DNA of 64,000 nucleotides from Nonomuraea rubra. GTDB lineage: Bacteria > Actinomycetota > Actinomycetes > Streptosporangiales > Streptosporangiaceae. A model generated the notes under the pieces. The model was not told the DNA's origin, did not search any database, and saw only the letters and a program-made list of their open reading frames with translations. The DNA lies in NCBI RefSeq assembly GCF_014207985.1, contig NZ_JACHMI010000001.1:3145001-3209000 (forward strand). The letters run 5' to 3'. The position numbers and the translations under genes are program-made. Of the stretch, positions 1-64,000 are shown piece by piece (the first letter of the stretch is position 1; each line of letters opens with the position of its first letter).

Positions 1-1284
1 GGTCAGGCGGGAGGCGAACTCCGGCAGCGCGGAGTGGGTGCCCCGCCAGAAGTCGCGGACGATGTCGCGGTACTTGCCGTTCCACTCCGTCCACAACGGC
101 GGGAAGTTGCCCACCTGGTAGCCGCCCGGGCCGACGTCCCACGGCTCGGCGATCAGCTTGACCTGCGAGATCACCGGATCCTGCTGGATCAGGTCGAAGA
201 ACGCGCTCAGCCGGTCGACGTCGTGCAGCTCCCTGGCCAGCGCCGAGGCCAGGTCGAAGCGGAACCCGTCGACGTGCATCTCCAGCACCCAGTAACGCAG
301 CGAGTCCATGATGAGCTGCAGGGCGTGCGGCGAGCGCACGTTGAGGGAGTTGCCGCACCCGGTGTAGTCGAGGTAGTAGCGCCGGTCGCCGTCGTGCAGC
401 CGGTAGTAGGCGGTGTTGTCGATCCCCCTGAACCCCAGCGTGGGCCCCATGTGGTCGCCCTCGGCCGTGTGGTTGTAGACCACGTCCAGGATGACCTCGA
501 TGCCCGCCTCGTGCAGCGCCCGCACCATGGCCTTGAACTCCAGCACCTGCTGCCCCCTGGTGCCGGCGCTGGAGTAGCGCCCGTGCGGGGCCAGGTAGGC
601 CATGGTGTTGTAGCCCCAGTAGTTCGTCAGCCCGCGCGCCACCAGGAAGTGCTCGGGGATGTAGTGGTGCACCGGCATCAGCTCGACCGCCGTCACCCCG
701 AGCGACAGCAGGTGCTCGATGATCGCCGGATGCCCCACCCCGGCGTAGGTGCCCCGCAGGTCTGGCGGCACGTCGGGGTGGCGCATGGTGAGCCCGCGCA
801 CGTGCGCCTCGTAGATCACGGTCTCGTGGTACGGGATGCGCGGCGACCGGTCGTTGCCCCACTCGAAGAACGGGTTGATCACCACGTTCTTCGGCATGTA
901 CGGCGCGCTGTCCTCGGTGTTGCGCCTGGTGGGGTCGGTGAAGTAGTAGGGGAACAGCGCCTGGTTCCACTCCAGGTCGCCGTCGATCGCCTTGGCGTAC
1001 GGGTCGAGCAGCAGCTTGGCCGGGTTGCACCGGTGACCCTGCGACGGCTCGTACGGCCCGTCGATCCGGTAGCCGTACCGCTGCCCCGGCTGGATGCCCG
1101 GCAGGTAGCCATGCCAGACGAACCCGTCGACCTCGGGCAGGTCGACGCGTTCCTCGGAGCCGTCATCGTGGAAAAGGCACAGCTCGACCCGCTCGGCGAC
1201 CTCGGAGAACACCGCAAAGCTGGTGCCAACGCCATCCCAGGTGCCGCCGAGTGGATAGGGCTCGCCCGGCCAGACCTCGCGCAT
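1..1284 (-). CDS. glgX: Glycogen debranching enzyme GlgX/TreX, partial (C-terminus beyond left edge)
   Basis: Isoamylase-type GH13 enzyme that hydrolyses alpha-1,6 branches of glycogen in the cytoplasm. Reading the minus strand from the ATG at 1284 gives about 428 codons with no stop before the window edge. The N-terminus ([18 protein letters not shown]) and the carbohydrate-binding N-terminal domain match the family. GH13 motifs are visible: [16 protein letters not shown] (nucleophile Asp about residue 344) and AEPWD (acid/base Glu). The last conserved HD motif lies outside the window. There is no clear ribosome-binding site before the ATG; GACAAT eight bases upstream could be a -10 for a leaderless message. 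An in-frame GTG six codons upstream is an alternative start. Confidence 0.93.
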
Positions 1285-1360
1285 GTGACCCGATTGTCGC
1301 ACGCGAAAGCGGTCTTGGTCTTCCAATGACCAGATCGCCGCTTCCGCGCGCGGGAGGGGG

Positions 1361-1786
1361 CTAGAGAAGCTCGGCCTTGAGGCTGATCGTCGTGCCGGCC
1401 AGGGCCTTGCTCACCGGGCAGTTGGCCTTGGCCGTCTCGGCCGCCTCCTGGAACTGCTCGGCCGTGATGTTCGGGACGTGCCCCTTGACCGTGAGCACGA
1501 TGCCCGTGATGCCCTCGCCCGGCTGGAACGTCACGTCGGCGCTGGTCTGCAGCGACTCGGGCGGCGTGCCGGCGCCGGCGAGGCCGTGCGAGAGCGCCAT
1601 CGAGAAGCACGAGGAGTGGGCTGCGGCGATGAGCTCCTCGGGGGAGGTCTTGCCGTTGGCCGACTCGGCCCTGGACGGCCAGGAGACCTCGAACGTGCCG
1701 ACACCAGAGGTGTCGAGCGAGACGGTGCCCGAGCCGTCGAGCAGGGCGCCCTTCCACTGGGTAGTGGCGGTGCGGGTGGTGGCCAT
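1361..1786 (-). CDS. OsmC/Ohr-family peroxiredoxin
   Basis: Small thiol peroxidase (141 aa) of the OsmC family, which reduces organic hydroperoxides in the cytoplasm. The two family cysteines are present at about residues 60 ([10 protein letters not shown]) and 123 (ANCPVSKAL). The length is that of a complete OsmC protein. An AGGGAG-like ribosome-binding site precedes the ATG. It is transcribed divergently from the ECF sigma gene across about 150 bp and lies downstream of nothing on its own strand. The OsmC rather than Ohr assignment rests on overall pattern; either would be a hydroperoxide reductase. Confidence 0.9.
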
Positions 1787-1934
1787 GGCGAATGCTCCCT
1801 CCGTTGTTACCTTTCGACCTTATCGTGGCGCGAAAGAGTCTTGCCCGCCGGTCATCCGGCTCTACATTTGGTGCGAATAGTGACATGCTCGGGTCGCGGC
1901 GCACCCGCCGCCTTGGTCCGGAACAAACGGGAGT

Positions 1935-2495
1935 GTGGTGCCAGTGGAGGCACCGTACGACGACCGCCTGCTGCACCAGCGGGTGGTCGGCGGCGATGAG
2001 TCCGCGCTGGGGGAGGTCTACGATCGGCTCTCTTCGCTGATCTTCGGTCTCGCCCTGCGGGTCACCAGGGACCGGGTGATCGCCGAGGACATCACGCAGG
2101 AGGTCTTCCTGGTCTTCTGGGAGCGTCCGCTGGCCTTCGACCCGGAACGCGGCACGCTGCGCGCGTGGCTGGCCACGATAGCCCACCGGCGCGCGGTCGA
2201 TCACGTGCGGGCCGAGGAACGCAGGCGGGTGTCGGCGCTCGGGCCCAGGCTGTTCGAACGGGAGCCCGTCAGGCTCGAGGACACCGTGCTGGCCGCCGAC
2301 GAGGCCCAGCGGGTACGCCGGGCGGTGACGTCCCTGCCCGACGGCTTACGCGAGGCGGTGGAGCTCGCCTATTTCGGCGGCAGGACCTACCGGCAGGTCG
2401 GCGAGGAGCTCGGCGTGCCGGAGGGAACGGCCAAATCGCGCATCCGGCTGGCGCTGCGGCGCCTGGCGGACGCGCTGGCAGAGGAAGAAGTCTGA
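1935..2495 (+). CDS. ECF RNA polymerase sigma factor
   Basis: Alternative sigma factor of about 183-186 aa. Region 2 is at residues 15-85 (DITQEVFLVFWERP) and region 4 at 120-175, with the helix-turn-helix TYRQVGEELGVPEGTAKSRI. GTG codons at 1935, 1938 and 1944 are possible starts; the GGGAG at 1929-1933 best fits 1944 or 1938. The TGA stop at 2493-2495 overlaps an ATG (TGATG), coupling it to the next reading frame. In actinomycetes such sigma genes are often followed by an anti-sigma or a maleylpyruvate-isomerase-like protein, as here. No zinc-finger anti-sigma gene is adjacent, so its control is unknown. Confidence 0.9.
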   Translation: MVPVEAPYDDRLLHQRVVGGDESALGEVYDRLSSLIFGLALRVTRDRVIAEDITQEVFLVFWERPLAFDPERGTLRAWLATIAHRRAVDHVRAEERRRVSALGPRLFEREPVRLEDTVLAADEAQRVRRAVTSLPDGLREAVELAYFGGRTYRQVGEELGVPEGTAKSRIRLALRRLADALAEEEV

Positions 2496-2561
2496 TGGAC
2501 GCCCGGCCGCCGCACACGGTCAGGGGAAGAAGTGTGATGGACGCCCGGCCGCCGCACACGG
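2483..2561 (+). repeat. 42-bp-period tandem duplication at sigma-gene 3' end
   Basis: A 37-bp sequence at 2483-2519 recurs at 2525-2561 with one mismatch. It includes the ribosome-binding site (GGAAGAAG), a TGATG stop-start junction and the first codons after it. A third, shorter copy of the RBS/TGATG part is at 2584-2600, just before the downstream gene. The 42-bp period is a multiple of three, so the frame is kept. Confidence 0.9.
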
Positions 2562-2596
2562 CCGAGGCGCACCCGCATACTCAGGAAGAGGTGTGA
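2495..2596 (+). CDS. Possible 33-aa coupled small ORF in the duplicated region
   Basis: The ATG at 2495 overlaps the sigma stop (TGATG) and the TGA at 2594-2596 overlaps the next gene's ATG at 2596 (TGATG). The ORF therefore bridges the two genes exactly. The peptide begins MDARPPHT and repeats MDARPPHT fifteen residues in, because of the 42-bp duplication. It has no cysteine and resembles no family I know. It may be translated only to couple sigma factor and downstream protein synthesis, or it may be a by-product of the duplication. Confidence 0.4.
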   Translation: MDARPPHTVRGRSVMDARPPHTAEAHPHTQEEV

Positions 2597-3486
2597 TGGA
2601 CCCCGTCGAGCGTCTTTACCTCGACGCGCTGATGGAGGACCCCGAGGTGCCGGCCCGCTCGCTGCGGCCCCAGCTCCTCGCCGGGGCCCGGGCCAGGCGC
2701 CGGCCGGCGGCACCCACCGCCGCCTGGGCGGAGCCGTACGCCGGCCGGGTGGCGGCCATGGACGCGCTGCTGGCCTCGGCGGTGGACGACGACTGGTCGC
2801 GGATCATCGTCGAGGGCTGGACGCTCCAGGAGCTCGTCGCCCACCTGGCCGCCAAGGACGGCCTGCTGGCCGCCTCCGTCGGCGCTCCCGTGCTGGGCCC
2901 GCCGATCGGTGCCGCGGACTCGACGTCGCGCACGCATGACGTCCAGGCGTACGAGCGGGCCCGCAGCCCCGAGCAGACGCGCAGGGACTGGCGCGCGCAG
3001 GCGGACGCCCTCTGCCGCCACCTGGCGGACCTGCCCCCCACGACCCCGGCCACGCTCGACGGCCTGGACGCGCCCGTCAACGACCACATCCTGGCCAGGT
3101 GCCTGGAGACGTGGATCCACACCTCCGACGCGGCCGAGACGGCGCGGATCCGCCTGCCCGACCCGATCGCGGAGCACATCCACCCCACCGCCGACCTGTG
3201 CGCCCGCCTGCTGCCCTTCACGATGCTCTTCGGCGGCGTGGACGGCGCGGGCCGCACCCTGCACCTCACGCTGACCGGCGAGGGCGGGGGAGAGTGGCGG
3301 GTCGCGCTGGGCGTGGAGGACGCCGGGCCGGGCGAGCCCGACGCGCACATCACGGCGGACGTGAAGAAATTCTGTTTCCTGCTCGGCGGAAGGGGCGATC
3401 CCGCCGATTTCCCCGCAGACCTGGAGGGCGATCTCGCCCTCGCCAGGGACGTGCTGGCCACCGCCCCCGCGCTCTCGACCCCGTAA
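2596..3486 (+). CDS. Maleylpyruvate isomerase N-terminal (DinB-like) domain protein
   Basis: About 296 aa. A DinB/YfiT-like metal-binding four-helix bundle (mycothiol-dependent maleylpyruvate isomerase N-terminal family) occupies roughly residues 48-200. Candidate metal ligands are the His in ELVAHLAAKDG (about 83) and in LETWIHTSDAAE. An SCP2-like C-terminal domain follows (LHLTLTGEG...AHITADVKKFCFLL). The ATG at 2596 has GGAAGAG at 2584-2590; a GTG at 2593 is also in frame. Such proteins often follow ECF sigma genes in actinomycetes, suggesting a redox or thiol-linked partner role; that role is inference. The substrate is unknown. Confidence 0.8.
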   Translation: MDPVERLYLDALMEDPEVPARSLRPQLLAGARARRRPAAPTAAWAEPYAGRVAAMDALLASAVDDDWSRIIVEGWTLQELVAHLAAKDGLLAASVGAPVLGPPIGAADSTSRTHDVQAYERARSPEQTRRDWRAQADALCRHLADLPPTTPATLDGLDAPVNDHILARCLETWIHTSDAAETARIRLPDPIAEHIHPTADLCARLLPFTMLFGGVDGAGRTLHLTLTGEGGGEWRVALGVEDAGPGEPDAHITADVKKFCFLLGGRGDPADFPADLEGDLALARDVLATAPALSTP

Positions 3487-3627
3487 CCCGCAGAAGGGAT
3501 CGATTCCCGCGCGGACACGAGCCGGTCAGGGACGACCCCTGCCGTGACCGCCCGGCCGGGTCGCGGCATTCGCCGCGTGATTTCGGGGGAGGAATCAGAC
3601 TCTGCGCATGACGAGAAGGGGGTCCTC

Positions 3628-4203
3628 GTGGCGGGTGATGTGACGGGTCTGGCGGGGTTTCTGTACGAGTTCGGGCTGCTCAAGCGCTACAAGCGAACCG
3701 GCTGGCTGGTCGCGGGCGTACGCGATCCTGAGAGCATCGCCGAGCACTCCTTCCGCGCGGCGGTGATCGCCGCCGTGATCGCCGGGCTGGAGGGCGGCAA
3801 CCCGGAGCGGGCCGCGTTCATGAGCCTCTTCCACGACACGCAGGAGACCCGCATCACCGACATCCCGTACATCGGCAAGCGCTACCTCACGGCCGCCTCC
3901 AACGAGGACGTCACCGCCGACCAGGTCCGCGGCCTGCCGGCGGAGGTGGCCTCCCTCGTCGGCGACGCCGTGGCCGAGTACGAGGAGAAGGCCACCCTCG
4001 AAGCCGTCTGCGCCCGCGACGCCGACAAGCTGGAATGCCTCATCCAGGCCGTCGAGTACCGCGAGCAGGGCCACCAGAACGTCCAGGGGTGGATCGACAG
4101 CTCGCTGGCCCTGATCACCACCGAGACGGGCAAGCGCCTGGCGGAGGAGGCCCTGAGCACGGGGACGCTCGACTGGGTGACCCGCGTGCTCAACGGCGAC
4201 TGA
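3628..4203 (+). CDS. HD-domain hydrolase, YfbR/HDDC2-like
   Basis: 191-aa HD-superfamily phosphohydrolase related to 5'-deoxynucleotidase YfbR, which dephosphorylates deoxynucleoside monophosphates. Metal-binding residues are visible: His in SIAEHSFRAA, the HD pair in MSLFHDTQETR, and Asp in ARDADKLECL. The GTG at 3628 is preferred because GAAGGGGG lies six to eight bases upstream and the N-terminus GLAGFLYEFGLLKRYKRTGW matches the family. The same frame is open to 3544, but that extension is low-complexity Arg/Gly. It stands alone between two unrelated genes. The true nucleotide substrate is not shown by sequence. Confidence 0.85.
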   Translation: MAGDVTGLAGFLYEFGLLKRYKRTGWLVAGVRDPESIAEHSFRAAVIAAVIAGLEGGNPERAAFMSLFHDTQETRITDIPYIGKRYLTAASNEDVTADQVRGLPAEVASLVGDAVAEYEEKATLEAVCARDADKLECLIQAVEYREQGHQNVQGWIDSSLALITTETGKRLAEEALSTGTLDWVTRVLNGD

Positions 4204-4243
4204 ACCTTCCGGGGGAGGGGGCCCGGGCGGCGGTGACGACGGC

Positions 4244-4295
4244 TCAGGCTTCGGCGGCGACCGAGCCCGCGCGGGGGCGTCAGGCTTCGGCGGCG
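4244..4295. repeat. 16-bp direct repeat at gene 3' end
   Basis: TCAGGCTTCGGCGGCG occurs at 4244-4259 and again at 4280-4295 (36-bp period). The second copy is the last codons and stop of the ankyrin/HEAT gene read on the minus strand, so the first looks like a duplicated gene end. Confidence 0.8.
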
Positions 4296-5644
4296 GGCCG
4301 GGTGACCAGCTCCCTGGCGTACTCGTCGTCGCTCTCGGCCAGCACCCGCGAGACCCCCTGCGCGGCCCGGTCGTCCCCGCGGTCGGCCAGGCCGCGCGTG
4401 GCCTCGGCCACCGTACGCAGGTCGGAGTCGGACAGCCGGGCGGCCAGGGCCTCCCTGATCCGCGGCGTGTCGGCGGCCAGCCCGGCGAGCCCGGAGGTGG
4501 CCCAGTCGCGGATCTCCGAGTCCTCGTCCTCGGTCATGGAGATCAGCAGCGCCAGCCCCTCCTCGTGGTCCGGCGGCAGCACGTCGGCCAGCGCGATCGG
4601 GTCCGTCATCGTGCGCTTGTGCCCGGGACGCCGGAGCACGTCCAGCACGGACGGCAGCGCCCGCGGGTCTCCCTGGTGCCCGAGCCCGGCCAGCACCGAG
4701 CGCAGGACCTGCGGGTTGCCCTCCGTGGTGACCATCTTCTGCAGCAGCGGCAGGGTCCGCTCCAGGTACGGCTTCTCCCCGTCGGCGAACCCGAACTGCG
4801 CGATCGCGTCCACGCCGAACTCCCGCTCCCTGGCGTCCTCGCTCACGCACAGCCTGGCCAGCGCCTCGTACGTCTCCTCGTCGGCCCGCCTGCCCAGCGA
4901 GTCGGCCACGATCCACCAGGTCTCGGCGTCCTCGTCGACGTCGCGGTGCGCCAGGGCCCTGGCCACCAGCTGCTCGACCGGCGTGTAGACGCCCGCCGCG
5001 TCCTCCAGCAGGGTCGCGACGGCGGCGTGGCCGCGCTGGGCCTGCACCTGCTCGCTCTCCTCGCCGTCGGGGGAGCGGCCGGCCACGGTGATCAGCTCGG
5101 TGCCGTCCTTGGCGTACTGGCGGGCCACGACGTACTCCCAGCCCTCCTGCTCGATCTGCTCCAGCAGGGCGGTCTCCAGGTGCACGCCCGCCCAGCCGAG
5201 CGCGACCTCGAGCGCCGTGTCGCCGTCGCCGTCGTACTTCTCGTGGTCGGCGCCCGCCTCCAGCAGCACCTGCACCACGCCGGGGGCGCCGCGGCTGGCG
5301 GCGAGCGTGAGCGGGGTGTCGCCGACCTCGTTGGTGGCGTTCACGTCGGCGCCCGCCTCGATGAGCAGCCTGGCGGCGTCGGCGTGGCCGTTGGCGGAGG
5401 CCCACAGCAGGGCCGTCCAGCCGCCGTCCTCGCGGGCGTTGACGTCCGCGCCGGCGGACAGCAGCGCCGTGACCACCTCGGTGCGGTCGCGGGACGCCGC
5501 GGCGCACAGGGCGAGCCCGCCCTCCGACCCGCCTTCTTCCGGTCCCTCGCTGGGCGTGTTGGGGTCGAGCCCGCCGGCGAGCAGCTTGCCCACGGTCTCG
5601 ATGTCTCCGATCAACGCCGCGCGGTAGAGCTGTTCTGCATGCAT
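4280..5644 (-). CDS. Ankyrin-repeat protein with C-terminal HEAT-like repeats
   Basis: 454 aa, no signal peptide or membrane segment. The first about 150 residues carry four ankyrin repeats (for example ADVNAREDGGWTALLWASAN and GDTPLTLAASRGAPGVVQVL). From about residue 230 onward the protein is helical HEAT/armadillo-like (ALPSVLDVLRRPGHK, DSEIRDWATSGLAGLA, DSDLRTVAEATRGLADRG). Both halves are protein-protein interaction scaffolds, so it is probably an adaptor rather than an enzyme. The ATG at 5644 (MHAEQLYRAALIGDIETV) begins the first ankyrin helix. The frame is open well upstream, but that part is antisense to the DUF1707 gene and was left out. The partner is unknown. Confidence 0.85.
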   Translation of the reverse strand: MHAEQLYRAALIGDIETVGKLLAGGLDPNTPSEGPEEGGSEGGLALCAAASRDRTEVVTALLSAGADVNAREDGGWTALLWASANGHADAARLLIEAGADVNATNEVGDTPLTLAASRGAPGVVQVLLEAGADHEKYDGDGDTALEVALGWAGVHLETALLEQIEQEGWEYVVARQYAKDGTELITVAGRSPDGEESEQVQAQRGHAAVATLLEDAAGVYTPVEQLVARALAHRDVDEDAETWWIVADSLGRRADEETYEALARLCVSEDAREREFGVDAIAQFGFADGEKPYLERTLPLLQKMVTTEGNPQVLRSVLAGLGHQGDPRALPSVLDVLRRPGHKRTMTDPIALADVLPPDHEEGLALLISMTEDEDSEIRDWATSGLAGLAADTPRIREALAARLSDSDLRTVAEATRGLADRGDDRAAQGVSRVLAESDDEYARELVTRPAAEA

Positions 5645-5779
5645 GACAAGGGACCCTAGCCTGGTCCGGCCGCGCCCCGGACCAAGGCCGGGGCCCCGTG
5701 TCATGGCGTGGTACGCGCCCCACTGGCGGACCGGTTCAGATTTCAACCCGAATGTGCATGTTTCGATGGATGGCTGGAT

Positions 5780-5795
5780 TCCTCCGCAAGGAGGA
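5780..5795. other. Small GNRA-loop inverted repeat in divergent promoter region
   Basis: TCCTCC-GCAA-GGAGGA forms a perfect six-base stem with a GCAA tetraloop. It lies between the divergent ankyrin/HEAT and DUF1707 genes, upstream of the likely -10 of the latter (TATGTT at 5819-5824). It could be an operator or a small RNA hairpin. Confidence 0.4.
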
Positions 5796-5830
5796 GCTTC
5801 AGCGGGGCGCAAACGCGATATGTTGCGAGT

Positions 5831-6547
5831 ATGACTGAACCCGGTGAGGTCCGCGCGTCGGACGCCGAGCGCGAGGCCGTCGTCGAGCAGCTCCGTGTCG
5901 CGTCCGTCGAGGGCCGGCTGACGCTCGCCGAGCTGACCGACCGCACTGAGGCCGCGTACACCGCGACCACCCAGGCCGAGCTGGCCATGCTGACCCAGGA
6001 CCTGCCCGCCGCGGGCGGCTACGCCCCCGTAGCCGCCCCGGCCCCGGAGCGCAAGAAGCGGCGGTGGTTCGTCGGCGTCATGGGCGACTCCAAGCGCCGC
6101 GGCACCTGGCGCATCGACCAGGAGCTGGGCGCCGTCGCCGTGATGGGCGACGTGCTGCTCGACCTGCGCGAGGCGGAGGTGCGTACGGACCGCGTGGAGA
6201 TCCTGGCCGTCTCCGTGATGGGCGACGTCAAGATCATCGTGCCCGACGGCGTGTACGTGGACCTCGACGGCATGGCGATCATGGGCGACAAGAAGGTGAA
6301 CGTCATGCAGGCGCCGCCCGGCATGAACGTGCCCGTGGTGCGCGTGCAGGCGTACGCCGTGATGGGCGACGTCAAGGTGATCGGCGACTCGCAGGTGCCG
6401 CCGCTCCAGCGCGGCTTCGCGGCCTGGCGCGAGCACTGGCGGCGGCTGCACGGCGAGGACTGGCGCGAGATCGGCCGCCAGGTCCGCGCCGAGGGCCGCG
6501 AGATCCGCCGCCAGCTCCGCGAGGACCGCCGCCACCTCGGCTACTGA
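5831..6547 (+). CDS. DUF1707 (SHOCT-like) domain protein with VMGD repeats
   Basis: 238 aa. The DUF1707 domain occupies residues 5-60 (VRASDAEREAVVEQLRVA, EGRLTLAELTDRTEAAYTA). A beta-rich domain follows in which xMGD recurs five times (VMGDSKRR, VMGDVLLD, VMGDVKII, IMGDKKVN, VMGDVKVIGD), spaced as expected for parallel beta-coils of the LiaF-like/DUF2154 type. The C-terminus is a charged Arg/Glu helix. No transmembrane segment is present. DUF1707 proteins are widespread in actinomycetes and poorly characterised. The ATG follows TATGTT by six bases, so the message may be leaderless. Confidence 0.85.
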   Translation: MTEPGEVRASDAEREAVVEQLRVASVEGRLTLAELTDRTEAAYTATTQAELAMLTQDLPAAGGYAPVAAPAPERKKRRWFVGVMGDSKRRGTWRIDQELGAVAVMGDVLLDLREAEVRTDRVEILAVSVMGDVKIIVPDGVYVDLDGMAIMGDKKVNVMQAPPGMNVPVVRVQAYAVMGDVKVIGDSQVPPLQRGFAAWREHWRRLHGEDWREIGRQVRAEGREIRRQLREDRRHLGY

Positions 6548-6594
6548 CCCGCCACCCGCCACCGCGGTCCCGATGAAGGCCGTGGGGCGGGCGT

Positions 6595-7371
6595 TCAGCC
6601 GGCCAGGGTGACCGGCTCGCGCCGGGCGGCCTCGTAACGTTCCATCAGCACGTCCACCAGCTCGGGCGCCGGCCCCAGCACGTCGGCCACCACCGACGCG
6701 CCCGCGGCCAGCGAGTCGCGCCGCACCTTGTCGGCGAAGTAGCCGGGAGCCAGCAGGTACGGCGCCACGACCACCCGCGGCGCCCCCGCCCGGACGAGCG
6801 AGGCGGCCGCCTCGGCCGGCGTCGGCGAGGCGGCGGAGGCGTACGCGGGGGTGACGGTCCACCAGCCGGACCGCCGCCACACCCGCGCCATCTCCGCGAT
6901 CACCGCGTTCGCCCGCGCGTCGCTCGACCCGGCCGAGACCAGCACCACCGCGGTGTCCGGGTCGCCCGCCGGCACGCCCGCCTCGCCCAGCCGCCGCTCC
7001 AGCGCGGTCAGCAACAGCGGATGCGGGCCCAGCGTGTGCCCGTAGCGGACGCGCAGCCGCGGCTCGCGCGCCCGCGCCTCGTTCAGCGCCGCCGGCAGGT
7101 CCACCCGGCTGTGGTACGCCTCGGTGAGCAGCAGCGGCAGCACCACGGCCTCACGCAGGCCGGCCAGGGCCTGCCCGAGGGTCGGGGCGCTGTGGTCCAG
7201 GTACGCCACCCGCACGTCGAGCGGTACCCGGCCGAGCAACGCGGCCACGGTGGCGGCGGCTCGCGGGTCACGGGACCCGTGCGCCACCGCCACCAGTGGC
7301 ACGCGGCCGGGGGCCGTCCCGCCTGCCAACGGGACGGATCCCCCGCTGGGGATCACAGGTGAATGCCGCAT
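6595..7371 (-). CDS. Sirohydrochlorin chelatase, CbiX/SirB-like
   Basis: 258 aa. Class II chelatase that inserts iron (siroheme) or cobalt into sirohydrochlorin. Two chelatase half-domains are visible, with metal-ligand histidines in LVAVAHGSRDPRAA (about residue 31) and LLTEAYHSRVDLPAAL (about 87). It overlaps the end of the APS reductase gene by 19 bp and is the last gene of the sulfite reductase operon. Since sulfite reductase needs siroheme, ferrochelation for siroheme is the likely job. Cobalt chelation for cobalamin is the alternative. Confidence 0.88.
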   Translation of the reverse strand: MRHSPVIPSGGSVPLAGGTAPGRVPLVAVAHGSRDPRAAATVAALLGRVPLDVRVAYLDHSAPTLGQALAGLREAVVLPLLLTEAYHSRVDLPAALNEARAREPRLRVRYGHTLGPHPLLLTALERRLGEAGVPAGDPDTAVVLVSAGSSDARANAVIAEMARVWRRSGWWTVTPAYASAASPTPAEAAASLVRAGAPRVVVAPYLLAPGYFADKVRRDSLAAGASVVADVLGPAPELVDVLMERYEAARREPVTLAG

Positions 7372-8081
7372 TCGACCTTCCCCAGGCCCGCCCAGCGTCC
7401 GCTGCGCGGATCCTCACCCTCGGCGACCTGCCGCGTGCACGGCGCGCAGCCGATCGAGGGGTAGTTGTCGTAGTGCAACGGGTTGATCAGCACCCCGTTG
7501 TCGGCGATGTAGTTGTCGACGTCCTCCTGAGTCCAGGCGGCGATGGGGTTGACCTTCACCATCTGCCGCTTGGCGTCCCACTCCACGACCTTGGTGTCCG
7601 TCCTGCTGGACGACTCGTCGCGGCGGATGCCGGAGATCCACGCCAGGTACGGCTCCAGCGCCCGGTTCAGCGGCTCCACCTTGCGTAGGTAGCAGCACAG
7701 GTCGGGATTGCGGCCGAACAGGCGCGGCCCGAGGTCGCGGTCCTGCTCCGCCACCGTCCGCGAGGGCTTGATGTCGATCACGTTGACGTCATAGACCTGC
7801 CGCACGGCGTCCCGCGTGCCGATGGTCTCGGCGAAGTGGTAGCCGGTGTCGATGAACAACACGTCCACGCCGGGCTTGACCCGGCTGACCAGGTCGATGA
7901 GCAGGGCGTCGCTCATCGAGGAGGTCAGGCACAGCCGGTCGCCGAACGTGGCCGCCGCCCAGCGGATGATCTCGCGCGCGGGGGCGTCCTCCAGGAACTT
8001 GGCGGCGGACTCGACGATGTCCTGGAGGTCGAGCGTGCCGCGCTGCTGTCTCAGACCGACCTCTATGTCCACCAGCGTCAT
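7353..8081 (-). CDS. cysH: Assimilatory APS reductase (thioredoxin-dependent)
   Basis: 242 aa. Reduces adenylylsulfate to sulfite. The cysteine pairs C129-C130 (PDLCCYLRKV) and C212-C215 (GCAPC) are the ligands of the [4Fe-4S] cluster that marks APS-using rather than PAPS-using enzymes. The C-terminal ECGIHL (C238) is the thiosulfonate-forming nucleophile. The ATG at 8081 overlaps the stop of the 47-aa protein (ATGA), and the 3' end overlaps the chelatase gene. Genes for sulfate activation (cysD, cysN) are not in this window. Confidence 0.95.
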   Translation of the reverse strand: MTLVDIEVGLRQQRGTLDLQDIVESAAKFLEDAPAREIIRWAAATFGDRLCLTSSMSDALLIDLVSRVKPGVDVLFIDTGYHFAETIGTRDAVRQVYDVNVIDIKPSRTVAEQDRDLGPRLFGRNPDLCCYLRKVEPLNRALEPYLAWISGIRRDESSSRTDTKVVEWDAKRQMVKVNPIAAWTQEDVDNYIADNGVLINPLHYDNYPSIGCAPCTRQVAEGEDPRSGRWAGLGKVECGIHL

Positions 8082-8221
8082 ATCTTCACTCCGATTCCAA
8101 GGAATTTCAGCTTGAAGGCACGAGCGCAGGCGCGGCAGTACCAGCCGCCATCACCCTCGTAGGGTTCGAGATCCTCTTCGCCGCAGTAGGGGCAGTGGAA
8201 GGGAACCGCTCGTGTGGTCAT
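8078..8221 (-). CDS. 47-aa zinc-ribbon protein of the sulfite reductase operon
   Basis: 47 aa, too small for standard gene lists but clearly translated. It starts with ATGA overlapping the sulfite reductase stop and ends with ATGA overlapping the cysH start. Two cysteine pairs (CPYC and CRAC, 20 residues apart) form a zinc ribbon; the C-terminus is basic and hydrophobic (FKLKFLGIGVKI). I recall similar small proteins between sulfite reductase and cysH in other actinomycetes, so the position is probably conserved. Function unknown; a metal or cluster-handling helper for the reductases is a guess. Confidence 0.85.
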   Translation of the reverse strand: MTTRAVPFHCPYCGEEDLEPYEGDGGWYCRACARAFKLKFLGIGVKI

Positions 8222-9906
8222 TTCAGGTCGGCCTCGTCTGCTCGCTGGACCCAGTCGGCGAACGACTCGCCTTCCTTCTTCTGGCTGTCGTAGTTGGACA
8301 CGACGCGCGCCACGTAGTCGGGCAGCGCCTTGGCGGTGGTCTTGAGGCCCCGCACCTTCCTGCCGAACCCGGCGTTCACGCCGAGCGAGCCACCGAGGTG
8401 GATCTGGAAGCCCTCGACCTGGTCGCCGTTCTCGTCCACGACGAGCTGGCCCTTCAGGCCGATGTCGGCGACCTGGATGCGGGCGCAGGAGTTGGGGCAG
8501 CCGTTCAGGTTGATCGTCAGCGGCTCGTCGAAGTCGGGCAGCCGCCGCTCCAGCTCCTCGATCAGGTCCATGGCCGTGGCCTTGGTCTCGACGATGGCGA
8601 GCTTGCAGTACTCGATGCCGGTGCAGGCCATCGTCTGGCGGCGGAACGTGGAGGGCTTGACCTGGAGGTCGTTGGCCTCCAGCTCGGCCACGATCGAGTC
8701 GACCCGGTCGGGCGCGATGTCGAGGACGACCATCTTCTGCTCGACCGTGGTGCGGACCCGGCCGGAGCCGTGCCGCTCGGCGATGTCGGCGATCAAATGC
8801 AGCGTGTCGCCGTCGACCCGGCCCACCTTGGGCGCGAAGCCGACGTAGAAGTTGCCGTCCTTCTGCGGGAAGACGCCCACGTGGTCGCGCCGGTTGCTGC
8901 GCGGCTGCTCGGGGGCGGGCCCGTCGGGCAGCTTCTCCTTGAGGTACTCGGTCTCCAGGATGTCCCTGAACTTCTCCGGCCCCCAGTCGTTGACCAGGAA
9001 CTTGATGCGCGCCCGGTGCCGCAGCCGCCGGTAGCCGTAGTCGCGGAAGATCCCCACGACGCCCTCGTGCACGTCGGCCGCCTTCTCGGGGCTGACGAAC
9101 ACGCCCAGCCGCTTGCCCAGCATCGGGTTGGTCGACAGGCCGCCGCCCACCCACAGGTCGTAGCCGGCCTCGCCGTGCTCGTTGACCACGCCCACGAACG
9201 CCACGTCGTTGATCTCGTGCACCGTGCAGTGCGCCGGGCAGCCGCTGAGCGCCGTCTTGAACTTGCGCGGCAGGTTCGAGTAGGCGGGGTTGCCGACGAC
9301 CCGGTCGTAGATCTCGCTGACCTGCGGGCTGGCGTCGAGCACCTCGTCCACGTCGATCCCGGCCAGCGGACACCCCATGATCACCCGCGGGGTGTCGCCG
9401 CACGCCTCGGTGGTCGACAGCCCCACGGCCTCCAGCCGCTCCCAGATGTCGGGCACCGACTCGATCTCCACCCAGTGGAGTTGGATGTTCTGGCGGTCGG
9501 TGATGTCGGCCGTGCCGCGGGCGTACTCGTTGGAGATGTCGGCGATCGTACGGAGCTGGGCCAGGTCGAGCTGGCCCCCGTCGATGCGCACCCGCAGCAT
9601 GAAGTAGCGGTCGTCGAGCTCCTCCGGCTCGAGAATCGCCGTCTTGCCACCGTCGATCCCCGGCTTGCGCTGCGTGTAGAGGCCGTACCACCGCATGCGG
9701 CCACGCAGGTCGGCCGGGTCGATCGAGTCGAAGCCCCGCTTGGAGTAGATGTCGATGATGCGCTGGCGGACGTTGAGACCGTCGTCGTTCTTCTTGTTCT
9801 CTTCGTTCTTGTTGAGCGGCTCACGGTAACCGAGGGCCCACTGGCCTTCGCCGCGCGGGCGCTTGTGGTGCCGGCTGGCAGGAGTGCGGCTGGCAGGGGT
9901 GCTCAT
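8218..9906 (-). CDS. Ferredoxin-type sulfite reductase (siroheme, [4Fe-4S])
   Basis: 562 aa. Six-electron reduction of sulfite to sulfide. It has the two-fold NIR_SIR architecture with siroheme/[4Fe-4S] ligands C428, C434 (CTGIEYC), C470 and C474 (CPNSC). Nitrite reductase is the close alternative, but the linked APS reductase and chelatase decide for sulfite. The ATG at 9906 has GAAGGA six bases upstream. It is the first structural gene of the operon and lies behind the leader peptide and hairpin described below. Confidence 0.94.
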   Translation of the reverse strand: MSTPASRTPASRHHKRPRGEGQWALGYREPLNKNEENKKNDDGLNVRQRIIDIYSKRGFDSIDPADLRGRMRWYGLYTQRKPGIDGGKTAILEPEELDDRYFMLRVRIDGGQLDLAQLRTIADISNEYARGTADITDRQNIQLHWVEIESVPDIWERLEAVGLSTTEACGDTPRVIMGCPLAGIDVDEVLDASPQVSEIYDRVVGNPAYSNLPRKFKTALSGCPAHCTVHEINDVAFVGVVNEHGEAGYDLWVGGGLSTNPMLGKRLGVFVSPEKAADVHEGVVGIFRDYGYRRLRHRARIKFLVNDWGPEKFRDILETEYLKEKLPDGPAPEQPRSNRRDHVGVFPQKDGNFYVGFAPKVGRVDGDTLHLIADIAERHGSGRVRTTVEQKMVVLDIAPDRVDSIVAELEANDLQVKPSTFRRQTMACTGIEYCKLAIVETKATAMDLIEELERRLPDFDEPLTINLNGCPNSCARIQVADIGLKGQLVVDENGDQVEGFQIHLGGSLGVNAGFGRKVRGLKTTAKALPDYVARVVSNYDSQKKEGESFADWVQRADEADLK

Positions 9907-9944
9907 TGCGCGTCCTTCGGATCATGGGCGCGCGCAACGTTCCT

Positions 9945-9969
9945 CCTGCCTTCATCGTCGAAGGGCAGG
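9945..9969 (-). promoter_or_regulatory. Hairpin between leader peptide and sulfite reductase gene
   Basis: On the minus strand CCTGCC(C)TTC-GACGAT-GAAGGCAGG forms a nine-base stem with one bulged C. It lies between the leader-peptide stop and the sulfite reductase start, and its 3' arm abuts AGGAGG. There is no T tract, so translational or transcript-level attenuation is more likely than simple termination. Confidence 0.6.
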
Positions 9970-10018
9970 GCTGGAGAGGATGGAGTGCGACGCGCTCAGC
10001 GGTAGAAATCGATGTGGG

Positions 10019-10102
10019 TTAGCGGGCGTCGCAACAGATGGCACTGCGGACACGCTGGAGGTCGACGTGGCGTCGACCGACGAGCATGGGGTCCGCTGGC
10101 AT
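10019..10102 (-). CDS. Cysteine-containing leader peptide of the sulfur operon
   Basis: The minus strand from ATG 10102 (27 aa) or the in-frame ATG 10087 (22 aa) ends in RRHVDLQRVRSAICCDAR and TAA. The RRHVDLxRxxSAxC pattern matches the putative leader peptides that precede sulfur-assimilation genes in actinomycetes. The tandem Cys codons near the end suggest that ribosome stalling at low cysteinyl-tRNA controls the operon. A promoter (TTGGAC, 17 bases, TACCCT) ends six bases before ATG 10102, so translation is probably leaderless. Confidence 0.8.
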   Translation of the reverse strand: MPADPMLVGRRHVDLQRVRSAICCDAR

Positions 10103-10108
10103 GCTTCG

Positions 10109-10137
10109 AGGGTACTCTGGCTGTCCGAGATGTCCAA
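10109..10137 (-). promoter_or_regulatory. Promoter of the leader peptide / sulfite reductase operon
   Basis: On the minus strand TTGGAC (10132-10137) and TACCCT (10109-10114) are separated by 17 bases. Transcription would start at about 10102, the first base of the longer leader ATG. Confidence 0.6.
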
Positions 10138-10202
10138 TACCGGGTCCAGAGTGTGGGATAGTGGCGCCCTCTGCCTGGCCTTCGGCCCGATGCGGCCTGC
10201 CT

Positions 10203-10328
10203 TCAGCCCTGGCGCGGCCAGTCGAGGTCCGACTCCTCCGGCAGCGCCTGCTCCTTGTGCTGGCAGTCGCACCACGAGCCGCCGCGGCAGTCTTCGTGGC
10301 GTTTGTCCTTGCAGCTCTCGCAGATCAC
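10203..10328 (-). CDS. 41-aa Cys-rich CxxC protein
   Basis: A GTG at 10328 opens a 41-aa frame with CESC near the start, then C, CDC and H (HEDCRGGSWCDCQH), giving five cysteines and two histidines that could bind zinc. The C-terminus is acidic. I recall short proteins starting MICESC in other actinomycetes, so I consider it real. GGGAG lies about 13 bases upstream, and it is the first gene upstream of the sulfur leader. Function unknown. Confidence 0.65.
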   Translation of the reverse strand: MICESCKDKRHEDCRGGSWCDCQHKEQALPEESDLDWPRQG

Positions 10329-10363
10329 GTTACGACATTATTCTCCCAGAACGTTGCTCCGGT

Positions 10364-10369
10364 TAGGCT
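10364..10369 (+). promoter_or_regulatory. -10 element TAGGCT, seven bases before GTG 10377
   Basis: TAGGCT is followed by exactly seven bases and then the GTG of the TIGR03084-like gene, which indicates a leaderless transcript. No good -35 is seen. Confidence 0.5.
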
Positions 10370-10376
10370 GACGCGC

Positions 10377-11171
10377 GTGGACCTCATGGCCGAGTTGCTC
10401 ACCGATCTGCGCGCCGAGACCGCCTCCTTCGAAACCCTGCTGCACGACCTGCGCGACGGCGACTGGGACCGGCCCACGCCGGCCGCGGGGTGGGCCGTCC
10501 GAGACCAGGTCAGCCACCTGGCGTGGTTCGACGACGCCGCCGTCCTGGCCGCCACCGACCCCGGCGGCTACCGCGCCTCGCTGGCGGCCTTCACGTCCGT
10601 GGACGACGTCGCGGCACGGGCCCGCGGGACGGCGCCGGCGGAGCTGCACGCCTGGTTCCGCGCGTCCCGCGCCCGCAGCCTGGAGGTGTTCGCCACGCTC
10701 GGCGCCCGCGACCGGCTGCCGTGGTTCGGGCCGGACATGTCGGCCGCCTCGTTCGTCACCGCGCGGCTGATGGAGACGTGGGCGCACGGCCAGGACGTGG
10801 CCGACGCGCTCGGCGTCACCAGGGAGCCGACGGCGCGGCTGCGGCACGTGGCCATGATGGGCTTCAGGGCCAGGCCGTACAGCTTCGCCGTCCGCGGCCT
10901 GCCCGTCTCCGCCGAGCCCGTACGCGTGGAGCTGGCCATGCCCGGCGGCGGCACCTGGACGGCCGGCCCTCCGGACGCCCCGTCGTTCGTCCGCGGCACC
11001 GCCCTGGACTTCTGCCTGGTCGTCACCCAGCGCATCCACCTGTCGGACACCGGGCTGGAGCGGGAAGGGGAGCCCGCGCGGGCCTGGATGGAGATCGCGC
11101 AGTGCTTCGCCGGGCCACCCGGAAAGGGCAGAAGCCCCAAGTCAGGGGCGAATCAGGGTGATTCCGGATGA
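10377..11171 (+). CDS. TIGR03084-like / maleylpyruvate isomerase N-terminal domain protein
   Basis: 264 aa. DinB-like helical bundle with the metal site suggested by VRDQVSHLAWFDDAA and LMETWAHGQDVADAL; the C-terminal third resembles the TIGR03084 family. The GTG at 10377 (VDLMAELLTDLRAETASFE) is chosen because the family begins with such a sequence and TAGGCT lies seven bases upstream; ATG 10386 is an alternative. It is the second of three proteins in the window with this domain and belongs to a different subfamily from the sigma-linked one. Substrate unknown. Confidence 0.82.
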   Translation: MDLMAELLTDLRAETASFETLLHDLRDGDWDRPTPAAGWAVRDQVSHLAWFDDAAVLAATDPGGYRASLAAFTSVDDVAARARGTAPAELHAWFRASRARSLEVFATLGARDRLPWFGPDMSAASFVTARLMETWAHGQDVADALGVTREPTARLRHVAMMGFRARPYSFAVRGLPVSAEPVRVELAMPGGGTWTAGPPDAPSFVRGTALDFCLVVTQRIHLSDTGLEREGEPARAWMEIAQCFAGPPGKGRSPKSGANQGDSG

Positions 11172-11204
11172 CGCTGGCGTCATGATCCGTGACATGCTGT
11201 GAGC

Positions 11205-11579
11205 ATGCGCACAATCCTGAACGTCATCTGGCTGGTGTTCGCGGGGATCTGGCTGGCGATGGGCTACGCGCTGGCGGGGGTCATCTGCTGCATCCTCATC
11301 GTCACGATCCCGTTCGGCATCGCCTCGTTCAGAATCGCCAGGTACGCGCTGTGGCCCTTCGGCCGCACCGTGGTCCGCGACCCCGACGCCGGCGTCTTCT
11401 CCCTCCTGGGCAACATCATCTGGTTCGTGGTCGCCGGCATCTGGCTGGCCATCGGCCACGTCGTCACCTCCATCCCGCTGTTCATCTCGATCATCGGCAT
11501 CCCGATGGGCGTGGCGAACATCAAACTCATCCCCGTCTCCCTCCTCCCGCTGGGCGCGCGCATCGTGGACAACGACTAG
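11205..11579 (+). CDS. YccF-family inner membrane protein
   Basis: 124 aa, very hydrophobic, with the duplicated YccF signature: two copies of a module beginning (I)IWFVxAGIWLAxG, each followed by PFGIA or PMGVA. About four membrane segments. The ATG at 11205 gives MRTILNVIWLVFAG, the usual family N-terminus; a GTG two codons earlier (11199) is possible. The role is unknown in the family. It is separated from its neighbours by short gaps and may share a transcript with the YihY gene. Confidence 0.88.
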   Translation: MRTILNVIWLVFAGIWLAMGYALAGVICCILIVTIPFGIASFRIARYALWPFGRTVVRDPDAGVFSLLGNIIWFVVAGIWLAIGHVVTSIPLFISIIGIPMGVANIKLIPVSLLPLGARIVDND

Positions 11580-11636
11580 AGCGGCACCGGGACGTAAGCT
11601 GTCCCGAAGAGTCACTGCGAAATACCGTTGGGTGCC

Positions 11637-12569
11637 ATGACGTCCACCGATGCGCCTCCCCGGCCCAAGCGCGGGCTCGTCTCCCATGCCCGGGCCAGGC
11701 TGAACTGGGTGCTCGACACCAACACGTGGGCGATCGTGCGCGCGTCCACCAACGCCGGCGTCACCTACCGCGTCACCGGCCTGGCCGGGGAGGCGGCGTT
11801 CTTCGCGCTGCTGTCGCTGCCGCCGTTCGTGCTGGGCCTGATCGGCGTGCTGGGCAAGCTCGGCACCTGGCTGGGCCCCACCGTCGTCACCCAGGTGAAG
11901 ACCTGGGTGATGGAGCAGGCGGGGCTGCTGTTCACCGACGACGCGGTGAACAAGGTGGTCAACCCGCTCATCACCGACGTGCTCAGCGACGACGCCGGCA
12001 AGGTGTCGATCATTTCGCTGGGCTTCCTGCTGTCGCTCTGGTCCGGCTCCAGGGCGCTGTACGTCTACGTCGACCTCATCTCCGTCGCCTACGGGCTGGG
12101 GGAGGAGCGCGGCATCATCCGCACCAGGCTGATGTCGTTCGGCCTGTACGTCATCGGCCTGATCATCGGCATCATCGTCATGCCGATCCTCGTCGTCGGC
12201 CCCACCCTGATCAAGGACGCGCTGCCCGCCGACTACGGCATCCTCATCGACCTGCTCTACTGGCCCGTCGTGATCATCGGCTCGGTGCTGTTCCTCACCG
12301 TGCTCTACCACGTCAGCGTCCCGGTGCGCACCAAGTGGTACCGCGAGCTGCCCGGGGCCATCCTGGCGCTGTTCCTGTGGATCGTCTGCGCGGCCGTGCT
12401 GCGTGCCGTACTGGCCGCCTGGTTCTCGCCCGTCTCGGTGTACGGCTCGCTGGCCGCGCCCATCGCGCTGCTGCTGTGGCTCTACATCACCGCGCTGGCC
12501 GTGCTCATCGGGGCCATCCTGAACGCCGAGGTGGACCGGCTCTGGCCGGGCGTGAGCCGTACCAGATAG
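11637..12569 (+). CDS. YihY/BrkB-family membrane protein
   Basis: 310 aa with about six transmembrane helices from residue 50 onward. Family hallmarks include NAGVTYRVTGLAGEAAFFAL, SRALYVYVDLISVAYGLGEERG and the C-terminal LLLWLYITALAVLIGAILNAEV. The N-terminal 40 residues are basic and cytoplasmic. The family was once thought to contain RNase BN, but this is not supported; the function is uncertain. ATG at 11637. Confidence 0.88.
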   Translation: MTSTDAPPRPKRGLVSHARARLNWVLDTNTWAIVRASTNAGVTYRVTGLAGEAAFFALLSLPPFVLGLIGVLGKLGTWLGPTVVTQVKTWVMEQAGLLFTDDAVNKVVNPLITDVLSDDAGKVSIISLGFLLSLWSGSRALYVYVDLISVAYGLGEERGIIRTRLMSFGLYVIGLIIGIIVMPILVVGPTLIKDALPADYGILIDLLYWPVVIIGSVLFLTVLYHVSVPVRTKWYRELPGAILALFLWIVCAAVLRAVLAAWFSPVSVYGSLAAPIALLLWLYITALAVLIGAILNAEVDRLWPGVSRTR

Positions 12570-12608
12570 CCATTCCCCGGCCGGATCATGTCCGGAATAA
12601 TCCCACCG

Positions 12609-13976
12609 GTGAACGTGCAGCAGCGAGTCGGGCCGTACACCCTCCTCAGGAAGCTCGGGGAGGGCGGGATGGGCGTCGTCCACCTCGCGCAGGACCCCTC
12701 GGGGCGGCGCGTGGCGCTGAAGACCATGCGGCCCGACCTGGCCGGGCGGGAGGAGTTCAGGCGGCGGTTCGGCAAGGAGACCGAGGCCGCCAGGAGGGTC
12801 GCCAGGTTCTGCACCGCGCCCGTGCTGGACGCCGGGTTCGACCACGGCACCGCCTACCTGGTCACCGAGTTCGTCGAGGGCCCCGACCTGTCGTCCGTGG
12901 TCGCGCGGGCGCCGCTGACCGGCTCGAACCTGGAGGCGCTGGCCGTCGGCGTGGCCACCGCGCTGGCCGCCATCCACCAGGCAGGGGTCGTGCACCGCGA
13001 CCTCAAGCCGTCGAACGTGCTGCTCAGCCCCGTCGGGCCGCGGGTCATCGACTTCGGCGTCGCCCAGCTCGCCGACACCCCCGGCGCGGTCGCGACGATC
13101 GCGACGACGATGGGGACACCCGCGTACATGTCGCCGGAGCAGGCGAGGGGCGAGCACGTGACGCCCGCGGGCGACGTCTTCTCCTGGGGCGCGCTGGTGA
13201 CGTTCGCGGGCACCGGCAGGCCGCCCTTCGGCACCGGCGGCGTCGCGGAGGTCGTCTACCGCGTCATCAACCACGCGCCCAAGCTCGACGGGCTCGACGA
13301 GCGCATCAGGCCGCTGGTCGAGCGGGCGCTGGACAAGGACCCGGCGCGCCGCCCGACCGCCCAGCAGCTCGTGGACGGGCTCCTCGGCCGCACGGGCGTG
13401 CCGGTGGACGCCGCCACCAGGGCGGTCTCGGAGACCTGGACCCCCGTCGTGCCGCCGTCCCCTCCGCGGCGCAGGCTCCCCTGGCTGCCGATCGTCGTCG
13501 GCGTGCTCGCCGCCGCCGTCGGCGCGGGCGTCACCCTCGCCGCCGTACGCCCCTGGGAGCGGCCGGGTGCCGATCCCGGCACCCCGGCGGCCGCGAGCAC
13601 GATCGACGCCCTGGGCAGCCGGCTCGAGGTGCGGATCGACTCCCTGGTACGGCAGGGCACCAGGGTCCGCCTGCAGTGGACGGTCAGGAACGTCGGCACC
13701 GGGAACGCGCCCCTGCACGGCAAGCTCGGCGCGAACGTCTTCGACGGGACCGTCTCGCGGGTGAGCCTCGTCCCGCCAGGGGTGGGCAATCCGCTCTATC
13801 CGGCCGTCAAGGACGGCGCCTGCCAGTGCTTCACCGTCCCCAACGCCGCGTTCGGCGAGGGCGCGCAGCTCCAGCTCTGGGCCGTCTTCGACGGCCTGCC
13901 CGAGAGCGCGGACCGGGTGGACGTCAACCTGGGGCCGCTCGGCTCGATCAGGAACGTGGCCGTCACCGAGGCGTGA
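12609..13976 (+). CDS. Membrane Ser/Thr protein kinase (first of a tandem pair)
   Basis: About 455 aa. Kinase domain about residues 5-265 with GEGGMG, catalytic lysine in VALKTMRPDL, VVHRDLKPSN, VIDFGVAQ and GTPAYMSPEQ. One transmembrane helix follows (WLPIVVGVLAAAVGAGVTL), then an extracytoplasmic domain of about 130 residues with a C-x-C pair (ACQCF). There are no PASTA repeats. GTG 12609 and ATG 12588 are both in frame without a strong ribosome-binding site. The next gene is a close paralogue, including the extracellular part. Confidence 0.92.
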   Translation: MNVQQRVGPYTLLRKLGEGGMGVVHLAQDPSGRRVALKTMRPDLAGREEFRRRFGKETEAARRVARFCTAPVLDAGFDHGTAYLVTEFVEGPDLSSVVARAPLTGSNLEALAVGVATALAAIHQAGVVHRDLKPSNVLLSPVGPRVIDFGVAQLADTPGAVATIATTMGTPAYMSPEQARGEHVTPAGDVFSWGALVTFAGTGRPPFGTGGVAEVVYRVINHAPKLDGLDERIRPLVERALDKDPARRPTAQQLVDGLLGRTGVPVDAATRAVSETWTPVVPPSPPRRRLPWLPIVVGVLAAAVGAGVTLAAVRPWERPGADPGTPAAASTIDALGSRLEVRIDSLVRQGTRVRLQWTVRNVGTGNAPLHGKLGANVFDGTVSRVSLVPPGVGNPLYPAVKDGACQCFTVPNAAFGEGAQLQLWAVFDGLPESADRVDVNLGPLGSIRNVAVTEA

Positions 13977-13999
13977 CCGGCACTCTCGCTAGGGACAGC

Positions 14000-15517
<1,518 letters not shown>

Positions 15518-15545
15518 GCCCCTGGCGCATCCGATAAGGTCTAGG

Positions 15546-15640
15546 AACGAGACGCGACTGGCGCATTGGGTGGGATCGACCACCAGGGAGCGAAAGGAGC
15601 GGAGGCCGTGCGCCTGGGTCTTCGCACATCGTCAACGATG
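15546..15640 (+). ncRNA. ZTP (pfl) riboswitch upstream of glyA
   Basis: The leader contains the conserved ZTP-riboswitch elements in order: GCGACTGGCG (15554-15563), the GGTGGG/CCACC hairpin (15569-15584), GGGAGCG (15586-15592) and, after a variable linker, GCCGTGCGCCTGGGT (15605-15619). The CCTGGG forms the ligand-stabilised pseudoknot in known members. ZTP signals shortage of 10-formyl-tetrahydrofolate, and glyA supplies one-carbon units, so the gene fits the regulon. A small CATCG-TCAA-CGATG hairpin (15627-15640) just before the ribosome-binding site may be part of the expression platform. Confidence 0.88.
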
Positions 15641-15651
15641 ACAGGAGAGTC

Positions 15652-16902
<1,251 letters not shown>

Positions 16903-16934
16903 CTCCCGGCCACGGAGACTCCCGGCCACGGAGA
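16903..16934. repeat. 16-bp perfect tandem duplication after glyA stop
   Basis: CTCCCGGCCACGGAGA occurs twice without a gap (16903-16918 and 16919-16934), immediately after the glyA TAA. Confidence 0.95.
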
Positions 16935-16976
16935 AGCACCCCACCGCACGGGCTCCCGGTGCGCGGTGGGGTGCTT
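16934..16976 (+). terminator. glyA terminator hairpin
   Basis: A 14-base perfect stem (AAGCACCCCACCGC with GCGGTGGGGTGCTT) around a 15-base loop lies 31 bp after the glyA stop. There is no long T run, as is common in high-GC actinomycetes. Confidence 0.8.
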
Positions 16977-17058
16977 CGGGTGCGAGCGGGGTGGGCCGGA
17001 GTACCCCGTCGCGGTGGCCGATCCCGGCCCGGAGGACTGGTCCGGATCGGCCGGGGAC

Positions 17059-17101
17059 GGCCTTCTCAGGGGACGGGACCGAATCGTCCCCCGGGAAGGC
17101 C
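17059..17101 (-). terminator. CHRD-gene terminator hairpin
   Basis: Two nested stems, GGCCTTC/GAAGGCC outside and GGGGACG/CGTCCCC inside, lie directly after the stop of the CHRD gene. They face the glyA terminator in the convergent interval. Confidence 0.7.
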
Positions 17102-17103
17102 AC

Positions 17104-18372
17104 TCAGCCGAGGAAGACGTAGTCGGCCCCGTACGGCACCCTGGCCTCCGTGCCGGGCTCGCAGGCCCCCGCGGGCGCGGTGCCGCCGGTCGTGTTGAGG
17201 CGCAGGATCTGGGTGGCGTGGGCGAGCAGGCCGCTGCCGGCGCCCGCCTGGGCGGCGTCGAGGAGCAGCTCGGGGATGTGGCCGCCGTTCGGCGTCCTGC
17301 TCACGACCGAGCCGCGCACCGCGCTGCCGTCCGGGGCGATCCACTGCGGCGGCCCCGAGCCGGGCGTGACGAACGAGTGGTCGATGCCGCGCCGCAGCGT
17401 GGCCGTCACGCCGAGCTGGGTGAACCCGTATCCGCCTGACGGCAGTTGCGTGCAGGCGTAGATCTGCGAGCCGCGCAGCACGTCCGCGGTGAGCGCGCGC
17501 GGGTGGGTGAACGGCTCGCCCGAGACCTGGCCGCGGACCGCGCCGTCCCTGAGGTCCCGCGTGTGCAGGTTCGAGTAGTACGCGCCCGGGTTCGCGGCGA
17601 TGCGCCCGGCGACCTTGGCGCTGACCGGCGTCACCCCCGCGACGCCGGTCAGGTTCTCGGGCAGCCCGAGCGGGGCCGTGAACAGGCGGGCCACCACCGC
17701 GCCGTTCCTGCCCGGCGCGCCCTTGTGCAGGTGTCCCGCGCTCACCCGGCCCAGGCCGCTCCAGGAGACGGTGTAGGCGATCGAGGAGCCCGCGGGCCGC
17801 AGCCACCACACCGCCCTGCCGTCCGCGTCGCCGCGGTTCGCCGGCACCTCCTGGCCGCCGTCGGCCTGGGAGGAGAGCGTGGCCTGGTCGCCGCCGTGCA
17901 GCACGCCGAGGAGGTCGACGGGCCTGCTCAGCCGGTGGAACTGGCCCCGTACCGCGCCCTTGGGGTGGGCGGCGTCGTGCAGGTTGGCGTAGAAGCCGCC
18001 GGGGTCGGCGAGGAGCGCCTGGACGAGGTCGTCCCCGGCCCTGACGGTGCCGGTGACGCCGCGTACGGAGGACGGCGGGGACGCGGTGAGCAGGTCGAGC
18101 CGGACGTCACCCTCGACGCCCCTGGCCCCGGCGTGGACGTGCGCGGCCGTAGGCGTGCCGATCTCGTGCCACCGGGCCGCGAACGTCACCTCGTTCCCGC
18201 TGATCTTCAGCACGACCGTCGAGCGGCCGTCCTGGTCGCCGGGGGCGCCCACCTCGTTCGCGCCGCGCAGCCCCGCCGCGAGATAGACCTCGTCACCGGA
18301 CGCGTGCGCGGGAGCGGCAAGCACACCTGCCCCTAAAACCCCGCAAAGAGCGATCTTTGCGATATACATCAT
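17104..18372 (-). CDS. Secreted protein with two CHRD domains and a DUF3455-like tail
   Basis: 422 aa. Sec signal peptide at residues 1-24 (IALCGVLGAGVLAAPAHAS). Two CHRD (chordin-type) domains span about residues 28-150 and 155-285, each with the TAAHVHAG or AGHLHKG motif and ending in a PKGAVRGQF or RDGAVRGQV strand. The last about 130 residues resemble DUF3455 (AVRGSVVSRTPN, IPELLLDA, ADYVFLG). An extracellular or cell-surface location is expected; the function of bacterial CHRD proteins is unknown. The first ATG has GAGG seven bases upstream; a second ATG follows it. The sigma/anti-sigma pair lies just upstream on the same strand. Confidence 0.85.
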   Translation of the reverse strand: MMYIAKIALCGVLGAGVLAAPAHASGDEVYLAAGLRGANEVGAPGDQDGRSTVVLKISGNEVTFAARWHEIGTPTAAHVHAGARGVEGDVRLDLLTASPPSSVRGVTGTVRAGDDLVQALLADPGGFYANLHDAAHPKGAVRGQFHRLSRPVDLLGVLHGGDQATLSSQADGGQEVPANRGDADGRAVWWLRPAGSSIAYTVSWSGLGRVSAGHLHKGAPGRNGAVVARLFTAPLGLPENLTGVAGVTPVSAKVAGRIAANPGAYYSNLHTRDLRDGAVRGQVSGEPFTHPRALTADVLRGSQIYACTQLPSGGYGFTQLGVTATLRRGIDHSFVTPGSGPPQWIAPDGSAVRGSVVSRTPNGGHIPELLLDAAQAGAGSGLLAHATQILRLNTTGGTAPAGACEPGTEARVPYGADYVFLG

Positions 18373-18530
18373 GAAACCTCATAAAAGGCTCGATATTCCG
18401 GTCGGTACGGCAGGCAGTACGCGCCGGGAGCCGGGGAGGTTCAATCCATGGGCCGGTAATTTCCCCACCTTCGCACGGGCACGCGAAGATGCCCTCCCAC
18501 CGGTGGTGAGAGGGCATCCGGCGAGCAGGG

Positions 18531-19262
18531 TCAGGCCTTGATGGTGAGCAGTTTCCTGCCCGCCGACGTGACCACCTCGAAATGATCGATGTCCCGCAAC
18601 TGCGTGGCGCTGCCGCCGTGCATGTAGAGCGGATCGGGCGACCCCGGCACTCCGTACCCGGCTGGAGGCACGGACCACCCCGTCATCACCCGTCTCTCGC
18701 CCGACTTGCCGACCGAGATCAGCTCGCACTCCAGCGGCCCCTTCACCCCCGACAGCTTGAGCGCCGCGTGCGTGCCCCAGCCCTTCGACTCCACGACCAG
18801 CCCGCCCGTCACGCCCGCCACGCCCGTGCCCTCGATGGGCTTGCCGTCGGCGTAGAACTGCTCGGCCGGGCCCATGTTCGTCCCCATGTGACCGCCGTGC
18901 CCCTGCGCCACATGCGGCGTGTCGCCCGCGCTGAGCTGCGTGCCGATCGTCAGCCCGCCGGCCACCAGCGTGACCGCCGCCGCCATCCCGATCACGAACG
19001 TGCCCCTGCGCGTCCGCCTGTCGGCCGCCTTCTTCCGCCGGAGCAGGTCCACCACGTCGCCCTGGGGCTCAAGGGAAGGAGGGCCGAGGTCCTCCACGGG
19101 GGCGATCCCGTGCAGCACGCTGGCCACACCCGCCAGGTCCGACAGCTCGTACCGGCAGGGGGAGCAGCCGAGGAGATGGGCCTCGAAGGCCAGCCGGTCG
19201 TCCTCGTCCAGCAGCCCGAGCGCGTACGCTCCCACGTCCGTGTGCTCGACTCTCGACGTCAT
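18531..19262 (-). CDS. Zinc-finger anti-sigma factor with one TM helix
   Basis: 243 aa. Cytoplasmic zf-HC2 anti-sigma domain at the N-terminus (FEAHLLGCSPCRYELSDLA, the H-x3-C-x2-C motif), a transmembrane helix at about residues 87-110 (GTFVIGMAAAVTLVAGGLTI), and an RskA-like extracytoplasmic domain of about 130 residues. It would hold the adjacent sigma factor inactive until an envelope signal triggers proteolysis. The ATG overlaps the sigma stop (ATGA). The downstream CHRD gene may be a target of the pair. Confidence 0.92.
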   Translation of the reverse strand: MTSRVEHTDVGAYALGLLDEDDRLAFEAHLLGCSPCRYELSDLAGVASVLHGIAPVEDLGPPSLEPQGDVVDLLRRKKAADRRTRRGTFVIGMAAAVTLVAGGLTIGTQLSAGDTPHVAQGHGGHMGTNMGPAEQFYADGKPIEGTGVAGVTGGLVVESKGWGTHAALKLSGVKGPLECELISVGKSGERRVMTGWSVPPAGYGVPGSPDPLYMHGGSATQLRDIDHFEVVTSAGRKLLTIKA

Positions 19263-19858
19263 GCCTTCACCCCCCTCTCCTCCAGCGCGATGCGCAACGC
19301 GCGGACCGCGTAGTAGACCCGGGACTTCACGGTGCCCACCGGGATGCCGAGCGCCGCCGCGGCGTCGTTGACCGACCGGTCCCGCAGGATCGTCTCGTTG
19401 AGGATCTCGCGGTGTGCCGGCGACAACGCCTTCAGCGCCTCGGACACGACCACCTGGTGCAGCAGTCCCTCCATCTCGTCAGGCACGGGCACGCTCTCCA
19501 GCGGCCCGTCGCCCGACTCCTGGGGGCGGGCGTCCCTGCGCCGCCGGTCATCGATCACGATACGTCTGGCGACCGTGGCGAGCCAGGGCATCAGCGAGAC
19601 CGAGTCGGGGTCGAGCTGCTCCGCACTCCGCCAGGCCCGGATCATGGTCTCCTGCACCACGTCTTCCGCCCACTGCCGATCGCCCGCGGTCAGCCGGATC
19701 ACGAAGGCCAGGAGCGGCCTGTGGTATTCCCGGTAGAGCGCGGACACGACCACCTCGTCGTCCGGGCGTACGCGCCGGATCCAGTGTCGTAAGCGCGGCT
19801 TGCCCATCGGGGCGGCTCCCTCGGCCGAGGGCGGGGGATACGTGCTGATTCGCATCAT
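19259..19858 (-). CDS. ECF RNA polymerase sigma factor (partner of the anti-sigma)
   Basis: 199 aa. Region 2 around YREYHRPLLAFVIRLTAGDR and AEDVVQETMIRAWR; region 4 around SPAHREILNETILRDRSVND and LGIPVGTVKSRVYYAVRAL. The ATG at 19858 has AAGGGGA just upstream; ATG codons at 19855 and 19807 are in frame. Coupled by ATGA to the anti-sigma gene. It resembles the SigK/SigL type of membrane-anti-sigma-controlled ECF factors; the exact group is not certain. Confidence 0.93.
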   Translation of the reverse strand: MMRISTYPPPSAEGAAPMGKPRLRHWIRRVRPDDEVVVSALYREYHRPLLAFVIRLTAGDRQWAEDVVQETMIRAWRSAEQLDPDSVSLMPWLATVARRIVIDDRRRRDARPQESGDGPLESVPVPDEMEGLLHQVVVSEALKALSPAHREILNETILRDRSVNDAAAALGIPVGTVKSRVYYAVRALRIALEERGVKA

Positions 19859-19936
19859 TCCCCTTTCTCAGTCCGTCGAGAGGTGGTACGGGAGGCCGCC
19901 CTGGCACGGTTCAACAGATCGCGGAAGATAATCCGA

Positions 19937-19966
19937 TTGCATCGCCGGGGACACCGTGCGTAGAGT
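19937..19966 (+). promoter_or_regulatory. Possible promoter of the rsgA leader
   Basis: TTGCAT (19937-19942) and TAGAGT (19961-19966) are 18 bases apart. Transcription would start near 19973, about 26 bases before the upstream ORF. Confidence 0.5.
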
Positions 19967-19978
19967 CGCTCCAGCAAC

Positions 19979-20077
19979 TGATCGAGGAGGTGAGGACTAT
20001 GCGGGCCGTCCTGTTCAACGTGTCCTCAGCTCACCTCCGGGCGCTCATCTGACCAGCCCGTTCTTCCTTCTCGATCA
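19979..20077 (+). promoter_or_regulatory. Structured 5' leader of rsgA with alternative pairings
   Basis: GGAGGTGAG (19986-19994), the ribosome-binding site of the upstream ORF, is perfectly complementary to CTCACCTCC (20030-20038), which lies inside that ORF. TGAGGAC (19991-19997) can pair instead with GTCCTCA (20022-20028), and TGATCGAG (19979-19986) with CTCGATCA (20070-20077). These mutually exclusive stems are typical of translation-dependent attenuators. Confidence 0.65.
19999..20052 (+). CDS. 17-aa upstream ORF (leader peptide) of rsgA
   Basis: ATG 19999 follows a very strong ribosome-binding site (GAGGAGGTGAGG). It encodes MRAVLFNVSSAHLRALI and a TGA, 39 bp before the rsgA start. The ORF overlaps the inverted repeats that can hide its own ribosome-binding site. 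I do not recognise the peptide; ribosome stalling on it could change folding of the leader. Confidence 0.6.
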   Translation: MRAVLFNVSSAHLRALI

Positions 20078-20091
20078 AAGGTTTCACTACG

Positions 20092-21189
20092 TTGTCTTAC
20101 GATCTTTCCCTGCTCGGCTGGACCGCCTTCCGCGCCGCCGAGCTGCCTGACGGCACCGTCCCGGCCCGCGTCTCCCGCGTCGACCGCGGCGCCGCCGAGG
20201 TCATCGCCGCCGACGGCCAGCACCAGGCCAGGTACGGCGCCCGCGTACGCCGCGCCTCCGCCGCCGACCCGGTGGCGCTGCCCTGCGTCGGCGACTGGGC
20301 CGCGCTCAGATGGCTGCCCGAGGGCCGCTACGAGCTCGACGAGGTCCTGCCCCGCACGACCGCCTTCGTCCGGGGTGGCGTCAGCCGCGACTCGGTCGGC
20401 GGCCTGTCGGGCGACGGCCAGGGCCAGGTGCTCGCGGCCAACGTGGACGTCGTCTTCGTCGCCGAGCCGTCGATGCACGCCACCGACTTCGCCGACCTCG
20501 GCCGCATCGAGCGCCTCGTCGCCCTCGCCTGGGAGTCCGGCGGCACGCCCGTCGTCCTCATCACCAAGTCCGACCTGTTCGAGAGCGGCCTGGACGACCT
20601 CCTCGCCGACGTCCGCGGCACCGCGCCCGGCGTGGCCGTGCACGCCGTCTCCTCCCTCCAAGGGGACGGGGTCCGGCTCGTCCACGACCACCTGGAGGGC
20701 TCCCGCACGGCCGTCATCCTCGGCCCGTCGGGCGCCGGCAAGTCCACCCTGGTCAACGCCCTGGCCGGCGACACCGTCATGGAGACCCAGCAGGTACGCG
20801 CCGCGGACGGCCGCGGCCGCCACACCACCGTGCACCGGGAGCTGATCCCGCTGCCCGGGGGCGGGCTCGTCATCGACACCCCGGGCATCCGCCGCATCGG
20901 CCTCTACGACATGGGGGAGGGCGTCGACCTCGTCTTCTCCGACATCGAGGCCCTCGCCGGCCAGTGCCGCTTCGCCGACTGCGGCCACGACGGCGAGCCG
21001 GGCTGCGCGGTGCTCGCCGCCCTGGAGCGGGGGGAGCTGCCGGAGCGGCGGCTGGAGAGCTGGCGCAAGCTGCAGCGGGAGGCGGCGTGGATGGCCTCCA
21101 GGACTGACGCTCGGCTGCGCAAGGAACAGCAGAACAAGTGGAAGATCATCACCAAGGAGATGCGCCGCTCAGGCCGCAACCGCCCCTGA
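20092..21189 (+). CDS. rsgA: Ribosome small-subunit-dependent GTPase A
   Basis: 365 aa. Circularly permuted GTPase that assists 30S maturation. An OB-fold N-terminus (residues about 20-110) precedes G4 (ITKSD), then G1 (GPSGAGKST), G3 (DTPG) and a C-terminal zinc knuckle with the pattern C-x5-C-x-H-x5-C (CRFADCGHDGEPGC). The start is TTG 20092 (MSYDLSLLGWTAF), with AAAGG about ten bases upstream; no ATG or GTG lies in a sensible position. A weak start behind an upstream ORF suggests that initiation is controlled. Confidence 0.94.
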   Translation: MSYDLSLLGWTAFRAAELPDGTVPARVSRVDRGAAEVIAADGQHQARYGARVRRASAADPVALPCVGDWAALRWLPEGRYELDEVLPRTTAFVRGGVSRDSVGGLSGDGQGQVLAANVDVVFVAEPSMHATDFADLGRIERLVALAWESGGTPVVLITKSDLFESGLDDLLADVRGTAPGVAVHAVSSLQGDGVRLVHDHLEGSRTAVILGPSGAGKSTLVNALAGDTVMETQQVRAADGRGRHTTVHRELIPLPGGGLVIDTPGIRRIGLYDMGEGVDLVFSDIEALAGQCRFADCGHDGEPGCAVLAALERGELPERRLESWRKLQREAAWMASRTDARLRKEQQNKWKIITKEMRRSGRNRP

Positions 21190-21605
21190 CCGCACCCCGC
21201 CCGACCGCCTGCCCGCTGCCCGCACCCCGGCCCACCTAACCGGGCCCACCGCCACCATGCCCACTCCCGCCGTGCCCTCCCGTCGTGCCTGCCCCCGCCG
21301 GGCCCGCACCCCGCGGGCTCGCGCTGGGGTGGCGCTGGGGTGGCGCCGGGCAAGGGCCGCAGGCTTGCGATAGCGTCCGTCGCGCGCCGACCACGCTGTG
21401 CGGGCGCGGGCTCGTGATCGCATTCGCGTGCGCGGCCGCCTCAGGGCGCCTGGCACTTCGGGACGCCGCGTCGGCGGGGTGGAGCCCGGCGCGATGCGGG
21501 CGGTGCTCAGCCGGGTGGTGTTGGGTGGGCGTTGGTCGTGCGGGTGTGGGTGAAAGGGCGTGGCTGGGGAGGCGAGGAGCGGGCGTCAGGGGGTAGGCAC
21601 AGGTC
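21190..21605. other. 416-bp GC-rich intergenic region
   Basis: No coding frame with actinomycete codon bias and a usable start was found. The region is low in complexity and holds a short tandem repeat (CTGGGGTGGCG twice, around 21323-21345). The promoter of the phosphoribosyltransferase gene must be in its right part, but no convincing -10/-35 is seen. Confidence 0.6.
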
Positions 21606-22232
21606 ATGGAGCTCTTCGCAGACCGGGCAGACGCAGGGGCGCAGCTCGCCGAGCGGCTTCGGGACGCGCACGACCCCGTGATCCTGGCCCTGCCGCGCGG
21701 CGGTGTGGCGGTGGCGGTGCCCATCGCGCGCCGCCTCGACGCCGTGCTCGACGTGCTCGTGACGAGGAAGATCGGCTACCCGCCGACCCCCGAGCTGGGC
21801 GTCGGGGCGGTGGCGGAGGGTGGCGAGCCGGTGTTCGACCCGCTGCTGCTGCGACGCCTCGGCATGACCCCCGAGGACGTCGCCGACGTGGTGGAGGAGG
21901 AACGGCTGGAGCTCGCCCGGCGGGTACGCGCCTACCGCGGCGACCGCCCCCTGCCCCCGCTCGAGGGCAGGGAGGTGATCGTGGTGGACGACGGCCTGGC
22001 CACCGGCGGCACCGCGAGGGCCGCGCTCAGGGCGGTGGCCACGATGAAGCCCGCCAAGGTGACGCTGGCCGTGCCGGTCGGGGCCCGCGAGACCGTGCAG
22101 TCCATGCTGGAGGAGGCGGACGAGGTGGTCGTGCTCAGGACGCCGCTCGACTTCCGGGCGGTGGGCCAGTGGTACGAACGTTTCGACCAGCTCAGCGACG
22201 CCGACGTACTTCACCTGCTGGGCCGCGACTGA
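21606..22232 (+). CDS. Phosphoribosyltransferase-family protein
   Basis: 208 aa. PRTase fold with the PRPP loop VIVVDDGLATGGTARAAL at about residues 120-137. The N-terminal half (DAHDPVILALPRGGVAVAVP, TRKIGYPPTPELGVGAVAEGG) is typical of the stand-alone PRTase group often found near stress or dormancy genes in actinobacteria. No substrate-defining hood is recognisable. It is convergent with the HATPase gene, only 17 bp away. Confidence 0.88.
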   Translation: MELFADRADAGAQLAERLRDAHDPVILALPRGGVAVAVPIARRLDAVLDVLVTRKIGYPPTPELGVGAVAEGGEPVFDPLLLRRLGMTPEDVADVVEEERLELARRVRAYRGDRPLPPLEGREVIVVDDGLATGGTARAALRAVATMKPAKVTLAVPVGARETVQSMLEEADEVVVLRTPLDFRAVGQWYERFDQLSDADVLHLLGRD

Positions 22233-22249
22233 GCCCCTCCAGCGACGCC

Positions 22250-22723
22250 TCAGGTCGTGATGATCGCCCAGACGATCTTGCGGGTGCCCTCCGGTGAGAG
22301 CCAGCCCCACGCCGTGCACAGGGCGTCCACCAGCCGCAACCCCCGCCCGTACTCCGAGAAGACGTCCGGCGCGGCCGTCACGGGCACGCTGTGGCTGTAG
22401 TCGGTCACCACGCAAGCCAGCTCCGCCTCGTGTGACAACAGCCGCAGTTGCGCGGCCCCGCCACCGTGGCGCATCGCGTTGGTCACCAGCTCGGAGACCA
22501 CCAGCTGGGCGTCGAAGGCGTGCTCCAGGTTCCCCCACGAGGAGAGCGTCTGATCGACGAACCGGCGGGCCGTCGCGACGCACGACGGCTCCAGCGCGGT
22601 GCCGCGGTGGAAGGGGAACACGGCGTCGCACGCACCGGCACGTCCTTCCACCAGCACGGTGGAAAGCCATCGTGGTGGCCGGGCACCGATGGCGGCTTGC
22701 GGCCGAGCGTCGAAAGTCGTCAT
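22250..22723 (-). CDS. RsbW/SpoIIAB-like HATPase_c regulatory kinase
   Basis: 157 aa. Anti-sigma-type histidine-kinase-like ATPase domain: N box SELVTNAMRHGGG, G1-like VVTDYSHSVP and G2 GRGLRLVDAL. Such proteins phosphorylate or sequester partners in actinomycete regulatory networks. The ATG at 22723 is chosen because GGGGG lies six bases upstream; an ATG at 22762 is in frame without a ribosome-binding site. It is divergent from the XRE regulator and shares its operator region, like other WhiJ-type gene sets that pair an XRE protein, a DUF397 protein and an RsbW-like protein. Confidence 0.88.
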   Translation of the reverse strand: MTTFDARPQAAIGARPPRWLSTVLVEGRAGACDAVFPFHRGTALEPSCVATARRFVDQTLSSWGNLEHAFDAQLVVSELVTNAMRHGGGAAQLRLLSHEAELACVVTDYSHSVPVTAAPDVFSEYGRGLRLVDALCTAWGWLSPEGTRKIVWAIITT

Positions 22724-22798
22724 TCTGGCCCCCGAAGCGCGGTCTGGTGATCCAATGCCCATCTTTACGGGGAGTGCTTACCGATGCAAGACTTTTCG

Positions 22799-22836
22799 TA
22801 GTTTACGGATGCGAACCGCATCTGCACGTGCAGATG
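22799..22836 (+). promoter_or_regulatory. XRE-gene promoter with perfect palindromic operator
   Basis: TAGTTT at 22799-22804 is a plausible -10. CATCTGCACGTGCAGATG at 22819-22836 is a perfect 18-bp palindrome starting 14 bases after the -10. Just upstream, GATGCG-AAC-CGCATC (22809-22823) is a further inverted repeat. The core TGCACGTGCA recurs before the DUF397 gene. Confidence 0.65.
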
Positions 22837-22852
22837 ACCTAGGAGCGGCGGA

Positions 22853-23734
22853 GTGAGCGCACAGAGCACGGAAGGGAAGCTTCTCAGCTATTCGCCGGGA
22901 AGCCCGACGGTGCTGCGGATCCTGCTGGGGACGCAACTGCGCAGGCTCCGTACGGAGAAGGGTATCTCCCGCGAGGACGCCGGATACTCGATTCGGGCAT
23001 CTCACGCAAAAATCAGCCGACTGGAGCTCGGCCAGGTCAGCTTCAAGCAGCGCGACGTGGCCGACCTGCTCACCCTGTACGGCGTCACCGACCCCGAGGA
23101 ACGCGAGCCGCTGCTGGCCCTGGCCAAGCAGGCCAACGCCCCCGGCTGGTGGCACCAGTACGGCGACCTGCTGCCCGCCTGGTTCGAGGTCTACATCGGC
23201 CTGGAGGGTGCCGCGGCCGGCATCCGTACCTACGAGAACCAGTTCGTCCCCGGTCTGCTCCAGACACCCGCCTATGCCAGGGCGGTGATCGAGCTGGCAC
23301 ACGAGAAGGCGGCCGAGTCGGAGCTGGAGCGCCGGGTGGCGCTGCGCATGACCCGGCAGAAGCGGCTGGAGAGCGGCCTGACGATCTGGGCCGTGATCGA
23401 CGAGGCCGTGGTGCGCCGCACGCTGGGCGGCTCCGAGACCATGCGGGAGCAGATCGCGCACCTGCTGGAGATCACGGCCGAGCGCAACATCACCGTGCAG
23501 GTCATGCCGTTCGACCGCGGTGGCCACGCGGCGGCCGGCGGCCCGTTCAGCATCCTGCGCTTCCCCGAGCCCGAGCTGCCGGACGTCGTCTACATGGAGC
23601 AGCTCACCAGTGCCCTCTACCTGGACAAGCCCGCCGATTCCGACCACTACATGGAGGTCATGGACCGGCTGAGCATCCAGGCGGAGGAGCCCAAGGCGAC
23701 CAGACGCTTCCTGGAGCGCCTCCTATCCGAATGA
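22853..23734 (+). CDS. XRE-family regulator with DUF5753 domain (WhiJ-like)
   Basis: 293 aa. Helix-turn-helix at residues about 23-78 (LGTQLRRLRTEKGISREDAG, HAKISRLELGQ), then the DUF5753 domain from about 95 to 285 (YENQFVPGLLQTPAYARAVI, ITVQVMPFDRGGHAAAGGPF). GTG start with AGGAGCGG upstream. In this family the HTH protein is usually linked to a DUF397 protein, and some pairs affect development and antibiotic production in Streptomyces. Here the DUF397 gene follows after 165 bp. The palindromes in front of both genes are the likely binding sites. Confidence 0.93.
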   Translation: MSAQSTEGKLLSYSPGSPTVLRILLGTQLRRLRTEKGISREDAGYSIRASHAKISRLELGQVSFKQRDVADLLTLYGVTDPEEREPLLALAKQANAPGWWHQYGDLLPAWFEVYIGLEGAAAGIRTYENQFVPGLLQTPAYARAVIELAHEKAAESELERRVALRMTRQKRLESGLTIWAVIDEAVVRRTLGGSETMREQIAHLLEITAERNITVQVMPFDRGGHAAAGGPFSILRFPEPELPDVVYMEQLTSALYLDKPADSDHYMEVMDRLSIQAEEPKATRRFLERLLSE

Positions 23735-23766
23735 GCCCGGATGAGTCCGGATAAGTCCGGATGAGC
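23731..23766. repeat. 10-bp tandem repeat at XRE stop codon
   Basis: ATGAGYCCGG-type units (10 bp) are repeated about 3.6 times, beginning at the XRE stop codon (TGA 23732-23734). Confidence 0.9.
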
Positions 23767-23787
23767 TGCTGATTTCCCTGTGATCCA

Positions 23788-23824
23788 CTCCATACCGGGA
23801 TTTTTGGTCGTCCGGTATATGGAG
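23788..23824 (+). terminator. Hairpin between XRE and DUF397 genes
   Basis: CTCCATACCGG (23788-23798) pairs with CCGGTATATGGAG (23812-23824) in an 11-base stem with a two-base bulge; the loop carries TTTTT. It could terminate the XRE message or lie just upstream of the DUF397 promoter. Confidence 0.5.
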
Positions 23825-23839
23825 CTCTGCCTGTTGCCG

Positions 23840-23876
23840 TATTGTCACCTCGCAAACGCGGATGCACGTGCATCCG
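23840..23876 (+). promoter_or_regulatory. DUF397-gene promoter with palindromic operator
   Basis: TATTGT at 23840-23845 is a plausible -10. CGGATGCACGTGCATCCG at 23859-23876 is a perfect 18-bp palindrome starting 14 bases after its end. Geometry and core sequence match the operator of the XRE gene. Confidence 0.65.
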
Positions 23877-23899
23877 TAAGATCGCGAGGAGCTGCCCCC

Positions 23900-24133
23900 A
23901 TGCACGAGTTCCGGAACGGAACGCCCGCCGGCCGCCTTCCCGTCGTCTGGCGCAAGAGCAAGCGGAGCAACCCCAACGGCAACTGCGTCGAAGTCGCGAA
24001 CCTGCCCACGGGGGAGATCGCCATGCGTAACTCACGCTTTCCCGAAGGACCGGCGCTGGTCTACACCCGCGCCGAGATCACCGCGTTCGTCCTCGGGGCG
24101 AAGGACGGGGAGTTCGACGACCTCATTGTCTGA
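23900..24133 (+). CDS. DUF397 protein, partner of the XRE regulator
   Basis: 77 aa, single DUF397 domain: VWRKSKRSNPNGNCVEVANL, then MRNSRFPEGPALVYTRAEITAFVLGAKDGEFD. DUF397 proteins are small actinomycete-specific partners of XRE/DUF5753 regulators, in a toxin-antitoxin-like or regulator/co-regulator arrangement. The ATG has GAGGAG nine to ten bases upstream. It has its own promoter and operator. Confidence 0.93.
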   Translation: MHEFRNGTPAGRLPVVWRKSKRSNPNGNCVEVANLPTGEIAMRNSRFPEGPALVYTRAEITAFVLGAKDGEFDDLIV

Positions 24134-24175
24134 GGCCGTCCGAGGGCGTCCGCCGTTGTCTGAGGTCGTCCGAGG
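24126..24175. repeat. 30-bp-period direct repeat at DUF397 stop
   Basis: TTGTCTGAGGYCGTCCGAGG occurs at 24126-24145, across the DUF397 stop codon, and again at 24156-24175. Confidence 0.9.
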
Positions 24176-24195
24176 CAGGCTGGGACCGCCATCCG

Positions 24196-24229
24196 GCCGC
24201 CGGGTTACGGTCCCGGCGGCGCGGGTTTT
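24196..24229 (+). terminator. Terminator between convergent DUF397 and isomerase-like genes
   Basis: A perfect nine-base stem (GCCGCCGGG/CCCGGCGGC) with a seven-base loop is followed by GCGGGTTTT on the plus strand. Confidence 0.75.
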
Positions 24230-24232
24230 CGG

Positions 24233-24886
24233 TCACCGAGGTTGTGACGGGGGCGCGTTGTGCCAGCGCCAGCGTGTCAGGCGGGGACGGCCGGGAAGTT
24301 CGGCGCGGCCCGTGGCCCACAGCAGGGTCGTCCAGGGGTCGGTGTCGCGGGGAGCGTCCGGGAAGAGCCGGGCGAGCACTCGGGCGCACGCCCCGGCGGG
24401 CGGGTTCCAGGTGAGGCCCAGGCCCTCGGCCAGGTCGTGCACGTGGACGAGGGTTTCGGTGAGGCCCATCGCGGCGGAGGCCGTGGCGTCGGCGGGGCCG
24501 AAGACGTGGTGGGCGCGGGCGTGCGGCGGTGCGGTGCGTACCATCGCGGCCAGCAGCGCGCCGCTCGACTGCAGCACCTGCATCAGGCCCGTGACGCCGG
24601 CGGCGCGGTCGGCGCGCACGGCGACGCCGGGGCCGCCCGGGCGGCGGCTGTCCAGGGCGAACGGCACGTTGACGTCCAGCGGCGGCGTCGTGAGGCCGAG
24701 CTGGACGGCGTAGGCGAACAGGTCGTCGGCCAGGTGTTCGGCCGTCTCCCAGCAGGTCCAGTCGAGCGAGCCCGCGCCGGCGTCCCAGGCGGGCTCCGGC
24801 GCCTGCCGGAGTGTCTCGACGGCGAGGCGGACGATCTCGTCGAGGTCGGCCGCGGCGGCCGCCGGCGTGGGCTGTGGTGCTGACAT
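24233..24886 (-). CDS. Maleylpyruvate isomerase N-terminal (DinB-like) domain protein
   Basis: 217 aa. DinB-like helical bundle; SLDWTCWETAEHLADDLFAYAVQL carries the first expected metal-ligand His and LTETLVHVHDLAEGLGL the later one. Third protein of this superfamily in the window and divergent from the other two. The ATG at 24886 is preferred because TAGGGT lies exactly seven bases upstream; GTG 24904 is in frame. Substrate unknown. Confidence 0.82.
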   Translation of the reverse strand: MSAPQPTPAAAAADLDEIVRLAVETLRQAPEPAWDAGAGSLDWTCWETAEHLADDLFAYAVQLGLTTPPLDVNVPFALDSRRPGGPGVAVRADRAAGVTGLMQVLQSSGALLAAMVRTAPPHARAHHVFGPADATASAAMGLTETLVHVHDLAEGLGLTWNPPAGACARVLARLFPDAPRDTDPWTTLLWATGRAELPGRPRLTRWRWHNAPPSQPR

Positions 24887-24893
24887 GGCAGGC

Positions 24894-24899
24894 ACCCTA
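24894..24899 (-). promoter_or_regulatory. -10 element TAGGGT, seven bases before ATG 24886
   Basis: On the minus strand TAGGGT is followed by GGCAGGC-complementary sequence of seven bases and then the ATG, indicating a leaderless transcript. Confidence 0.5.
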
Positions 24900-25008
24900 T
24901 CCACGCCGGGCGGCCCGTCGACGCGGTGCCCGCCGGCCTCGGCGACAGGCGGCCACCGCGCCGTGGGTCAGCGCCGCACGCGCGTGCGGCCCTCGAAGGC
25001 GTGGGCTG

Positions 25009-26208
25009 TCAGCGGTACACGCGGGGGTCGGCCTTGAGGCCGCGCGTCAGCCGTACGGTGATGAACTCGTTGTCGTCCGGCTTGCCGGCCGTCCGGCCGT
25101 TGGAGAAGGGGAAGTTGTTGTCGTCGAGCACGCCCAGCGTGCGGTCGTCGAGGATGATCACGTCCTCGATCGTCTGGAACGGGAACCGGAACGTGCCCGG
25201 GGCGCCGCCCAGCCCGCGCGGGTCGGCGAGGTTCAGCAGGTCGGCGACCAGGGTCTTGTCCAGGGCGCCGTCCCGGTCCTGGTCGCGCTTGTCGGCCAGG
25301 TAGATGCGCTTGACCTTGGCGGCGTCGCCCTGCCCGTTGTCCCGCTCGATGATCAGGAACCGGTTCTCGTCGACCGCGATGGCGTCGCCGATGGCGTGGG
25401 AGGGGTCCTCCAGCCGGTAGGTCCACCTGCGGTCGGTGTAGGCGCGCTTGCGCAGGTCGAACTCGTACATCCGCAGCGTGCCCGCGGGGTCGCCGCTGAC
25501 CGTGCCCTCCAGCAGCGGGTAGAGTCGGCGGCCGTCCACGGCCCTGGCCATGCCCTCGAAGCCCTTGCTGCTGGCCAGGTTGGGCTGCCGGCCGTTCAGG
25601 TCCGGGTTCTCGGGGGCCTGGACGCCGGGGAGCGGAGTGGGGGCCTCCAGGAGGCGGCCCTTGTGGTCGAAGTGCAGCAGGTACGGGCCGAACTCGTCGC
25701 CGATCCAGTACGTGCCGTCCGTCGCGCGCACGATCGACTCGACGTCGAAGTCGGCGCCGGTCAGCGTGCGGTCCTGGCGGGTCAGGGCGAAGGGGACGAG
25801 CCCGCGCGGGTCGGTGAGGTTGAAGCCGCCGAGCACCTTGACGGTCTTGGACCGGAAGTCCGGCTCGATGCGGTGGATCCGCAGCAGGAAGTCCGAGCTG
25901 TTGGCCTTGTTGCCGTAGCCGTTGTCGGAGAGCACGTCGAAGGTGCCGTCGTGGCGGCGCGCGATGCCGCTGAAGCCCTGCACCGGCTGGCCGGCGAACG
26001 GCGGGGTGACGCCGTTGACCGGCGCCGTGCCCAGCAGGGAGCCCGACGGCTCGCTGCCCGGGACGAACGTCAGCGCGGGCAGGGAGGCGAACCCGGTCAG
26101 CGTGGCCTGCCCGAAGGAGGAGGACCGGCCGGGGTCCGCGGTGGCCGGGGCGGCTGCCAGACCGAGGGTCAGCGCGCCGGCGCACATCAGGATCGCGATG
26201 CGTTTCAT
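25009..26208 (-). CDS. Secreted esterase-like/phytase-like beta-propeller protein
   Basis: 399 aa. Signal peptide at residues 1-25 (IAILMCAGALTLGLAAAPATA). The rest matches the esterase-like activity of phytase family (PF13449 type): GFSGIARRHDGTFDVLSDNG, DFDVESIVRATDGTYWIGDE, GFEGMARAVDGRRLYPLLEG and a C-terminal LDDRTLGVLDDNNFPFSNGR. The family is exported and probably hydrolyses phosphoesters; the specificity is not established. The ATG at 26208 follows TAGGGT by seven bases. Confidence 0.9.
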   Translation of the reverse strand: MKRIAILMCAGALTLGLAAAPATADPGRSSSFGQATLTGFASLPALTFVPGSEPSGSLLGTAPVNGVTPPFAGQPVQGFSGIARRHDGTFDVLSDNGYGNKANSSDFLLRIHRIEPDFRSKTVKVLGGFNLTDPRGLVPFALTRQDRTLTGADFDVESIVRATDGTYWIGDEFGPYLLHFDHKGRLLEAPTPLPGVQAPENPDLNGRQPNLASSKGFEGMARAVDGRRLYPLLEGTVSGDPAGTLRMYEFDLRKRAYTDRRWTYRLEDPSHAIGDAIAVDENRFLIIERDNGQGDAAKVKRIYLADKRDQDRDGALDKTLVADLLNLADPRGLGGAPGTFRFPFQTIEDVIILDDRTLGVLDDNNFPFSNGRTAGKPDDNEFITVRLTRGLKADPRVYR

Positions 26209-26215
26209 GCCGGGC

Positions 26216-26221
26216 ACCCTA
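26216..26221 (-). promoter_or_regulatory. -10 element TAGGGT, seven bases before ATG 26208
   Basis: Same TAGGGT-N7-ATG arrangement as at 24886; indicates a leaderless message for the phytase-like gene. Confidence 0.5.
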
Positions 26222-26323
26222 GGGCGGGCACATGACGCGATCTCGAACGCACGGCAACGGGCGATGACAACCAGATGTCCGGCAGGTCCTGAAATGTCCG
26301 GAAATCTGGAGGGAAAATGTGAA

Positions 26324-26361
26324 GACTTCGCCACCGCGGTTGGCGCCCGCGGTGCGAAGTC
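26324..26361 (-). terminator. Strong hairpin downstream of whiB-like gene
   Basis: GACTTCG(C)CACCGCGG and CCGCGGTGCGAAGTC form a 15-base stem with one bulge around TTGGCGC. On the minus strand it is followed by a T-rich stretch (TTCACATTTT), so it reads as a terminator for the whiB-like transcript. Confidence 0.7.
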
Positions 26362-26384
26362 GGTGAAGTCACGTGCTGGGGTGA

Positions 26385-26493
26385 ACCATCCGGAGCCTGA
26401 TCAGGCAGTTGTCCCGACCGGGTTCACCAGAGCCTGGCAAGGTGGTCCAGGCTCCGGCTCATCGGGACAACTGCGTGATCACGCGATGATGGT
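26385..26493. repeat. 109-bp element with about 32-bp inverted arms
   Basis: The arms 26395-26417 and 26462-26484 are inverted repeats with 2 mismatches in 23; the inner 13 bases (GCAGTTGTCCCGA) are perfect. Similarity extends outward to ACCATC (26385-26390) and GATGGT (26488-26493). An inner hairpin (GAGCCTGG/CCAGGCTC, 26430-26454) sits in the middle. Each arm also contains its own TGATCA-centred palindrome. It begins 16 bp after the whiB-like stop. It may be a large terminator, a MITE-like insertion or a structured RNA. Confidence 0.8.
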
Positions 26494-26509
26494 GATGCTG
26501 CCGGGTGTG

Positions 26510-26821
26510 TCAGGCGGCGGAGATGCCGGCGCTGGCCGCGCGGCGCATACGACGGCGACGCTCGCTGGCGCGCTCGTCCTCGTTGAGACCGCCCCACGTG
26601 CCGTACTTCTCCGGCCGGGACAGCGCGTAGTCAAGGCACTCGTTGCGGACGGGGCACTGGGCGCAGATCGCCTTGGCCTTCCGCTCTCGTACGTCACGCT
26701 CGGGCTGCCGCTCCCCATCGGGGCCGAAGAAGAGCACGAGGTCCTCACCCCGGCACGCGGCATCATCCTGCCAACCCCAGCTGGGGCGCGGGCGGGCGAG
26801 CTGCCGACGTACCTGAGACAT
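26510..26821 (-). CDS. WhiB-family iron-sulfur transcription regulator
   Basis: 103 aa. The four cluster-binding cysteines have the canonical spacing C23-x29-C53-x2-C56-x5-C62, followed by the turn GTWGGLNEDER and a basic DNA-binding tail (ASERRRRMRRAAS). WhiB-like proteins bind the principal sigma factor and respond to redox or NO. The subfamily could not be fixed by eye. The ATG at 26821 has AAGGTGG eight bases upstream; a further ATG at 26866 lies in frame within the leader. Confidence 0.94.
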   Translation of the reverse strand: MSQVRRQLARPRPSWGWQDDAACRGEDLVLFFGPDGERQPERDVRERKAKAICAQCPVRNECLDYALSRPEKYGTWGGLNEDERASERRRRMRRAASAGISAA

Positions 26822-26921
26822 GAGAAAACCACCTTCGTGAGAGGTATTTCGGTAATTGAGCCGCATTGGACGCTTTTGGCGTCACTGTTCCAACGCAACG
26901 TCGGGCCGTGATGTTCCCTGT

Positions 26922-27836
26922 TCAGGCGAGAGCGGGCGTGGCGTACCGCACAGGCGTGAGCCTGTCCAGCGAAACCAGCCGGTAGGTAGTGATCGTCTCG
27001 GCGCAAGCCGTACCACACGGCGCGGTGAACGCCGATGGCTCGATCACAACCTGGAGCCGGACGTCGCCGCAGCGCACAATGGCTTCGGTGACGTCGCCGT
27101 CCGTCCTGGAGGATTCCACGGCCACCGCGCCGACGGAGCACTCTCCCGTATGGGCTCGGGCGAAGTGCTCGACGGCCTGCAATGGCTCAGGGATGCCTGC
27201 GCGTCCCCGGTAGCGGTCGAGAATGATCTCGCCCGACCGGTACGCGTTAGCCGCTGCCGATGCAGCAGCCTGAGACATGCTGCCGTAGAAAATTCCGTGT
27301 GGCAAGCACACGAGGTTGGCGGCGTAGCGATCGCCGCCAACGTGTGACGTTTCCCACACTCTGTCCGGCAAGATTTCTGCCAGGTGGCGAGCGAGGGGTA
27401 GTCCAATGCGGGCGCAGCACACATTGCGCTTGGCGTGCGTGCAGACCAGAAATACCGGCTCGTCTTCAAGTATGCAGGACTCCGGGACCACTCCGGCCAC
27501 GAGCGCGTCCAGGTCAAGATCGTCGGGACCTGCGATGACGCCCTGCGCTATCCAGGGGTTCTCTCCCGTCGCGTAGCCCACTAGCACACGGATCCCCTGC
27601 TCCCGTGGGCGGGTCCGCTTGCCGGGGCGGCGGATGAGCTGGGGCCTGATACCGCGTTCGAGCGCCCGCCGGACGAGTTTCGAGATTTCTGAGGGAAGTT
27701 CGAAGTTTTCCAGGCGCGAGGGCCAGGCTCCGGTGTATTCGATGAGCAGCCACAGGCGGGCTCCCACGGTGGCACTGGCCAGTGTGGGCACCTCGCCGGT
27801 GTGACACCCCATCGGGTGCTCGCAGCCCCTCGCCAA
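26922..27836 (-). CDS. Sucrase/ferredoxin-like (thioredoxin-like Fe-S) protein
   Basis: 304 aa of the Suc_Fer-like family: FLVCTHAKRNVCCARIGLPL with the ferredoxin-like cysteines, then WETSHVGGDRYAANLVCLPH, a conserved family motif. A C-terminal Cys pair (APCGTACAET) is also present. The TTG at 27836 has a strong AAGGGGGCAGG upstream; ATG 27812 is an alternative. An IdeR-type iron box lies 27 bp upstream, so it is probably expressed under iron limitation. An electron-transfer role in iron metabolism is inference. Confidence 0.88.
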   Translation of the reverse strand: MARGCEHPMGCHTGEVPTLASATVGARLWLLIEYTGAWPSRLENFELPSEISKLVRRALERGIRPQLIRRPGKRTRPREQGIRVLVGYATGENPWIAQGVIAGPDDLDLDALVAGVVPESCILEDEPVFLVCTHAKRNVCCARIGLPLARHLAEILPDRVWETSHVGGDRYAANLVCLPHGIFYGSMSQAAASAAANAYRSGEIILDRYRGRAGIPEPLQAVEHFARAHTGECSVGAVAVESSRTDGDVTEAIVRCGDVRLQVVIEPSAFTAPCGTACAETITTYRLVSLDRLTPVRYATPALA

Positions 27837-27862
27837 CGCCCCTGCCCCCTTCTCGATCCGAC

Positions 27863-27881
27863 TTAGGTAAGACTAACCTAA
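27863..27881 (-). promoter_or_regulatory. IdeR/DmdR iron box
   Basis: TTAGGTAAGACTAACCTAA matches the DtxR/IdeR consensus TTAGGTTAGGCTAACCTAA at 17 of 19 positions. It lies upstream of the sucrase/ferredoxin-like gene and beyond the end of glpD, so it should control the former. Confidence 0.85.
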
Positions 27882-27894
27882 CGGATCGGCGGGT

Positions 27895-29427
27895 TCAGGC
27901 GCGGGACAATCGCTCCAGTACCTCCCGTGTCGCGGGCAGGGCTCGATCCCTGTCCCGCCCGACCAGGCCGATTCTCGTCCGCCTGTCGAGCAGGTCGCCC
28001 TCGTCGAGCGCGCCCTCGTGCAGCACCGACCAGAGCAGGTCGCCCTCGGTGAAGCCGAGCCCGACCTCCTCCGGGTGCCGCTTGACGAGCTCCTGCACGG
28101 CCTCGGCCTCGGAGCCGTACCTCTCGGCCAGGCGCGGCGGCACCCCGGACGGCCGCGGTCCCGCTCCCACGAGCGGGATGCGCCGGGTGCGGCAGCGGCG
28201 GGCCCGGAGGTTCCCGTACGAGACCGCTCGATCCACCGCGTCCTCCGCCATGCGGCGATATGTCGTCAGCTTGCCCCCCACGACGGTCACGACACCGCCC
28301 TCGGAGAACACCGCGTGCTCCCGCGACAGGTCGGCCGTCCTGCCGTCGGCGGCCAGGAGCGGCCTGAGGCCCGCGTACGCGCCCGCAACCGCCTCTCTGG
28401 CCACTGGAACCTCAAGAACCCCGTTCAGCACCTCCAGGAGCGTTCTGACGTCCTCCTCGGGCACTTCGGGGACGTCCGGCACCGGCCCGTCCACCGGCTC
28501 GTCGGTCAGACCCACGTAAATCCGGCCGTCGGGCTGCGGCAGCACGAGCGCGAACCGGTTGCTCTCGCCGGGGAGTGGCACGTGCATGCCCGCGATCAGC
28601 CCCGGCAGCGTGCCGGGCTCCAGGACGAGGTGGCTGCCGCGCGAGGGGCGCAGGCTCACCTGGGGGTCCAGCGTGCCGGCCCACACCCCGGTGGCGTTGA
28701 TCACGACCCTGGCGCGGATCGTGAACTCCTCGCCCGTCAGCTCGTCGCGCACGTCCGCCCCCGGACCGGCCCCGGGATCGGCCCCTGGATCGGCGCTCTG
28801 GCCGGTCAGCCGCAGCGCGCGGCAGCGGGTCAGCACGCGGGCCCCGTACGCGGCGGCGGTCCGCGCGATGGCCACCACCAGGCGGGCGTCGTCGAGCAGC
28901 CGGCCGTCCCACGACAGCAGCGCGCCGCGCAGCCCGCCGGAGCGCAGGACGGGCGCCAGCGTGCGCGCGCGGGCCGCGTTCAGCCGCGACGGGCCGGGCA
29001 GCATGCGGCGCGGCGTGCGCGCGGCGGCCCGCAGGCCGTCGCCCAGCCGGTAGCCGGTCATCACCAGCGCCGCCTGACCGCGCGAGACCTCCGGGGTCAG
29101 CGGCAGCATGTACGGGTGCGCCCTGGCCAGGTGCGGAGCGGTCCTGCGGAGCAGGATCCCGCGCTCGACCGCGCTCTCGTACGCCACGCCCACCTGACCC
29201 TTCGCCAGGTAGCGCAGGCCGCCGTGCACCATCTTGGAGCTCCATCTGGAGGTGCCGAAGGCCAGGTCGTGCGCGTCGATCGCCGCTACGCTCAGCCCCC
29301 GGGACGCGGCGTCGAGCGCGGCGCCCGCGCCCGTCGCGCCGAGTCCCACCACGAGCACGTCCACCCGTTCCTCCGCGACCCGGCGCAGCTCCCGGGAGCG
29401 TCGGGCGGCGTTCAGCGAGCTATCCAA
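27895..29427 (-). CDS. glpD: FAD-dependent glycerol-3-phosphate dehydrogenase
   Basis: 510 aa. Oxidises sn-glycerol-3-phosphate to dihydroxyacetone phosphate at the membrane, passing electrons to the quinone pool. FAD-binding VDVLVVGLGATGAGAALDA at residues 23-41; other family motifs are RWSSKMVHGGLRYLAKG, VINATGVWAG and GGKLTTYRRMAEDAV. An unusual Gly/Ala/Pro/Asp insert (DPGADPGAGPGAD) sits at about residue 215. The start overlaps the end of the TetR gene by 8 bp. With the divergent alkylglycerone-phosphate-synthase-like oxidase it points to glycerol-phosphate or ether-lipid metabolism. Confidence 0.94.
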   Translation of the reverse strand: MDSSLNAARRSRELRRVAEERVDVLVVGLGATGAGAALDAASRGLSVAAIDAHDLAFGTSRWSSKMVHGGLRYLAKGQVGVAYESAVERGILLRRTAPHLARAHPYMLPLTPEVSRGQAALVMTGYRLGDGLRAAARTPRRMLPGPSRLNAARARTLAPVLRSGGLRGALLSWDGRLLDDARLVVAIARTAAAYGARVLTRCRALRLTGQSADPGADPGAGPGADVRDELTGEEFTIRARVVINATGVWAGTLDPQVSLRPSRGSHLVLEPGTLPGLIAGMHVPLPGESNRFALVLPQPDGRIYVGLTDEPVDGPVPDVPEVPEEDVRTLLEVLNGVLEVPVAREAVAGAYAGLRPLLAADGRTADLSREHAVFSEGGVVTVVGGKLTTYRRMAEDAVDRAVSYGNLRARRCRTRRIPLVGAGPRPSGVPPRLAERYGSEAEAVQELVKRHPEEVGLGFTEGDLLWSVLHEGALDEGDLLDRRTRIGLVGRDRDRALPATREVLERLSRA

Positions 29428-29929
29428 GGTAGGCCTCCAGCAGGGCGGCGAGCTCGGCGTCGAGCTCGTCCAGCGTGACGGGGTCGAGCATGGTCGGAGC
29501 GGACAGCAGGAACGACTGGGCCACGAGCAGCACCGCCCTGGCCCTGGCCGGATCGCCGACGGCCGGCTCCAGCACCGCCAGGATGGCCTCGTGGCTCGCG
29601 CCGCGCCGATCCAGCAGGTACGGCACCAGCAGCTCGGGATCCGCCTCCACGATCTTGCGCCACAACGGGTGCCCGCGCAGCCCCCGCACCCCCGCCACGA
29701 CGGCCCGTACGGGGTCCGACAGGTCGAGCCCCTCGATCACCCGCACCCACTCCCTGGTCATCAGGTCGGCCACCAGCGTGCGCACGTCGGGCCAGCGGCG
29801 GTAGATCGTCATCCGCGACACCCCCGCCCGCCGGGCCACGTCCGTGAGCGTCGTCCTGCGCACCCCGTACGCCAGCACGCAGTCGCGCGCCGCGTCCAGC
29901 ACGCCCTCATTGTGACGAATCGACGTCAT
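29420..29929 (-). CDS. TetR-family regulator
   Basis: 169 aa. N-terminal HTH at residues about 8-55 (YGVRRTTLTDVARRAGVSRM, TIYRRWPDVRTLVADLM) and a short all-helical ligand domain. TACACT lies seven bases before the ATG, so the message is probably leaderless. It overlaps glpD and is divergent from the FAD oxidase, with a GTCAC-N9-GTGAC inverted repeat in the 31-bp gap. It therefore probably controls both directions. Confidence 0.92.
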   Translation of the reverse strand: MTSIRHNEGVLDAARDCVLAYGVRRTTLTDVARRAGVSRMTIYRRWPDVRTLVADLMTREWVRVIEGLDLSDPVRAVVAGVRGLRGHPLWRKIVEADPELLVPYLLDRRGASHEAILAVLEPAVGDPARARAVLLVAQSFLLSAPTMLDPVTLDELDAELAALLEAYLG

Positions 29930-29931
29930 GT

Positions 29932-29950
29932 GTCACAGTGTAAGCGTGAC
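29932..29950. promoter_or_regulatory. Probable TetR operator in divergent promoter
   Basis: GTCAC (29932-29936) and GTGAC (29946-29950) form an inverted repeat that covers the minus-strand -10 TACACT (29937-29942). Binding here would block the TetR/glpD promoter and the start region of the FAD oxidase gene. Confidence 0.5.
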
Positions 29951-29960
29951 TGGAGAACCG

Positions 29961-31583
29961 ATGTCGTGGTCGGGGTGGGGCGACCCCGCCAAGGCCCGCG
30001 AGCTGCCCGAGCCGGTGCGGGCGCTGCTGCGCGACCTGCTCGGCGTACGCGCGCCCGGCACCCCCGCCGCCTCGCTCGAACAGGTCGTCCTCCCGGCGGT
30101 CGCGCTGGCGGAGCCGCTGCTCGGCGCGCTGGCGAAGGTCGTCGGCGACGGGCACGTCCTGACCGGCCACGAGGACCGCGTCCGCCACACGCGCGGCAAG
30201 TCCACGCCCGACCTGCTGCGCATGCGCGCGGGCGACGGCTCGGACGCGCCGGACGCCGTGGTGCTGCCCGGCTCGCACGAGGAGGTGGCCGAGCTGCTGC
30301 GGCTGTGCTCGCGCGAGCGCGTCGCTGTCGTGCCCTTCGGCGGCGGCACCTCGGTGGTGGGCGGGCTGGCCGCCTCCCGTGAGGGCTTCGCCGGGGTGAT
30401 CGCGCTCGATCTGGGGAGGCTGGACCGGCTGCTGTTCGTGGACGAGGAGTCCATGGTGGCGGGGTTCGAGCCGGGGGTGCGGGCTCCCGACGCCGAGCGG
30501 CTGCTCGCCGGGCGCGGGCTGACGCTCGGGCACTTCCCCCAGTCCTTCGAGTACGCCACGCTCGGCGGCTTCGCCGCCGCCCGGTCCAGCGGGCAGGCGT
30601 CGGCCGGGTACGGGCGGTTCGACGACGTGGTGGTCGGGCTCACCCTGGCCACGCCGTCGGGCACGCTGGAGCTCGGGCGCGCTCCCAAGTCGGCCGCCGG
30701 GCCCGATCTGCGGCAGCTCGTGCTCGGCTCGGAGGGGGCGTTCGGGGTGATCACGTCACTGCGGCTGCGGGTGCGGCGGGCTCCGGCCGAGCGGCGGTAC
30801 GAAGGGTGGCGGTTCGCCTCGTTCGCGGAGGGATCCGCCGCTGTGCGGGCGCTCGCCCAGGAAGGGCCGCTGCCGACCGTGCTGCGCCTCTCGGACGAGA
30901 CCGAGACGATGATCGGCCTCGCCAAGCCGGACGAGATCGGCACGGGACAGGCGGACGCCTCCCGCGCCTCGGACGCAGCGGCCGGGTCGGGTGGCGCGGG
31001 TGGCTCCGGGTGCCTGTTGATCGCCGGTTTCGAGGGGGCGCGGGTCGGGAGCCGGCATGCCGCCGCGTCCGCCGTGCTCGCGCGGATGGGCGGCGAGCCG
31101 CTCGGGCCCGGGCCGGGGGAGTCGTGGGAGCACGGCCGCTTCTCCGCCCCGTACCTGCGCGACTCCCTGCTCGCCGCCGGGGCCACCGTCGAGACGCTGG
31201 AGACGGCCGGTTTCTGGGCGAACCTGCCGCGCCTGTACGACGCGGTCCGGCTGGCCCTGCTCGGCGCGCTCGGCTCGCCGCTCGTCATGTGCCACATCTC
31301 GCACGTGTACGAGACCGGCGCCTCCCTCTACTTCACCGTCGTGACCCCGCAGGACGCCGACCCCGTGGCGCAGTGGGATCGGGCCAAGGCGGCGGTGAAC
31401 GCGGCCATCGTCGAGGCGGGCGGCACGATCACCCACCACCACGGCGTCGGCCGCGACCACCTGGACGCCTACGCGAGCGAGCTCGGGCCCGTCGGCGCGG
31501 GCATCCTGCGCGCGGTCAAGGCCGAGCTCGACCCCGCCGGGATACTCAACCCGGGCGCGCTGATCCCGCCGCCCGCCTCGTAG
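29961..31583 (+). CDS. FAD-binding oxidase, alkylglycerone-phosphate synthase-like
   Basis: 540 aa. Vanillyl-alcohol-oxidase-type FAD domain (VVPFGGGTSVVGGL at about residue 115; LGGFAAARSSGQASAGYGRF) and a C-terminal substrate domain ending in THHHGVGRDHL, the active-site histidine motif of alkyl-DHAP synthases and relatives. AGPS makes ether lipid precursors from acyl-DHAP; other FAD/FMN C-O oxidases share the fold, so ether-lipid synthesis is inference supported by the neighbouring glpD. An Ala/Gly/Ser-rich insert is at about residue 335. The ATG at 29961 has GGAGAA just upstream. Confidence 0.85.
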   Translation: MSWSGWGDPAKARELPEPVRALLRDLLGVRAPGTPAASLEQVVLPAVALAEPLLGALAKVVGDGHVLTGHEDRVRHTRGKSTPDLLRMRAGDGSDAPDAVVLPGSHEEVAELLRLCSRERVAVVPFGGGTSVVGGLAASREGFAGVIALDLGRLDRLLFVDEESMVAGFEPGVRAPDAERLLAGRGLTLGHFPQSFEYATLGGFAAARSSGQASAGYGRFDDVVVGLTLATPSGTLELGRAPKSAAGPDLRQLVLGSEGAFGVITSLRLRVRRAPAERRYEGWRFASFAEGSAAVRALAQEGPLPTVLRLSDETETMIGLAKPDEIGTGQADASRASDAAAGSGGAGGSGCLLIAGFEGARVGSRHAAASAVLARMGGEPLGPGPGESWEHGRFSAPYLRDSLLAAGATVETLETAGFWANLPRLYDAVRLALLGALGSPLVMCHISHVYETGASLYFTVVTPQDADPVAQWDRAKAAVNAAIVEAGGTITHHHGVGRDHLDAYASELGPVGAGILRAVKAELDPAGILNPGALIPPPAS

Positions 31584-31591
31584 CGCGGGGA

Positions 31592-32008
31592 TCAGCCGGG
31601 CGGGGGCGGGAGTTCGTCCGCCTCGGCCAGGGTGGCGGCGGCGTCGCTGTAGCGGTGCAGGGCCTCCTGGACCTCGGCCAGCCGCCGCAGCGAGATCGAC
31701 AGCGCGGCGCCGCCGTCCGGGCGGCTGAGCGCCACCGCCTCCTGCGCCAGCGGCAGCGCCTCCGTGGCGCGCCCCCGCGCCAGTAACAGCCTCGCGGTCG
31801 TGAGCAGGCAGCGGGCGAGCAGCGGGGTGTGCTCGCCCGGCGACTGCGCGGCCAGCGCCCGGCTTCTCGCGATCGCCTCGCTCGCGCTGTTGAGCGCCGC
31901 GCCCCCCGCCCAGCGCGGGCGGGTCGTGGCGAACGCGAGCAGGCCCTCGATGGCCGCCACGGCGGAGGTGCCTCTGCGGGTCGCGTCGTCCGGGCCGTTA
32001 CGGGTCAT
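31592..32008 (-). CDS. Small TPR-like protein
   Basis: 138 aa, almost all helix. At least two TPR-like pairs are visible (LARCLLTTARLLLARGRATE, ALPLAQEAVALS; SISLRRLAEVQEALHRYSDA). The ATG has AGGAGG six bases upstream, which makes it a convincing gene. No enzyme motif. It is convergent with the FAD oxidase gene, 8 bp away, and divergent from the metallophosphatase. Possibly the remnant or stand-alone domain of a larger TPR regulator. Confidence 0.7.
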   Translation of the reverse strand: MTRNGPDDATRRGTSAVAAIEGLLAFATTRPRWAGGAALNSASEAIARSRALAAQSPGEHTPLLARCLLTTARLLLARGRATEALPLAQEAVALSRPDGGAALSISLRRLAEVQEALHRYSDAAATLAEADELPPPPG

Positions 32009-32136
32009 GGGAGCCTCCTAGGCAGTCCCAACCGCTTGCTTGGGGGGTGAGGCTACACCATTGCACACCTTGTGTGTTCCGAGCGGTACGGAGCGTTCAG
32101 GATGCGCAATTGGTAGATCGCGGTAAAGATGTGGTC

Positions 32137-33624
32137 ATGGTGGAAGTCGCGGCTGAACGTGGAAAGCAGGTTTCCTCCCGGGTCTCGGAGGAGGGTGCCG
32201 GTTGGGCCTGTGTGCAACCAGGGGCGTTTGCGCAGCTCAGACCCGACAAGCAGGGCTTTACCTGGTTGAATGTACGGACGCTGTGGCTGTCCCGCAACGA
32301 GATCCTGGCCGGGTTGTTCGGGGATCCGTCAGGGGAGGTGCGGGCACGCTGGGTGGAGTCCCAGGAAGCGCGCGGGATTGATCCGGAATTTCGCATCAAA
32401 CCGGCTGTCGGGACTCATTTCAGTTTCCTTCTGCTGGGCGATACCGGAGAAGGTGACGCCTCCCAGTACGCCGTTGTTCCCGGAATGCTGAAACTCGGCG
32501 AACAGACCTCCTTCGCCATCATCGCCAGCGACGTGGTCTACCCCACCGGATCGGGCAACGAGTACGGAGACAAGTTCTTCCGCCCGTACCAGGACTACGA
32601 CGCGCCGATCTACGCCATCCCCGGCAACCACGACTGGTACGACGGCCTCGGCGGCTTCATGCGGGTCTTCTGCGACGCGCCGCCGCTCAAGCCGAAGCCG
32701 GACCGGGGCCTGCGCGGCCTGCTGTGGCGCAAGCCGGAGACCGTCGACGAGGCGAAGCTGGCCGAGGCGCGCAAGCTCAGGGGCAGGCCGTCGCAGCAGG
32801 CGACGCAGCCGGGCCCGTACTGGACGATCGAGAGCGACAGCCTGCTGATCGTGGGCGTCGACACCGGCATCAGGAACGTCCTCGACCAGCGGCAGACGGC
32901 CTGGCTGCGGGCGGTCTCGCTCGACCCCAGGCCGAAGGTCCTGGTGACCGGTAAGCCGATCTACACCGGCAACGCCTACAAGCCGTCGCCGCTGGAGGGC
33001 GGCGGGACGATCGACGACATCGTGCGCGACCCGGCACACCGGTACGTCGCGGCCATCGGCGGCGACGTGCACAACTACCAGCGCTATCCGGTCCAGGTGG
33101 GCGACCGGGTCATCCAGTACGTCGTGTCGGGCGGCGGCGGGGCGTTCATGCACGCCACGCACACCATCGGGCGCGTGGACGTCGGAGGCGTGCACGAGGA
33201 CGCGTTCAAGTGCTACCCGCTGCGCGGCGACTCGCTGTCCTTCTACAGCCAGCTCTACGCCAAACGGCTGCGGATGAAGTGGCTCTACCTGACGCCCTCC
33301 GAGGCGCTGTGCATCATGTCGGAGCACATCAGGAACGAGCCCGTCAGGACCCCTGAAGGGCCCGTGAAGATCACGCGGCGGATGCGGTGGGCGGCGCGGC
33401 TGCTCGGCGCCTGGCCGTGGCCGCTGCGGCTGCCCGTGGACCGGGTGTTCCACCGCTACCTGTCCGAGCTGTCCGACTGGGACACGCCGCCGTTCTTCAA
33501 GCAGTTCCTGCACGCCACGGTCACCCCCGAGGAGCTGACCCTGCGCTGCTTCGCGGCGACCGGCTGCCTGGCGCAGGAGCTGGAGCCGCCGCTGGAGGAC
33601 GAGGTGCGCATCAGCCTCACCTGA
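32137..33624 (+). CDS. Calcineurin-like metallophosphoesterase
   Basis: 495 aa. Two-metal phosphoesterase motifs occur in order: LLLGDTGEGD, ASDVVYPTGS, GNHDWYDG and GGDVHNYQRY. The first about 95 residues and the last about 130 (with a hydrophobic RLLGAWPWPLRLP segment) are extra to the core. No signal peptide. ATG 32137 or GTG 32131 is the likely start; the frame is open further upstream without a clear start. Substrate unknown. Confidence 0.87.
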   Translation: MVEVAAERGKQVSSRVSEEGAGWACVQPGAFAQLRPDKQGFTWLNVRTLWLSRNEILAGLFGDPSGEVRARWVESQEARGIDPEFRIKPAVGTHFSFLLLGDTGEGDASQYAVVPGMLKLGEQTSFAIIASDVVYPTGSGNEYGDKFFRPYQDYDAPIYAIPGNHDWYDGLGGFMRVFCDAPPLKPKPDRGLRGLLWRKPETVDEAKLAEARKLRGRPSQQATQPGPYWTIESDSLLIVGVDTGIRNVLDQRQTAWLRAVSLDPRPKVLVTGKPIYTGNAYKPSPLEGGGTIDDIVRDPAHRYVAAIGGDVHNYQRYPVQVGDRVIQYVVSGGGGAFMHATHTIGRVDVGGVHEDAFKCYPLRGDSLSFYSQLYAKRLRMKWLYLTPSEALCIMSEHIRNEPVRTPEGPVKITRRMRWAARLLGAWPWPLRLPVDRVFHRYLSELSDWDTPPFFKQFLHATVTPEELTLRCFAATGCLAQELEPPLEDEVRISLT

Positions 33625-33678
33625 CCCCGTGGCTGACCGCGTGCCGTTTTGTCGGGGCCGTTTGGCACCCTTGACCAC

Positions 33679-35247
33679 GTGTACGTCGTGGTCGCAGGGG
33701 AGACGGTGCTGCCGGTCGGTGGCGCGGCGCGCCGTCCCGCCGATCTGGCGCGGGAGGTGCGCGAGCTGGAGGCCGCCGAGGGGCCGCGGTGGGTCTGGGC
33801 GGACGCGCGGGAGTCGTACCCTCCGCTGCTGGAACGGGGGGTGCGGGTCGCGCGCTGCCACGACCTCGCGCTGACCGAGGGGCTGCTGCTGGCGTACGAG
33901 GGCCGCTACGGCGAGCCGCGCTCGGCCAGGGCCGCGCACGCCAGGCTGCGCGGGCTGCCCGTGCCGGACGAGCAGCCGAGCGCGCCCGGCACGCTGTTCG
34001 CGCCCGAGCCGCTCGGCGCCGAGGCGGTCGCCGAGGTGCTGGCCGACCAGCTCCGGCGCATCGCCGGGCTGCCCGAGCCCGGCCGGTTCCGGCTGCTGGT
34101 GGCGGCCGAGTCGGCGGGCGCGCTGGTCGCGGCCGAGATGTCGCACGAGGGCATGCCGTGGCGCAGGGACGTGCACGACGCGCTGCTGACCGACCTGCTC
34201 GGGCCGCGTCCCGTGCACGGCATGCGCCCGGCCAGGCTGCAGGCGCTGGCCGACGAGGTGGCGGCCGCGTTCGGGCACCCGGTCAACCCCGACTCGGTGC
34301 AGCAGCTCGTCAAGGCGTTCAAGGGCGCGGGCGTGGCGCTGAAGACGACCAGGCAGTGGGAGCTCAAGCAGATCGACCATCCGGCGGTGGCGCCGCTGCT
34401 GGCCTACAAGGAGCTGGCCAGGCTGTTCAGCGCCCACGGGTGGACGTGGGCCGACCAGTGGGTGCGCGGCGGCCGGTTCAGGCCCGAGTACGTGGTGGGC
34501 GGCGTCGTGTCCGGGCGGTGGGCCACCAACGGGGGCGGGGCGCTGCAGATCCCCAAGGTGATGCGGCGGGTGGTGGTGGCCGACGACGGGTGGATGCTGA
34601 TCGTCGCGGACGCGGCGCAGCTGGAGCCGCGGGTGCTGGCGGCGATGGCCGGCGACGTGGGGCTGGCCAGGGCCGCGGGGGAGATCGACCTGTACTCCGC
34701 GCTGGCGCAGTCGTTCGGCGGCGAGCGGGCCAACGCCAAGATCGCGATGCTGTCCGCGATGTACGGCGGCACCAGCGGCGACGCCTCCAAGCTGCTGGCC
34801 GTGATGCGGCAGCGCTTCCCGAAGGCGTACCAGTTCGTGGAGGACGCGGCCAAGGCGGGGGAGGAGGGGCGGATCGTGCGGTCCTGGCTCGGTCGCACCA
34901 GCCCGCCACCGTCGGAGCGGTGGAAGGAGCTGGTGTCGGGGCCCGAGGGCGGGCGGGCGGCCAGGGACCGCGGGCGGTTCACGCGCAACTTCGTGGTGCA
35001 GGGCACGGCGGCCGAGTGGGCGCTGGCGCTGCTGGCCGTGCTGCGGGGGCGGCTGCCCGAGCCGGCCCGGCTGGTGTTCTTCCAGCACGACGAGGTGATG
35101 GTGCACTGCCCGGCCGAGCTGGCCGAGGAGGTGATCGCGGCCGTGGCGGCCTCGGCGGCCGAGGCCAGCCGGCTGCTGTTCGGCGCGACGCCGGTGCGGT
35201 TCCCGATGGAGGCGGTGGCGGTCAAGTCCTACGCGGACGCGAAGTGA
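33679..35247 (+). CDS. Actinobacterial bifunctional 3'-5' exonuclease/DNA polymerase (PolA-type)
   Basis: 522 aa. C-terminal family-A polymerase: motif A VADAAQLEPRVLA, O-helix region ANAKIAMLSAMYGG and motif C FQHDEVMV. The N-terminal about 170 residues take the place of the exonuclease domain, but I cannot see clear DxE exonuclease residues, so proofreading is doubtful. No 5'-3' exonuclease domain. This is the shorter second PolA-like protein found in actinobacteria, probably a repair polymerase. GTG 33679 is chosen as start; a TTG at 33649 is in frame. Confidence 0.88.
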   Translation: MYVVVAGETVLPVGGAARRPADLAREVRELEAAEGPRWVWADARESYPPLLERGVRVARCHDLALTEGLLLAYEGRYGEPRSARAAHARLRGLPVPDEQPSAPGTLFAPEPLGAEAVAEVLADQLRRIAGLPEPGRFRLLVAAESAGALVAAEMSHEGMPWRRDVHDALLTDLLGPRPVHGMRPARLQALADEVAAAFGHPVNPDSVQQLVKAFKGAGVALKTTRQWELKQIDHPAVAPLLAYKELARLFSAHGWTWADQWVRGGRFRPEYVVGGVVSGRWATNGGGALQIPKVMRRVVVADDGWMLIVADAAQLEPRVLAAMAGDVGLARAAGEIDLYSALAQSFGGERANAKIAMLSAMYGGTSGDASKLLAVMRQRFPKAYQFVEDAAKAGEEGRIVRSWLGRTSPPPSERWKELVSGPEGGRAARDRGRFTRNFVVQGTAAEWALALLAVLRGRLPEPARLVFFQHDEVMVHCPAELAEEVIAAVAASAAEASRLLFGATPVRFPMEAVAVKSYADAK

Positions 35248-35260
35248 CCTCACCGGCTCG

Positions 35261-35345
35261 TCAGGGAGCGGAGGCCGTCACAGAGCGGTGGTGGTCAGGG
35301 AGCGGTGGTGGTCAGGGAGCAGCGGTGGTCAGAGAGCGGCGCCGT
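35261..35345. repeat. 17-bp tandem repeat, five units, between convergent genes
   Basis: Units starting at 35261, 35278, 35295, 35312 and 35329 share TCAGGGAGCGGTGGTGG with small changes; a sixth, partial unit at 35345 contains the stop codon of the MFS gene. Period 17 bp is exact. Confidence 0.9.
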
Positions 35346-36604
35346 CAGGGCGTGCGGCGCCAGACGACGGTCAGCCAGGCGCCGGCCACGGCGACCATGA
35401 TGCCGACCACCAGGCCGAGCATGCCGTAGCCGAGCAGCCCGACGATCGCGCCGGCGATGATCGTGCCCGTGGCGCCGCAGACGTTCATCAGCAGGTCCGA
35501 CAGCCCCTGCACGGCCGGGCGGCGCTCGATCGGCACCGACTCCGTGACCAGCGCCGAGCCGGCCACCAGGCCGCACGACCAGCCCAGGCCGAGCAGTATC
35601 AGCGCCGCGGTCACCTGCCACACCCGGTGGCCCGCCGTGCCGGCGAGGGCGGCGGAGGCCAGCAGCAGGGCCGAGCCGAGCACCAGCACCGGCACCTTGC
35701 CCGCCTTGTCGGCCAGCCAGCCCACGACCGGCGAGAGCACGTACATGCCGGCGATGTGCAGGCTGATCACCAGGCCGATGACGTCCAGGTTCGAGCCGTC
35801 GTGGTGGAGCTTGACCGGGGTCATGGACATGACGGAGACCATCGCCGTGTGGCTGACGGCGATCATGACCAGGGCGCGGCGGGCCATGGGGGTGGTGCGC
35901 AGGGTCGTCCAGGCCGTGCGGATCGTGCGGTTGCGTCCGGGGTCCTCCTCGCGCGTACCGGCCCGGGCGAGCTTGAGCGGGTCGGGGCGGAGGAAGCAGA
36001 GAATGACGACCACCGCCAGCGCGAACGCCAGGGCCGCGAACGCGAACGGCCCCGCCTTCTCCACCAGCCCGAGGCTCATGCCGATCCGGTCGGCGGGCTC
36101 GGCCAGGTTCGGGCCGGCGACCGAGCCGATGGTCGAGGCCCAGACGACCAGCGACAGGTGGCGGGCCGAGCGGTCCTTCGGCGACAGGTCGGTGGCCGAG
36201 TAGCGGGCCGCCAGGCTGCCCGCGCTGCCGCCGCCGACGAGCACCAGGCCCGCCAGCAGCAGCGGCCAGTTGCGCAGGCTGATGGCCAGCACCGAGACCG
36301 CGCAGCCCACCAGCGCCGCCGTGTACGCCAGCGACAGCCCCGCCCGGCGCCCGCCCCTGCTCGACACCTTGGCGGCGGGCAGGGCCAGCAGCGCCGCGCC
36401 CAGCACGGTGGCCGTGCCCGCGAAGCCGCTGATCACCGTCGACCGGGACAGCTCGTCCACGACGACCGAGCTGAGCGCCAGCCCGACGGCCACGCCCACG
36501 CCTCCCACGATCTGCGCCGCGGACAGGACCGCCAGGGTCCGCCGTTGTACGTGCTGAATCCGGTCAGGGGGCGAGACAGCGGGCTTGGTGGGGGCACTGG
36601 TCAC
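35345..36604 (-). CDS. MFS transporter
   Basis: About 419 aa with twelve predicted membrane helices and a central cytoplasmic loop around residue 195-225. Motif-A-like sequence occurs after helix 2 (PAAKVSSRGGRRAGLSLAY). The C-terminal half has GWLADKAGKVPVLVLG, the repeat of the same motif. Substrate is not recognisable; drug or metabolite export are both possible. GTG 36604 is the preferred start; the frame extends to a TTG at 36640. Low-GC sequence (36605-36691) upstream holds the promoter. The 3' end lies in the 17-bp tandem repeat. Confidence 0.87.
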   Translation of the reverse strand: MTSAPTKPAVSPPDRIQHVQRRTLAVLSAAQIVGGVGVAVGLALSSVVVDELSRSTVISGFAGTATVLGAALLALPAAKVSSRGGRRAGLSLAYTAALVGCAVSVLAISLRNWPLLLAGLVLVGGGSAGSLAARYSATDLSPKDRSARHLSLVVWASTIGSVAGPNLAEPADRIGMSLGLVEKAGPFAFAALAFALAVVVILCFLRPDPLKLARAGTREEDPGRNRTIRTAWTTLRTTPMARRALVMIAVSHTAMVSVMSMTPVKLHHDGSNLDVIGLVISLHIAGMYVLSPVVGWLADKAGKVPVLVLGSALLLASAALAGTAGHRVWQVTAALILLGLGWSCGLVAGSALVTESVPIERRPAVQGLSDLLMNVCGATGTIIAGAIVGLLGYGMLGLVVGIMVAVAGAWLTVVWRRTP

Positions 36605-36691
36605 CCGTGAAGTCTCGCATAACCCCCAACAATGCCCCAAAGAGGACGGTGATCTGATTTATCGGGAAATTAGGATTTTCGCCATGATTTT

Positions 36692-37561
36692 TCAGAGCAC
36701 GAGAACGGGATCGCCTTGGGCCAGGCGCCCGTACGTTCCGGGAATCAGGTCGGGGATCAGGTTCACGCCGAACCAGACCTTGCCGTTCCGCCTGCGGTGC
36801 CGGGCGAGCGTCCTGAGCGGCTCCTTGCCCTTGCGGTAGGTCGTGGTGTCGACCGTGGTCAGCACGCAGCGATCGCACCCCTTGCTCACGCGGAATTCCA
36901 CCTCCCCGATGCGCAGGCGCTTCCACTCGTCCTCGGCGAACGGCTCCGTCACGCCGTCGATCACCACGTTCGGCCGGAACCTGCGCATGGGGATCGGCCG
37001 CGGCTCCTCGCCGAGCTCCAGCGCGGTGCCGGCGATCCAGTCGTTGAGGCGGGCCAGCGAGGCCGTCGTGGTGAGCAGCAGCGGGAACGCGTCGGCCAGG
37101 CTCACCCGGTCCTCCGGCCTGCCGTACGCCGGGTCGACCGGGCGGCGGGCCGGGTCGTCGAGCCACCCGAGCCGCACCGGCCGCCCCGCCAGCCCGCTCA
37201 GCCACGCGGCCGCGGCGTCGCCGCAGTCGGTGACCTCCACGGACGTCCTCGGCAGGTGCACGACAGACCTCGGGCCGGTGGGCGCCACCGTCAGCGGCTC
37301 CGCGTGCGGGCCCGTCAGCGTGAGCACCCCGCCGTCGAGCACGCCGCCGTCGAGCACGCCGCCGTCGAGCACGCCGCTGTTGAGCACAGGCACGCAGGCC
37401 AGCAGGCGCGGCTCCTGGCGGGCGGTGAGCACCGCGCCGCTCTCGTCGGTGATGACGTGGCGGCGGTCGCCGGCCAGCCCCCACGGCTGCACCTCGGCCT
37501 CGGTGACCTCGTGCCCCGAGGTGGACTTGACGGGGTAGCGGGAGATGCTCGCCAGCTTCAT
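36692..37561 (-). CDS. MOSC-domain protein (YcbX/mARC-like)
   Basis: 289 aa. MOSC N-terminal beta-barrel (residues 1-110; VKSTSGHEVTEAEVQPWGLA) and MOSC core (about 135-285) with RFRPNVVIDG, KGCDRCVLTTVDTTTYRKG and the Cys that ligates molybdenum in mARC-type enzymes. Likely a molybdenum-cofactor N-oxide reductase involved in detoxifying N-hydroxylated bases or similar. A 15-bp repeat gives GVLDG four times around residue 65. The start overlaps the MFS stop (ATGA), but TACGGT seven bases upstream suggests its own leaderless promoter as well. Confidence 0.9.
   Translation of the reverse strand: MKLASISRYPVKSTSGHEVTEAEVQPWGLAGDRRHVITDESGAVLTARQEPRLLACVPVLNSGVLDGGVLDGGVLDGGVLTLTGPHAEPLTVAPTGPRSVVHLPRTSVEVTDCGDAAAAWLSGLAGRPVRLGWLDDPARRPVDPAYGRPEDRVSLADAFPLLLTTTASLARLNDWIAGTALELGEEPRPIPMRRFRPNVVIDGVTEPFAEDEWKRLRIGEVEFRVSKGCDRCVLTTVDTTTYRKGKEPLRTLARHRRRNGKVWFGVNLIPDLIPGTYGRLAQGDPVLVL
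37322..37381. repeat. 15-bp in-frame repeat in MOSC gene
   Basis: Four near-identical 15-bp units (GAGCACGCCGCCGTC on the plus strand) encode GVLDG repeats in a surface loop of the MOSC N-terminal domain. Confidence 0.9.
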
Positions 37562-38757
37562 ACGGCTGACCGTATCTCACGGGTTCCGGACAGCTCCTGG
37601 ACGAGCGTGCTCCGGCGGTGCAGGGTGGCGCCGAGCGCGACGGCGGCCAGGCCCGCCACGCCGATCGCGGCGCCGATCCAGGCGACGGACGCGTAGCCGA
37701 GGCCGGCCTCGATGGCCAGGCCGCCCGCCCAGGGGCCGGCGGTGATGCCGACGTTGAAGGAGGCCACGTTCATGCCGGCGGCCAGCGTGGGGGCGTTCCT
37801 GGCCAGGGCGAAGGGGCGGGAGTTCAGGGCGGGGTTGGTGCCGAAGCCGAACGCGCCGAGCAGGAAGATCAGCGGGATGGCGAGCAGGGCCACGGGCGCG
37901 GACGCGGCCAGGGCGGCCGAGGTCAGGATCAGGCCGGTGACGCCGGCGTACAGCAGCGGGTACGGCCGCGCGTCGGCGATCCGGCCGCCGACGGTGATGC
38001 CGAGCAGGGCGCCCACCCCGTACAGGCCGAGCACGGCGGGCACCCAGGCCGGGTCCAGGCCCGTGACCTCGGTCAGCAGCGGGCTGAGGTAGCTGAAGGA
38101 CGACAGCAGCGCGCCGGTGGTCAGCGCGGTGGTGCCGTAGGCGAGCCAGAGGGCGGGCCTGGACAGCGCGCGCAGCTCGTCGGACACGCGGGGCGTGCCG
38201 TCCCGGTCGGGGCGGCCGCCGGGGATCGTGGCGAACACGCCGATGCCGGCCAGCGCCGACAGCGCGGCGACCGCCCAGAACGCCGCCCGCCAGCCCAGGT
38301 GCTGCCCGATCACCGTGCCCGCGGACAGGCCGATGACGGTGGCCACGGTGAGCCCTCCGGCCAGCACGCTCATCGCCTTGGCGCGGGCGTTCGCGGGCAC
38401 CAGTCCGATCGCGGTGCTGGCCGCCACGGCCCAGAAGCCCGCGTAGACGAAGGCGCCGACCACGCGGGTGGCGAACAGCACGCCGTAGCTGGACGTCAGC
38501 GCGCCCGCCACGTGCGACAGCGCGAACAGCCCCAGGAACGCCAGCAGCACCGTACGGCGCGGCCACCGCAACGTGACGACGGCCAGCACCGGCGCGCCCA
38601 CCAGCATCCCGATCGCGAACGCCGAGATCAGCAGCCCCGCGTCCGGCACCGACACCCCGAGATCGCGCGCCAGCTCGGGGAGCAGCCCGGCCAGCATGAG
38701 CTCGGAGGTGCCCTGAGCGAAGATCGAGAGCCCCAGTATGTAGACCGCCAACGGCAT
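37558..38757 (-). CDS. MFS drug efflux pump, Cmx/CmrA-like
   Basis: 399 aa, twelve membrane helices. The N-terminus (LSIFAQGTSELMLAGLLPEL, SVPDAGLLISAFAIGMLVGA) closely follows chloramphenicol efflux proteins of the Cmx/CmlR group. Motif C-like glycines are in helix 5. AAGGAGGAGG precedes the ATG. It is 62 bp from the TetR gene on the same strand and overlaps the MOSC gene. TetR control through the operator at 38782 is likely. Actual substrate range is unproven. Confidence 0.9.
   Translation of the reverse strand: MPLAVYILGLSIFAQGTSELMLAGLLPELARDLGVSVPDAGLLISAFAIGMLVGAPVLAVVTLRWPRRTVLLAFLGLFALSHVAGALTSSYGVLFATRVVGAFVYAGFWAVAASTAIGLVPANARAKAMSVLAGGLTVATVIGLSAGTVIGQHLGWRAAFWAVAALSALAGIGVFATIPGGRPDRDGTPRVSDELRALSRPALWLAYGTTALTTGALLSSFSYLSPLLTEVTGLDPAWVPAVLGLYGVGALLGITVGGRIADARPYPLLYAGVTGLILTSAALAASAPVALLAIPLIFLLGAFGFGTNPALNSRPFALARNAPTLAAGMNVASFNVGITAGPWAGGLAIEAGLGYASVAWIGAAIGVAGLAAVALGATLHRRSTLVQELSGTREIRSAV
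37569..37574 (-). promoter_or_regulatory. -10 element TACGGT, seven bases before MOSC ATG
   Basis: TACGGT-N7-ATG inside the end of the MFS gene; a possible internal leaderless promoter for the MOSC gene. Confidence 0.4.
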
Positions 38758-38781
38758 GGCGACCTCCTCCTTCGGAAACAG

Positions 38782-38803
38782 TTTTAGATTGATCAGTTCA
38801 AAA
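38782..38803. promoter_or_regulatory. Putative TetR operator upstream of Cmx-like gene
   Basis: TTTT-N5-TGATCA-N5... a 22-bp pseudo-palindrome centred on TGATCA with TTTT and AAAA ends. Its minus-strand edge CGTTTTGAAC resembles CGTTTTGGAAC (39408-39418) next to the TetR gene's own promoter. Confidence 0.5.
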
Positions 38804-38819
38804 CGCGGGCACGAAGAAG

Positions 38820-39392
38820 TCAGAAGGCGGACAGCGCGGTGTTCGCGATCGACTCGAGCGTGGCCCGGTCGGCCCCGCCGCGGGCCGTGACGCGCAGGCC
38901 GCTGACCGTCGCGGCCAGGAAGCGGGCCAGGGCGAGCGGGTCCCGGTCCGCGTCGAGCTCGCCGCGGGTGCGGGCCGCCTCGAGCGCGGTCCTGACGATC
39001 CCGACCCGCTTGTCGTTGTCGCGGCGCAGCAGCTCCGCGATCTCCGGGTCACGCGGGCCCAGCTCGACCAGCGAGTTCACCACCAGGCAGCCGGCCGGGT
39101 CGCGGGGATCGGGCTCGACCGCCCACCACAGCACGGTCCTGATCTTCTCCCTGATCGGCAGCTCGCCCTCCATGAGCTCGGCGAGCCCGGCGTTGCGCTC
39201 GTCCATGTAGTGCCGCAGCGATCGCTCGAACAGGTCGTGCTTGCTCGCGAAGGTGTTGTAGATGCTGCTGCGCCCGAGCCCGGTGGCCGCGCACAGGTCC
39301 TGCGTCGAGGTGGCCTCGTAGCCCGCGCTCCAGAACGCGCGCATGGCCGCCTCGATCGCCAGGTCCTCCTCGAACTTCCGCGGTCGTGCCAT
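38820..39392 (-). CDS. TetR-family regulator of the MFS pump
   Basis: 190 aa from ATG 39392 (MARPRKFEEDLAIEAAMRAF). HTH at residues 28-50 (TSTQDLCAATGLGRSSIYNT). TAGCGT lies exactly seven bases before this ATG, so the message is probably leaderless; an ATG at 39401 would lie upstream of the predicted transcription start. Position next to the Cmx-like pump and the shared CGTTTTG motif suggest that it represses both the pump and itself. Confidence 0.92.
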   Translation of the reverse strand: MARPRKFEEDLAIEAAMRAFWSAGYEATSTQDLCAATGLGRSSIYNTFASKHDLFERSLRHYMDERNAGLAELMEGELPIREKIRTVLWWAVEPDPRDPAGCLVVNSLVELGPRDPEIAELLRRDNDKRVGIVRTALEAARTRGELDADRDPLALARFLAATVSGLRVTARGGADRATLESIANTALSAF

Positions 39393-39399
39393 GTCAGGC

Positions 39400-39418
39400 A
39401 CGCTACACGTTTTGGAAC
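39400..39418 (-). promoter_or_regulatory. TetR promoter (TAGCGT) with adjacent CGTTTTGGAAC motif
   Basis: Minus-strand -10 TAGCGT at 39400-39405, seven bases before ATG 39392. The CGTTTTGGAAC at 39408-39418 is shared with the pump operator and would allow autoregulation. Confidence 0.5.
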
Positions 39419-39435
39419 GGTTGGTGCAATATGGG

Positions 39436-41661
39436 TCAGGTGGCCTGCCGGAACGTGTTGAGGAACACCTTGCGCGTGTCGGCCTGGTCGTCCCACTTCA
39501 GGTCGGGCAGATCCATCGTGATCTTGAAGGCGGCGGTGTCGTCGATGGAGACGTACCTGGTCAGGGCGTGCATGGGGACACCGTTGGGGGTGGTGTAGGT
39601 GTACTCCCAGTCGGCGGCCTGCCAGGTGCGGTAGCGGACGGTCTGGAGCTGCACCTGGATGTAGCTCTCCATGCCGCCGTCCGCCTCCAGCCTGCCCAGC
39701 TCCGACAGCCCGCCGTCGCTCTGCGGGGCGGCCCGCTCGACCAGGATGCGCATGCCGGAGTCCTTCGGGCCGCTGAACGTGGCCACGCCGCCGGACGTCG
39801 CGAGCTTCCAGTCGTCGGGCACGGCGGCCGAGAACCCGGGGCCCGTGTGCTCCACGTAACCCTCGGGGATGATCGACGGCTCGGTCGCGTTCTCCGTCGT
39901 GGCGCTCTCGGAGACGGTGGCGGAGGCGGTGACCGGCGTCTGCGGCGAGCCGCCCGTCAGGACGATCCACACGGCGCCCGCCACGACGGCCACGGCCACC
40001 AGGGAGCTGATGATCGTGAGCGGCGTGGGCCGGCCGTCGCGGATCCACGGGCCGCCTTCGTCGTCCTCCACCCGGCGCCGGCTCTTGCCGGGCCGCGGGC
40101 CCCCGCCGGGCAGCGAGGCCAGGCGGCTGCGGGAGACGTCGTGCGACAGGTCGCGCGACTGCTCGCGCAGGTCGTCGGGAGAGGCCAGCGGCCACGGGGT
40201 GGCGGAGGAGTTCCGGCTGTCCGTGGTCAGCGGCAGGATCGGCTGGGGGTGCGGGCCGCTCGGGTCGTCCAGGTCGTCGGCGCCGCGGCGGCCCACCCGG
40301 GGGCCGGTCGGCGCGCCGAACGGCGGCTGCTGCGGGCCGGACGGGGCCACGAGCGAGTCGTACGGACCGGAGGAACTGCTCAGCGAGTCGTACGGCCCCG
40401 AGGAACCGGCCAGTGAGTCGTACGGCCCCGAGGGGCCGGCCAGTGAGTCGTACGGACCTGACGGGCTGCTCAGCGAGTCGTACGGACCCGACGAACTGGC
40501 CAGTGAGTCGTACGGGCCCTGCTGCTGGCCGGGGGTGCGCGGCAGCGGGGGGAGCTGGTCGGTGCGGTGGCTGCCCGACGGGCTCGTCATCCCGTCGTAG
40601 GGCATCGAGTGGCCGCCCGACGGGCTGTTCAGCGGGTCGTACGGCACCCGCACCGGCCCCGACGGCGTCTCCACGATGCGCGAGGGCATCGGCCCCGACG
40701 GGGTCTCCAGCGGGGGCAGCAGCCCGGCCGGGGTCGGGTCGGACTGGCTGGGCAGCGTCTCGGGGGCGCGCGGCCTGGGCGCGCCGTGCGCGCGCAGCAC
40801 CGCCTCCAGCATCTCGATCACCTGCGTGGCGGTGAGCCGCTCGGCCGGGTTCTTGCGCAGCAGGCCCTCGATCACGGGCATCAGCGAGCCGGCCCGCTGT
40901 GGCCTGATCGGGTCCTGGGTGAGCACCGCGCCGAGCACCGCCACCGGGTCGGGCCCCTCGTACGGCGGGCGGCCCTCGACGGCGGCGTACAGGGTCGCGC
41001 CGAACGACCACAGGTCCGCCGCCTGCGTGATCGGCTGGCTGGACAGGCGCTCCGGCGGGATGTACGCCGGCGACCCCATGAGCAGGCCCGTCTGGGTGAT
41101 CGAGACGTCGCCCTCGATGGCCGCGATGCCGAAGTCGGTCAGCACCACCCGGTCCTGGGTCAGCAGGACGTTGCCCGGCTTGATGTCGCGGTGCAGGATC
41201 CCGGCGGCGTGCGCGTGCATGAGCGCGTCGAGCACCCGGATGCCGATCTCGGCCGCCTGGATCACCGGGAGCGGCCCGCTCTGGCGTACGGCCTGCTCCA
41301 GCGACCACGCCCGGACCAGCTCCATCACGATCCAGGGCCGGCCGTCCTCCTCGACCACGTCGTGCACCGTCACGATGCCCGGGTGCGTCAGCCGCGCGGC
41401 CGACCGGGCCTCGCGCAGCATGCGCCGGTGGGCCACCTGCTTGCCCGCGTTGTCCAGGCCGTAGGGCAGGATCAGCTCCTTGACGGCCACGTCCCTGTCG
41501 AGCAGCACGTCGTGGGCGTGCCACACCATGCCCATGCCGCCTCTGCCTACGGGCGACATCAGTCGGTAGCGCCTGCCGATCAGGCGTCCCTGGCTCTGCG
41601 GAGCGCCCCCCGTGGCACCTCCCTCTGAGCCGGGCCCGCTGAGCAAGCGGTCGGCTGCCAT
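39436..41661 (-). CDS. Membrane Ser/Thr protein kinase with SGPYDSL repeats
   Basis: 741 aa. Kinase domain residues about 25-290: GRGGMG, VAVKELILPYGL, ILHRDIKPGN, LTDFGIAAIEG and GSPAYIPPERL. A 250-residue Ser/Pro/Gly linker includes six 10-residue GPYDSL repeats. A transmembrane helix follows (LTIISSLVAVAVVAGAVWIV, about residue 560), then an extracytoplasmic domain of about 140 residues resembling sensor tails of actinomycete kinases. ATG 41661 has GGCGGGAA upstream; ATG 41685 is in frame. Confidence 0.92.
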   Translation of the reverse strand: MAADRLLSGPGSEGGATGGAPQSQGRLIGRRYRLMSPVGRGGMGMVWHAHDVLLDRDVAVKELILPYGLDNAGKQVAHRRMLREARSAARLTHPGIVTVHDVVEEDGRPWIVMELVRAWSLEQAVRQSGPLPVIQAAEIGIRVLDALMHAHAAGILHRDIKPGNVLLTQDRVVLTDFGIAAIEGDVSITQTGLLMGSPAYIPPERLSSQPITQAADLWSFGATLYAAVEGRPPYEGPDPVAVLGAVLTQDPIRPQRAGSLMPVIEGLLRKNPAERLTATQVIEMLEAVLRAHGAPRPRAPETLPSQSDPTPAGLLPPLETPSGPMPSRIVETPSGPVRVPYDPLNSPSGGHSMPYDGMTSPSGSHRTDQLPPLPRTPGQQQGPYDSLASSSGPYDSLSSPSGPYDSLAGPSGPYDSLAGSSGPYDSLSSSSGPYDSLVAPSGPQQPPFGAPTGPRVGRRGADDLDDPSGPHPQPILPLTTDSRNSSATPWPLASPDDLREQSRDLSHDVSRSRLASLPGGGPRPGKSRRRVEDDEGGPWIRDGRPTPLTIISSLVAVAVVAGAVWIVLTGGSPQTPVTASATVSESATTENATEPSIIPEGYVEHTGPGFSAAVPDDWKLATSGGVATFSGPKDSGMRILVERAAPQSDGGLSELGRLEADGGMESYIQVQLQTVRYRTWQAADWEYTYTTPNGVPMHALTRYVSIDDTAAFKITMDLPDLKWDDQADTRKVFLNTFRQAT
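40351..40530. repeat. 30-bp in-frame tandem repeat, six units
   Basis: Six 30-bp units start at 40351, 40381, 40411, 40441, 40471 and 40501; each contains GAGTCGTACGG and encodes a ten-residue SGPYDSLxxx unit in the kinase linker. Confidence 0.95.
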
Positions 41662-41760
41662 GTTCCCGCCCCCATCTCGCCTCATCCGTCACGTGCGTTC
41701 ATCACGCTACTTGCAGATTATGAGGTTCGTTACGATATCGGCGGCGAATCCGCAAGGGAA

Positions 41761-41782
41761 GGTGATGATGTCTTACATCACC
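41761..41782. other. Inverted repeat between allG-like gene and kinase
   Basis: GGTGATG-ATGTCTTA-CATCACC (seven-base arms) lies in a relatively AT-rich 154-bp gap. It could terminate the allH-F-G operon or act as an operator for the kinase promoter. No -10/-35 was assigned. Confidence 0.45.
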
Positions 41783-41815
41783 ACTGACGTGGGGATATGT
41801 CGGCATTAAAATGGA

Positions 41816-43195
41816 TCACTTATGCGCCTCGGCCAGGGCCAGCAACGCGCTGGTGAACGCCTCCGCAGGCGGCTCCACCAGGCCCGCGCCGACCTGGCCC
41901 GTCCCCGCGATCCGGCCCGCGATGCCCGTGTTGACCACAGGCAGCAGGCCCGTCCGCGCCACCAGCGTCACGTCGATGCCGACCGGTGTGCCGCGGAAAC
42001 CGAGGCCGGGAATCTGGTAGACGGGATGCTCGGCGAGCGTGATCTCGTACATGGAGCGGGTGGCCCGCACCGCGTCCGCCACCTCGCCGCCGACGAACCG
42101 CACGATGGCCGGCGACGCCGCCATCGCGAACCCGCCCAGCCCCGACGTCTCCGTGATCGTGGAGTCGCCGATGTCCGGGTTGGCGTCCTGCGGGCCGTAC
42201 GAGCCGAGGTAGAGCCCGTCAGGCACCCCCGCCGGGCCCGTGAACCAGCGCCCGCCCAGCCCCGACACCTGGACGCCGAAGTCGGTGCCGTTCCTGGCCA
42301 TGGCCACGACCAGGGACGAGCCGGGCACGTCGCGGGCCGCGTCCGTGGCGGCCTTGGCCGCGGCCATCCCGAGGTTGAGGAAGAAGTGGTCGTTGCCGTT
42401 GACGAAGCGCAGCACCCCGGCCGCCGCGCCCGGCGCCGCCTCCACCACGGCCGGGGCCAGCTCGCGCAGCAGCAGCGAGGTGGCGGCCCTGTTGCGGTTG
42501 TGCAGCTCGTCGCCCATCTGCAGGGCCTGCGCGATCAGCGAGCGCAGGTCGATCGGGCCCGTACGCTCCAGCGTCGCCGCCAGCGCCGGGCCGAGCACCC
42601 GGTCCATCCAGCGCAGCCGGTCGAGCACCTCCGGGCCGTACGCGCCGTACCTGAGCACCTTGCCCAGGCCCTCGTTGAGCGAGCAGTACGCGGTGCCGCC
42701 GTGCTCGTCGTCGCGCACCTCGAACAGCCACATCGACGGGCTCACCACGCCCGCCATCGGGCCCACCGCCCCGTGCTCGTGGCAGGGGCGCAGCACGACC
42801 GCGCCCGCCGCCAGCCTGTCCGCGGCCTCGTGCTCGTCCGCGGCCCTGCCCTCCAGGAGCATGGCGCCGATCAGCGCGCCGCGCATCGGGCCCGAGGCGC
42901 GCTCCCAGGTGATGGGCGGGCCCGCGTGCAGGAACGTGTCCGCGCCGAGCAGCTCCGAGGCGCGCCGCACGCCCACCAGGTGCGGGCGGGCCGAGGTCAG
43001 CCTGCCCACGGCCAGCTCGTTGGCCGCCTGGCGGCGCGGGTCCGCCAGCACCGTGGCCAGGGCCTCGGCGGTGCCGGGCAGGGGCGGGCGCCAGGCGACC
43101 GGGGCCGTCGGCACGGCCTGCGCGCGCAGCGCCTCGTCGAGCAGGCCCGCGCCGACGGTGATCACGCGCGGGGAGGAGGTCAGCAGTGAGGTCAT
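41816..43195 (-). CDS. DUF1116 protein, AllG/YlbE-like (oxamate carbamoyltransferase subunit)
   Basis: 459 aa. DUF1116 family: ITWERASGPMRGALIGAMLL, CHEHGAVGPMAGVVSPSMWL and ELHNRNRAATSLLLREL, followed by NGNDHFFLNLGMAAAKA. In E. coli the homologue YlbE (AllG) works with FdrA and YlbF as the oxamate carbamoyltransferase that ends anaerobic allantoin degradation. The ATG overlaps the FdrA stop (ATGA). The role here is by family and context; the substrate could differ in an aerobic actinomycete. Last gene of the operon. Confidence 0.88.
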   Translation of the reverse strand: MTSLLTSSPRVITVGAGLLDEALRAQAVPTAPVAWRPPLPGTAEALATVLADPRRQAANELAVGRLTSARPHLVGVRRASELLGADTFLHAGPPITWERASGPMRGALIGAMLLEGRAADEHEAADRLAAGAVVLRPCHEHGAVGPMAGVVSPSMWLFEVRDDEHGGTAYCSLNEGLGKVLRYGAYGPEVLDRLRWMDRVLGPALAATLERTGPIDLRSLIAQALQMGDELHNRNRAATSLLLRELAPAVVEAAPGAAAGVLRFVNGNDHFFLNLGMAAAKAATDAARDVPGSSLVVAMARNGTDFGVQVSGLGGRWFTGPAGVPDGLYLGSYGPQDANPDIGDSTITETSGLGGFAMAASPAIVRFVGGEVADAVRATRSMYEITLAEHPVYQIPGLGFRGTPVGIDVTLVARTGLLPVVNTGIAGRIAGTGQVGAGLVEPPAEAFTSALLALAEAHK

Positions 43196-44571
43196 ACCAG
43201 GCTCCTGGCGTGGCGGGCGGCCTGGGCGTTGGAGGTGAAGACGGCGGCGCCCGCCTCGCGGAAGGCGGCGGCCTGGCGGTGCAGGTCCTGGGGGTCGCCC
43301 TCGGTGCCGATCAGGGCGATCACCACCGTGGCCGGGGTGCCGGCGACCGCGGGGGCCAGCGAGGCGGCCGGGTCGGGGTCGGCGCCGTGGCCCAGGACCA
43401 CGTCCATGAGCACCACGTCCCGCTCGCCGGCGCGGGCCAGCGCCTCCGCCCGCAGGGTCGGGTCGATCATCGGGTGTGCCCTGCCCCTGGTGTAGGCGTC
43501 GTCGCCGTAGTCGACGAAGTCGCCCTGGCCGGCGACCAGCGCGGCCTCGGTGCCCAGCGTGCCGCCCGAGTACAGGCCCCTGATCCGCTTGGGCGCGGGG
43601 CGCGTGCCTGGCGGGGCGGGCCAGGACGGCCACTCGGGGACGGGCCTGCCGAGGGCCCGCAACGCCTGCTCGGCGGCCTGCGTGAGATCCCCGGCCGGCG
43701 CGAGGCCGCCCGCCTGCGCGAGCGCGGGTGTGCCCAGCAGGACGGGCACCACGGGCGTGCGCAGCCGCTGCCCCAGCACCGCCCGGGCCACCTCGGGAGC
43801 GGGCGGCTTGGAGACGAGCACGATCAGCTCCGTGGCCGGGTCCTCGTCCAGCATGCGCAGCGCGCGCGCCGCCGACAGGCCGCCCACCTCGGCGGACAGG
43901 TCCCTGCCGCCCACCCCGAGCACGTGGCTCACGCCGGCGCCGGCCCGGTCGAGCAGGCACGTCACCTGCTGCGCCCCGGTGCCGGACGCGGAGACCACGC
44001 CGACGGGGCCGGGGGTGAGCACGTTCGCGAAGCCGAGCCCGGCGCCGCCGATCGCGGCGGTGCCGCAGTCGGGGCCCATGACCAGCACGTCCCTGGCCTC
44101 GGCCAGCTCCTTCAGCCGGCGTTCCTGGGCCACGGTGACGCCGTCGCTGAAGATCATGACGGGCAGGCCGGCCTCGATGGCGTCCAGGGCCTCGAAGAAG
44201 GCGTACTCGCCGGGGGTGGAGACCAGCACGAGGTCCGCGGGGCCGCGGGCGGCGGCCGAGCGGGTGGTCAGCGGCGGCTGCTCGTCGGAGCCGGTTCCCG
44301 GCCGGTCCACCTCGGTGAGCCGGCGCTCGGCCTCCTCGGCGGCCGCGTCCGGGTCCTTCGCCCGTACGGCGATCAGCAGGTCGCCCGGATCGGTCTCCGG
44401 GACGCCGAAGCCCATCTCCCGCAGGATCGAGACGTTGAGGTCCGTCGCCATGGCGACCATGGCCGCCTCCACGCCCGGCAGCTCCGACAGCGCCCGGCTG
44501 ACCCGCATGAGGGTGACCGAGTCGTGGTAGGCCCCCCGCCGTACCAGCACCGCCTGCGGCAGGCCGGTCAT
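43192..44571 (-). CDS. FdrA/AllF-like acyl-CoA-synthetase-fold protein
   Basis: 459 aa. Two CoA-ligase-like Rossmann modules: LVLVSTPGEYAFFEALDAIE, VMGPDCGTAAIGGAGLGFAN and VGVVSASGTGAQQV in the first half, then IRGLYSGGTLGTEAALVAGQ and VVLMDVVLGHGADPDPA in the second. This matches FdrA, the largest subunit of the oxamate carbamoyltransferase complex. ATGA overlaps join it to DUF2877 upstream and DUF1116 downstream, consistent with a stoichiometric complex. The frame stays open far upstream, but MTGLPQAVLVRRGAYHDSVT is the family start. Confidence 0.9.
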   Translation of the reverse strand: MTGLPQAVLVRRGAYHDSVTLMRVSRALSELPGVEAAMVAMATDLNVSILREMGFGVPETDPGDLLIAVRAKDPDAAAEEAERRLTEVDRPGTGSDEQPPLTTRSAAARGPADLVLVSTPGEYAFFEALDAIEAGLPVMIFSDGVTVAQERRLKELAEARDVLVMGPDCGTAAIGGAGLGFANVLTPGPVGVVSASGTGAQQVTCLLDRAGAGVSHVLGVGGRDLSAEVGGLSAARALRMLDEDPATELIVLVSKPPAPEVARAVLGQRLRTPVVPVLLGTPALAQAGGLAPAGDLTQAAEQALRALGRPVPEWPSWPAPPGTRPAPKRIRGLYSGGTLGTEAALVAGQGDFVDYGDDAYTRGRAHPMIDPTLRAEALARAGERDVVLMDVVLGHGADPDPAASLAPAVAGTPATVVIALIGTEGDPQDLHRQAAAFREAGAAVFTSNAQAARHARSLV

Positions 44572-45416
44572 CGCGCCCCGCTCAGCGACCGGACGGCGGC
44601 CACGCCGATGGCGATGCCCTGGGCCAGGTCGGCGCCCGAGGTGTGGCCGAGGCGGTGCAGGCGGCGCAGGGCGGGTTCGAGCGCCTGGCGGCCCGCGACG
44701 CCGCGCAGCACCCCGGTCACCTCGGGGCTGGCCTCGCCCCTGGCGGCGCAGTGCAGGAGCGTGGCCGAGATCGGCGTCGTACGCGTGCGCGCGTCGAACG
44801 TCACGGTCGCCGCCAGCCAGCCGGCCAGCCAGACCGCCTTCTCGCAGGCCGCCGCCGTGCCCAGGCGCCGCAGCGTCACCAGCAGCCCGGCCAGCACGTC
44901 GTCGCCGCTCGGCGTCAGCCCGGGGCCGAGCCCGACGAGCTGCTCCGCCGCCGTCACCGCTCCCAGCAGCCAGCCCTTCGCGCAGCTGCTCGCCAGCATG
45001 GCCACGGCGCCGTTGCCCGCCAGCCCGGCGCCCGGCGGGTCCGCCGGCAATTGGTCCTCCAGCCGGGCCGGATCGAGCCGCCCCAGCGGCGGGGCCGGAT
45101 CCCACCAGCGGCGCACGTTCAGGCTCAGCGGGCCGAGCTCGATCAGCCGGTCGCCCACCGAGGCGTCGTCACCCACCGTGAGGTGCGGCAGCGGCCCCGC
45201 GAGCAGCACCGAGTTCGGCAGCCGCGTGGCCTCGCCCGTGATGACGGCGATCACCGAGGGCTCCAGATCGGTCCTGACCTCCAGGTACACGCCCGCGGGG
45301 AACGCCGCGAGCACGCGCGCGGGGCGCCGCTGGGTTTCGAGGACGGGGCGGACCGAGGTGCTGGCCGCGCCCGTGACGTGGACGCGGGTACGCCGCGCGG
45401 AAGTACTGACGGTCAC
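44568..45416 (-). CDS. DUF2877 protein, AllH/YlbF-like
   Basis: 282 aa from GTG 45416, which has GGGAGG four to five bases upstream; the frame is open to a TTG at 45488, but the shorter form fits the family length. The DUF2877 signature LVGLGPGLTPSGDDVLAGLL is at about residue 180. In E. coli YlbF (AllH) is the third subunit of the oxamate carbamoyltransferase. First gene of the allH-F-G-like operon and divergent from the PucR regulator. Confidence 0.87.
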   Translation of the reverse strand: MTVSTSARRTRVHVTGAASTSVRPVLETQRRPARVLAAFPAGVYLEVRTDLEPSVIAVITGEATRLPNSVLLAGPLPHLTVGDDASVGDRLIELGPLSLNVRRWWDPAPPLGRLDPARLEDQLPADPPGAGLAGNGAVAMLASSCAKGWLLGAVTAAEQLVGLGPGLTPSGDDVLAGLLVTLRRLGTAAACEKAVWLAGWLAATVTFDARTRTTPISATLLHCAARGEASPEVTGVLRGVAGRQALEPALRRLHRLGHTSGADLAQGIAIGVAAVRSLSGAR

Positions 45417-45481
45417 CGGACCTCCCAACCGACCTTGGACCTGACCGTAGAACGGCCGGTGAACCCTCCGTACGGGTAAAT

Positions 45482-45514
45482 TTGCCAACAGTCAGCGGGT
45501 TGGTTGGCTCTTCC
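45482..45514. promoter_or_regulatory. Inverted repeat in the AllH/PucR divergent region
   Basis: GCCAAC and GTTGGT, nine bases apart, lie in the 130-bp divergent promoter region (about 45486-45512) and form the most obvious candidate for a PucR binding site. The assignment is tentative. Confidence 0.35.
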
Positions 45515-45546
45515 TGACAGACGGCTTCCGGGGTCACAATTTCCTC

Positions 45547-47157
45547 ATGGAGCCCCCCGTCCGTCTCGCCAGCACCGGCACGATCATCCACGGCGTTTCC
45601 GTGGGAGAGGTGCTCGGCGTGTCCACCCTCGCCGAGGCCAGGCTGATCGCGGGGGAGAGCGGGCTGGGCCGCATCGTGCAGCGGCTCAACGTCATGGAGG
45701 TGCCCGACATCCTGGCCTGGGTCAAGCCGCACGAGCTGCTGCTCACCACCGGCTACCCGCTGCGCAACACGCCGCAGTCGCTCGGCCGGCTGGTCGCCGA
45801 CCTCGACGAGCGCGGGCTGGCGGCGCTGGCCATCAAGCTGGGCCGCTACGTCGACGAGCTGCCCGCCGAGATGGTGGAGCAGGCCGACAGGCTCGGCTTC
45901 CCGCTCATCCTGCTGCCCAACGACGTCGGCTTCGACGACATCCTCAACCAGGTGCTCACCGACATACTCAACCGCCAGGCCGCCGTGCTCGCCCGCGCCG
46001 AGGAGGCGCACCGGGCGCTGGTCCAGGTGGTGCTGGCCGGCGGCGGCCTGGACGAGGTCACCGCGGAGGTGGCGCAGCTCCTCGACGTGGCGGTGGCGGC
46101 CGTGGACGGCTCCGGCCGCGTGCTGGCCACCGCAGGGCCCGGCGACCACGTGACCGTCCTGCGCGAGTCCATCTCCCGCGAGGGGCCGCCCACCTCGCCT
46201 CCCCGTACGCCCGCCGCGCGCGCCCGCTCGTTCGCCTCGGTGCCCGTGCTCGCCGGCGGCCACCACCACGGCAGGATCGTCGCCTACAGCCCCGCCGCGG
46301 CGATCAGGGACAGCGACGTCGGCATCCTGGAACGTGCCGCCACCGTCGCCGCCCTCGTCGTCACCCGGCAGGAGGCGGTCAACGCCGTCGAGAGCAAGTA
46401 CCGCGCCGACTTCCTGCGCGACGTGCTCACCGGCAGGGCCGGCACGGCGGAGCGGGTCACCGCCCGCGCGCGGGCGTTCGGCTGGGACCTGGCGCGGCCG
46501 GTGACCGTGCTGGTGGCCGAGCTCGACCCCGACGGCGACGAGCGCAGCGCCCAGGACCGCCTCGTCTCCTGCTGGACGGCCTCGATCAGGCGGCACGACC
46601 CGCACGGCGCCGTCGCCGGTTTCTCGCACGAGGTGGTGGCGGTCGTGGACGCCGCGCTCGACGCCGCCCGGGTGGCCAAGGACGCCGCCTCCGCCTTCGC
46701 CGACGTGCCGCCCGCCACGTTCTCCACCGGCACCTCCCGGCCCAGCCCCGGCGCGGAGACGCTGCCGGAGGCGTACTCGCAGGCGCTGAAGGCTGCCAGG
46801 GTGGGGCGGCAGCTGCATGGGCCGGGGGCGGTGGCGCACTTCGACCAGCTCGGCGTCTACCGGCTGCTGTCGCTGGTGAACGACACCGAGGAGCTGCACG
46901 CGTTCGTCCGCGAGACGCTGGGCCCGCTGGCCTCCGACGACGACGCCGAGAACGCCGACCTGCGGCGCACGCTGCAGTCGCTGCTGGAGACGAACCTGAA
47001 CGTCGCGGAGACGGCCAGGCGGCTGCACTTCCACTACAACACGCTGCGCTACCGGATCGGCAAGCTGGAGCGCCTGCTCGGCAACTTCACCGACGACCCG
47101 CACCTGCGGCTCAATCTCACGCTGGCCCTGCACGTGCTGCGGATGCGGGGCATCTAG
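45547..47157 (+). CDS. PucR-family transcriptional regulator
   Basis: 536 aa. N-terminal PucR domain (residues about 15-140; VSVGEVLGVSTLAEARLIAG, PDILAWVKPHELLLTTGYPL), a central GAF/GGDEF-like region, and a C-terminal PucR-type HTH at about 470-530 (LLETNLNVAETARRLHFHYN, TLRYRIGKLERLL). The Bacillus PucR founder controls purine catabolism. Divergent from the allH-F-G operon and upstream of nucleobase permeases and a molybdenum hydroxylase, so it is the obvious local regulator. CACAAT six bases before the ATG suggests a leaderless transcript. Confidence 0.93.
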   Translation: MEPPVRLASTGTIIHGVSVGEVLGVSTLAEARLIAGESGLGRIVQRLNVMEVPDILAWVKPHELLLTTGYPLRNTPQSLGRLVADLDERGLAALAIKLGRYVDELPAEMVEQADRLGFPLILLPNDVGFDDILNQVLTDILNRQAAVLARAEEAHRALVQVVLAGGGLDEVTAEVAQLLDVAVAAVDGSGRVLATAGPGDHVTVLRESISREGPPTSPPRTPAARARSFASVPVLAGGHHHGRIVAYSPAAAIRDSDVGILERAATVAALVVTRQEAVNAVESKYRADFLRDVLTGRAGTAERVTARARAFGWDLARPVTVLVAELDPDGDERSAQDRLVSCWTASIRRHDPHGAVAGFSHEVVAVVDAALDAARVAKDAASAFADVPPATFSTGTSRPSPGAETLPEAYSQALKAARVGRQLHGPGAVAHFDQLGVYRLLSLVNDTEELHAFVRETLGPLASDDDAENADLRRTLQSLLETNLNVAETARRLHFHYNTLRYRIGKLERLLGNFTDDPHLRLNLTLALHVLRMRGI

Positions 47158-47160
47158 GCT
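47155..47160 (+). promoter_or_regulatory. -10 element TAGGCT, eight bases before GTG 47169
   Basis: TAGGCT overlaps the PucR stop codon region and precedes the S4-protein GTG by eight bases; indicates a leaderless message. Confidence 0.45.
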
Positions 47161-47168
47161 GCTGCCTT

Positions 47169-47381
47169 GTGGAATCACTGGAATTCGAGCTGCGCGACGA
47201 GTACATCCCGCTGTGCGACCTGCTGAAGTACTGCGGCATCACCGAGACCGGCGGGATGGCCAAGCAGCTCATCGACGAGGGCTTCGTCCAGGTGGACGGC
47301 GAGGTGGAGCTGCGCAAGCGCGCCAAGATCAGGGCGGGGCAGGTGGTCAGCGGCGACGGGTTCGAGATCCACGTCGCCTAG
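47169..47381 (+). CDS. Small S4-domain RNA-binding protein (YbcJ-like)
   Basis: 70 aa, single S4 RNA-binding domain: YIPLCDLLKYCGITETGGMA, KQLIDEGFVQVDGEVELRKR and AKIRAGQVV. The GTG at 47169 is chosen because the N-terminus VESLEFELRDEYIPL is what the family shows and no other start fits. It lies 11 bp after the PucR stop. Members of this group bind structured RNA; the exact function is unknown and a link to the nucleobase locus is not implied. Confidence 0.88.
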   Translation: MESLEFELRDEYIPLCDLLKYCGITETGGMAKQLIDEGFVQVDGEVELRKRAKIRAGQVVSGDGFEIHVA

Positions 47382-47470
47382 CCGGTGCGTGAGCACGCGA
47401 CGGCACCCTCTATTGTGCTCTCCAGCATCAAACAGGAGACATACCCGCAGTTCAGGCGGGAGATCGAGGT

Positions 47471-48784
47471 GTGTTCGTGGCGCTGGGGTGGAAGGTGCAC
47501 GGCGATGGGAAGCGCCTGACGCCGGGTGAGGTGGTCAAGCCGGACGAGCGGCTGAGCTGGCCCAGGATGGTGGGCATCGGGGCGCAGCACGTGATCGCGA
47601 TGTTCGGCGCGACGTTTGTCTTCCCGCTGGTCATGGGCCTGGACGCGAACCTCGCCGTGATGATGTCCGGCGTCGCGACGATCCTGTTCCTGCTGATCGT
47701 GAAGGGCAAGGTGCCCAGCTACGTCGGGTCGAGCGCGTCCTTCGTCGGCGCCGTCGTGGCGATCAGGGCGGCCGGGGGAGGCGACGCGACCGTCACCGGG
47801 GCGCTGCTCGTCGTCGGGCTGGTGCTGGCCGCGTGCGGGTTCGCCATCCACAAGCTGGGCGTCGGCGTCATCCACCGGGTGTTCCCGCCGATCGTGACCG
47901 GCGGGGTGGTGATGCTCATCGGGTTCGGGATGGCGTACGTGGCGGCGGACGTCTACTGGCCGAAGGACCCGTGGGTGGCGCTGCTGACGATGGCGGCCAC
48001 GTTCGTCTTCATCGGGGTGTTCAAGGGCTTCCTCGGCCGGATCGGCGTGCTGCTCGGGCTCGTCTTCGGGTTCCTGCTGTCCTGGGCCTGGGACCTCGTG
48101 GGCGGGCCGATCACGGCGCCCGACGACAGCGGCCGGGTGACCGAGCACTTCCGGGTGAGCCTGGAAGCGGTGGCGCAGGCCGACTGGATCGGGCTGCCGT
48201 CGCTGCACGGGCCCGTGTTCGAGGTGTCGGCCATCGTGCTGGTGCTGCCCGTGGTGATCGCGCTGATCGCCGAGAACGTCGGGCACGTCAAGGCCGTCGG
48301 CGAGATGACCGGCGCCGACGTCGACGCCTACATGGGACGGGCTGTCATGGCCGACGGCGTCGGCACCGTCGTGGCCACCTCCGTGGGCGGCTCCGCGACG
48401 ACCACGTACGCCGAGAACATCGGCGTCATGGCGGCCACCAAGGTGTACTCGACCGCCGCCTACTACATCGCGGCCGTCATCGCGATCCTGTTCGGGCTCT
48501 GCCCCAAGTTCGGCGCGCTCATCGCGGCCACGCCCGGCGGGGTGCTGGGCGGCGTGACGACCATCCTGTACGGCATGATCGGCCTGCTCGGCGCCAAGAT
48601 CTGGATCGAGAACAAGGTCAACCTGTCCGAGCCGGGCAACCTCGTGCCGACCGGCGCCGGCATCATCTGCGCCATCGGCCCCGTCGCCTTCCCGATCACC
48701 GACACCTTCGCGCTCAGCGGCATCGCGCTCGGCACGATCGTGCTGCTCGTCGGCTACCACCTGCTCCGCGCCGTACGGCGGTAG
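47471..48784 (+). CDS. NCS2 nucleobase permease (uracil/xanthine type), copy 1
   Basis: 437 aa, about 14 membrane helices. The NCS2 signature reads TTYAENIGVMAATKVYS; a leading Glu in E-N-x-G-x4-T-K is typical of uracil (UraA/RutG-like) carriers, whereas xanthine carriers mostly have Gln there. Other motifs: GAQHVIAMFGATFVFPLVMG and CPKFGALIAATPGGVLGGVT. GTG 47471 has GGAG seven bases upstream. Proton-coupled uptake of a pyrimidine or purine base is expected. The next gene is a close paralogue. Confidence 0.93.
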   Translation: MFVALGWKVHGDGKRLTPGEVVKPDERLSWPRMVGIGAQHVIAMFGATFVFPLVMGLDANLAVMMSGVATILFLLIVKGKVPSYVGSSASFVGAVVAIRAAGGGDATVTGALLVVGLVLAACGFAIHKLGVGVIHRVFPPIVTGGVVMLIGFGMAYVAADVYWPKDPWVALLTMAATFVFIGVFKGFLGRIGVLLGLVFGFLLSWAWDLVGGPITAPDDSGRVTEHFRVSLEAVAQADWIGLPSLHGPVFEVSAIVLVLPVVIALIAENVGHVKAVGEMTGADVDAYMGRAVMADGVGTVVATSVGGSATTTYAENIGVMAATKVYSTAAYYIAAVIAILFGLCPKFGALIAATPGGVLGGVTTILYGMIGLLGAKIWIENKVNLSEPGNLVPTGAGIICAIGPVAFPITDTFALSGIALGTIVLLVGYHLLRAVRR

Positions 48785-48789
48785 CCCCT

Positions 48790-48812
48790 CACACGGCGCC
48801 CGCGCCCGTGTG
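48790..48812 (+). terminator. Hairpin after first NCS2 gene
   Basis: CACACGG (48790-48796) and CCGTGTG (48806-48812) form a seven-base stem with a GC-rich loop, 6 bp after the stop. Confidence 0.5.
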
Positions 48813-48933
48813 CGCGAGGTTCTCTCTGGTCGGCGGGTCAGATTTGGCAGATCATGCCCGTGTAGGAGCGTGCCACCGGGCCTAATGTGCCCGCAAACGG
48901 TACGCCCAGGCGCCCGGCACAAGAGGGGCTCGC

Positions 48934-50346
48934 ATGGTTGTGGGATGGACCAAGCACGGTGATGGCAAGCGACTGGCCCCCGGCGAGGTGGTCAGGCCCG
49001 ACGAGAGACTGACCTGGCCCCGGATGGTGGGGTTCGGGGCGCAGCACGTGATCGCGATGTTCGGCGCGACGTTCGTCTTCCCGCTGGTCATGGGGCTGGA
49101 CCCGAACGTGGCCGTGATGATGTCCGGCGTCGCGACGATCCTGTTCCTGCTCATCGTGAAGGGGAAGGTGCCCAGCTACCTGGGCACCAGCGCGTCCTTC
49201 GTCGGCGGCGTGTTCGCGATCAGGGCGGCGGCCGGCGGCGACACCGGCGGCGCGGACGCGATCGTGACCGGCGCCATCCTGGTCGCCGGGCTCGTCCTGG
49301 CGCTGGCCGGGCTGGCCATCCACTTCCTCGGCGTGCAGATCATCCACCGGGTCTTCCCGCCCGTGGTCACCGGCGCGGTCGTGATGCTGATCGGGTTCGG
49401 GCTGGCGTTCGTGGTGGCGGACGTGTACTGGCCGCAGGACCACTGGGTGGCGCTCGTCACGATGCTGATCACGTTCGTGGTGATCGTGGCGTTCAAGGGG
49501 TTCATCGGGCGGATCGGGGTGCTGGTCGGGCTGGTGGCCGGGTTCGTGCTGTCGTGGGTGCTGGACAGGGTGGCGGGGCCGGTCACGTCCGTGCTGCCCG
49601 GCGCCAACCTGCGGGACGCCGCGGGGAACGCCTGCCCGGCCGAGGGCATGTACTGCGTGGCGACGGCCTTCCCGCACGACCGGGTGAGCTTCCAGTCGGT
49701 GGCCGACGCGCCGTGGTTCGGGCTGCCGAGCTTCCACGCGCCCGACTTCAGGACCTCGGCCGTGCTGCTGGTGCTGCCCGCCGTGATCGCGCTGATCGCG
49801 GAGAACATCGGGCACGTCAAGGCCGTCGGGGAGATGACCGGGACGGACGTGGACCCGTACGTGGGCCGCGCCGTCATGGCCGACGGCGTCGGCACCGTGG
49901 TCACCAGCGCCGTCGGCGGCTCGCCCACCACCACCTATGCCGAGAACATCGGCGTCATGGCGGCCACCAAGGTGTACTCGACCGCCGCCTACTACATCGC
50001 CGGCGTCATCGCGATCCTGTTCGGGCTCTGCCCCAAGTTCGGCGCGCTCGTCGCGGCCACGCCCGGCGGCGTGCTCGGCGGCGTGACCGTGATCCTCTAC
50101 GGGATGATCGGGCTGCTCGGCGCGAAGATCTGGATCGAGAACCGGGTGAACTTCGCCGATCCCGTGAACATGGTTCCGATCGGGGCGGGAATCATCCTGG
50201 CCATCGGACCTGTGAAGCACTTCATCGGCGGCGATTTCACGCTCGAGGGCATCGCGCTCGGCACGCTCGTGGTGCTGGGCGGCTACCACCTGCTGCGGGC
50301 CATCGCGGGCCGCAGCTCCGAGCCCGTCAGGAGCGAGGCAGGGTGA
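48934..50346 (+). CDS. NCS2 nucleobase permease, copy 2
   Basis: 470 aa. Same family and signature as the upstream copy (TTYAENIGVMAATKVYS; GAQHVIAMFGATFVFPLVMG), with about 30 extra residues in the loop around 225-255 (LPGANLRDAAGNACPAEGMY). Near identity of many stretches shows a tandem duplication. AGAGGGG precedes the ATG. Its TGA overlaps the GTG of the molybdenum hydroxylase FAD subunit (GTGA), so transport and oxidation of the base are translationally coupled. Confidence 0.93.
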   Translation: MVVGWTKHGDGKRLAPGEVVRPDERLTWPRMVGFGAQHVIAMFGATFVFPLVMGLDPNVAVMMSGVATILFLLIVKGKVPSYLGTSASFVGGVFAIRAAAGGDTGGADAIVTGAILVAGLVLALAGLAIHFLGVQIIHRVFPPVVTGAVVMLIGFGLAFVVADVYWPQDHWVALVTMLITFVVIVAFKGFIGRIGVLVGLVAGFVLSWVLDRVAGPVTSVLPGANLRDAAGNACPAEGMYCVATAFPHDRVSFQSVADAPWFGLPSFHAPDFRTSAVLLVLPAVIALIAENIGHVKAVGEMTGTDVDPYVGRAVMADGVGTVVTSAVGGSPTTTYAENIGVMAATKVYSTAAYYIAGVIAILFGLCPKFGALVAATPGGVLGGVTVILYGMIGLLGAKIWIENRVNFADPVNMVPIGAGIILAIGPVKHFIGGDFTLEGIALGTLVVLGGYHLLRAIAGRSSEPVRSEAG

Positions 50347-51173
50347 AGCCGCCGCCGTTCACCTACCACGCGCCCCGCGACCTCCCCGCGGCGCTGCGCA
50401 CGCTCGCGGGGGTCGGCGGGAAGGTGCTGGCAGGTGGGCAGAGCCTCATCCCGATGCTCAACATGCGGCTGGCCGCGCCCGGGCATCTCGTGGACATCAA
50501 CCGGGTGGCCGGGCTCGACGGCATCGAGGTGACCCCCGCCGGGGTGACGGTGGGGGCGCTGGCCCGGCACGCGGACGTCGAGCGGGCCGGGGTGCACCCG
50601 CTGCTCACCCGGGCGCTCAAGCTGGTGGCCCACCCGGTGATCCGCAACCGGGGGACCGTGGTGGGCAGCCTCGTGCACGCCGACCCCGCCGCCGAGCTGC
50701 CCGCCGTGCTGGCGGTGCTGGGCGGGCACGTACGGGTGGCCCGCTGGGACGGAGGCATCACCATGCGGGACGTCCCGGCCGGGGAGTTCTTCGTCGGGCC
50801 CATGGAGTCGGCGGTCGAGCCGGGCGAGCTGGCCGTGTCAGCGTTTTTCCCGGCATTGGGAGAAGGGGCCGGGGCCGCGTTCGAGGAGGTGGCGCGGCGG
50901 CACGGCGACTACGCGCTGGCGGGCGTGTGCGCCGTGGTCGCCCCGGACGCCGCCAGGGTCGCTCGCATCGGGGTCGGCACGCGGCCCGTCGTGGTCGAGC
51001 TGAACGGGCATCAGGCTGACTGGCGGGAGGCGGCGGCCCTCGTGCGGGACGCGACCGAGCCGGAAGGCGACATCCACGCCTCCGCCGCCTACCGCAGGCA
51101 CCTGGTGGGCGTGCTGGCCGAGCGGGCGCTGCGCGACGCGGCGCGGGAAGGGGCGGCGGCCCGTGGATCATGA
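50343..51173 (+). CDS. Xanthine dehydrogenase family FAD subunit
   Basis: 276 aa. FAD-binding subunit of a molybdenum hydroxylase: KVLAGGQSLIPMLNMRLAAP (FAD loop, about residue 33) and IRNRGTVVGSLVHADPAAEL (about 105), then the CO_deh_flav_C domain. The GTG start overlaps the permease stop by GTGA, and the 3' end overlaps the 2Fe-2S subunit by 11 bp. It passes electrons from the Fe-S clusters to NAD or another acceptor. Confidence 0.93.
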   Translation: MKPPPFTYHAPRDLPAALRTLAGVGGKVLAGGQSLIPMLNMRLAAPGHLVDINRVAGLDGIEVTPAGVTVGALARHADVERAGVHPLLTRALKLVAHPVIRNRGTVVGSLVHADPAAELPAVLAVLGGHVRVARWDGGITMRDVPAGEFFVGPMESAVEPGELAVSAFFPALGEGAGAAFEEVARRHGDYALAGVCAVVAPDAARVARIGVGTRPVVVELNGHQADWREAAALVRDATEPEGDIHASAAYRRHLVGVLAERALRDAAREGAAARGS

Positions 51174-51642
51174 GATCACCCTCGTCGTGAACGGCACGGC
51201 CAGGCGGTGCCGCGTCCCCGCGCGGCGGCTGCTGTCCGACTGCCTGCGCCACGACCTCGGCCTGACCGGCACGCACGTGGGCTGCGAGCACGGCGTCTGC
51301 GGCTGCTGCACGGTGCTGCTCGACGGGCGGCCCGTACGGTCGTGCCTGACGTTCGCCGTGACCGTGGACGGCGCCGAGATCACCACCGTGGAGGGGCTGG
51401 CCGGGCGGGACGGCGGGATGTCGGCCGTGCAGCGGGCGTTCGCCGAGTGCCACGGGCTGCAGTGCGGCTTCTGCACGCCCGGCTTCCTGTGCACGGTGAC
51501 GGCCCTGCTGGAGGAGAACCCGGCCCCCACGGACGACGAGGTGATCGACGGCATCTCGGGCAACCTGTGCCGCTGCACCGGCTACCAGAACATCGTCAAG
51601 GCCGTCCACCGGGCCGCCGAGCTGCTGGCGGAGGAAGCATGA
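51163..51642 (+). CDS. Xanthine dehydrogenase family 2Fe-2S subunit
   Basis: 159 aa. Plant-type [2Fe-2S] domain with GCEHGVCGCCTVLLDG at about residues 40-55 and the second, helical cluster domain with CGFCTPG and CRCTGYQNIV. All eight cluster cysteines are present. GTG start inside the end of the FAD gene and an ATGA overlap with the molybdenum subunit. Confidence 0.95.
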   Translation: MDHEITLVVNGTARRCRVPARRLLSDCLRHDLGLTGTHVGCEHGVCGCCTVLLDGRPVRSCLTFAVTVDGAEITTVEGLAGRDGGMSAVQRAFAECHGLQCGFCTPGFLCTVTALLEENPAPTDDEVIDGISGNLCRCTGYQNIVKAVHRAAELLAEEA

Positions 51643-53990
51643 CGACCAGGCTGTTCGGGGAGGCCGTACAGCGGCGCGAGGACCCCAGGCTGCTCACCGG
51701 GCAGGGCCGCTACCTCGACGACCTGGGCCGCGAGGCGCTGGCCGCGGCGTTCGTGCGCTCGCCGCACGCCCACGCCCGCGTCCGCGACATCGACGTGGCG
51801 GGCGCGCTCGACGTGGAGGGGCTCGTCGCCGTCTACACCTGGGAGGACCTGCCCGAGCGGGTCGGCCGGGCGCTGCCGCTGCTCATCCCGCACCCCGCGC
51901 TCACGCACGGGCGCACCGCCTACCCGCTGGCCAGGGACGTCGTCAGGCACGTCGGCGAGCCGGTGGTCATGGTGGTGGCCACCGACCGGTACGCCGCCGA
52001 GGACGCCTGCGCGCTCATCGAGGTCGACTACGAGCCGCTCAAGCCCGTCGTCGGCATCGAGGAGGCCGTCCAGGGGGCGCAGCTCGTGCACGAGGACGTG
52101 CCGGGGAACGTCGGCGCGCACCTCGTCCAGGAGGTCGCGGACGCCGGCGGGCGCGGCGCCAGGGAGGCCATCGAGACCGCGCCGCACACGCTCGCCTTCA
52201 GGCTCGACATCGAGCGCAGCGCGAGCATGCCGCTGGAGGGCCGCGGCGTGTACGCCCGCTGGGACGGCCGCGACCTGCGCGTCTACTCCAGCACCCAGAC
52301 CTCCACCAGCGTGCGCATGGCCGTGGCCGCCGCGCTCGGCCTGCCGCTGCCGCAGGTCGAGGTGATCGCGCCCGACGTGGGCGGCGGCTTCGGGGTGAAG
52401 ATCGTGCACCCGTGGCCGGAGGAGGTGCTGGTCCCGTGGGCCGCCATGACGCTCGGGCGGGAGATCAAGTGGACCGAGGACCGCAGGGAGCACTTCATCT
52501 CCTCGGCGCACGAACGGGGGCAGGTGCAGTACGTGCGGGTCGGGTTCGACGACGACGGGCGCGTGCTGGGGCTGGACGTGACGATCCTGCACGACCACGG
52601 CGCCTACACCCCGTACGGGATCATCATCCCGATCGTCACCTCGACGCAGTTGCTGGGGCCGTACAAGCCGGGCTCGTACCGGGTGGAGTTCACCGCCGTC
52701 TACACCAACACCGTGCAGGTGACGCCCTACCGGGGGGCGGGGCGGCCCCAGGGCGTGTTCTGCATGGAACGCACGATGGACAAGATCGCCCGGTACCTGG
52801 GCAAGGACCGCACCGAGGTGCGGGCGGCCAACTTCATCGGGCCCGGGGAGTTCCCGTACGACCAGGGGATGACCTTCCAGGACGGGCGGCCGCTGATCTA
52901 CGACAGCGGCGACTACCCCGAGATGCTGCGGATGATCAAGGAGCTGATCGGCTGGGACGACTTCGAACGCCGGCCGGGCCTCGGGATCGGGATCGGGTGC
53001 TACGTCGAGGGCACCGGCGTGGGGCCGTACGAGGGCGGGCACGTGCAGATCACCTCCGACGGCCGCGTCCACGTCTCCACCGGCCTCACCTCGCAGGGGC
53101 AGGGGCACGAGACGGCGTTCGCCCAGATCGCGGCGACCGAGCTGGGCGTGCCCATCGAGCGGGTCAGCGTGGTGACCGGCGACACCCGCAGGTTCGGCTA
53201 CGCGGTCGGCACCTTCGCCTCCAGGGCGGCCGTCGTCAGCGGCAACGCCATCGCGCTGGCGTGCAGGAAGGTGCGCGAGAAGGCGCTGCGGATCGCCGCC
53301 GACGCGCTGGAGGCCAACCCGGACGACCTGGACATCGCCGAGGGCATCGTGCACGTGGCCGGGGCGCCGTCCGCCGCCATCCCGCTGTCCACGGTGGCGG
53401 TGCTGGCCAACCCGCTGCGGTACGCCTTCGACGAGGAGACCGCGAAGGCCACCCAGTTCGCGGGCGCCGCCGCCCCCGACCGGCCGCCCGTCGCCGAGGG
53501 GGAGGAGCCGGGGCTGGAGGGGCGCGGCTACTACTCGCCGATCAGGTCCACGTTCGCGGCCGGCATGCACGCCGCCGTCGTCGAGACCGACCCCGACACC
53601 GCCGAGATCAGGGTCCTGCGCTACGCCGTCGTGCACGACTGCGGGCGGCTGATCAACCCCATGATCGTGGAGGGCCAGATCCACGGCGGGGTGGCCCAGG
53701 GCATCGGCGGCGCGCTGTACGAGCGCATGGTCTACGACCAGCACGGGCAGCTCGTGAACGCCTCCTTCATGGACTTCCTCATGCCGTACGCCACCGAGAT
53801 CCCCCACGTCGAGACCGCTCACCTGGAGACGCCGTCGCCGCTCAACCCCCTGGGCATCAAGGGCGCGGGCGAGGCCGGCGTGATCCCCGTCTCCGCCGTC
53901 ATCGCTTCGGCCGTCGAGGACGCCGAGGGCATCGAGATCAACCGCATGCCGATCTCGCCGTCCGAGCTGTTCGAGCTGCGTATGGGATGA
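51639..53990 (+). CDS. Xanthine dehydrogenase family molybdenum-cofactor subunit
   Basis: 783 aa. Large subunit binding the molybdopterin cofactor: DVGGGFGVKIVHPWPEEVL, PYRGAGRPQGVFCMERTMD, TGLTSQGQGHETAFAQIAA and the catalytic Glu in GIKGAGEAGVIPVSAVI. The active-site loop is YRGAGRPQ, not AYRCSFR, so this is not a form-I CO dehydrogenase. With nucleobase permeases and a PucR regulator next to it, a purine such as hypoxanthine or xanthine is the likely substrate; other N-heterocycles or aldehydes cannot be excluded. No maturation factor (XdhC, Moco genes) is in the window. Confidence 0.92.
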   Translation: MTTRLFGEAVQRREDPRLLTGQGRYLDDLGREALAAAFVRSPHAHARVRDIDVAGALDVEGLVAVYTWEDLPERVGRALPLLIPHPALTHGRTAYPLARDVVRHVGEPVVMVVATDRYAAEDACALIEVDYEPLKPVVGIEEAVQGAQLVHEDVPGNVGAHLVQEVADAGGRGAREAIETAPHTLAFRLDIERSASMPLEGRGVYARWDGRDLRVYSSTQTSTSVRMAVAAALGLPLPQVEVIAPDVGGGFGVKIVHPWPEEVLVPWAAMTLGREIKWTEDRREHFISSAHERGQVQYVRVGFDDDGRVLGLDVTILHDHGAYTPYGIIIPIVTSTQLLGPYKPGSYRVEFTAVYTNTVQVTPYRGAGRPQGVFCMERTMDKIARYLGKDRTEVRAANFIGPGEFPYDQGMTFQDGRPLIYDSGDYPEMLRMIKELIGWDDFERRPGLGIGIGCYVEGTGVGPYEGGHVQITSDGRVHVSTGLTSQGQGHETAFAQIAATELGVPIERVSVVTGDTRRFGYAVGTFASRAAVVSGNAIALACRKVREKALRIAADALEANPDDLDIAEGIVHVAGAPSAAIPLSTVAVLANPLRYAFDEETAKATQFAGAAAPDRPPVAEGEEPGLEGRGYYSPIRSTFAAGMHAAVVETDPDTAEIRVLRYAVVHDCGRLINPMIVEGQIHGGVAQGIGGALYERMVYDQHGQLVNASFMDFLMPYATEIPHVETAHLETPSPLNPLGIKGAGEAGVIPVSAVIASAVEDAEGIEINRMPISPSELFELRMG

Positions 53991-55000
53991 TCTGCGGCAT
54001 GCGTGCCCCCGACTCCGGCCTGACCGCCTTTCCCGCAGTGCCCGGCGACGTCCGGGTCATCGACCTGGCGTGGAACTCGATCACGGAGGTGCCGGAGCGG
54101 GTGGCCGGGCTCGCGGCGCTGGAGGAGCTGCGGCTCGACGGCAACCGCCTGCGCGAGCTGCCCGCCCTGTCCGGGCTCGCCGCGCTGCGCGCGCTGCACC
54201 TCGACGGCAACGAGCTGAGCGCCCTGCCCGGCCTCCCGCCGGGCCTGGAGACCCTCTTCCTGTACGGCAACCGCGTCGCCGCCCTGCCCGACCGGTTGCC
54301 CCCTGCCCTGCGCCACCTGGCGGCCGGTGGCAACGGCCTGAGCGCCGTACCGGACGCGCTGTGGAAGCTGACCGGCCTGGAATCGCTCAACCTGGCAGAG
54401 AACGCCCTCACCGCGATCCCCGCCGCCATCGGCGGCCTGACCCGGCTGCGCATGCTGGACCTCGGGCACAACCGGCTCACCGAGATCCCGCCCGAGCTCG
54501 GCGACCTGCCGCTCACCGACTACCTCTACCTCAGCGACAACGACTTCACCGAGGTGCCCGCCTCGATCGGGCGGCTGGACCGGCTGGCCTACCTCAACCT
54601 GACCGACAACCGGCTGGAGACCCTGCCCGACTCGATCGGCTCCATGGCCTCGCTGGTCGAGCTGCGGCTGTACAACAACCGCCTGGAGCGGCTGCCCGCG
54701 ACGATCGGCCGCCTGCCGCGGCTGCGCGAGCTGCACCTGCAGGGCAACCGGCTGCGCGAGCTACCGGCGACGCTGCCCGCCGGCCTGAGGCAGCTCGACC
54801 TGCGCGACAACCTGCTCCGCGAGCTGCCCGCGACCCTGCCGGCCGGGCTCAGGCAGCTCGACCTGCGCAACAACCGGCTGCGGGAGCTGCCCGCCCGCCT
54901 GCCCGACCTGGACAAGCTCGACCTGAGGTGGAACAAGCTCGACGGCGAGCCCGAGGTGCTGCGCCGCCTGGAGGAGCGAGGCTGCGTCATCCTGCGGTGA
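53987..55000 (+). CDS. Leucine-rich repeat protein
   Basis: About 337 aa built of some 13-14 leucine-rich repeats of about 23 residues or less (for example LEELRLDGNRLRELPALSGL, LRMLDLGHNRLTEIPPELGD, LVELRLYNNRLERLPATIGR). Near the C-terminus, two copies of a unit containing ATLPAGLRQLDLR are almost identical. No signal peptide, membrane segment or enzyme domain. An ATG at 53987 overlaps the stop of the molybdenum subunit (ATGA); ATG 53999 is an in-frame alternative. Probably a cytoplasmic interaction scaffold; the link with the hydroxylase may only be positional. Confidence 0.85.
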   Translation: MICGMRAPDSGLTAFPAVPGDVRVIDLAWNSITEVPERVAGLAALEELRLDGNRLRELPALSGLAALRALHLDGNELSALPGLPPGLETLFLYGNRVAALPDRLPPALRHLAAGGNGLSAVPDALWKLTGLESLNLAENALTAIPAAIGGLTRLRMLDLGHNRLTEIPPELGDLPLTDYLYLSDNDFTEVPASIGRLDRLAYLNLTDNRLETLPDSIGSMASLVELRLYNNRLERLPATIGRLPRLRELHLQGNRLRELPATLPAGLRQLDLRDNLLRELPATLPAGLRQLDLRNNRLRELPARLPDLDKLDLRWNKLDGEPEVLRRLEERGCVILR

Positions 55001-55032
55001 ACCGGGGCGCGCGGCCCTGCGTACCCTCGCAC

Positions 55033-55461
55033 ATGACGACATTTCCACGTCTGGCCACTCTTGCGCTGCTGGCCGGACTGGTCGCCGGCTGCTCCTCAGG
55101 AGGCGGCTGGAGCGACTACGTCGCAGCAGGCAAGTCCCAGCCCGCCACCGCCTCCCCCATGACGGTCGAGCAGATCTCCAAGAAGGTCGGCTGCAAGCCG
55201 AAGATGCAGGTCGACGCCGACGAGGTGCGGACGGCGTACTGCAAGACGCAGGACGGCGAGTTCTTCGTCAACACCTTCAAGACGGAGGAGCTCAAGAACG
55301 AGTGGATGGACCGGGCACCCGAGTACAACCCGCACCTCGTGGGGCCCAAGTGGACCGTGCTGGGGCCGCTGAAGGTGCTGGAGGCGCTGCGGGGACCGCT
55401 CAACGGCGACCTGCACCTGACCGACCACCGGGTCTCGATGACGCCCCAACCGAACTCGTAG
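55033..55461 (+). CDS. Small lipoprotein, copy 1
   Basis: 142 aa. Lipoprotein signal peptide with lipobox LVAGC at about residue 20 (LALLAGLVAGCSSGGG). The mature part has two cysteines (KVGCKPKM, AYCKTQDGEF) that could form a disulfide, and EYNPHLVGPKWTVLGPLKVL. TACCCT five bases before the ATG suggests a leaderless message. The next gene is a paralogue. Family unknown to me. Confidence 0.8.
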   Translation: MTTFPRLATLALLAGLVAGCSSGGGWSDYVAAGKSQPATASPMTVEQISKKVGCKPKMQVDADEVRTAYCKTQDGEFFVNTFKTEELKNEWMDRAPEYNPHLVGPKWTVLGPLKVLEALRGPLNGDLHLTDHRVSMTPQPNS

Positions 55462-55501
55462 GTGTCTGAACTCCCGGAGCGGAGCCTGCGTACCTCCGCA
55501 C

Positions 55502-55921
55502 ATGACGACCATTCCACGTCTGGCCGCCTTCGCGCTGCTGGCCGGGCTGGTCGCCGGGTGCTCCTCCGGGAGCGGCGGCGGCCAGGTCGCGGCAGCCGGA
55601 CAGCAGGCCGGCGCCGCCCCCCTCACGGTCGAGCAGCTCTCCGCCAAGGTGGGCTGCTCCCCGCGCATGCAGGTGAACGCCGCCGAGCTCCGTACGGGGT
55701 ACTGCAAGACCCCGGACGGCGAGTTCTTCGTCACGACGTTCAGGAGCCAGGCGGGCAAGGACGCCTGGATGGACGCCGCACCCGAGTACAACCCGCACCT
55801 GGTGGGACCGCTCTGGACCGTGCTGTCCAGCCGGAAGGTGCTCGACCTGCTCAGGGAGCGGCTCGGCGGCGACCTGCATCTCACCGACCATCGGACGAAG
55901 CGGATGCAGGTCGTCGGCTAG
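55502..55921 (+). CDS. Small lipoprotein, copy 2
   Basis: 139 aa. Same architecture as the upstream copy: lipobox LVAGC, KVGCSPRM, GYCKTPDGEFFVTTF, APEYNPHLVGPLWTVL and GGDLHLTDHR. Tandem duplication is clear. Its TAG overlaps the TAG of the convergent dehydrogenase gene (shared CTAG). Function unknown. Confidence 0.8.
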   Translation: MTTIPRLAAFALLAGLVAGCSSGSGGGQVAAAGQQAGAAPLTVEQLSAKVGCSPRMQVNAAELRTGYCKTPDGEFFVTTFRSQAGKDAWMDAAPEYNPHLVGPLWTVLSSRKVLDLLRERLGGDLHLTDHRTKRMQVVG

Positions 55922-58215
55922 CGGTGGCGCAGCAGCTCGTACTGGGCTCTGATCTCGCCGGAGGTGGCCACCCGGTCCAGGAACAGCAGGCCGTCCATGC
56001 GGCAGTCGCAGGGGTTCTGCTCCCTGGTGTTCTGCGGGTAGCTGCCGCCGATCTTGATGCCGCGGGGGTCGGTCGGTGAGGTGAGGTCGGGCTCGGGGGC
56101 GCCCGCCACGCCCCAGGGGTCGCCGGTGACCGTGTAGGAGCCGTCCAGCGGGCGGCCGTTGCGGTAGAGGCGCATCGCGCCGGTGTCGAAGTCGAACGTG
56201 GCGGCGAGGAAGACCCACTGGTCCCGGGGCAGGACGCGCTGCCAGGAGAGGTCCGCGGCGAAGGTCTGGGAGGCGGACCCGTCCACCCTCCTGGCCAGCG
56301 CCACCACCTTCAGCTCGCCGTTCACCGTGATCAGCTCCAGCAGGGCCCGCACGTCGTGCCCCTGGGAGTTGCCGCTGAGCACGCCCGCCAGGCCGATCGC
56401 GTTGAAACGGTCGGCGGGGTCCGGGGTGTTCGAGTTGAGTGCCGGGCCGTCGGACCGGAGCTTGAACCAGCCCATGACGGTGGTGCCCGCGACCGCGTTG
56501 AGGGAGCGCAGGGTGGGCACGCCGGACTCGGCGTACACGCCGGCCTTCCAGTCGTCGTTGCCCGCCGCGGCGGGCTCCACCTGGCGGGTCTGGAGCGCGT
56601 GCGCGCTGCCCCGGTACGCGCTGTCCTCGACGCGCATCGCGGCGCCGCCGTTGACCAGCGCGAGGGCTGTGCCGGACAGGCCCTGGTCCTGCTCGCGGGC
56701 CGGGTCGCCGGGCAGCGGGTGCTCGAAGTCGTACGCGGCCACCAGGTCGCGCCGCAGCGACGGCAGCACGCCCGCCGGGGCGTAGGCGGCCCGCGTGACC
56801 TTCCAGATCTTGCCCGCGGCCTTGGACAGCACGTACAGCTCGCCCCTGCCGTCCTGGCCGAAGCGCAGGTCCACGCGGGTGTCGCCGGCCAGGTCCCGCA
56901 TCGTCACCACGTTCCCGGCGGCGTCCGCCAGGCGCGGCTGGTAGATCGTGGCCCGGCCCAGCCCCTCGCGCAGGTGGGCGGCGACGGAGTAGAAGACCTG
57001 GCCGTCCACGATGTCGCCGAACAGGTACGTCCCGGACAGCAGCGGCAGCCGGTCGCCGCGGTAGACGAAGCCGCCCGCGATCGCGTGGCCGCTGTCGGCG
57101 GTGCAGGGGTGGCCGGGCGGCGGGTCGTGGTCGTAGGCGGCCACCGGGTAGGTGTAGCCAAACCGGGCGTCGTCGTCCGGCAGCGTGTAGAGGTGGCAGC
57201 GGTCGGCCTTGTCGAACACGAAGGAGCCTTCGCGCTCGCTCCAGCCCAGGTTGTCGCCGGGGCCGACGTCGTAGACGGCCTCGATGGCGTGCTCGCCGAT
57301 GTGGCCGAGCAGGATGCGGTCGCCGTCCCAGCTGAAGCGGTGGGGGTCGCGCATGCCGTACGCGTAGATCTCGCCGAGCTTGCCCTCCTGGCCGAAGAAG
57401 GGGTTCGCGGGCGGGATGTCGTACTTGCGGCCGTCCGTGCCGGTCGGGTCGATTCTGAGGATCTTGCCCTGGGGGATGGCCAGGTTCTGCGGGTCGTCGC
57501 TGGAGGCGCCCCTGCCGCCGTCGCCCGCCGCGATGTAGAGCAGGCCGTAGTCGGCGTCGCCCGGGCGGGCGCCGGGGTTGAAGTCGATCTGCTGGATGCC
57601 GTGGATCTGGCCGGAGAAGCCGAGCCTGAGCACCTCCCTGCGCGTGCCGGAGAACACGGCGGCGCGCGGGTCGGCGGCCGTCCACTCGGTGATCACGCCG
57701 TGGAACCTGGTGCCGGGCTGGGGCGGCAGGTCGGGGGTCTTCGTGGTGAGCGCGGCGCCCCACTCGGTGTGGACCGTGTAGAACCTGCCGTTCTCACCGA
57801 ACTCCGGGTGGAAGGCGGCGAAGCCGAAGCCGCTGCCCAGGCCGCGCCCGGAGACGAAGTCGGGGGCGAACGCGGCGGCCACGTCCAGGTACTCCCTCGG
57901 CTGCCGGTCCCTGCCGAGCAGGTACAGCTTGCCGTTGAGGTCGTTGACGTACAGGCGGCGGGAGCCGTCGGGCAGCTCGCCCAGGTAGTTGATCCTGGCG
58001 TGGCGGATCAGCCGCGGGTCGTTGCTCGGGGGCGGGATCGGCTCGCTCTTCGGGACGGAGGCGAACTCCTCCAGGGTGAGGGTGAGCGGCGAGGCGATCG
58101 GCTTCTCGGGGATCGGGTCGTCGACGGGCACCGGCTGGGCCAGCGCGGGTGACGGGGGCGTGCAGAGCGCGGCGATCAGGAGGAGGGCGGTGGCGAGGGT
58201 GCGAAAGGCTGACAT
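55918..58215 (-). CDS. Secreted PQQ-type sugar dehydrogenase with LamG-like C-terminus
   Basis: 765 aa. Signal peptide 1-26 (LATALLLIAALCTPPSPALA). Residues about 50-470 are a glucose/sorbosone dehydrogenase beta-propeller: GFAAFHPEFGENGRFYTVHT, LLYIAAGDGGRGASSDDPQN, GKILRIDPTGTDG and YGMRDPHRFSWDGDRILLGH. Residues about 500-765 look like a concanavalin/LamG module (VMGWFKLRSDGP, WVFLAATFDFDTGAMRLYRN). PQQ-dependent oxidation of a sugar or related polyol at the cell surface is expected. ATG 58215 has GGGAGGA upstream. A LacI operator lies 32 bp upstream. Confidence 0.9.
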   Translation of the reverse strand: MSAFRTLATALLLIAALCTPPSPALAQPVPVDDPIPEKPIASPLTLTLEEFASVPKSEPIPPPSNDPRLIRHARINYLGELPDGSRRLYVNDLNGKLYLLGRDRQPREYLDVAAAFAPDFVSGRGLGSGFGFAAFHPEFGENGRFYTVHTEWGAALTTKTPDLPPQPGTRFHGVITEWTAADPRAAVFSGTRREVLRLGFSGQIHGIQQIDFNPGARPGDADYGLLYIAAGDGGRGASSDDPQNLAIPQGKILRIDPTGTDGRKYDIPPANPFFGQEGKLGEIYAYGMRDPHRFSWDGDRILLGHIGEHAIEAVYDVGPGDNLGWSEREGSFVFDKADRCHLYTLPDDDARFGYTYPVAAYDHDPPPGHPCTADSGHAIAGGFVYRGDRLPLLSGTYLFGDIVDGQVFYSVAAHLREGLGRATIYQPRLADAAGNVVTMRDLAGDTRVDLRFGQDGRGELYVLSKAAGKIWKVTRAAYAPAGVLPSLRRDLVAAYDFEHPLPGDPAREQDQGLSGTALALVNGGAAMRVEDSAYRGSAHALQTRQVEPAAAGNDDWKAGVYAESGVPTLRSLNAVAGTTVMGWFKLRSDGPALNSNTPDPADRFNAIGLAGVLSGNSQGHDVRALLELITVNGELKVVALARRVDGSASQTFAADLSWQRVLPRDQWVFLAATFDFDTGAMRLYRNGRPLDGSYTVTGDPWGVAGAPEPDLTSPTDPRGIKIGGSYPQNTREQNPCDCRMDGLLFLDRVATSGEIRAQYELLRHR

Positions 58216-58246
58216 GGGGGGTCCTCCCGCGGCGCCCCGGAGGGCG

Positions 58247-58258
58247 GAAAGCGCTTTC
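58247..58258. promoter_or_regulatory. LacI-type operator upstream of dehydrogenase gene
   Basis: GAAAGCGCTTTC, a perfect 12-bp palindrome of LacI/CcpA type, between the LacI stop and the dehydrogenase start. Confidence 0.8.
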
Positions 58259-58288
58259 GGGACTTTCGGATCGTAACCCGGCACAAGG

Positions 58289-59335
58289 TCATGTCAAGGG
58301 GGGCGGCGGGGCGGTGGAGGCGCGGACCACCAGCTCGTGCCGGGTGCGGCGCCGGCGCGGCCGGGACGCCGGCGGCCTGAGCACCAGCTCCAGCGCCTGC
58401 TTGCCCATCCCCACCATCGGCAGCCGCACCGTGGTCAGCGCCGGGTACACGTCCCGCGCCACCGGCACGTCGTCGAACCCGGCCACCGAGATCTCGTCCG
58501 GCACCCGCCGTCCGTGGTTGAGCAGCCACGACAGCGCCCCCACCGCCATCGGGTCGTTCAGCGCGACCACCGCCGTCAGGCCGGGATGCGCCCGCACCAG
58601 CCGCGCGGTGGCGGCCGCGCCGCCCTCCCGGGTGAAGTCGCCGTGCACGACCGGCACCGCGCCCCAGTCGAGCCCGGCCGCGCCGAACGCCGCCCGCAGC
58701 CCCGCCAGCCGGTCCTCCACCGTGGTCAGGTTGGCGGGCCCGCCGAGCACCCCCAGGCGGCGGTGGCCCAGGTCGAGCAGGTGCCGCATGAGCGTGGCGC
58801 CGCCGGCGGCGTTGTCGGGCAGCACCGCGTCCACCGGCAGGTGGTGGCGGCCGATCACCGCGACCCGGCCGCCCGCCGCGGTGAACGAGCGCAGCTCGGC
58901 CGCGATGTCGGTCTCCGTGCCGGCCTCGACGTAGCCGGACCCGGCCAGCACGATCGAGGTCACCCGGTGCGCGCGCAGGGCGCGGATGCGGGCCAGCTCC
59001 GCCCGCGGGTCACGCTCGGTCTGGCTGATCAGCGCCAGGTAGCCGCGGCTGTCGGTCTCGCGCAGCACGCCCCTGGCGATCTCGCCGAAGTACGGGTCGC
59101 CCACGTCGTGCACGATCAGCCCCACCATGGAGGCCTGCCCGCCGGCCAGCGCCCGCGCGTGGCTGTTGGGCACGTACCCGACCTGGGTGGCGATCGCCTG
59201 GACGTGCGCCGCGACCTCGGCGCTCACCCCCGCGCCGCCGTTCATCGCCCGCGAGGCCGTCGCCAGCGAGACCCCGGCGGCCTGGGCGACGTCGATCAAC
59301 CGGGGCGGGGAGGTCGGGGAAGGTCGCTTCGCCAT
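58289..59335 (-). CDS. LacI-family transcriptional regulator
   Basis: 348 aa. N-terminal LacI HTH (LIDVAQAAGVSLATASRAMN, residues 13-32) and hinge helix (NSHARALAGG), then a periplasmic-binding-type sugar sensor domain (VGLIVHDVGDPYFGEIARGV). Palindromes of the expected type lie in front of the dehydrogenase and of the ABC transporter, so it most likely represses both. ATG 59335; the frame is open far upstream but without homology. Confidence 0.94.
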   Translation of the reverse strand: MAKRPSPTSPPRLIDVAQAAGVSLATASRAMNGGAGVSAEVAAHVQAIATQVGYVPNSHARALAGGQASMVGLIVHDVGDPYFGEIARGVLRETDSRGYLALISQTERDPRAELARIRALRAHRVTSIVLAGSGYVEAGTETDIAAELRSFTAAGGRVAVIGRHHLPVDAVLPDNAAGGATLMRHLLDLGHRRLGVLGGPANLTTVEDRLAGLRAAFGAAGLDWGAVPVVHGDFTREGGAAATARLVRAHPGLTAVVALNDPMAVGALSWLLNHGRRVPDEISVAGFDDVPVARDVYPALTTVRLPMVGMGKQALELVLRPPASRPRRRRTRHELVVRASTAPPPPLT

Positions 59336-59383
59336 GTGGTGCGGACCCCCTTGTCCGGGGCGGAATCCCGTGTAATCGTAACC

Positions 59384-59407
59384 GAAAGCGCTTCCGAAAG
59401 CGCTTTC
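59384..59407. promoter_or_regulatory. Two adjacent LacI-type operators before the ABC transporter
   Basis: GAAAGCGCTTCC (59384-59395) and GAAAGCGCTTTC (59396-59407) lie side by side in the divergent region between lacI and the transporter operon, 31 bp before the substrate-binding protein start. The second matches the operator at 58247 exactly. Confidence 0.82.
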
Positions 59408-59437
59408 GCTCCGCCTCTTCTGACGGGGGTCTCCTCG

Positions 59438-60667
59438 ATGGCAAGAGTCCGCACGACCCTGACGATCATCTCCATCTGCGCATTGGCCCTCACCGCGTGC
59501 GCGAAGACCGACGAACCCGGCGCGGCACAGTCGCCGGGACAGCAGCAGGGGCCGGTCAAGATCGGCATCTCGCTCCCGCTCACCGGCGACTTCTCCGAGC
59601 CGGGCAAGGGCATCCAGGAGGGGTACCAGGTCTGGGCGGACCAGGTGAACGCCAGGGGCGGCCTGCTCGGCAGGAAGGTCGAGCTGATCTTCCGCGACGA
59701 CGCCTCCGATCCCAACCGGGTCAGCTCCGACTACGAGTCCCTCATCACGCAGGACAAGGTCAACCTGGTCTTCGGGCCGTTCTCCTCGCGCCTGGTGATC
59801 CCCGCGGCCAAGGTCGCCGAGTCGTACGGCATGCTCTTCGTCGAGCCGGCCGGAGCCGCGGCCGAGGTGTTCGAGCAGGGCTTCACCCGGCTGTTCTACG
59901 CGGCGCCCGCGATCGCGAGCGACCACTACAACTACCTGGCCGACTACATCCTGAAGCTGCCGGCGGACCAGAGGCCGAAGACGGCGGCGTACGCCAGCCT
60001 GGACGACCCGTTCGCCCAGGGCACCGCGTACGGCCTGCGCGACAAGCTGGCCGCGGCCGGCGTCAAGACCGTGGTGGACGAGGTGTACCCGCCGGAGACC
60101 ACCGACTTCGCCCCCATCGCCGCCAAGATCGCCGCCGCCAAGCCGGACCTGGTGGTGGGCGGCACGCAGTTCGAGGACTCGGTCGGCCTGGTGCGCGCGC
60201 TGCAGGAGCTGAAGGTGCAGCCCAAGCTGGCGGCGTTCTCGACGGGGCCGACGCTGGCGGAGTTCCCCGCCGCGGTGAAGGGGGCGGCCGAGCACATCCT
60301 GTCGCCGGTCGGCTGGTCCTCCACCGCGACGTTCACCGGCAACCAGGAGATGGTCAAGCGCTACAAGGAGCTGTTCGGCGGCGAGGCCAACGAGGACGCG
60401 GCCAACGGCTACACCGTCGGCCAGATCGTCGAGGCCGCCGTGAACGCCGTCAAATGCGTCGATCCCACCAAGGAGTGCCAGGACAAGCTGACCCAGCACA
60501 TCAGGCAGGGCACGTTCGACACCGTCGTCGGGCCGCTGTCCTTCGACGACAAGGGCAGGCCGGAGCAGGCGCACATGATCCAGCAGTACGTCAACGGCAA
60601 GGTCGAGATCGTCCTCCCCGAGCAGGCCAAGACCGCCTCCATCGTGTACCCGAAGCAGGAATGGTGA
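59438..60667 (+). CDS. ABC transporter substrate-binding lipoprotein (branched-chain amino acid type)
   Basis: 409 aa. Lipoprotein signal with lipobox LTAC (residue about 21). Type-I periplasmic-binding fold of the HAAT/LivJ group: VKIGISLPLTGDFSEPGKGI, LLGRKVELIFRDDASDPNRV and DGYTVGQ-like ANGYTVGQIVEA. These proteins bind amino acids, amides, urea or aromatic acids; this one could have an unusual ligand because it is under LacI control. First gene of a five-gene operon; ends inside the next gene's start (7-bp overlap). Confidence 0.92.
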   Translation: MARVRTTLTIISICALALTACAKTDEPGAAQSPGQQQGPVKIGISLPLTGDFSEPGKGIQEGYQVWADQVNARGGLLGRKVELIFRDDASDPNRVSSDYESLITQDKVNLVFGPFSSRLVIPAAKVAESYGMLFVEPAGAAAEVFEQGFTRLFYAAPAIASDHYNYLADYILKLPADQRPKTAAYASLDDPFAQGTAYGLRDKLAAAGVKTVVDEVYPPETTDFAPIAAKIAAAKPDLVVGGTQFEDSVGLVRALQELKVQPKLAAFSTGPTLAEFPAAVKGAAEHILSPVGWSSTATFTGNQEMVKRYKELFGGEANEDAANGYTVGQIVEAAVNAVKCVDPTKECQDKLTQHIRQGTFDTVVGPLSFDDKGRPEQAHMIQQYVNGKVEIVLPEQAKTASIVYPKQEW

Positions 60668-61542
60668 GCCTGCTCCTGCAGGGGCTGGCCCTGGGCGTGC
60701 TGACGGGCGGGCTCTACGCCCTGCTCGCCTCGGGCCTGTCGCTGTACTTCGGCGTGATGCGGGTGGTCATGGTGGCGCACCCGGCGTTCCTGTTCCTGGC
60801 CGCCTACCTCACCTACACCGTGCACACCACGCTCGGCGTGGACCCGTTCCTGGCGCTGCCGCTGACCGTGCCGCTCTTCTTCGCGCTGGGCGTGGCGGTG
60901 CAGCGGCTGCTCATCGCCCGGCTCGCGCCGGACAACCTGGCGATGATGTCGGTGCTGCTGACGTTCGGGATCGCGCTCACCATCGAGGGGCTGCTCGGCA
61001 CGTTCTACACGGGCTCCTACAAGTCGGTCAGCATGGAGTACGCCACCCGGTCGCTGAGCCTCGGCGGCGTGCACCTGCCGTACGACAAGATCATCGCCTT
61101 CGCGGTCGCCGGGCTCACCCTGGCCGTGCTGTTCGCGGTGCTGGTCAAGAGCCGCTTCGGGCAGGCGCTGCGGGCCACGATCCAGCACCGCGAGGCGGCC
61201 AGGCTGGTCGGCATCCGGACCGAGCGCGTGGCCGGCTACGGCTTCGGCGTCGGCCTGGCCACCGCCGCCGTGGGCGGCACCGTGCTGGCGCTGATCACGC
61301 CGTTCTTCCCCGCCTCGCACTGGGTGTGGATCGGCAAGCTCATGGCCATCATCGTCGTCGGCGGGCTGGGCAGCGTGGTGGGCGCGGCGCTGGCCGCCGT
61401 CCTGCTCGGCGTGGTCGAGGGCGTCGTGCTGGTCACCGTGGACGCCACCTGGGCCACGATGATGTTCTACGTCTTCCTCTTCCTGACCCTGCTCGCGCGC
61501 CCCCAGGGGTTCTTCGGAGGCCGGCTTGCGCACCGTTTCTAG
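60661..61542 (+). CDS. Branched-chain-type ABC permease (LivH-like)
   Basis: 293 aa with about eight membrane helices; LivH motifs LTGGLYALLASGLSLYFGVM and RFGQALRATIQHREAARLVG (EAA-type loop), then IIVVGGLGSVVGAALAAVLL. ATG 60661 overlaps the binding-protein stop; GTG 60664 is possible. Forms the membrane channel with the LivM-like protein. Confidence 0.94.
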   Translation: MVSLLLQGLALGVLTGGLYALLASGLSLYFGVMRVVMVAHPAFLFLAAYLTYTVHTTLGVDPFLALPLTVPLFFALGVAVQRLLIARLAPDNLAMMSVLLTFGIALTIEGLLGTFYTGSYKSVSMEYATRSLSLGGVHLPYDKIIAFAVAGLTLAVLFAVLVKSRFGQALRATIQHREAARLVGIRTERVAGYGFGVGLATAAVGGTVLALITPFFPASHWVWIGKLMAIIVVGGLGSVVGAALAAVLLGVVEGVVLVTVDATWATMMFYVFLFLTLLARPQGFFGGRLAHRF

Positions 61543-62515
61543 GGGGCTGCCGCTGCTGCTGGCCGCGCTGGCGGTCGCCTACCCGTGGCTGGCGCCCAAC
61601 TACTACCTGGTGTACGCGGGCGCGCTGACCGTCATGTACGCCGCCATGTCCACCTCCTGGAACCTCCTGGGCGGCTTCACCGGCTACGTCTCGCTCGGCC
61701 ACTCGGCGTTCTTCGGCCTCGGCGCGTACGGCACCGGGCTGCTCGTCGTCCGCCTGGACGTGCCGTGGGCCGTGGCCCTGCTCGTGTCGGCGCTGCTCGT
61801 CACGGCGTTCGCCGTCGGCGTCGGCATCGCGGCGGTACGCGTGCGCGGCGCCTCGTTCGTGATCGTGTCCCTCGCGCTGGTGTCCATGATGAACCTCATC
61901 GTGCAGGGCTGGCGCTCCCTCACCGGCGGCTCCACGGGCCTCCAGGTCCCCTCGCCCTTCCCCGGCCTGCACCGCGGCCAGACGCACATCGTCTTCTTCT
62001 ACCTGTTCCTGGTGCTGCTCGCCCTCGCGCTGCTGTCCTGGTGGTACGTCTCCCGCTCCCGCTTCGGCGCGGGCCTGCGCGCCATCAGGGAGGACGAGGA
62101 CAAGGCCGAGTCGCTGGGCGTGCCCACGGGGGCGTACAAGGTGGCGGCCTTCGCCCTGTCCGCCCTGTTCGTGGCCCTGGCCGGCGGGCTCTACGCGCTC
62201 TGGTTCGGCAGCCTCGACCCGATCTTCGTCTTCTCGATCCTGATCGCCTCGTACATGGTGCTGATGAGCCTGCTCGGCGGCGTCAGGCACCTGTACGGGC
62301 CGCTGCTCGGCGCGCTCATCGTGGCCCCGGCCGGCGAGTACTTCCTGATCGCGCTCGGCGAGACGCAGATCCACCTGACCGCGACGGGGCTGGTGCTGGT
62401 GCTGGTCGTGCTGTTCATGCCGGACGGCATCCTGGCCCGCTTCACCCGCCGGCGGGCCGGGCCTTCGATCCCCGACGAGAGCGCCGACCAGAGACTCCAG
62501 GGGGTGGCGCCATGA
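61526..62515 (+). CDS. Branched-chain-type ABC permease (LivM-like)
   Basis: 329 aa; about ten membrane helices. LivM motifs NLLGGFTGYVSLGHSAFFGL and RFGAGLRAIREDEDKAESLG. The start is TTG 61526 with GGAGG five bases upstream, inside the end of the LivH-like gene. The stop overlaps the next ATG (ATGA). Confidence 0.93.
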   Translation: MRTVSRGLPLLLAALAVAYPWLAPNYYLVYAGALTVMYAAMSTSWNLLGGFTGYVSLGHSAFFGLGAYGTGLLVVRLDVPWAVALLVSALLVTAFAVGVGIAAVRVRGASFVIVSLALVSMMNLIVQGWRSLTGGSTGLQVPSPFPGLHRGQTHIVFFYLFLVLLALALLSWWYVSRSRFGAGLRAIREDEDKAESLGVPTGAYKVAAFALSALFVALAGGLYALWFGSLDPIFVFSILIASYMVLMSLLGGVRHLYGPLLGALIVAPAGEYFLIALGETQIHLTATGLVLVLVVLFMPDGILARFTRRRAGPSIPDESADQRLQGVAP

Positions 62516-63243
62516 GCTCCCTGCGGACGGAGGGGCTGACGAAGGCGTTCGGCGGCGTGCAGGCCGTCAGCGACGCCTCCGTCGAGCTGCTCGACGGGAA
62601 GATCAACGGCCTGATCGGGCCGAACGGCTCAGGCAAGACCACGTTCTTCAACATCGTCACCGGCATGATCAGGCCGGACTCGGGCCGGGTCCTCTACCGC
62701 GGCCGCGACATCACCCGGCACTCGCCGCACCGTATCGCGCACGCCGGCATCGGCCGCACCTTCCAGCTCTGCCGGATCTTCCCGCGCCTGACCGTGCTGG
62801 AGAACATGCTGGTCGCGGTCCGCCGTACGCGGCTGCGCGAGCTGCTGGCCGGGCTGCGCGACACGGGCGAGGTCGAGCGGGCCCGCCACTGGCTGCGCCG
62901 CATGGGCATCGAGCACCTGGAGGAGGCCGAGGCGCGCGACCTGTCGTACGGGCAGCAGAAGCTGCTCGAACTGGCCGCCGTGCTCATGGCCGAGCCGGAC
63001 CTGGTGCTGCTCGACGAGCCGGCCGGCGGGGTCAACCCGGCGCTGATCGACCGCATCGTGGCCCTCGTCCGCGACCTCAACGCGGAGGGCCGCACGTTCC
63101 TCGTCGTCGAGCACAACATGGACATGGTGATGGGCATGTGCGACCACGTGATCGTCTTCGACCGTGGCGCGCCCATCGCCGCCGGCCCGCCGGCCGTGAT
63201 CAGGGAGGATCCGCGCGTGCTGGAGGCGTATCTCGGTGTCTGA
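62512..63243 (+). CDS. Branched-chain-type ABC ATP-binding protein (LivG-like)
   Basis: 243 aa. Walker A GPNGSGKTT, signature LSYGQQKLLE, Walker B LVLLDEPAGGV and H-loop VVEHNMDMVM; the characteristic LivG sequence GIGRTFQLCRIFPRLTVLEN is present. ATGA overlap with livM. One of two ATPases that drive the transporter. Confidence 0.95.
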   Translation: MSSLRTEGLTKAFGGVQAVSDASVELLDGKINGLIGPNGSGKTTFFNIVTGMIRPDSGRVLYRGRDITRHSPHRIAHAGIGRTFQLCRIFPRLTVLENMLVAVRRTRLRELLAGLRDTGEVERARHWLRRMGIEHLEEAEARDLSYGQQKLLELAAVLMAEPDLVLLDEPAGGVNPALIDRIVALVRDLNAEGRTFLVVEHNMDMVMGMCDHVIVFDRGAPIAAGPPAVIREDPRVLEAYLGV

Positions 63244-63967
63244 GGTGGTGCTTTCCCTGGAGGACGTCGTGGCCGGCTACGGCAGGGCGGCCCCCGTGCT
63301 GCGCGGCCTGACCGTCACCGTCCGCGCCGGCGAGGTCGTCTGCCTCGTCGGCCCCAACGGCGCCGGCAAGTCCACCGCGCTCAAGGTCGCCAGCGGCCTG
63401 CTCGCCCCCCGCTCGGGCCGCGTCCTCCTGGCCGGCCGGGACGTGACGGGCCTGCCGCCGCAGCGCCTGCTCGGCCTCGGCCTGGCCCACGTCCTGCAGG
63501 GGCACAGCGTCTTCCGCGAGATGACGGTGGCCGAGAACGTCCGGCTCGGCGGCTTCACCGTACGCGACCAGGCCCGGCTGAACGCGCGCATCGCGGCGGT
63601 CAAGGAGTTGTTCCCCGTCGTGGGGGAGCGGTGGGGGAGCCTGGCGGGGCTGCTGTCGGGCGGGCAGCAGAAGCAGGTGGAGTTCGCGCGGGCGCTGATG
63701 CTGGAGCCGACGGTGGTGCTGCTGGACGAGCCGTCCATGGGGCTCGACCCGCGCAACACCTCGGTCGTCTTCGACCAGATCGACCTCATGCGCAGGACCG
63801 GGGTGGCGGTGCTGCTGGTGGAGCAGAACGCGCGCAGGGCGCTGGAGATGGCCGACCTGGGGTGCGTGCTCGACCTCGGCCGGGTGCACATCTCGGGTCC
63901 CGCCCGCGACCTGGCCGCCGACCCCCGGCTGGGACGCCTCTACCTGGGAGGCGCCCCGTCCACCTGA
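63236..63967 (+). CDS. Branched-chain-type ABC ATP-binding protein (LivF-like)
   Basis: 243 aa. Walker A GPNGAGKST, signature LSGGQQKQVE, Walker B VVLLDEPSMGL and H-loop LLVEQNARRALE. The LivF hallmark LGLAHVLQGHSVFREMTVAE is present, with HV in place of the usual YV. GTG start overlapping the livG-like gene by 8 bp. Last gene of the operon visible; 33 bp remain to the window edge. Confidence 0.95.
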   Translation: MSEVVLSLEDVVAGYGRAAPVLRGLTVTVRAGEVVCLVGPNGAGKSTALKVASGLLAPRSGRVLLAGRDVTGLPPQRLLGLGLAHVLQGHSVFREMTVAENVRLGGFTVRDQARLNARIAAVKELFPVVGERWGSLAGLLSGGQQKQVEFARALMLEPTVVLLDEPSMGLDPRNTSVVFDQIDLMRRTGVAVLLVEQNARRALEMADLGCVLDLGRVHISGPARDLAADPRLGRLYLGGAPST

Positions 63968-64000
63968 CCGGCGTTCCCCCACGCCCCGGACGGCTGTACG

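Follow-up and report, generated by a model that had tools for sequence, protein, structure and literature searches.

In Escherichia coli, AllF, AllG and AllH form oxamic transcarbamylase, which has been purified and assayed (PMC11326118). The same three proteins accompany carbamate kinase and biuret/triuret genes in nitrifiers that have no known upstream purine genes; there they were read as a sign of oxalurate use, and the string 'barbitur' occurs 0 times (PMC12625717). Among the papers searched, a single one mentions both 'barbitur' and 'fdrA', under an unrelated title. A further related system is the oxidative pyrimidine pathway, in which uracil passes through barbiturate to ureidomalonate by way of a barbiturase-type AtzD (PMC3758960, PMC7662398).

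We analyzed a stretch of 64,000 nucleotides of Nonomuraea rubra (the window) that carries AllFGH-like genes, nucleobase permeases and a molybdenum hydroxylase. The locus resembles the E. coli system in that the same three families lie in one operon, a carbamate kinase is linked in relatives, and the predicted reaction is of the type N-acylurea + Pi <-> amide + carbamoyl phosphate (PMC11326118). It differs in its neighbors, which in N. rubra are uracil-type permeases, the Mo hydroxylase and, farther away, a barbiturase, whereas those in E. coli are allantoin genes. We propose, with a probability of about 0.77, that the block encodes the larger part of an oxidative pathway for uracil (perhaps thymine) that proceeds through barbiturate and ureidomalonate and ends in carbamoyl phosphate through the AllFGH-like complex.

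Organization of the N. rubra locus

The features of the locus are collected in Table 1. A profile search of the window revealed that the AllF, AllG and AllH families are encoded together, and the three genes are joined by two 4-base ATGA overlaps. Matches to PF06545, NF004760 (under its cut-off) and PF11392, together with these overlaps, confirm the gene set and joins given in the initial annotation. The designation FdrA-like is used because the protein does not reach the NF004760 cut-off (373.1 versus 433 bits); its closest solved relative is 3dmy, 'Protein fdrA' (224.6 bits). A structure model of AllG recovers only 3clq, a protein that has a solved structure but no assigned function. Within the genus, AllG of Nonomuraea gerenzanensis shares 94.8% identity with that of N. 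rubra. Carbamate kinase is absent from the AllFGH-like operon in N. rubra.

Table 1 Features of the N. rubra locus; positions are those of the window unless a contig is named.
Feature	Position	Strand	Evidence and remarks
AllG-like (YlbE/DUF1116) gene; subunit of predicted ureidomalonate:phosphate carbamoyltransferase	41816..43195	(-)	PF06545 323.6 bits
FdrA-like (AllF) gene; subunit of same predicted carbamoyltransferase	43192..44571	(-)	NF004760 373.1 bits; Ligase_CoA
AllH-like (YlbF/DUF2877) gene	44568..45314	(-)	PF11392 96 bits; start uncertain, open frame to 45488
PucR-family regulator	45547..47157	(+)	PF07905, PF17853, PF13556; divergent from AllFGH-like genes
S4-domain gene	47169-47381		PF13275; between PucR and permeases
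NCS2 nucleobase permease, uracil-type by score	47471..48784	(+)	PF00860; RutG 343 bits (under cut-off)
Second NCS2 permease	48934..50346	(+)	PF00860; GTGA overlap with FAD subunit gene
Mo hydroxylase FAD subunit	50343..51173	(+)	PF00941, PF03450
Mo hydroxylase 2Fe-2S subunit	51163..51642	(+)	PF01799, PF00111
Mo hydroxylase large subunit, candidate uracil (thymine) dehydrogenase	51639..53990	(+)	NF040766 1464.8 bits; loop PYRGAGR
Barbiturase-family AtzD gene	G000:C1:3237783-3238874		~50 kb right of AllG, outside window; 5hwe 574.6 bits

The PucR gene and the two NCS2 permease genes are present as first noted, except that the S4-domain gene, which had been omitted, intervenes between them. The permeases are 76.7% identical to each other over 433 amino acids. 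Their scores against uracil permease (247 and 260 bits) exceed those against the xanthine permease pbuX (154 and 162 bits), all of them under the respective cut-offs, in agreement with the uracil-type signature read earlier from the letters. PucR is divergent from AllG in all 38 loci examined, and in 35 of them PucR, NCS2 and the FAD subunit lie on one side of AllG; the 38 were taken from 80 named loci retrieved through AllG and are those whose AllG match begins 9,990 bases or more from the locus start. Based on this comparison, the gene arrangement of the window is beyond chance.

Could the complex be a true oxamate/oxalurate carbamoyltransferase that closes allantoin breakdown, as in E. coli? 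The Pfam families bear the names AllG and AllH, and N. rubra AllG is 49% identical to E. coli YlbE. However, the AllG tree places barbiturase-linked AllG in a clade separate from that of E. coli, and AllG tracks barbiturase and the Mo hydroxylase across genomes. Moreover, the allantoinase and urate oxidase that the initial annotation proposed to look for elsewhere in the genome both lie in one purine cluster (uricase, HIU hydrolase, OHCU decarboxylase, allantoinase and allantoicase) 5.2 Mb from the AllG block. The allantoin reading was rejected because N. rubra has this purine cluster of its own, allantoicase included, and a role in closing allantoin breakdown is very improbable. In line with the earlier suggestion, the substrate of the complex is probably not oxamate.

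The molybdenum hydroxylase

The hydroxylase genes are tightly packed, with overlaps of 4 bases between permease and FAD subunit (GTGA), 11 between FAD and 2Fe-2S subunits, and 4 between 2Fe-2S and Mo subunits (ATGA); the first and last of these had been recognized previously. The best-scoring profile of the Mo subunit is that of 'CODH_aero_grp5' (NF040766; 1464.8 bits, cut-off 950), not that of a purine hydroxylase. Its best-scoring solved relatives are quinoline 2-oxidoreductase (439 bits), 6-hydroxypseudooxynicotine dehydrogenase (431 bits) and aerobic CO dehydrogenase (CODH; 429 bits), whereas xanthine dehydrogenase, to which a purine hydroxylase should be closest, reaches 162 bits at best. 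Together with the separate purine cluster, these scores run against the initial view that the hydroxylase points to purines. The apparent mismatch between a uracil-type permease and a purine hydroxylase disappears if uracil is the substrate of the hydroxylase. Uracil/thymine dehydrogenase is classified as EC 1.17.99.4, and to our knowledge no sequence has been assigned to it.

The membership in CODH group 5, for which NCBIfam would name the Mo subunit an aerobic CODH large subunit, leaves room for another model, in which the enzyme is a CO dehydrogenase, or oxidizes another N-heterocycle or an aldehyde, and is merely co-located. CoxG-like genes that follow the Mo hydroxylase in several loci fit this model. 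On the other hand, the active-site loop of aerobic CODH form I carries the motif AYxCSFR, which is absent here; the loop PYRGAGR lacks the Cys of that motif. The regular company of the Mo hydroxylase is barbiturase and AllFGH; with barbiturase and AllG it occurs nearly one-to-one, and its FAD gene overlaps that of a uracil-type permease. We therefore consider such a bystander role unlikely.

A predicted barbiturase near the block

By sequence, the missing ring opener is a predicted barbiturase ~50 kb from AllG, not an allantoinase. The best PDB match of N. rubra AtzD is 'Barbiturase' 5hwe (574.6 bits, versus 321 for cyanuric acid hydrolase). The signature of barbiturases (AtzD family group VI) comprises Asn195, His321, Lys325, Val345 and Ser/Ala346 in AtzD numbering (PMC3758960), and N. 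rubra AtzD has it complete (N-H-K-V-A). The AtzD proteins of AllG-bearing genomes are barbiturase-type by this signature. The last site is Gly in 11 of 52 barbiturase-like rows, duplicates included. A residue of barbiturase called glutamine in one report (PMC4051656) is Asn in 5hwe and in all 52 barbiturase-type rows, and is given as Asn in another (PMC3758960). The latter also places Rhodococcus erythropolis in the barbiturase group. The 20 AtzD loci L035-L054 are the best-scoring 20 of 91.

AtzD of the cyanuric acid hydrolase (CAH) type, with the signature R-T-R-G-G, was found in genomes G199 and G340, both of which lack AllG as well as a Mo subunit over cut-off. An isochorismatase-type gene near the G199 AtzD was considered as a ureidomalonase and rejected: the AtzD is CAH-type, and the gene in question scores above the cut-off for biuret amidohydrolase (NF050097, 422.8 bits; cut-off 370). 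G330 and G341 were not counted as barbiturase genomes, as their AtzD proteins are divergent, with N-GGG in one and an incomplete signature in the other; in G330, the divergent AtzD has Mo genes and an amidase next to it. A PF04199 cyclase, a possible substitute ring opener, lies near AllG in L102, L103 and L104.

On a Raoultella plasmid, a CAH-type AtzD is accompanied by NCS2, AllH, FdrA, AllG and carbamate kinase; the 21 kb examined carry no annotated Mo hydroxylase. This arrangement would suit a model in which the AtzD homologue hydrolyzes cyanuric acid and 1-carboxybiuret is the substrate of AllFGH. For N. rubra, with its fully barbiturase-type signature and a barbiturase as nearest solved protein, such a model is hardly credible. 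The plasmid joins AllFGH and kinase to a cyanuric-acid-type AtzD; AllFGH therefore has associations beyond barbiturate.

Co-occurrence across genomes

Among 150 genomes of the host order, AllG and AtzD were each found in 91; 89 genomes have both, two have only one and two only the other, and 57 have neither (Fisher p 2e-36, shared ancestry ignored). The Mo subunit is over cut-off in 90 of the 150, 88 of which have AllG and AtzD, and it is set well apart in the order (at least 1422 bits versus 621 for the next paralogue). In the phylum (296 genomes), strong-class AllG (at least 300 bits) occurs in 21 genomes, of which 19 also have a Mo subunit over cut-off and 14 have AtzD; AtzD occurs in none of 15 genomes with weak AllG only. 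The order and strands of AllG, Mo subunit and AtzD are kept in 22 genomes, picked for having all three on one long contig, over spans of 22-107 kb.

Ten deep-actinobacterial loci (L092-L099, L108 and L109) carry AtzD, carbamate kinase and Mo genes in eight cases each; five of the kinases were confirmed by NF009007 over cut-off, and those of L093, L095 and L109 were read from protein starts. An Actinomycetota MAG (L133) clusters AtzD, NCS2, kinase, AllH, FdrA, AllG and Mo genes, and a Nitriliruptoraceae MAG (L112) has this set minus the Mo genes at a contig end. No carbamate kinase or PucR was called in L097, where an asparaginase-family gene is present. Our gene calling misses genes: AtzD of L111 was found only on a second pass, and AllH was uncalled in L095 and L096. 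Deaminase genes of family PF00383, present in L098 and L202, possibly provide a cytosine-to-uracil step, and the first gene of L109, read from its protein start, is deaminase-like. HyuA/HyuB genes are often in the region and have no role in the proposed scheme; CoA-transferase and carboxyltransferase genes are also present there.

Several genomes have partial sets, which, like L097, count against the proposed scheme. In G096, where the AllG match is a shortened one, AllFGH, PucR and NCS2 are kept without AtzD or a Mo subunit over cut-off. In G021, AtzD and the Mo subunit are present, and both AllG and the kinase are missing. G004, assembled in short contigs, has AtzD, Mo subunit and kinase but no AllG; the presence of the kinase is therefore not always coupled to that of AllG. 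G006, a genome 77% complete, has no Mo subunit over cut-off. AllG and Mo subunit occur without AtzD in G162, G177, G181, G284 and G306, and AllG occurs without either partner in G187 and G214.

Carbamate kinase and amidases

A distinct type of carbamate kinase lies beside AtzD, on the same strand, in 59 of the 91 AtzD genomes of the order, at a distance of at most 200 bases in 57 of the 59. This type was found in none of the AtzD-less genomes among the 150 (at most 15 candidates scored per genome). It is absent in N. rubra; the search for carbamate kinase elsewhere in the genome, as initially proposed, identified two full-length kinases, both in arginine-deiminase operons. Within the genus, 1 of 18 genomes has the AtzD-linked kinase, which speaks against the proposed scheme. 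No kinase was found in G111 and G136, with 15 of 36 and 15 of 40 candidates scored.

If malonamate is formed, malonamidase E2-like amidases are expected in the clusters. Indeed, for both cluster amidases compared with solved proteins, malonamidase E2 is the closest relative, at 242 and 247 bits, and the next relative reaches 148 and 142 bits. Among the 11 of 54 candidates scored in N. rubra, there was no clear malonamidase (best match, 168 bits and 37%), and in the order, scores over 300 occur only in G001, G002, G004 and G006 (at most 11 candidates scored per genome).

The route described for the oxidative pathway yields urea and malonate (PMC3758960, PMC7662398), which raises the alternative that a separate ureidomalonase hydrolyzes the barbiturase product and the FdrA complex works elsewhere, e.g., in CoA activation of malonate. 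FdrA does resemble the succinyl-CoA synthetase alpha chain. Nevertheless, His is absent from the window FdrA over the stretch aligned with GHAGA of such a chain, and E. coli AllFGH was assayed as a carbamoyltransferase (PMC11326118). The kinase beside AtzD and the malonamidase-like amidases of the clusters fit carbamoyl phosphate plus malonamate better than urea. Hydrolysis to urea thus appears distinctly improbable.

Discussion

We infer the reactions and regulation of the following scheme from observed gene families, gene order, co-occurrence, the barbiturase signature and nearest solved relatives. The NCS2 permeases would import uracil, and the Mo/FAD/2Fe-2S hydroxylase would oxidize it at C6 to barbiturate. 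Barbiturase, whose gene lies with some accessory genes within ~50 kb to the right of the block, would open the ring to give ureidomalonate (3-oxo-3-ureidopropanoate). The AllFGH-like complex would then phosphorolyze this N-acylurea (ureidomalonate + Pi -> malonamate + carbamoyl phosphate), a one-CH2-longer homologue of the E. coli reaction oxalurate + Pi -> oxamate + carbamoyl phosphate. Carbamate kinase would convert carbamoyl phosphate to ATP, NH3 and CO2; malonamidase or, in the host order, perhaps a Nit2-like hydrolase would free malonate; and PucR would control both divergent units. The link first drawn between an AllFGH-like carbamoyltransferase and nucleobase uptake and oxidation is supported by our analysis. 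Unlike in the ureidomalonase pathway as described, the final cut is predicted to be phosphorolytic and energy-conserving, with no release of urea, and candidate genes for the first oxidation are offered.

It is tempting to speculate that AllFGH is a general family of N-acylurea:phosphate carbamoyltransferases paired with various ring openers, whose substrate is oxalurate in the allantoin route of E. coli, ureidomalonate downstream of barbiturase in N. rubra and 1-carboxybiuret downstream of cyanuric acid hydrolase on the Raoultella plasmid, and that the 'CODH group 5' Mo enzymes are uracil dehydrogenases; we consider the chances of this even. Each system would recover ring nitrogen as carbamoyl phosphate, and pyrimidine and triazine rings would therefore yield ATP.

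If the proposed pathway is correct, it would provide candidate genes for uracil dehydrogenase, and the urea-releasing ureidomalonase step would be replaced or complemented by an energy-conserving one. The automatic names 'aerobic CO dehydrogenase' and 'oxamate carbamoyltransferase' would probably be misleading. Finally, a pathway that was called rare in 2013 (PMC3758960) would be common in one actinobacterial order, where AllG and AtzD occur together in 89 of 150 genomes.

Gene arrangement of the locus

The gene block described in the initial annotation is real; profile searches and gene overlaps located the AllG-FdrA-AllH trio, the PucR regulator, the permeases, and the hydroxylase subunits. 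The last four plus-strand genes (second NCS2 permease, FAD, 2Fe-2S, and Mo subunits) overlap by 4, 11, and 4 bases. The window corresponds to G000:C1:3145001-3209000 in a genome of 12.88 Mb, and the closest named record among the matches listed is Nonomuraea gerenzanensis (AllG, 94.8%; AtzD, 98.1%). Elsewhere in the window (58289-63967), a LacI-like regulator, assigned by its protein start, diverges from a branched-chain/amide-type ABC transporter that consists of a binding protein, two permeases, and two ATPases.

Genes of the AllFGH-like locus (window coordinates)
Feature	Position	Strand	Remarks
AllG	41816-43195	minus	ATGA-overlapping trio with FdrA and AllH
FdrA	43192-44571	minus	ATGA overlaps in trio with AllG and AllH
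AllH	44568 to about 45314	minus	ATGA overlap in trio with AllG and FdrA
PucR regulator	45547-47157	plus	divergent from AllG/FdrA/AllH
S4-domain gene, two NCS2 permeases, FAD, 2Fe-2S, and Mo hydroxylase subunits	after PucR	plus	

This arrangement is conserved. One genome per species was scanned with AllG and the best 80 loci were taken, of which 79 are actinobacterial and one derives, by title, from a Spirochaetaceae MAG. Profile searches of these loci, many of which are shortened by contig ends, identified FdrA in 79, PucR in 68, AllH in 67, NCS2 in 65, the FAD subunit in 65, the 2Fe-2S subunit in 64, and the Mo subunit in 62. Among the 38 loci whose AllG match begins 9,990 bases or more into the locus, PucR is divergent in all 38 and is grouped with NCS2 and the FAD subunit in 35. 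Two permeases, as read from the listing, occur in 6 of the 80 loci, every one from Nonomuraea.

Identification of a barbiturase

The genome contains a single gene of the AtzD family (E = 1e-145), located ~50 kb to the right of AllG. PMC3758960 gives the barbiturase signature as Asn195, His321, Lys325, Val345, and Ser/Ala346, which are replaced in AtzD itself by Arg, Thr, Arg, Gly, and Gly. The N. rubra protein carries N, H, K, V, and A, and it scores 574.6 bits against the solved "Barbiturase" 5hwe versus 321 bits against the best cyanuric acid hydrolase. Judged by signature and scores, the protein is a barbiturase and not a cyanuric acid hydrolase. N-H-K-V recurs in 52 of 62 rows of a signature table in which several genomes were entered twice, followed by A (34), G (11), or S (7). 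Six rows show R-T-R-G-G (genomes G199 and G340 with duplicates, and a Raoultella plasmid); near the AtzD gene of G199 lies a biuret amidohydrolase, as expected of a cyanurate pathway. The four remaining rows (G330 and G341 with duplicates) match neither signature. In G330, where AllG was not found in the genome, Mo hydroxylase genes adjoin the divergent AtzD gene and an amidase (L199:5677-12048).

Co-occurrence of AllG, AtzD, and the Mo hydroxylase

Across 150 Streptosporangiales genomes, AllG and AtzD each occur in 91, with both present in 89 and neither in 57 (Fisher p = 2e-36, a value that ignores shared ancestry). G096 and G121 have AllG without AtzD; G021 and G004 have AtzD without AllG. 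The Mo subunit model NF040766 exceeds its cut-off in 90 of the 150, with a score gap from 1422 to 621 bits. In all 22 genomes picked for carrying AllG, the Mo subunit, and AtzD on one long contig, the three share the same order and orientation within 22-107 kb.

Among 296 Actinomycetota genomes, AllG reaches 300 bits or more, classed as strong, in 21, and 15 others have only weak matches. The Mo subunit is over cut-off in 19 of the 21 (not G187 or G214) and AtzD is present in 14, all 14 of which also have the Mo hydroxylase; none of the 15 weak-AllG genomes contains AtzD. Five genomes (G162, G177, G181, G284, and G306) combine AllG with the Mo subunit but lack AtzD, and the four of them included in the AllG tree group together as one clade (support 100/99). 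These five, together with G096, which keeps AllFGH, PucR, and NCS2 with other parts missing, do not fit the proposed scheme. In three of these five genomes a PF04199 cyclase lies near AllG (L102:5482-6279, L103:4854-5660, and L104:8023-8805), and this cyclase is a possible replacement ring opener there.

Predicted substrate of the Mo hydroxylase

The initial annotation connected the Mo hydroxylase with purines. A search for urate oxidase and allantoinase elsewhere in the genome found both in a purine cluster at about 8.43 Mb that comprises uricase, HIU hydrolase, OHCU decarboxylase, allantoinase, and allantoicase, which argues against this assignment. The nearest solved relative of the enzyme is quinoline 2-oxidoreductase, which hydroxylates a carbon adjoining a ring nitrogen, and its upstream neighbors in the window are uracil-type permeases. 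We predict from sequence that the enzyme should act on uracil, because it almost always accompanies barbiturase and AllFGH, has these permeases and this relative, and coexists with a separate purine cluster. NCBIfam would name it an aerobic CO dehydrogenase; however, its loop, PYRGAGR, differs from AYxCSFR, the form I motif of that enzyme.

Ureidomalonate as the predicted substrate of the AllFGH-like complex

In E. coli, AllFGH turns oxalurate into oxamate and carbamoyl phosphate; PMC11326118 describes the purified complex assayed with carbamoyl phosphate and oxamate. The barbiturase product, named 3-oxo-3-ureidopropanoate in PMC3758960, is one CH2 longer than oxalurate. By analogy, the AllFGH-like complex should act on this compound (ureidomalonate), and the compound structures indicate that malonamate and carbamoyl phosphate would be formed.

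These products are favored because of two independent gene facts, a carbamate kinase beside AtzD and malonamidase-like amidases in the clusters; release of free urea would require neither enzyme. Scores with one query set this kinase apart from the arginine-deiminase type (at least 356 versus at most 243 bits). Of the 91 order genomes with AtzD, 59 have the kinase next to it, on the same strand without exception and no more than 200 bases away in 57; none was found in AtzD-less genomes of the 150, with up to 15 candidates scored in each genome. The kinase is likewise missing from G021, where AtzD and the Mo hydroxylase occur without AllG, and is present in G004, where AllG was not detected. 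Malonamidase E2 is the best solved relative of both cluster amidases searched (242 and 247 bits; next amidase, 148 and 142).

The dedicated kinase occurs in 1 of 18 genomes of the genus (G123) and is absent from N. rubra, which we count as a misfit. The carbamate kinase that the initial annotation proposed to seek elsewhere in the genome is represented by two genes, both in arginine-deiminase operons, which could serve the route. No carbamate kinase was found among the 15 candidates scored in each of G111 and G136, and no clear malonamidase among 11 scored of 54 candidates in N. rubra; the best solved relative of a carbon-nitrogen hydrolase encoded in the region (L003:10842-11618) is Nit2, at only 100 bits. 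The earlier interpretation is half right: it survives as a carbamoyl-transferring complex, probably with a new, non-oxamate substrate, and pyrimidines take the place of purines.

Between the Mo genes and AtzD (G000:C1:3216479-3225512) lie HyuA, HyuB, a family III CoA-transferase, and a carboxyltransferase, with similar genes in G061 and G090. The latter two possibly convert malonate to acetyl-CoA; HyuA/HyuB have no place in the proposed scheme.

Related clusters and the wider AllFGH family

Ten loci from deep-branching actinobacteria were read (L092-L099, L108, and L109). AtzD is present in eight and on another contig in the L108 and L109 genomes; carbamate kinase in eight, being absent from L097 and the contig-cut L108; Mo genes in eight, lying just outside the locus for L092 and on another contig for L095; and PucR in seven. 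L097, where an asparaginase-family gene is present and carbamate kinase is missing from the cluster, was counted as a misfit. Five tested kinases pass the carbamate kinase model NF009007 and fall slightly below TIGR00746 (331-347 versus 358). CoxG follows the Mo subunit in L093, L094, L096, L097, L099, and L108; amidases occur in L094, L099, and L109; two loci, L097 and L109, carry HyuA. The transporter is mostly NCS2, but L095 and L097 have an ABC system of the NMT1/THI5 type. On an Embleya sp. plasmid, ~24 kb hold AllFGH, PucR, NCS2, Mo genes, CoxG, AtzD, carbamate kinase, a carboxyltransferase, and a family III CoA-transferase.

The titles and abstract starts of the full-text matches listed contained no link between AllFGH and barbiturase, in a search that most subscription papers fall outside. 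"Barbitur" and "fdrA" shared one full text, PMC11792554 (by title a chicken virus study), and "cyanuric" and "fdrA" only PMC12625717, which reads AllFGH of nitrifiers as serving oxalurate use. An E. coli plasmid (L246, NZ_CP104593.1 100522-107732) carries a cysteine hydrolase, AllH, FdrA, AllG, carbamate kinase, and a cytosine permease, with AtzD not annotated there. The Raoultella plasmid (L244, NZ_MZ753460.1 29772-37413) encodes in a row a cyanuric acid hydrolase-type AtzD, NCS2, AllH, FdrA, AllG, carbamate kinase, and a LysR regulator; the 21 kb read contain no annotated Mo hydroxylase. Its AtzD is 46.6% identical to the N. rubra protein, and an AtzD with this same identity value appears in 18 of the 20 records listed out of 132, mostly from Citrobacter, Klebsiella, Enterobacter, Leclercia, and Raoultella. 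The row suggests that AllFGH of this plasmid acts on 1-carboxybiuret. AllFGH may handle whichever N-acylurea the ring opener yields; a plasmid set with no annotated Mo hydroxylase, in contrast to the 14 phylum genomes with strong AllG and AtzD that all carry one, is as expected if so.
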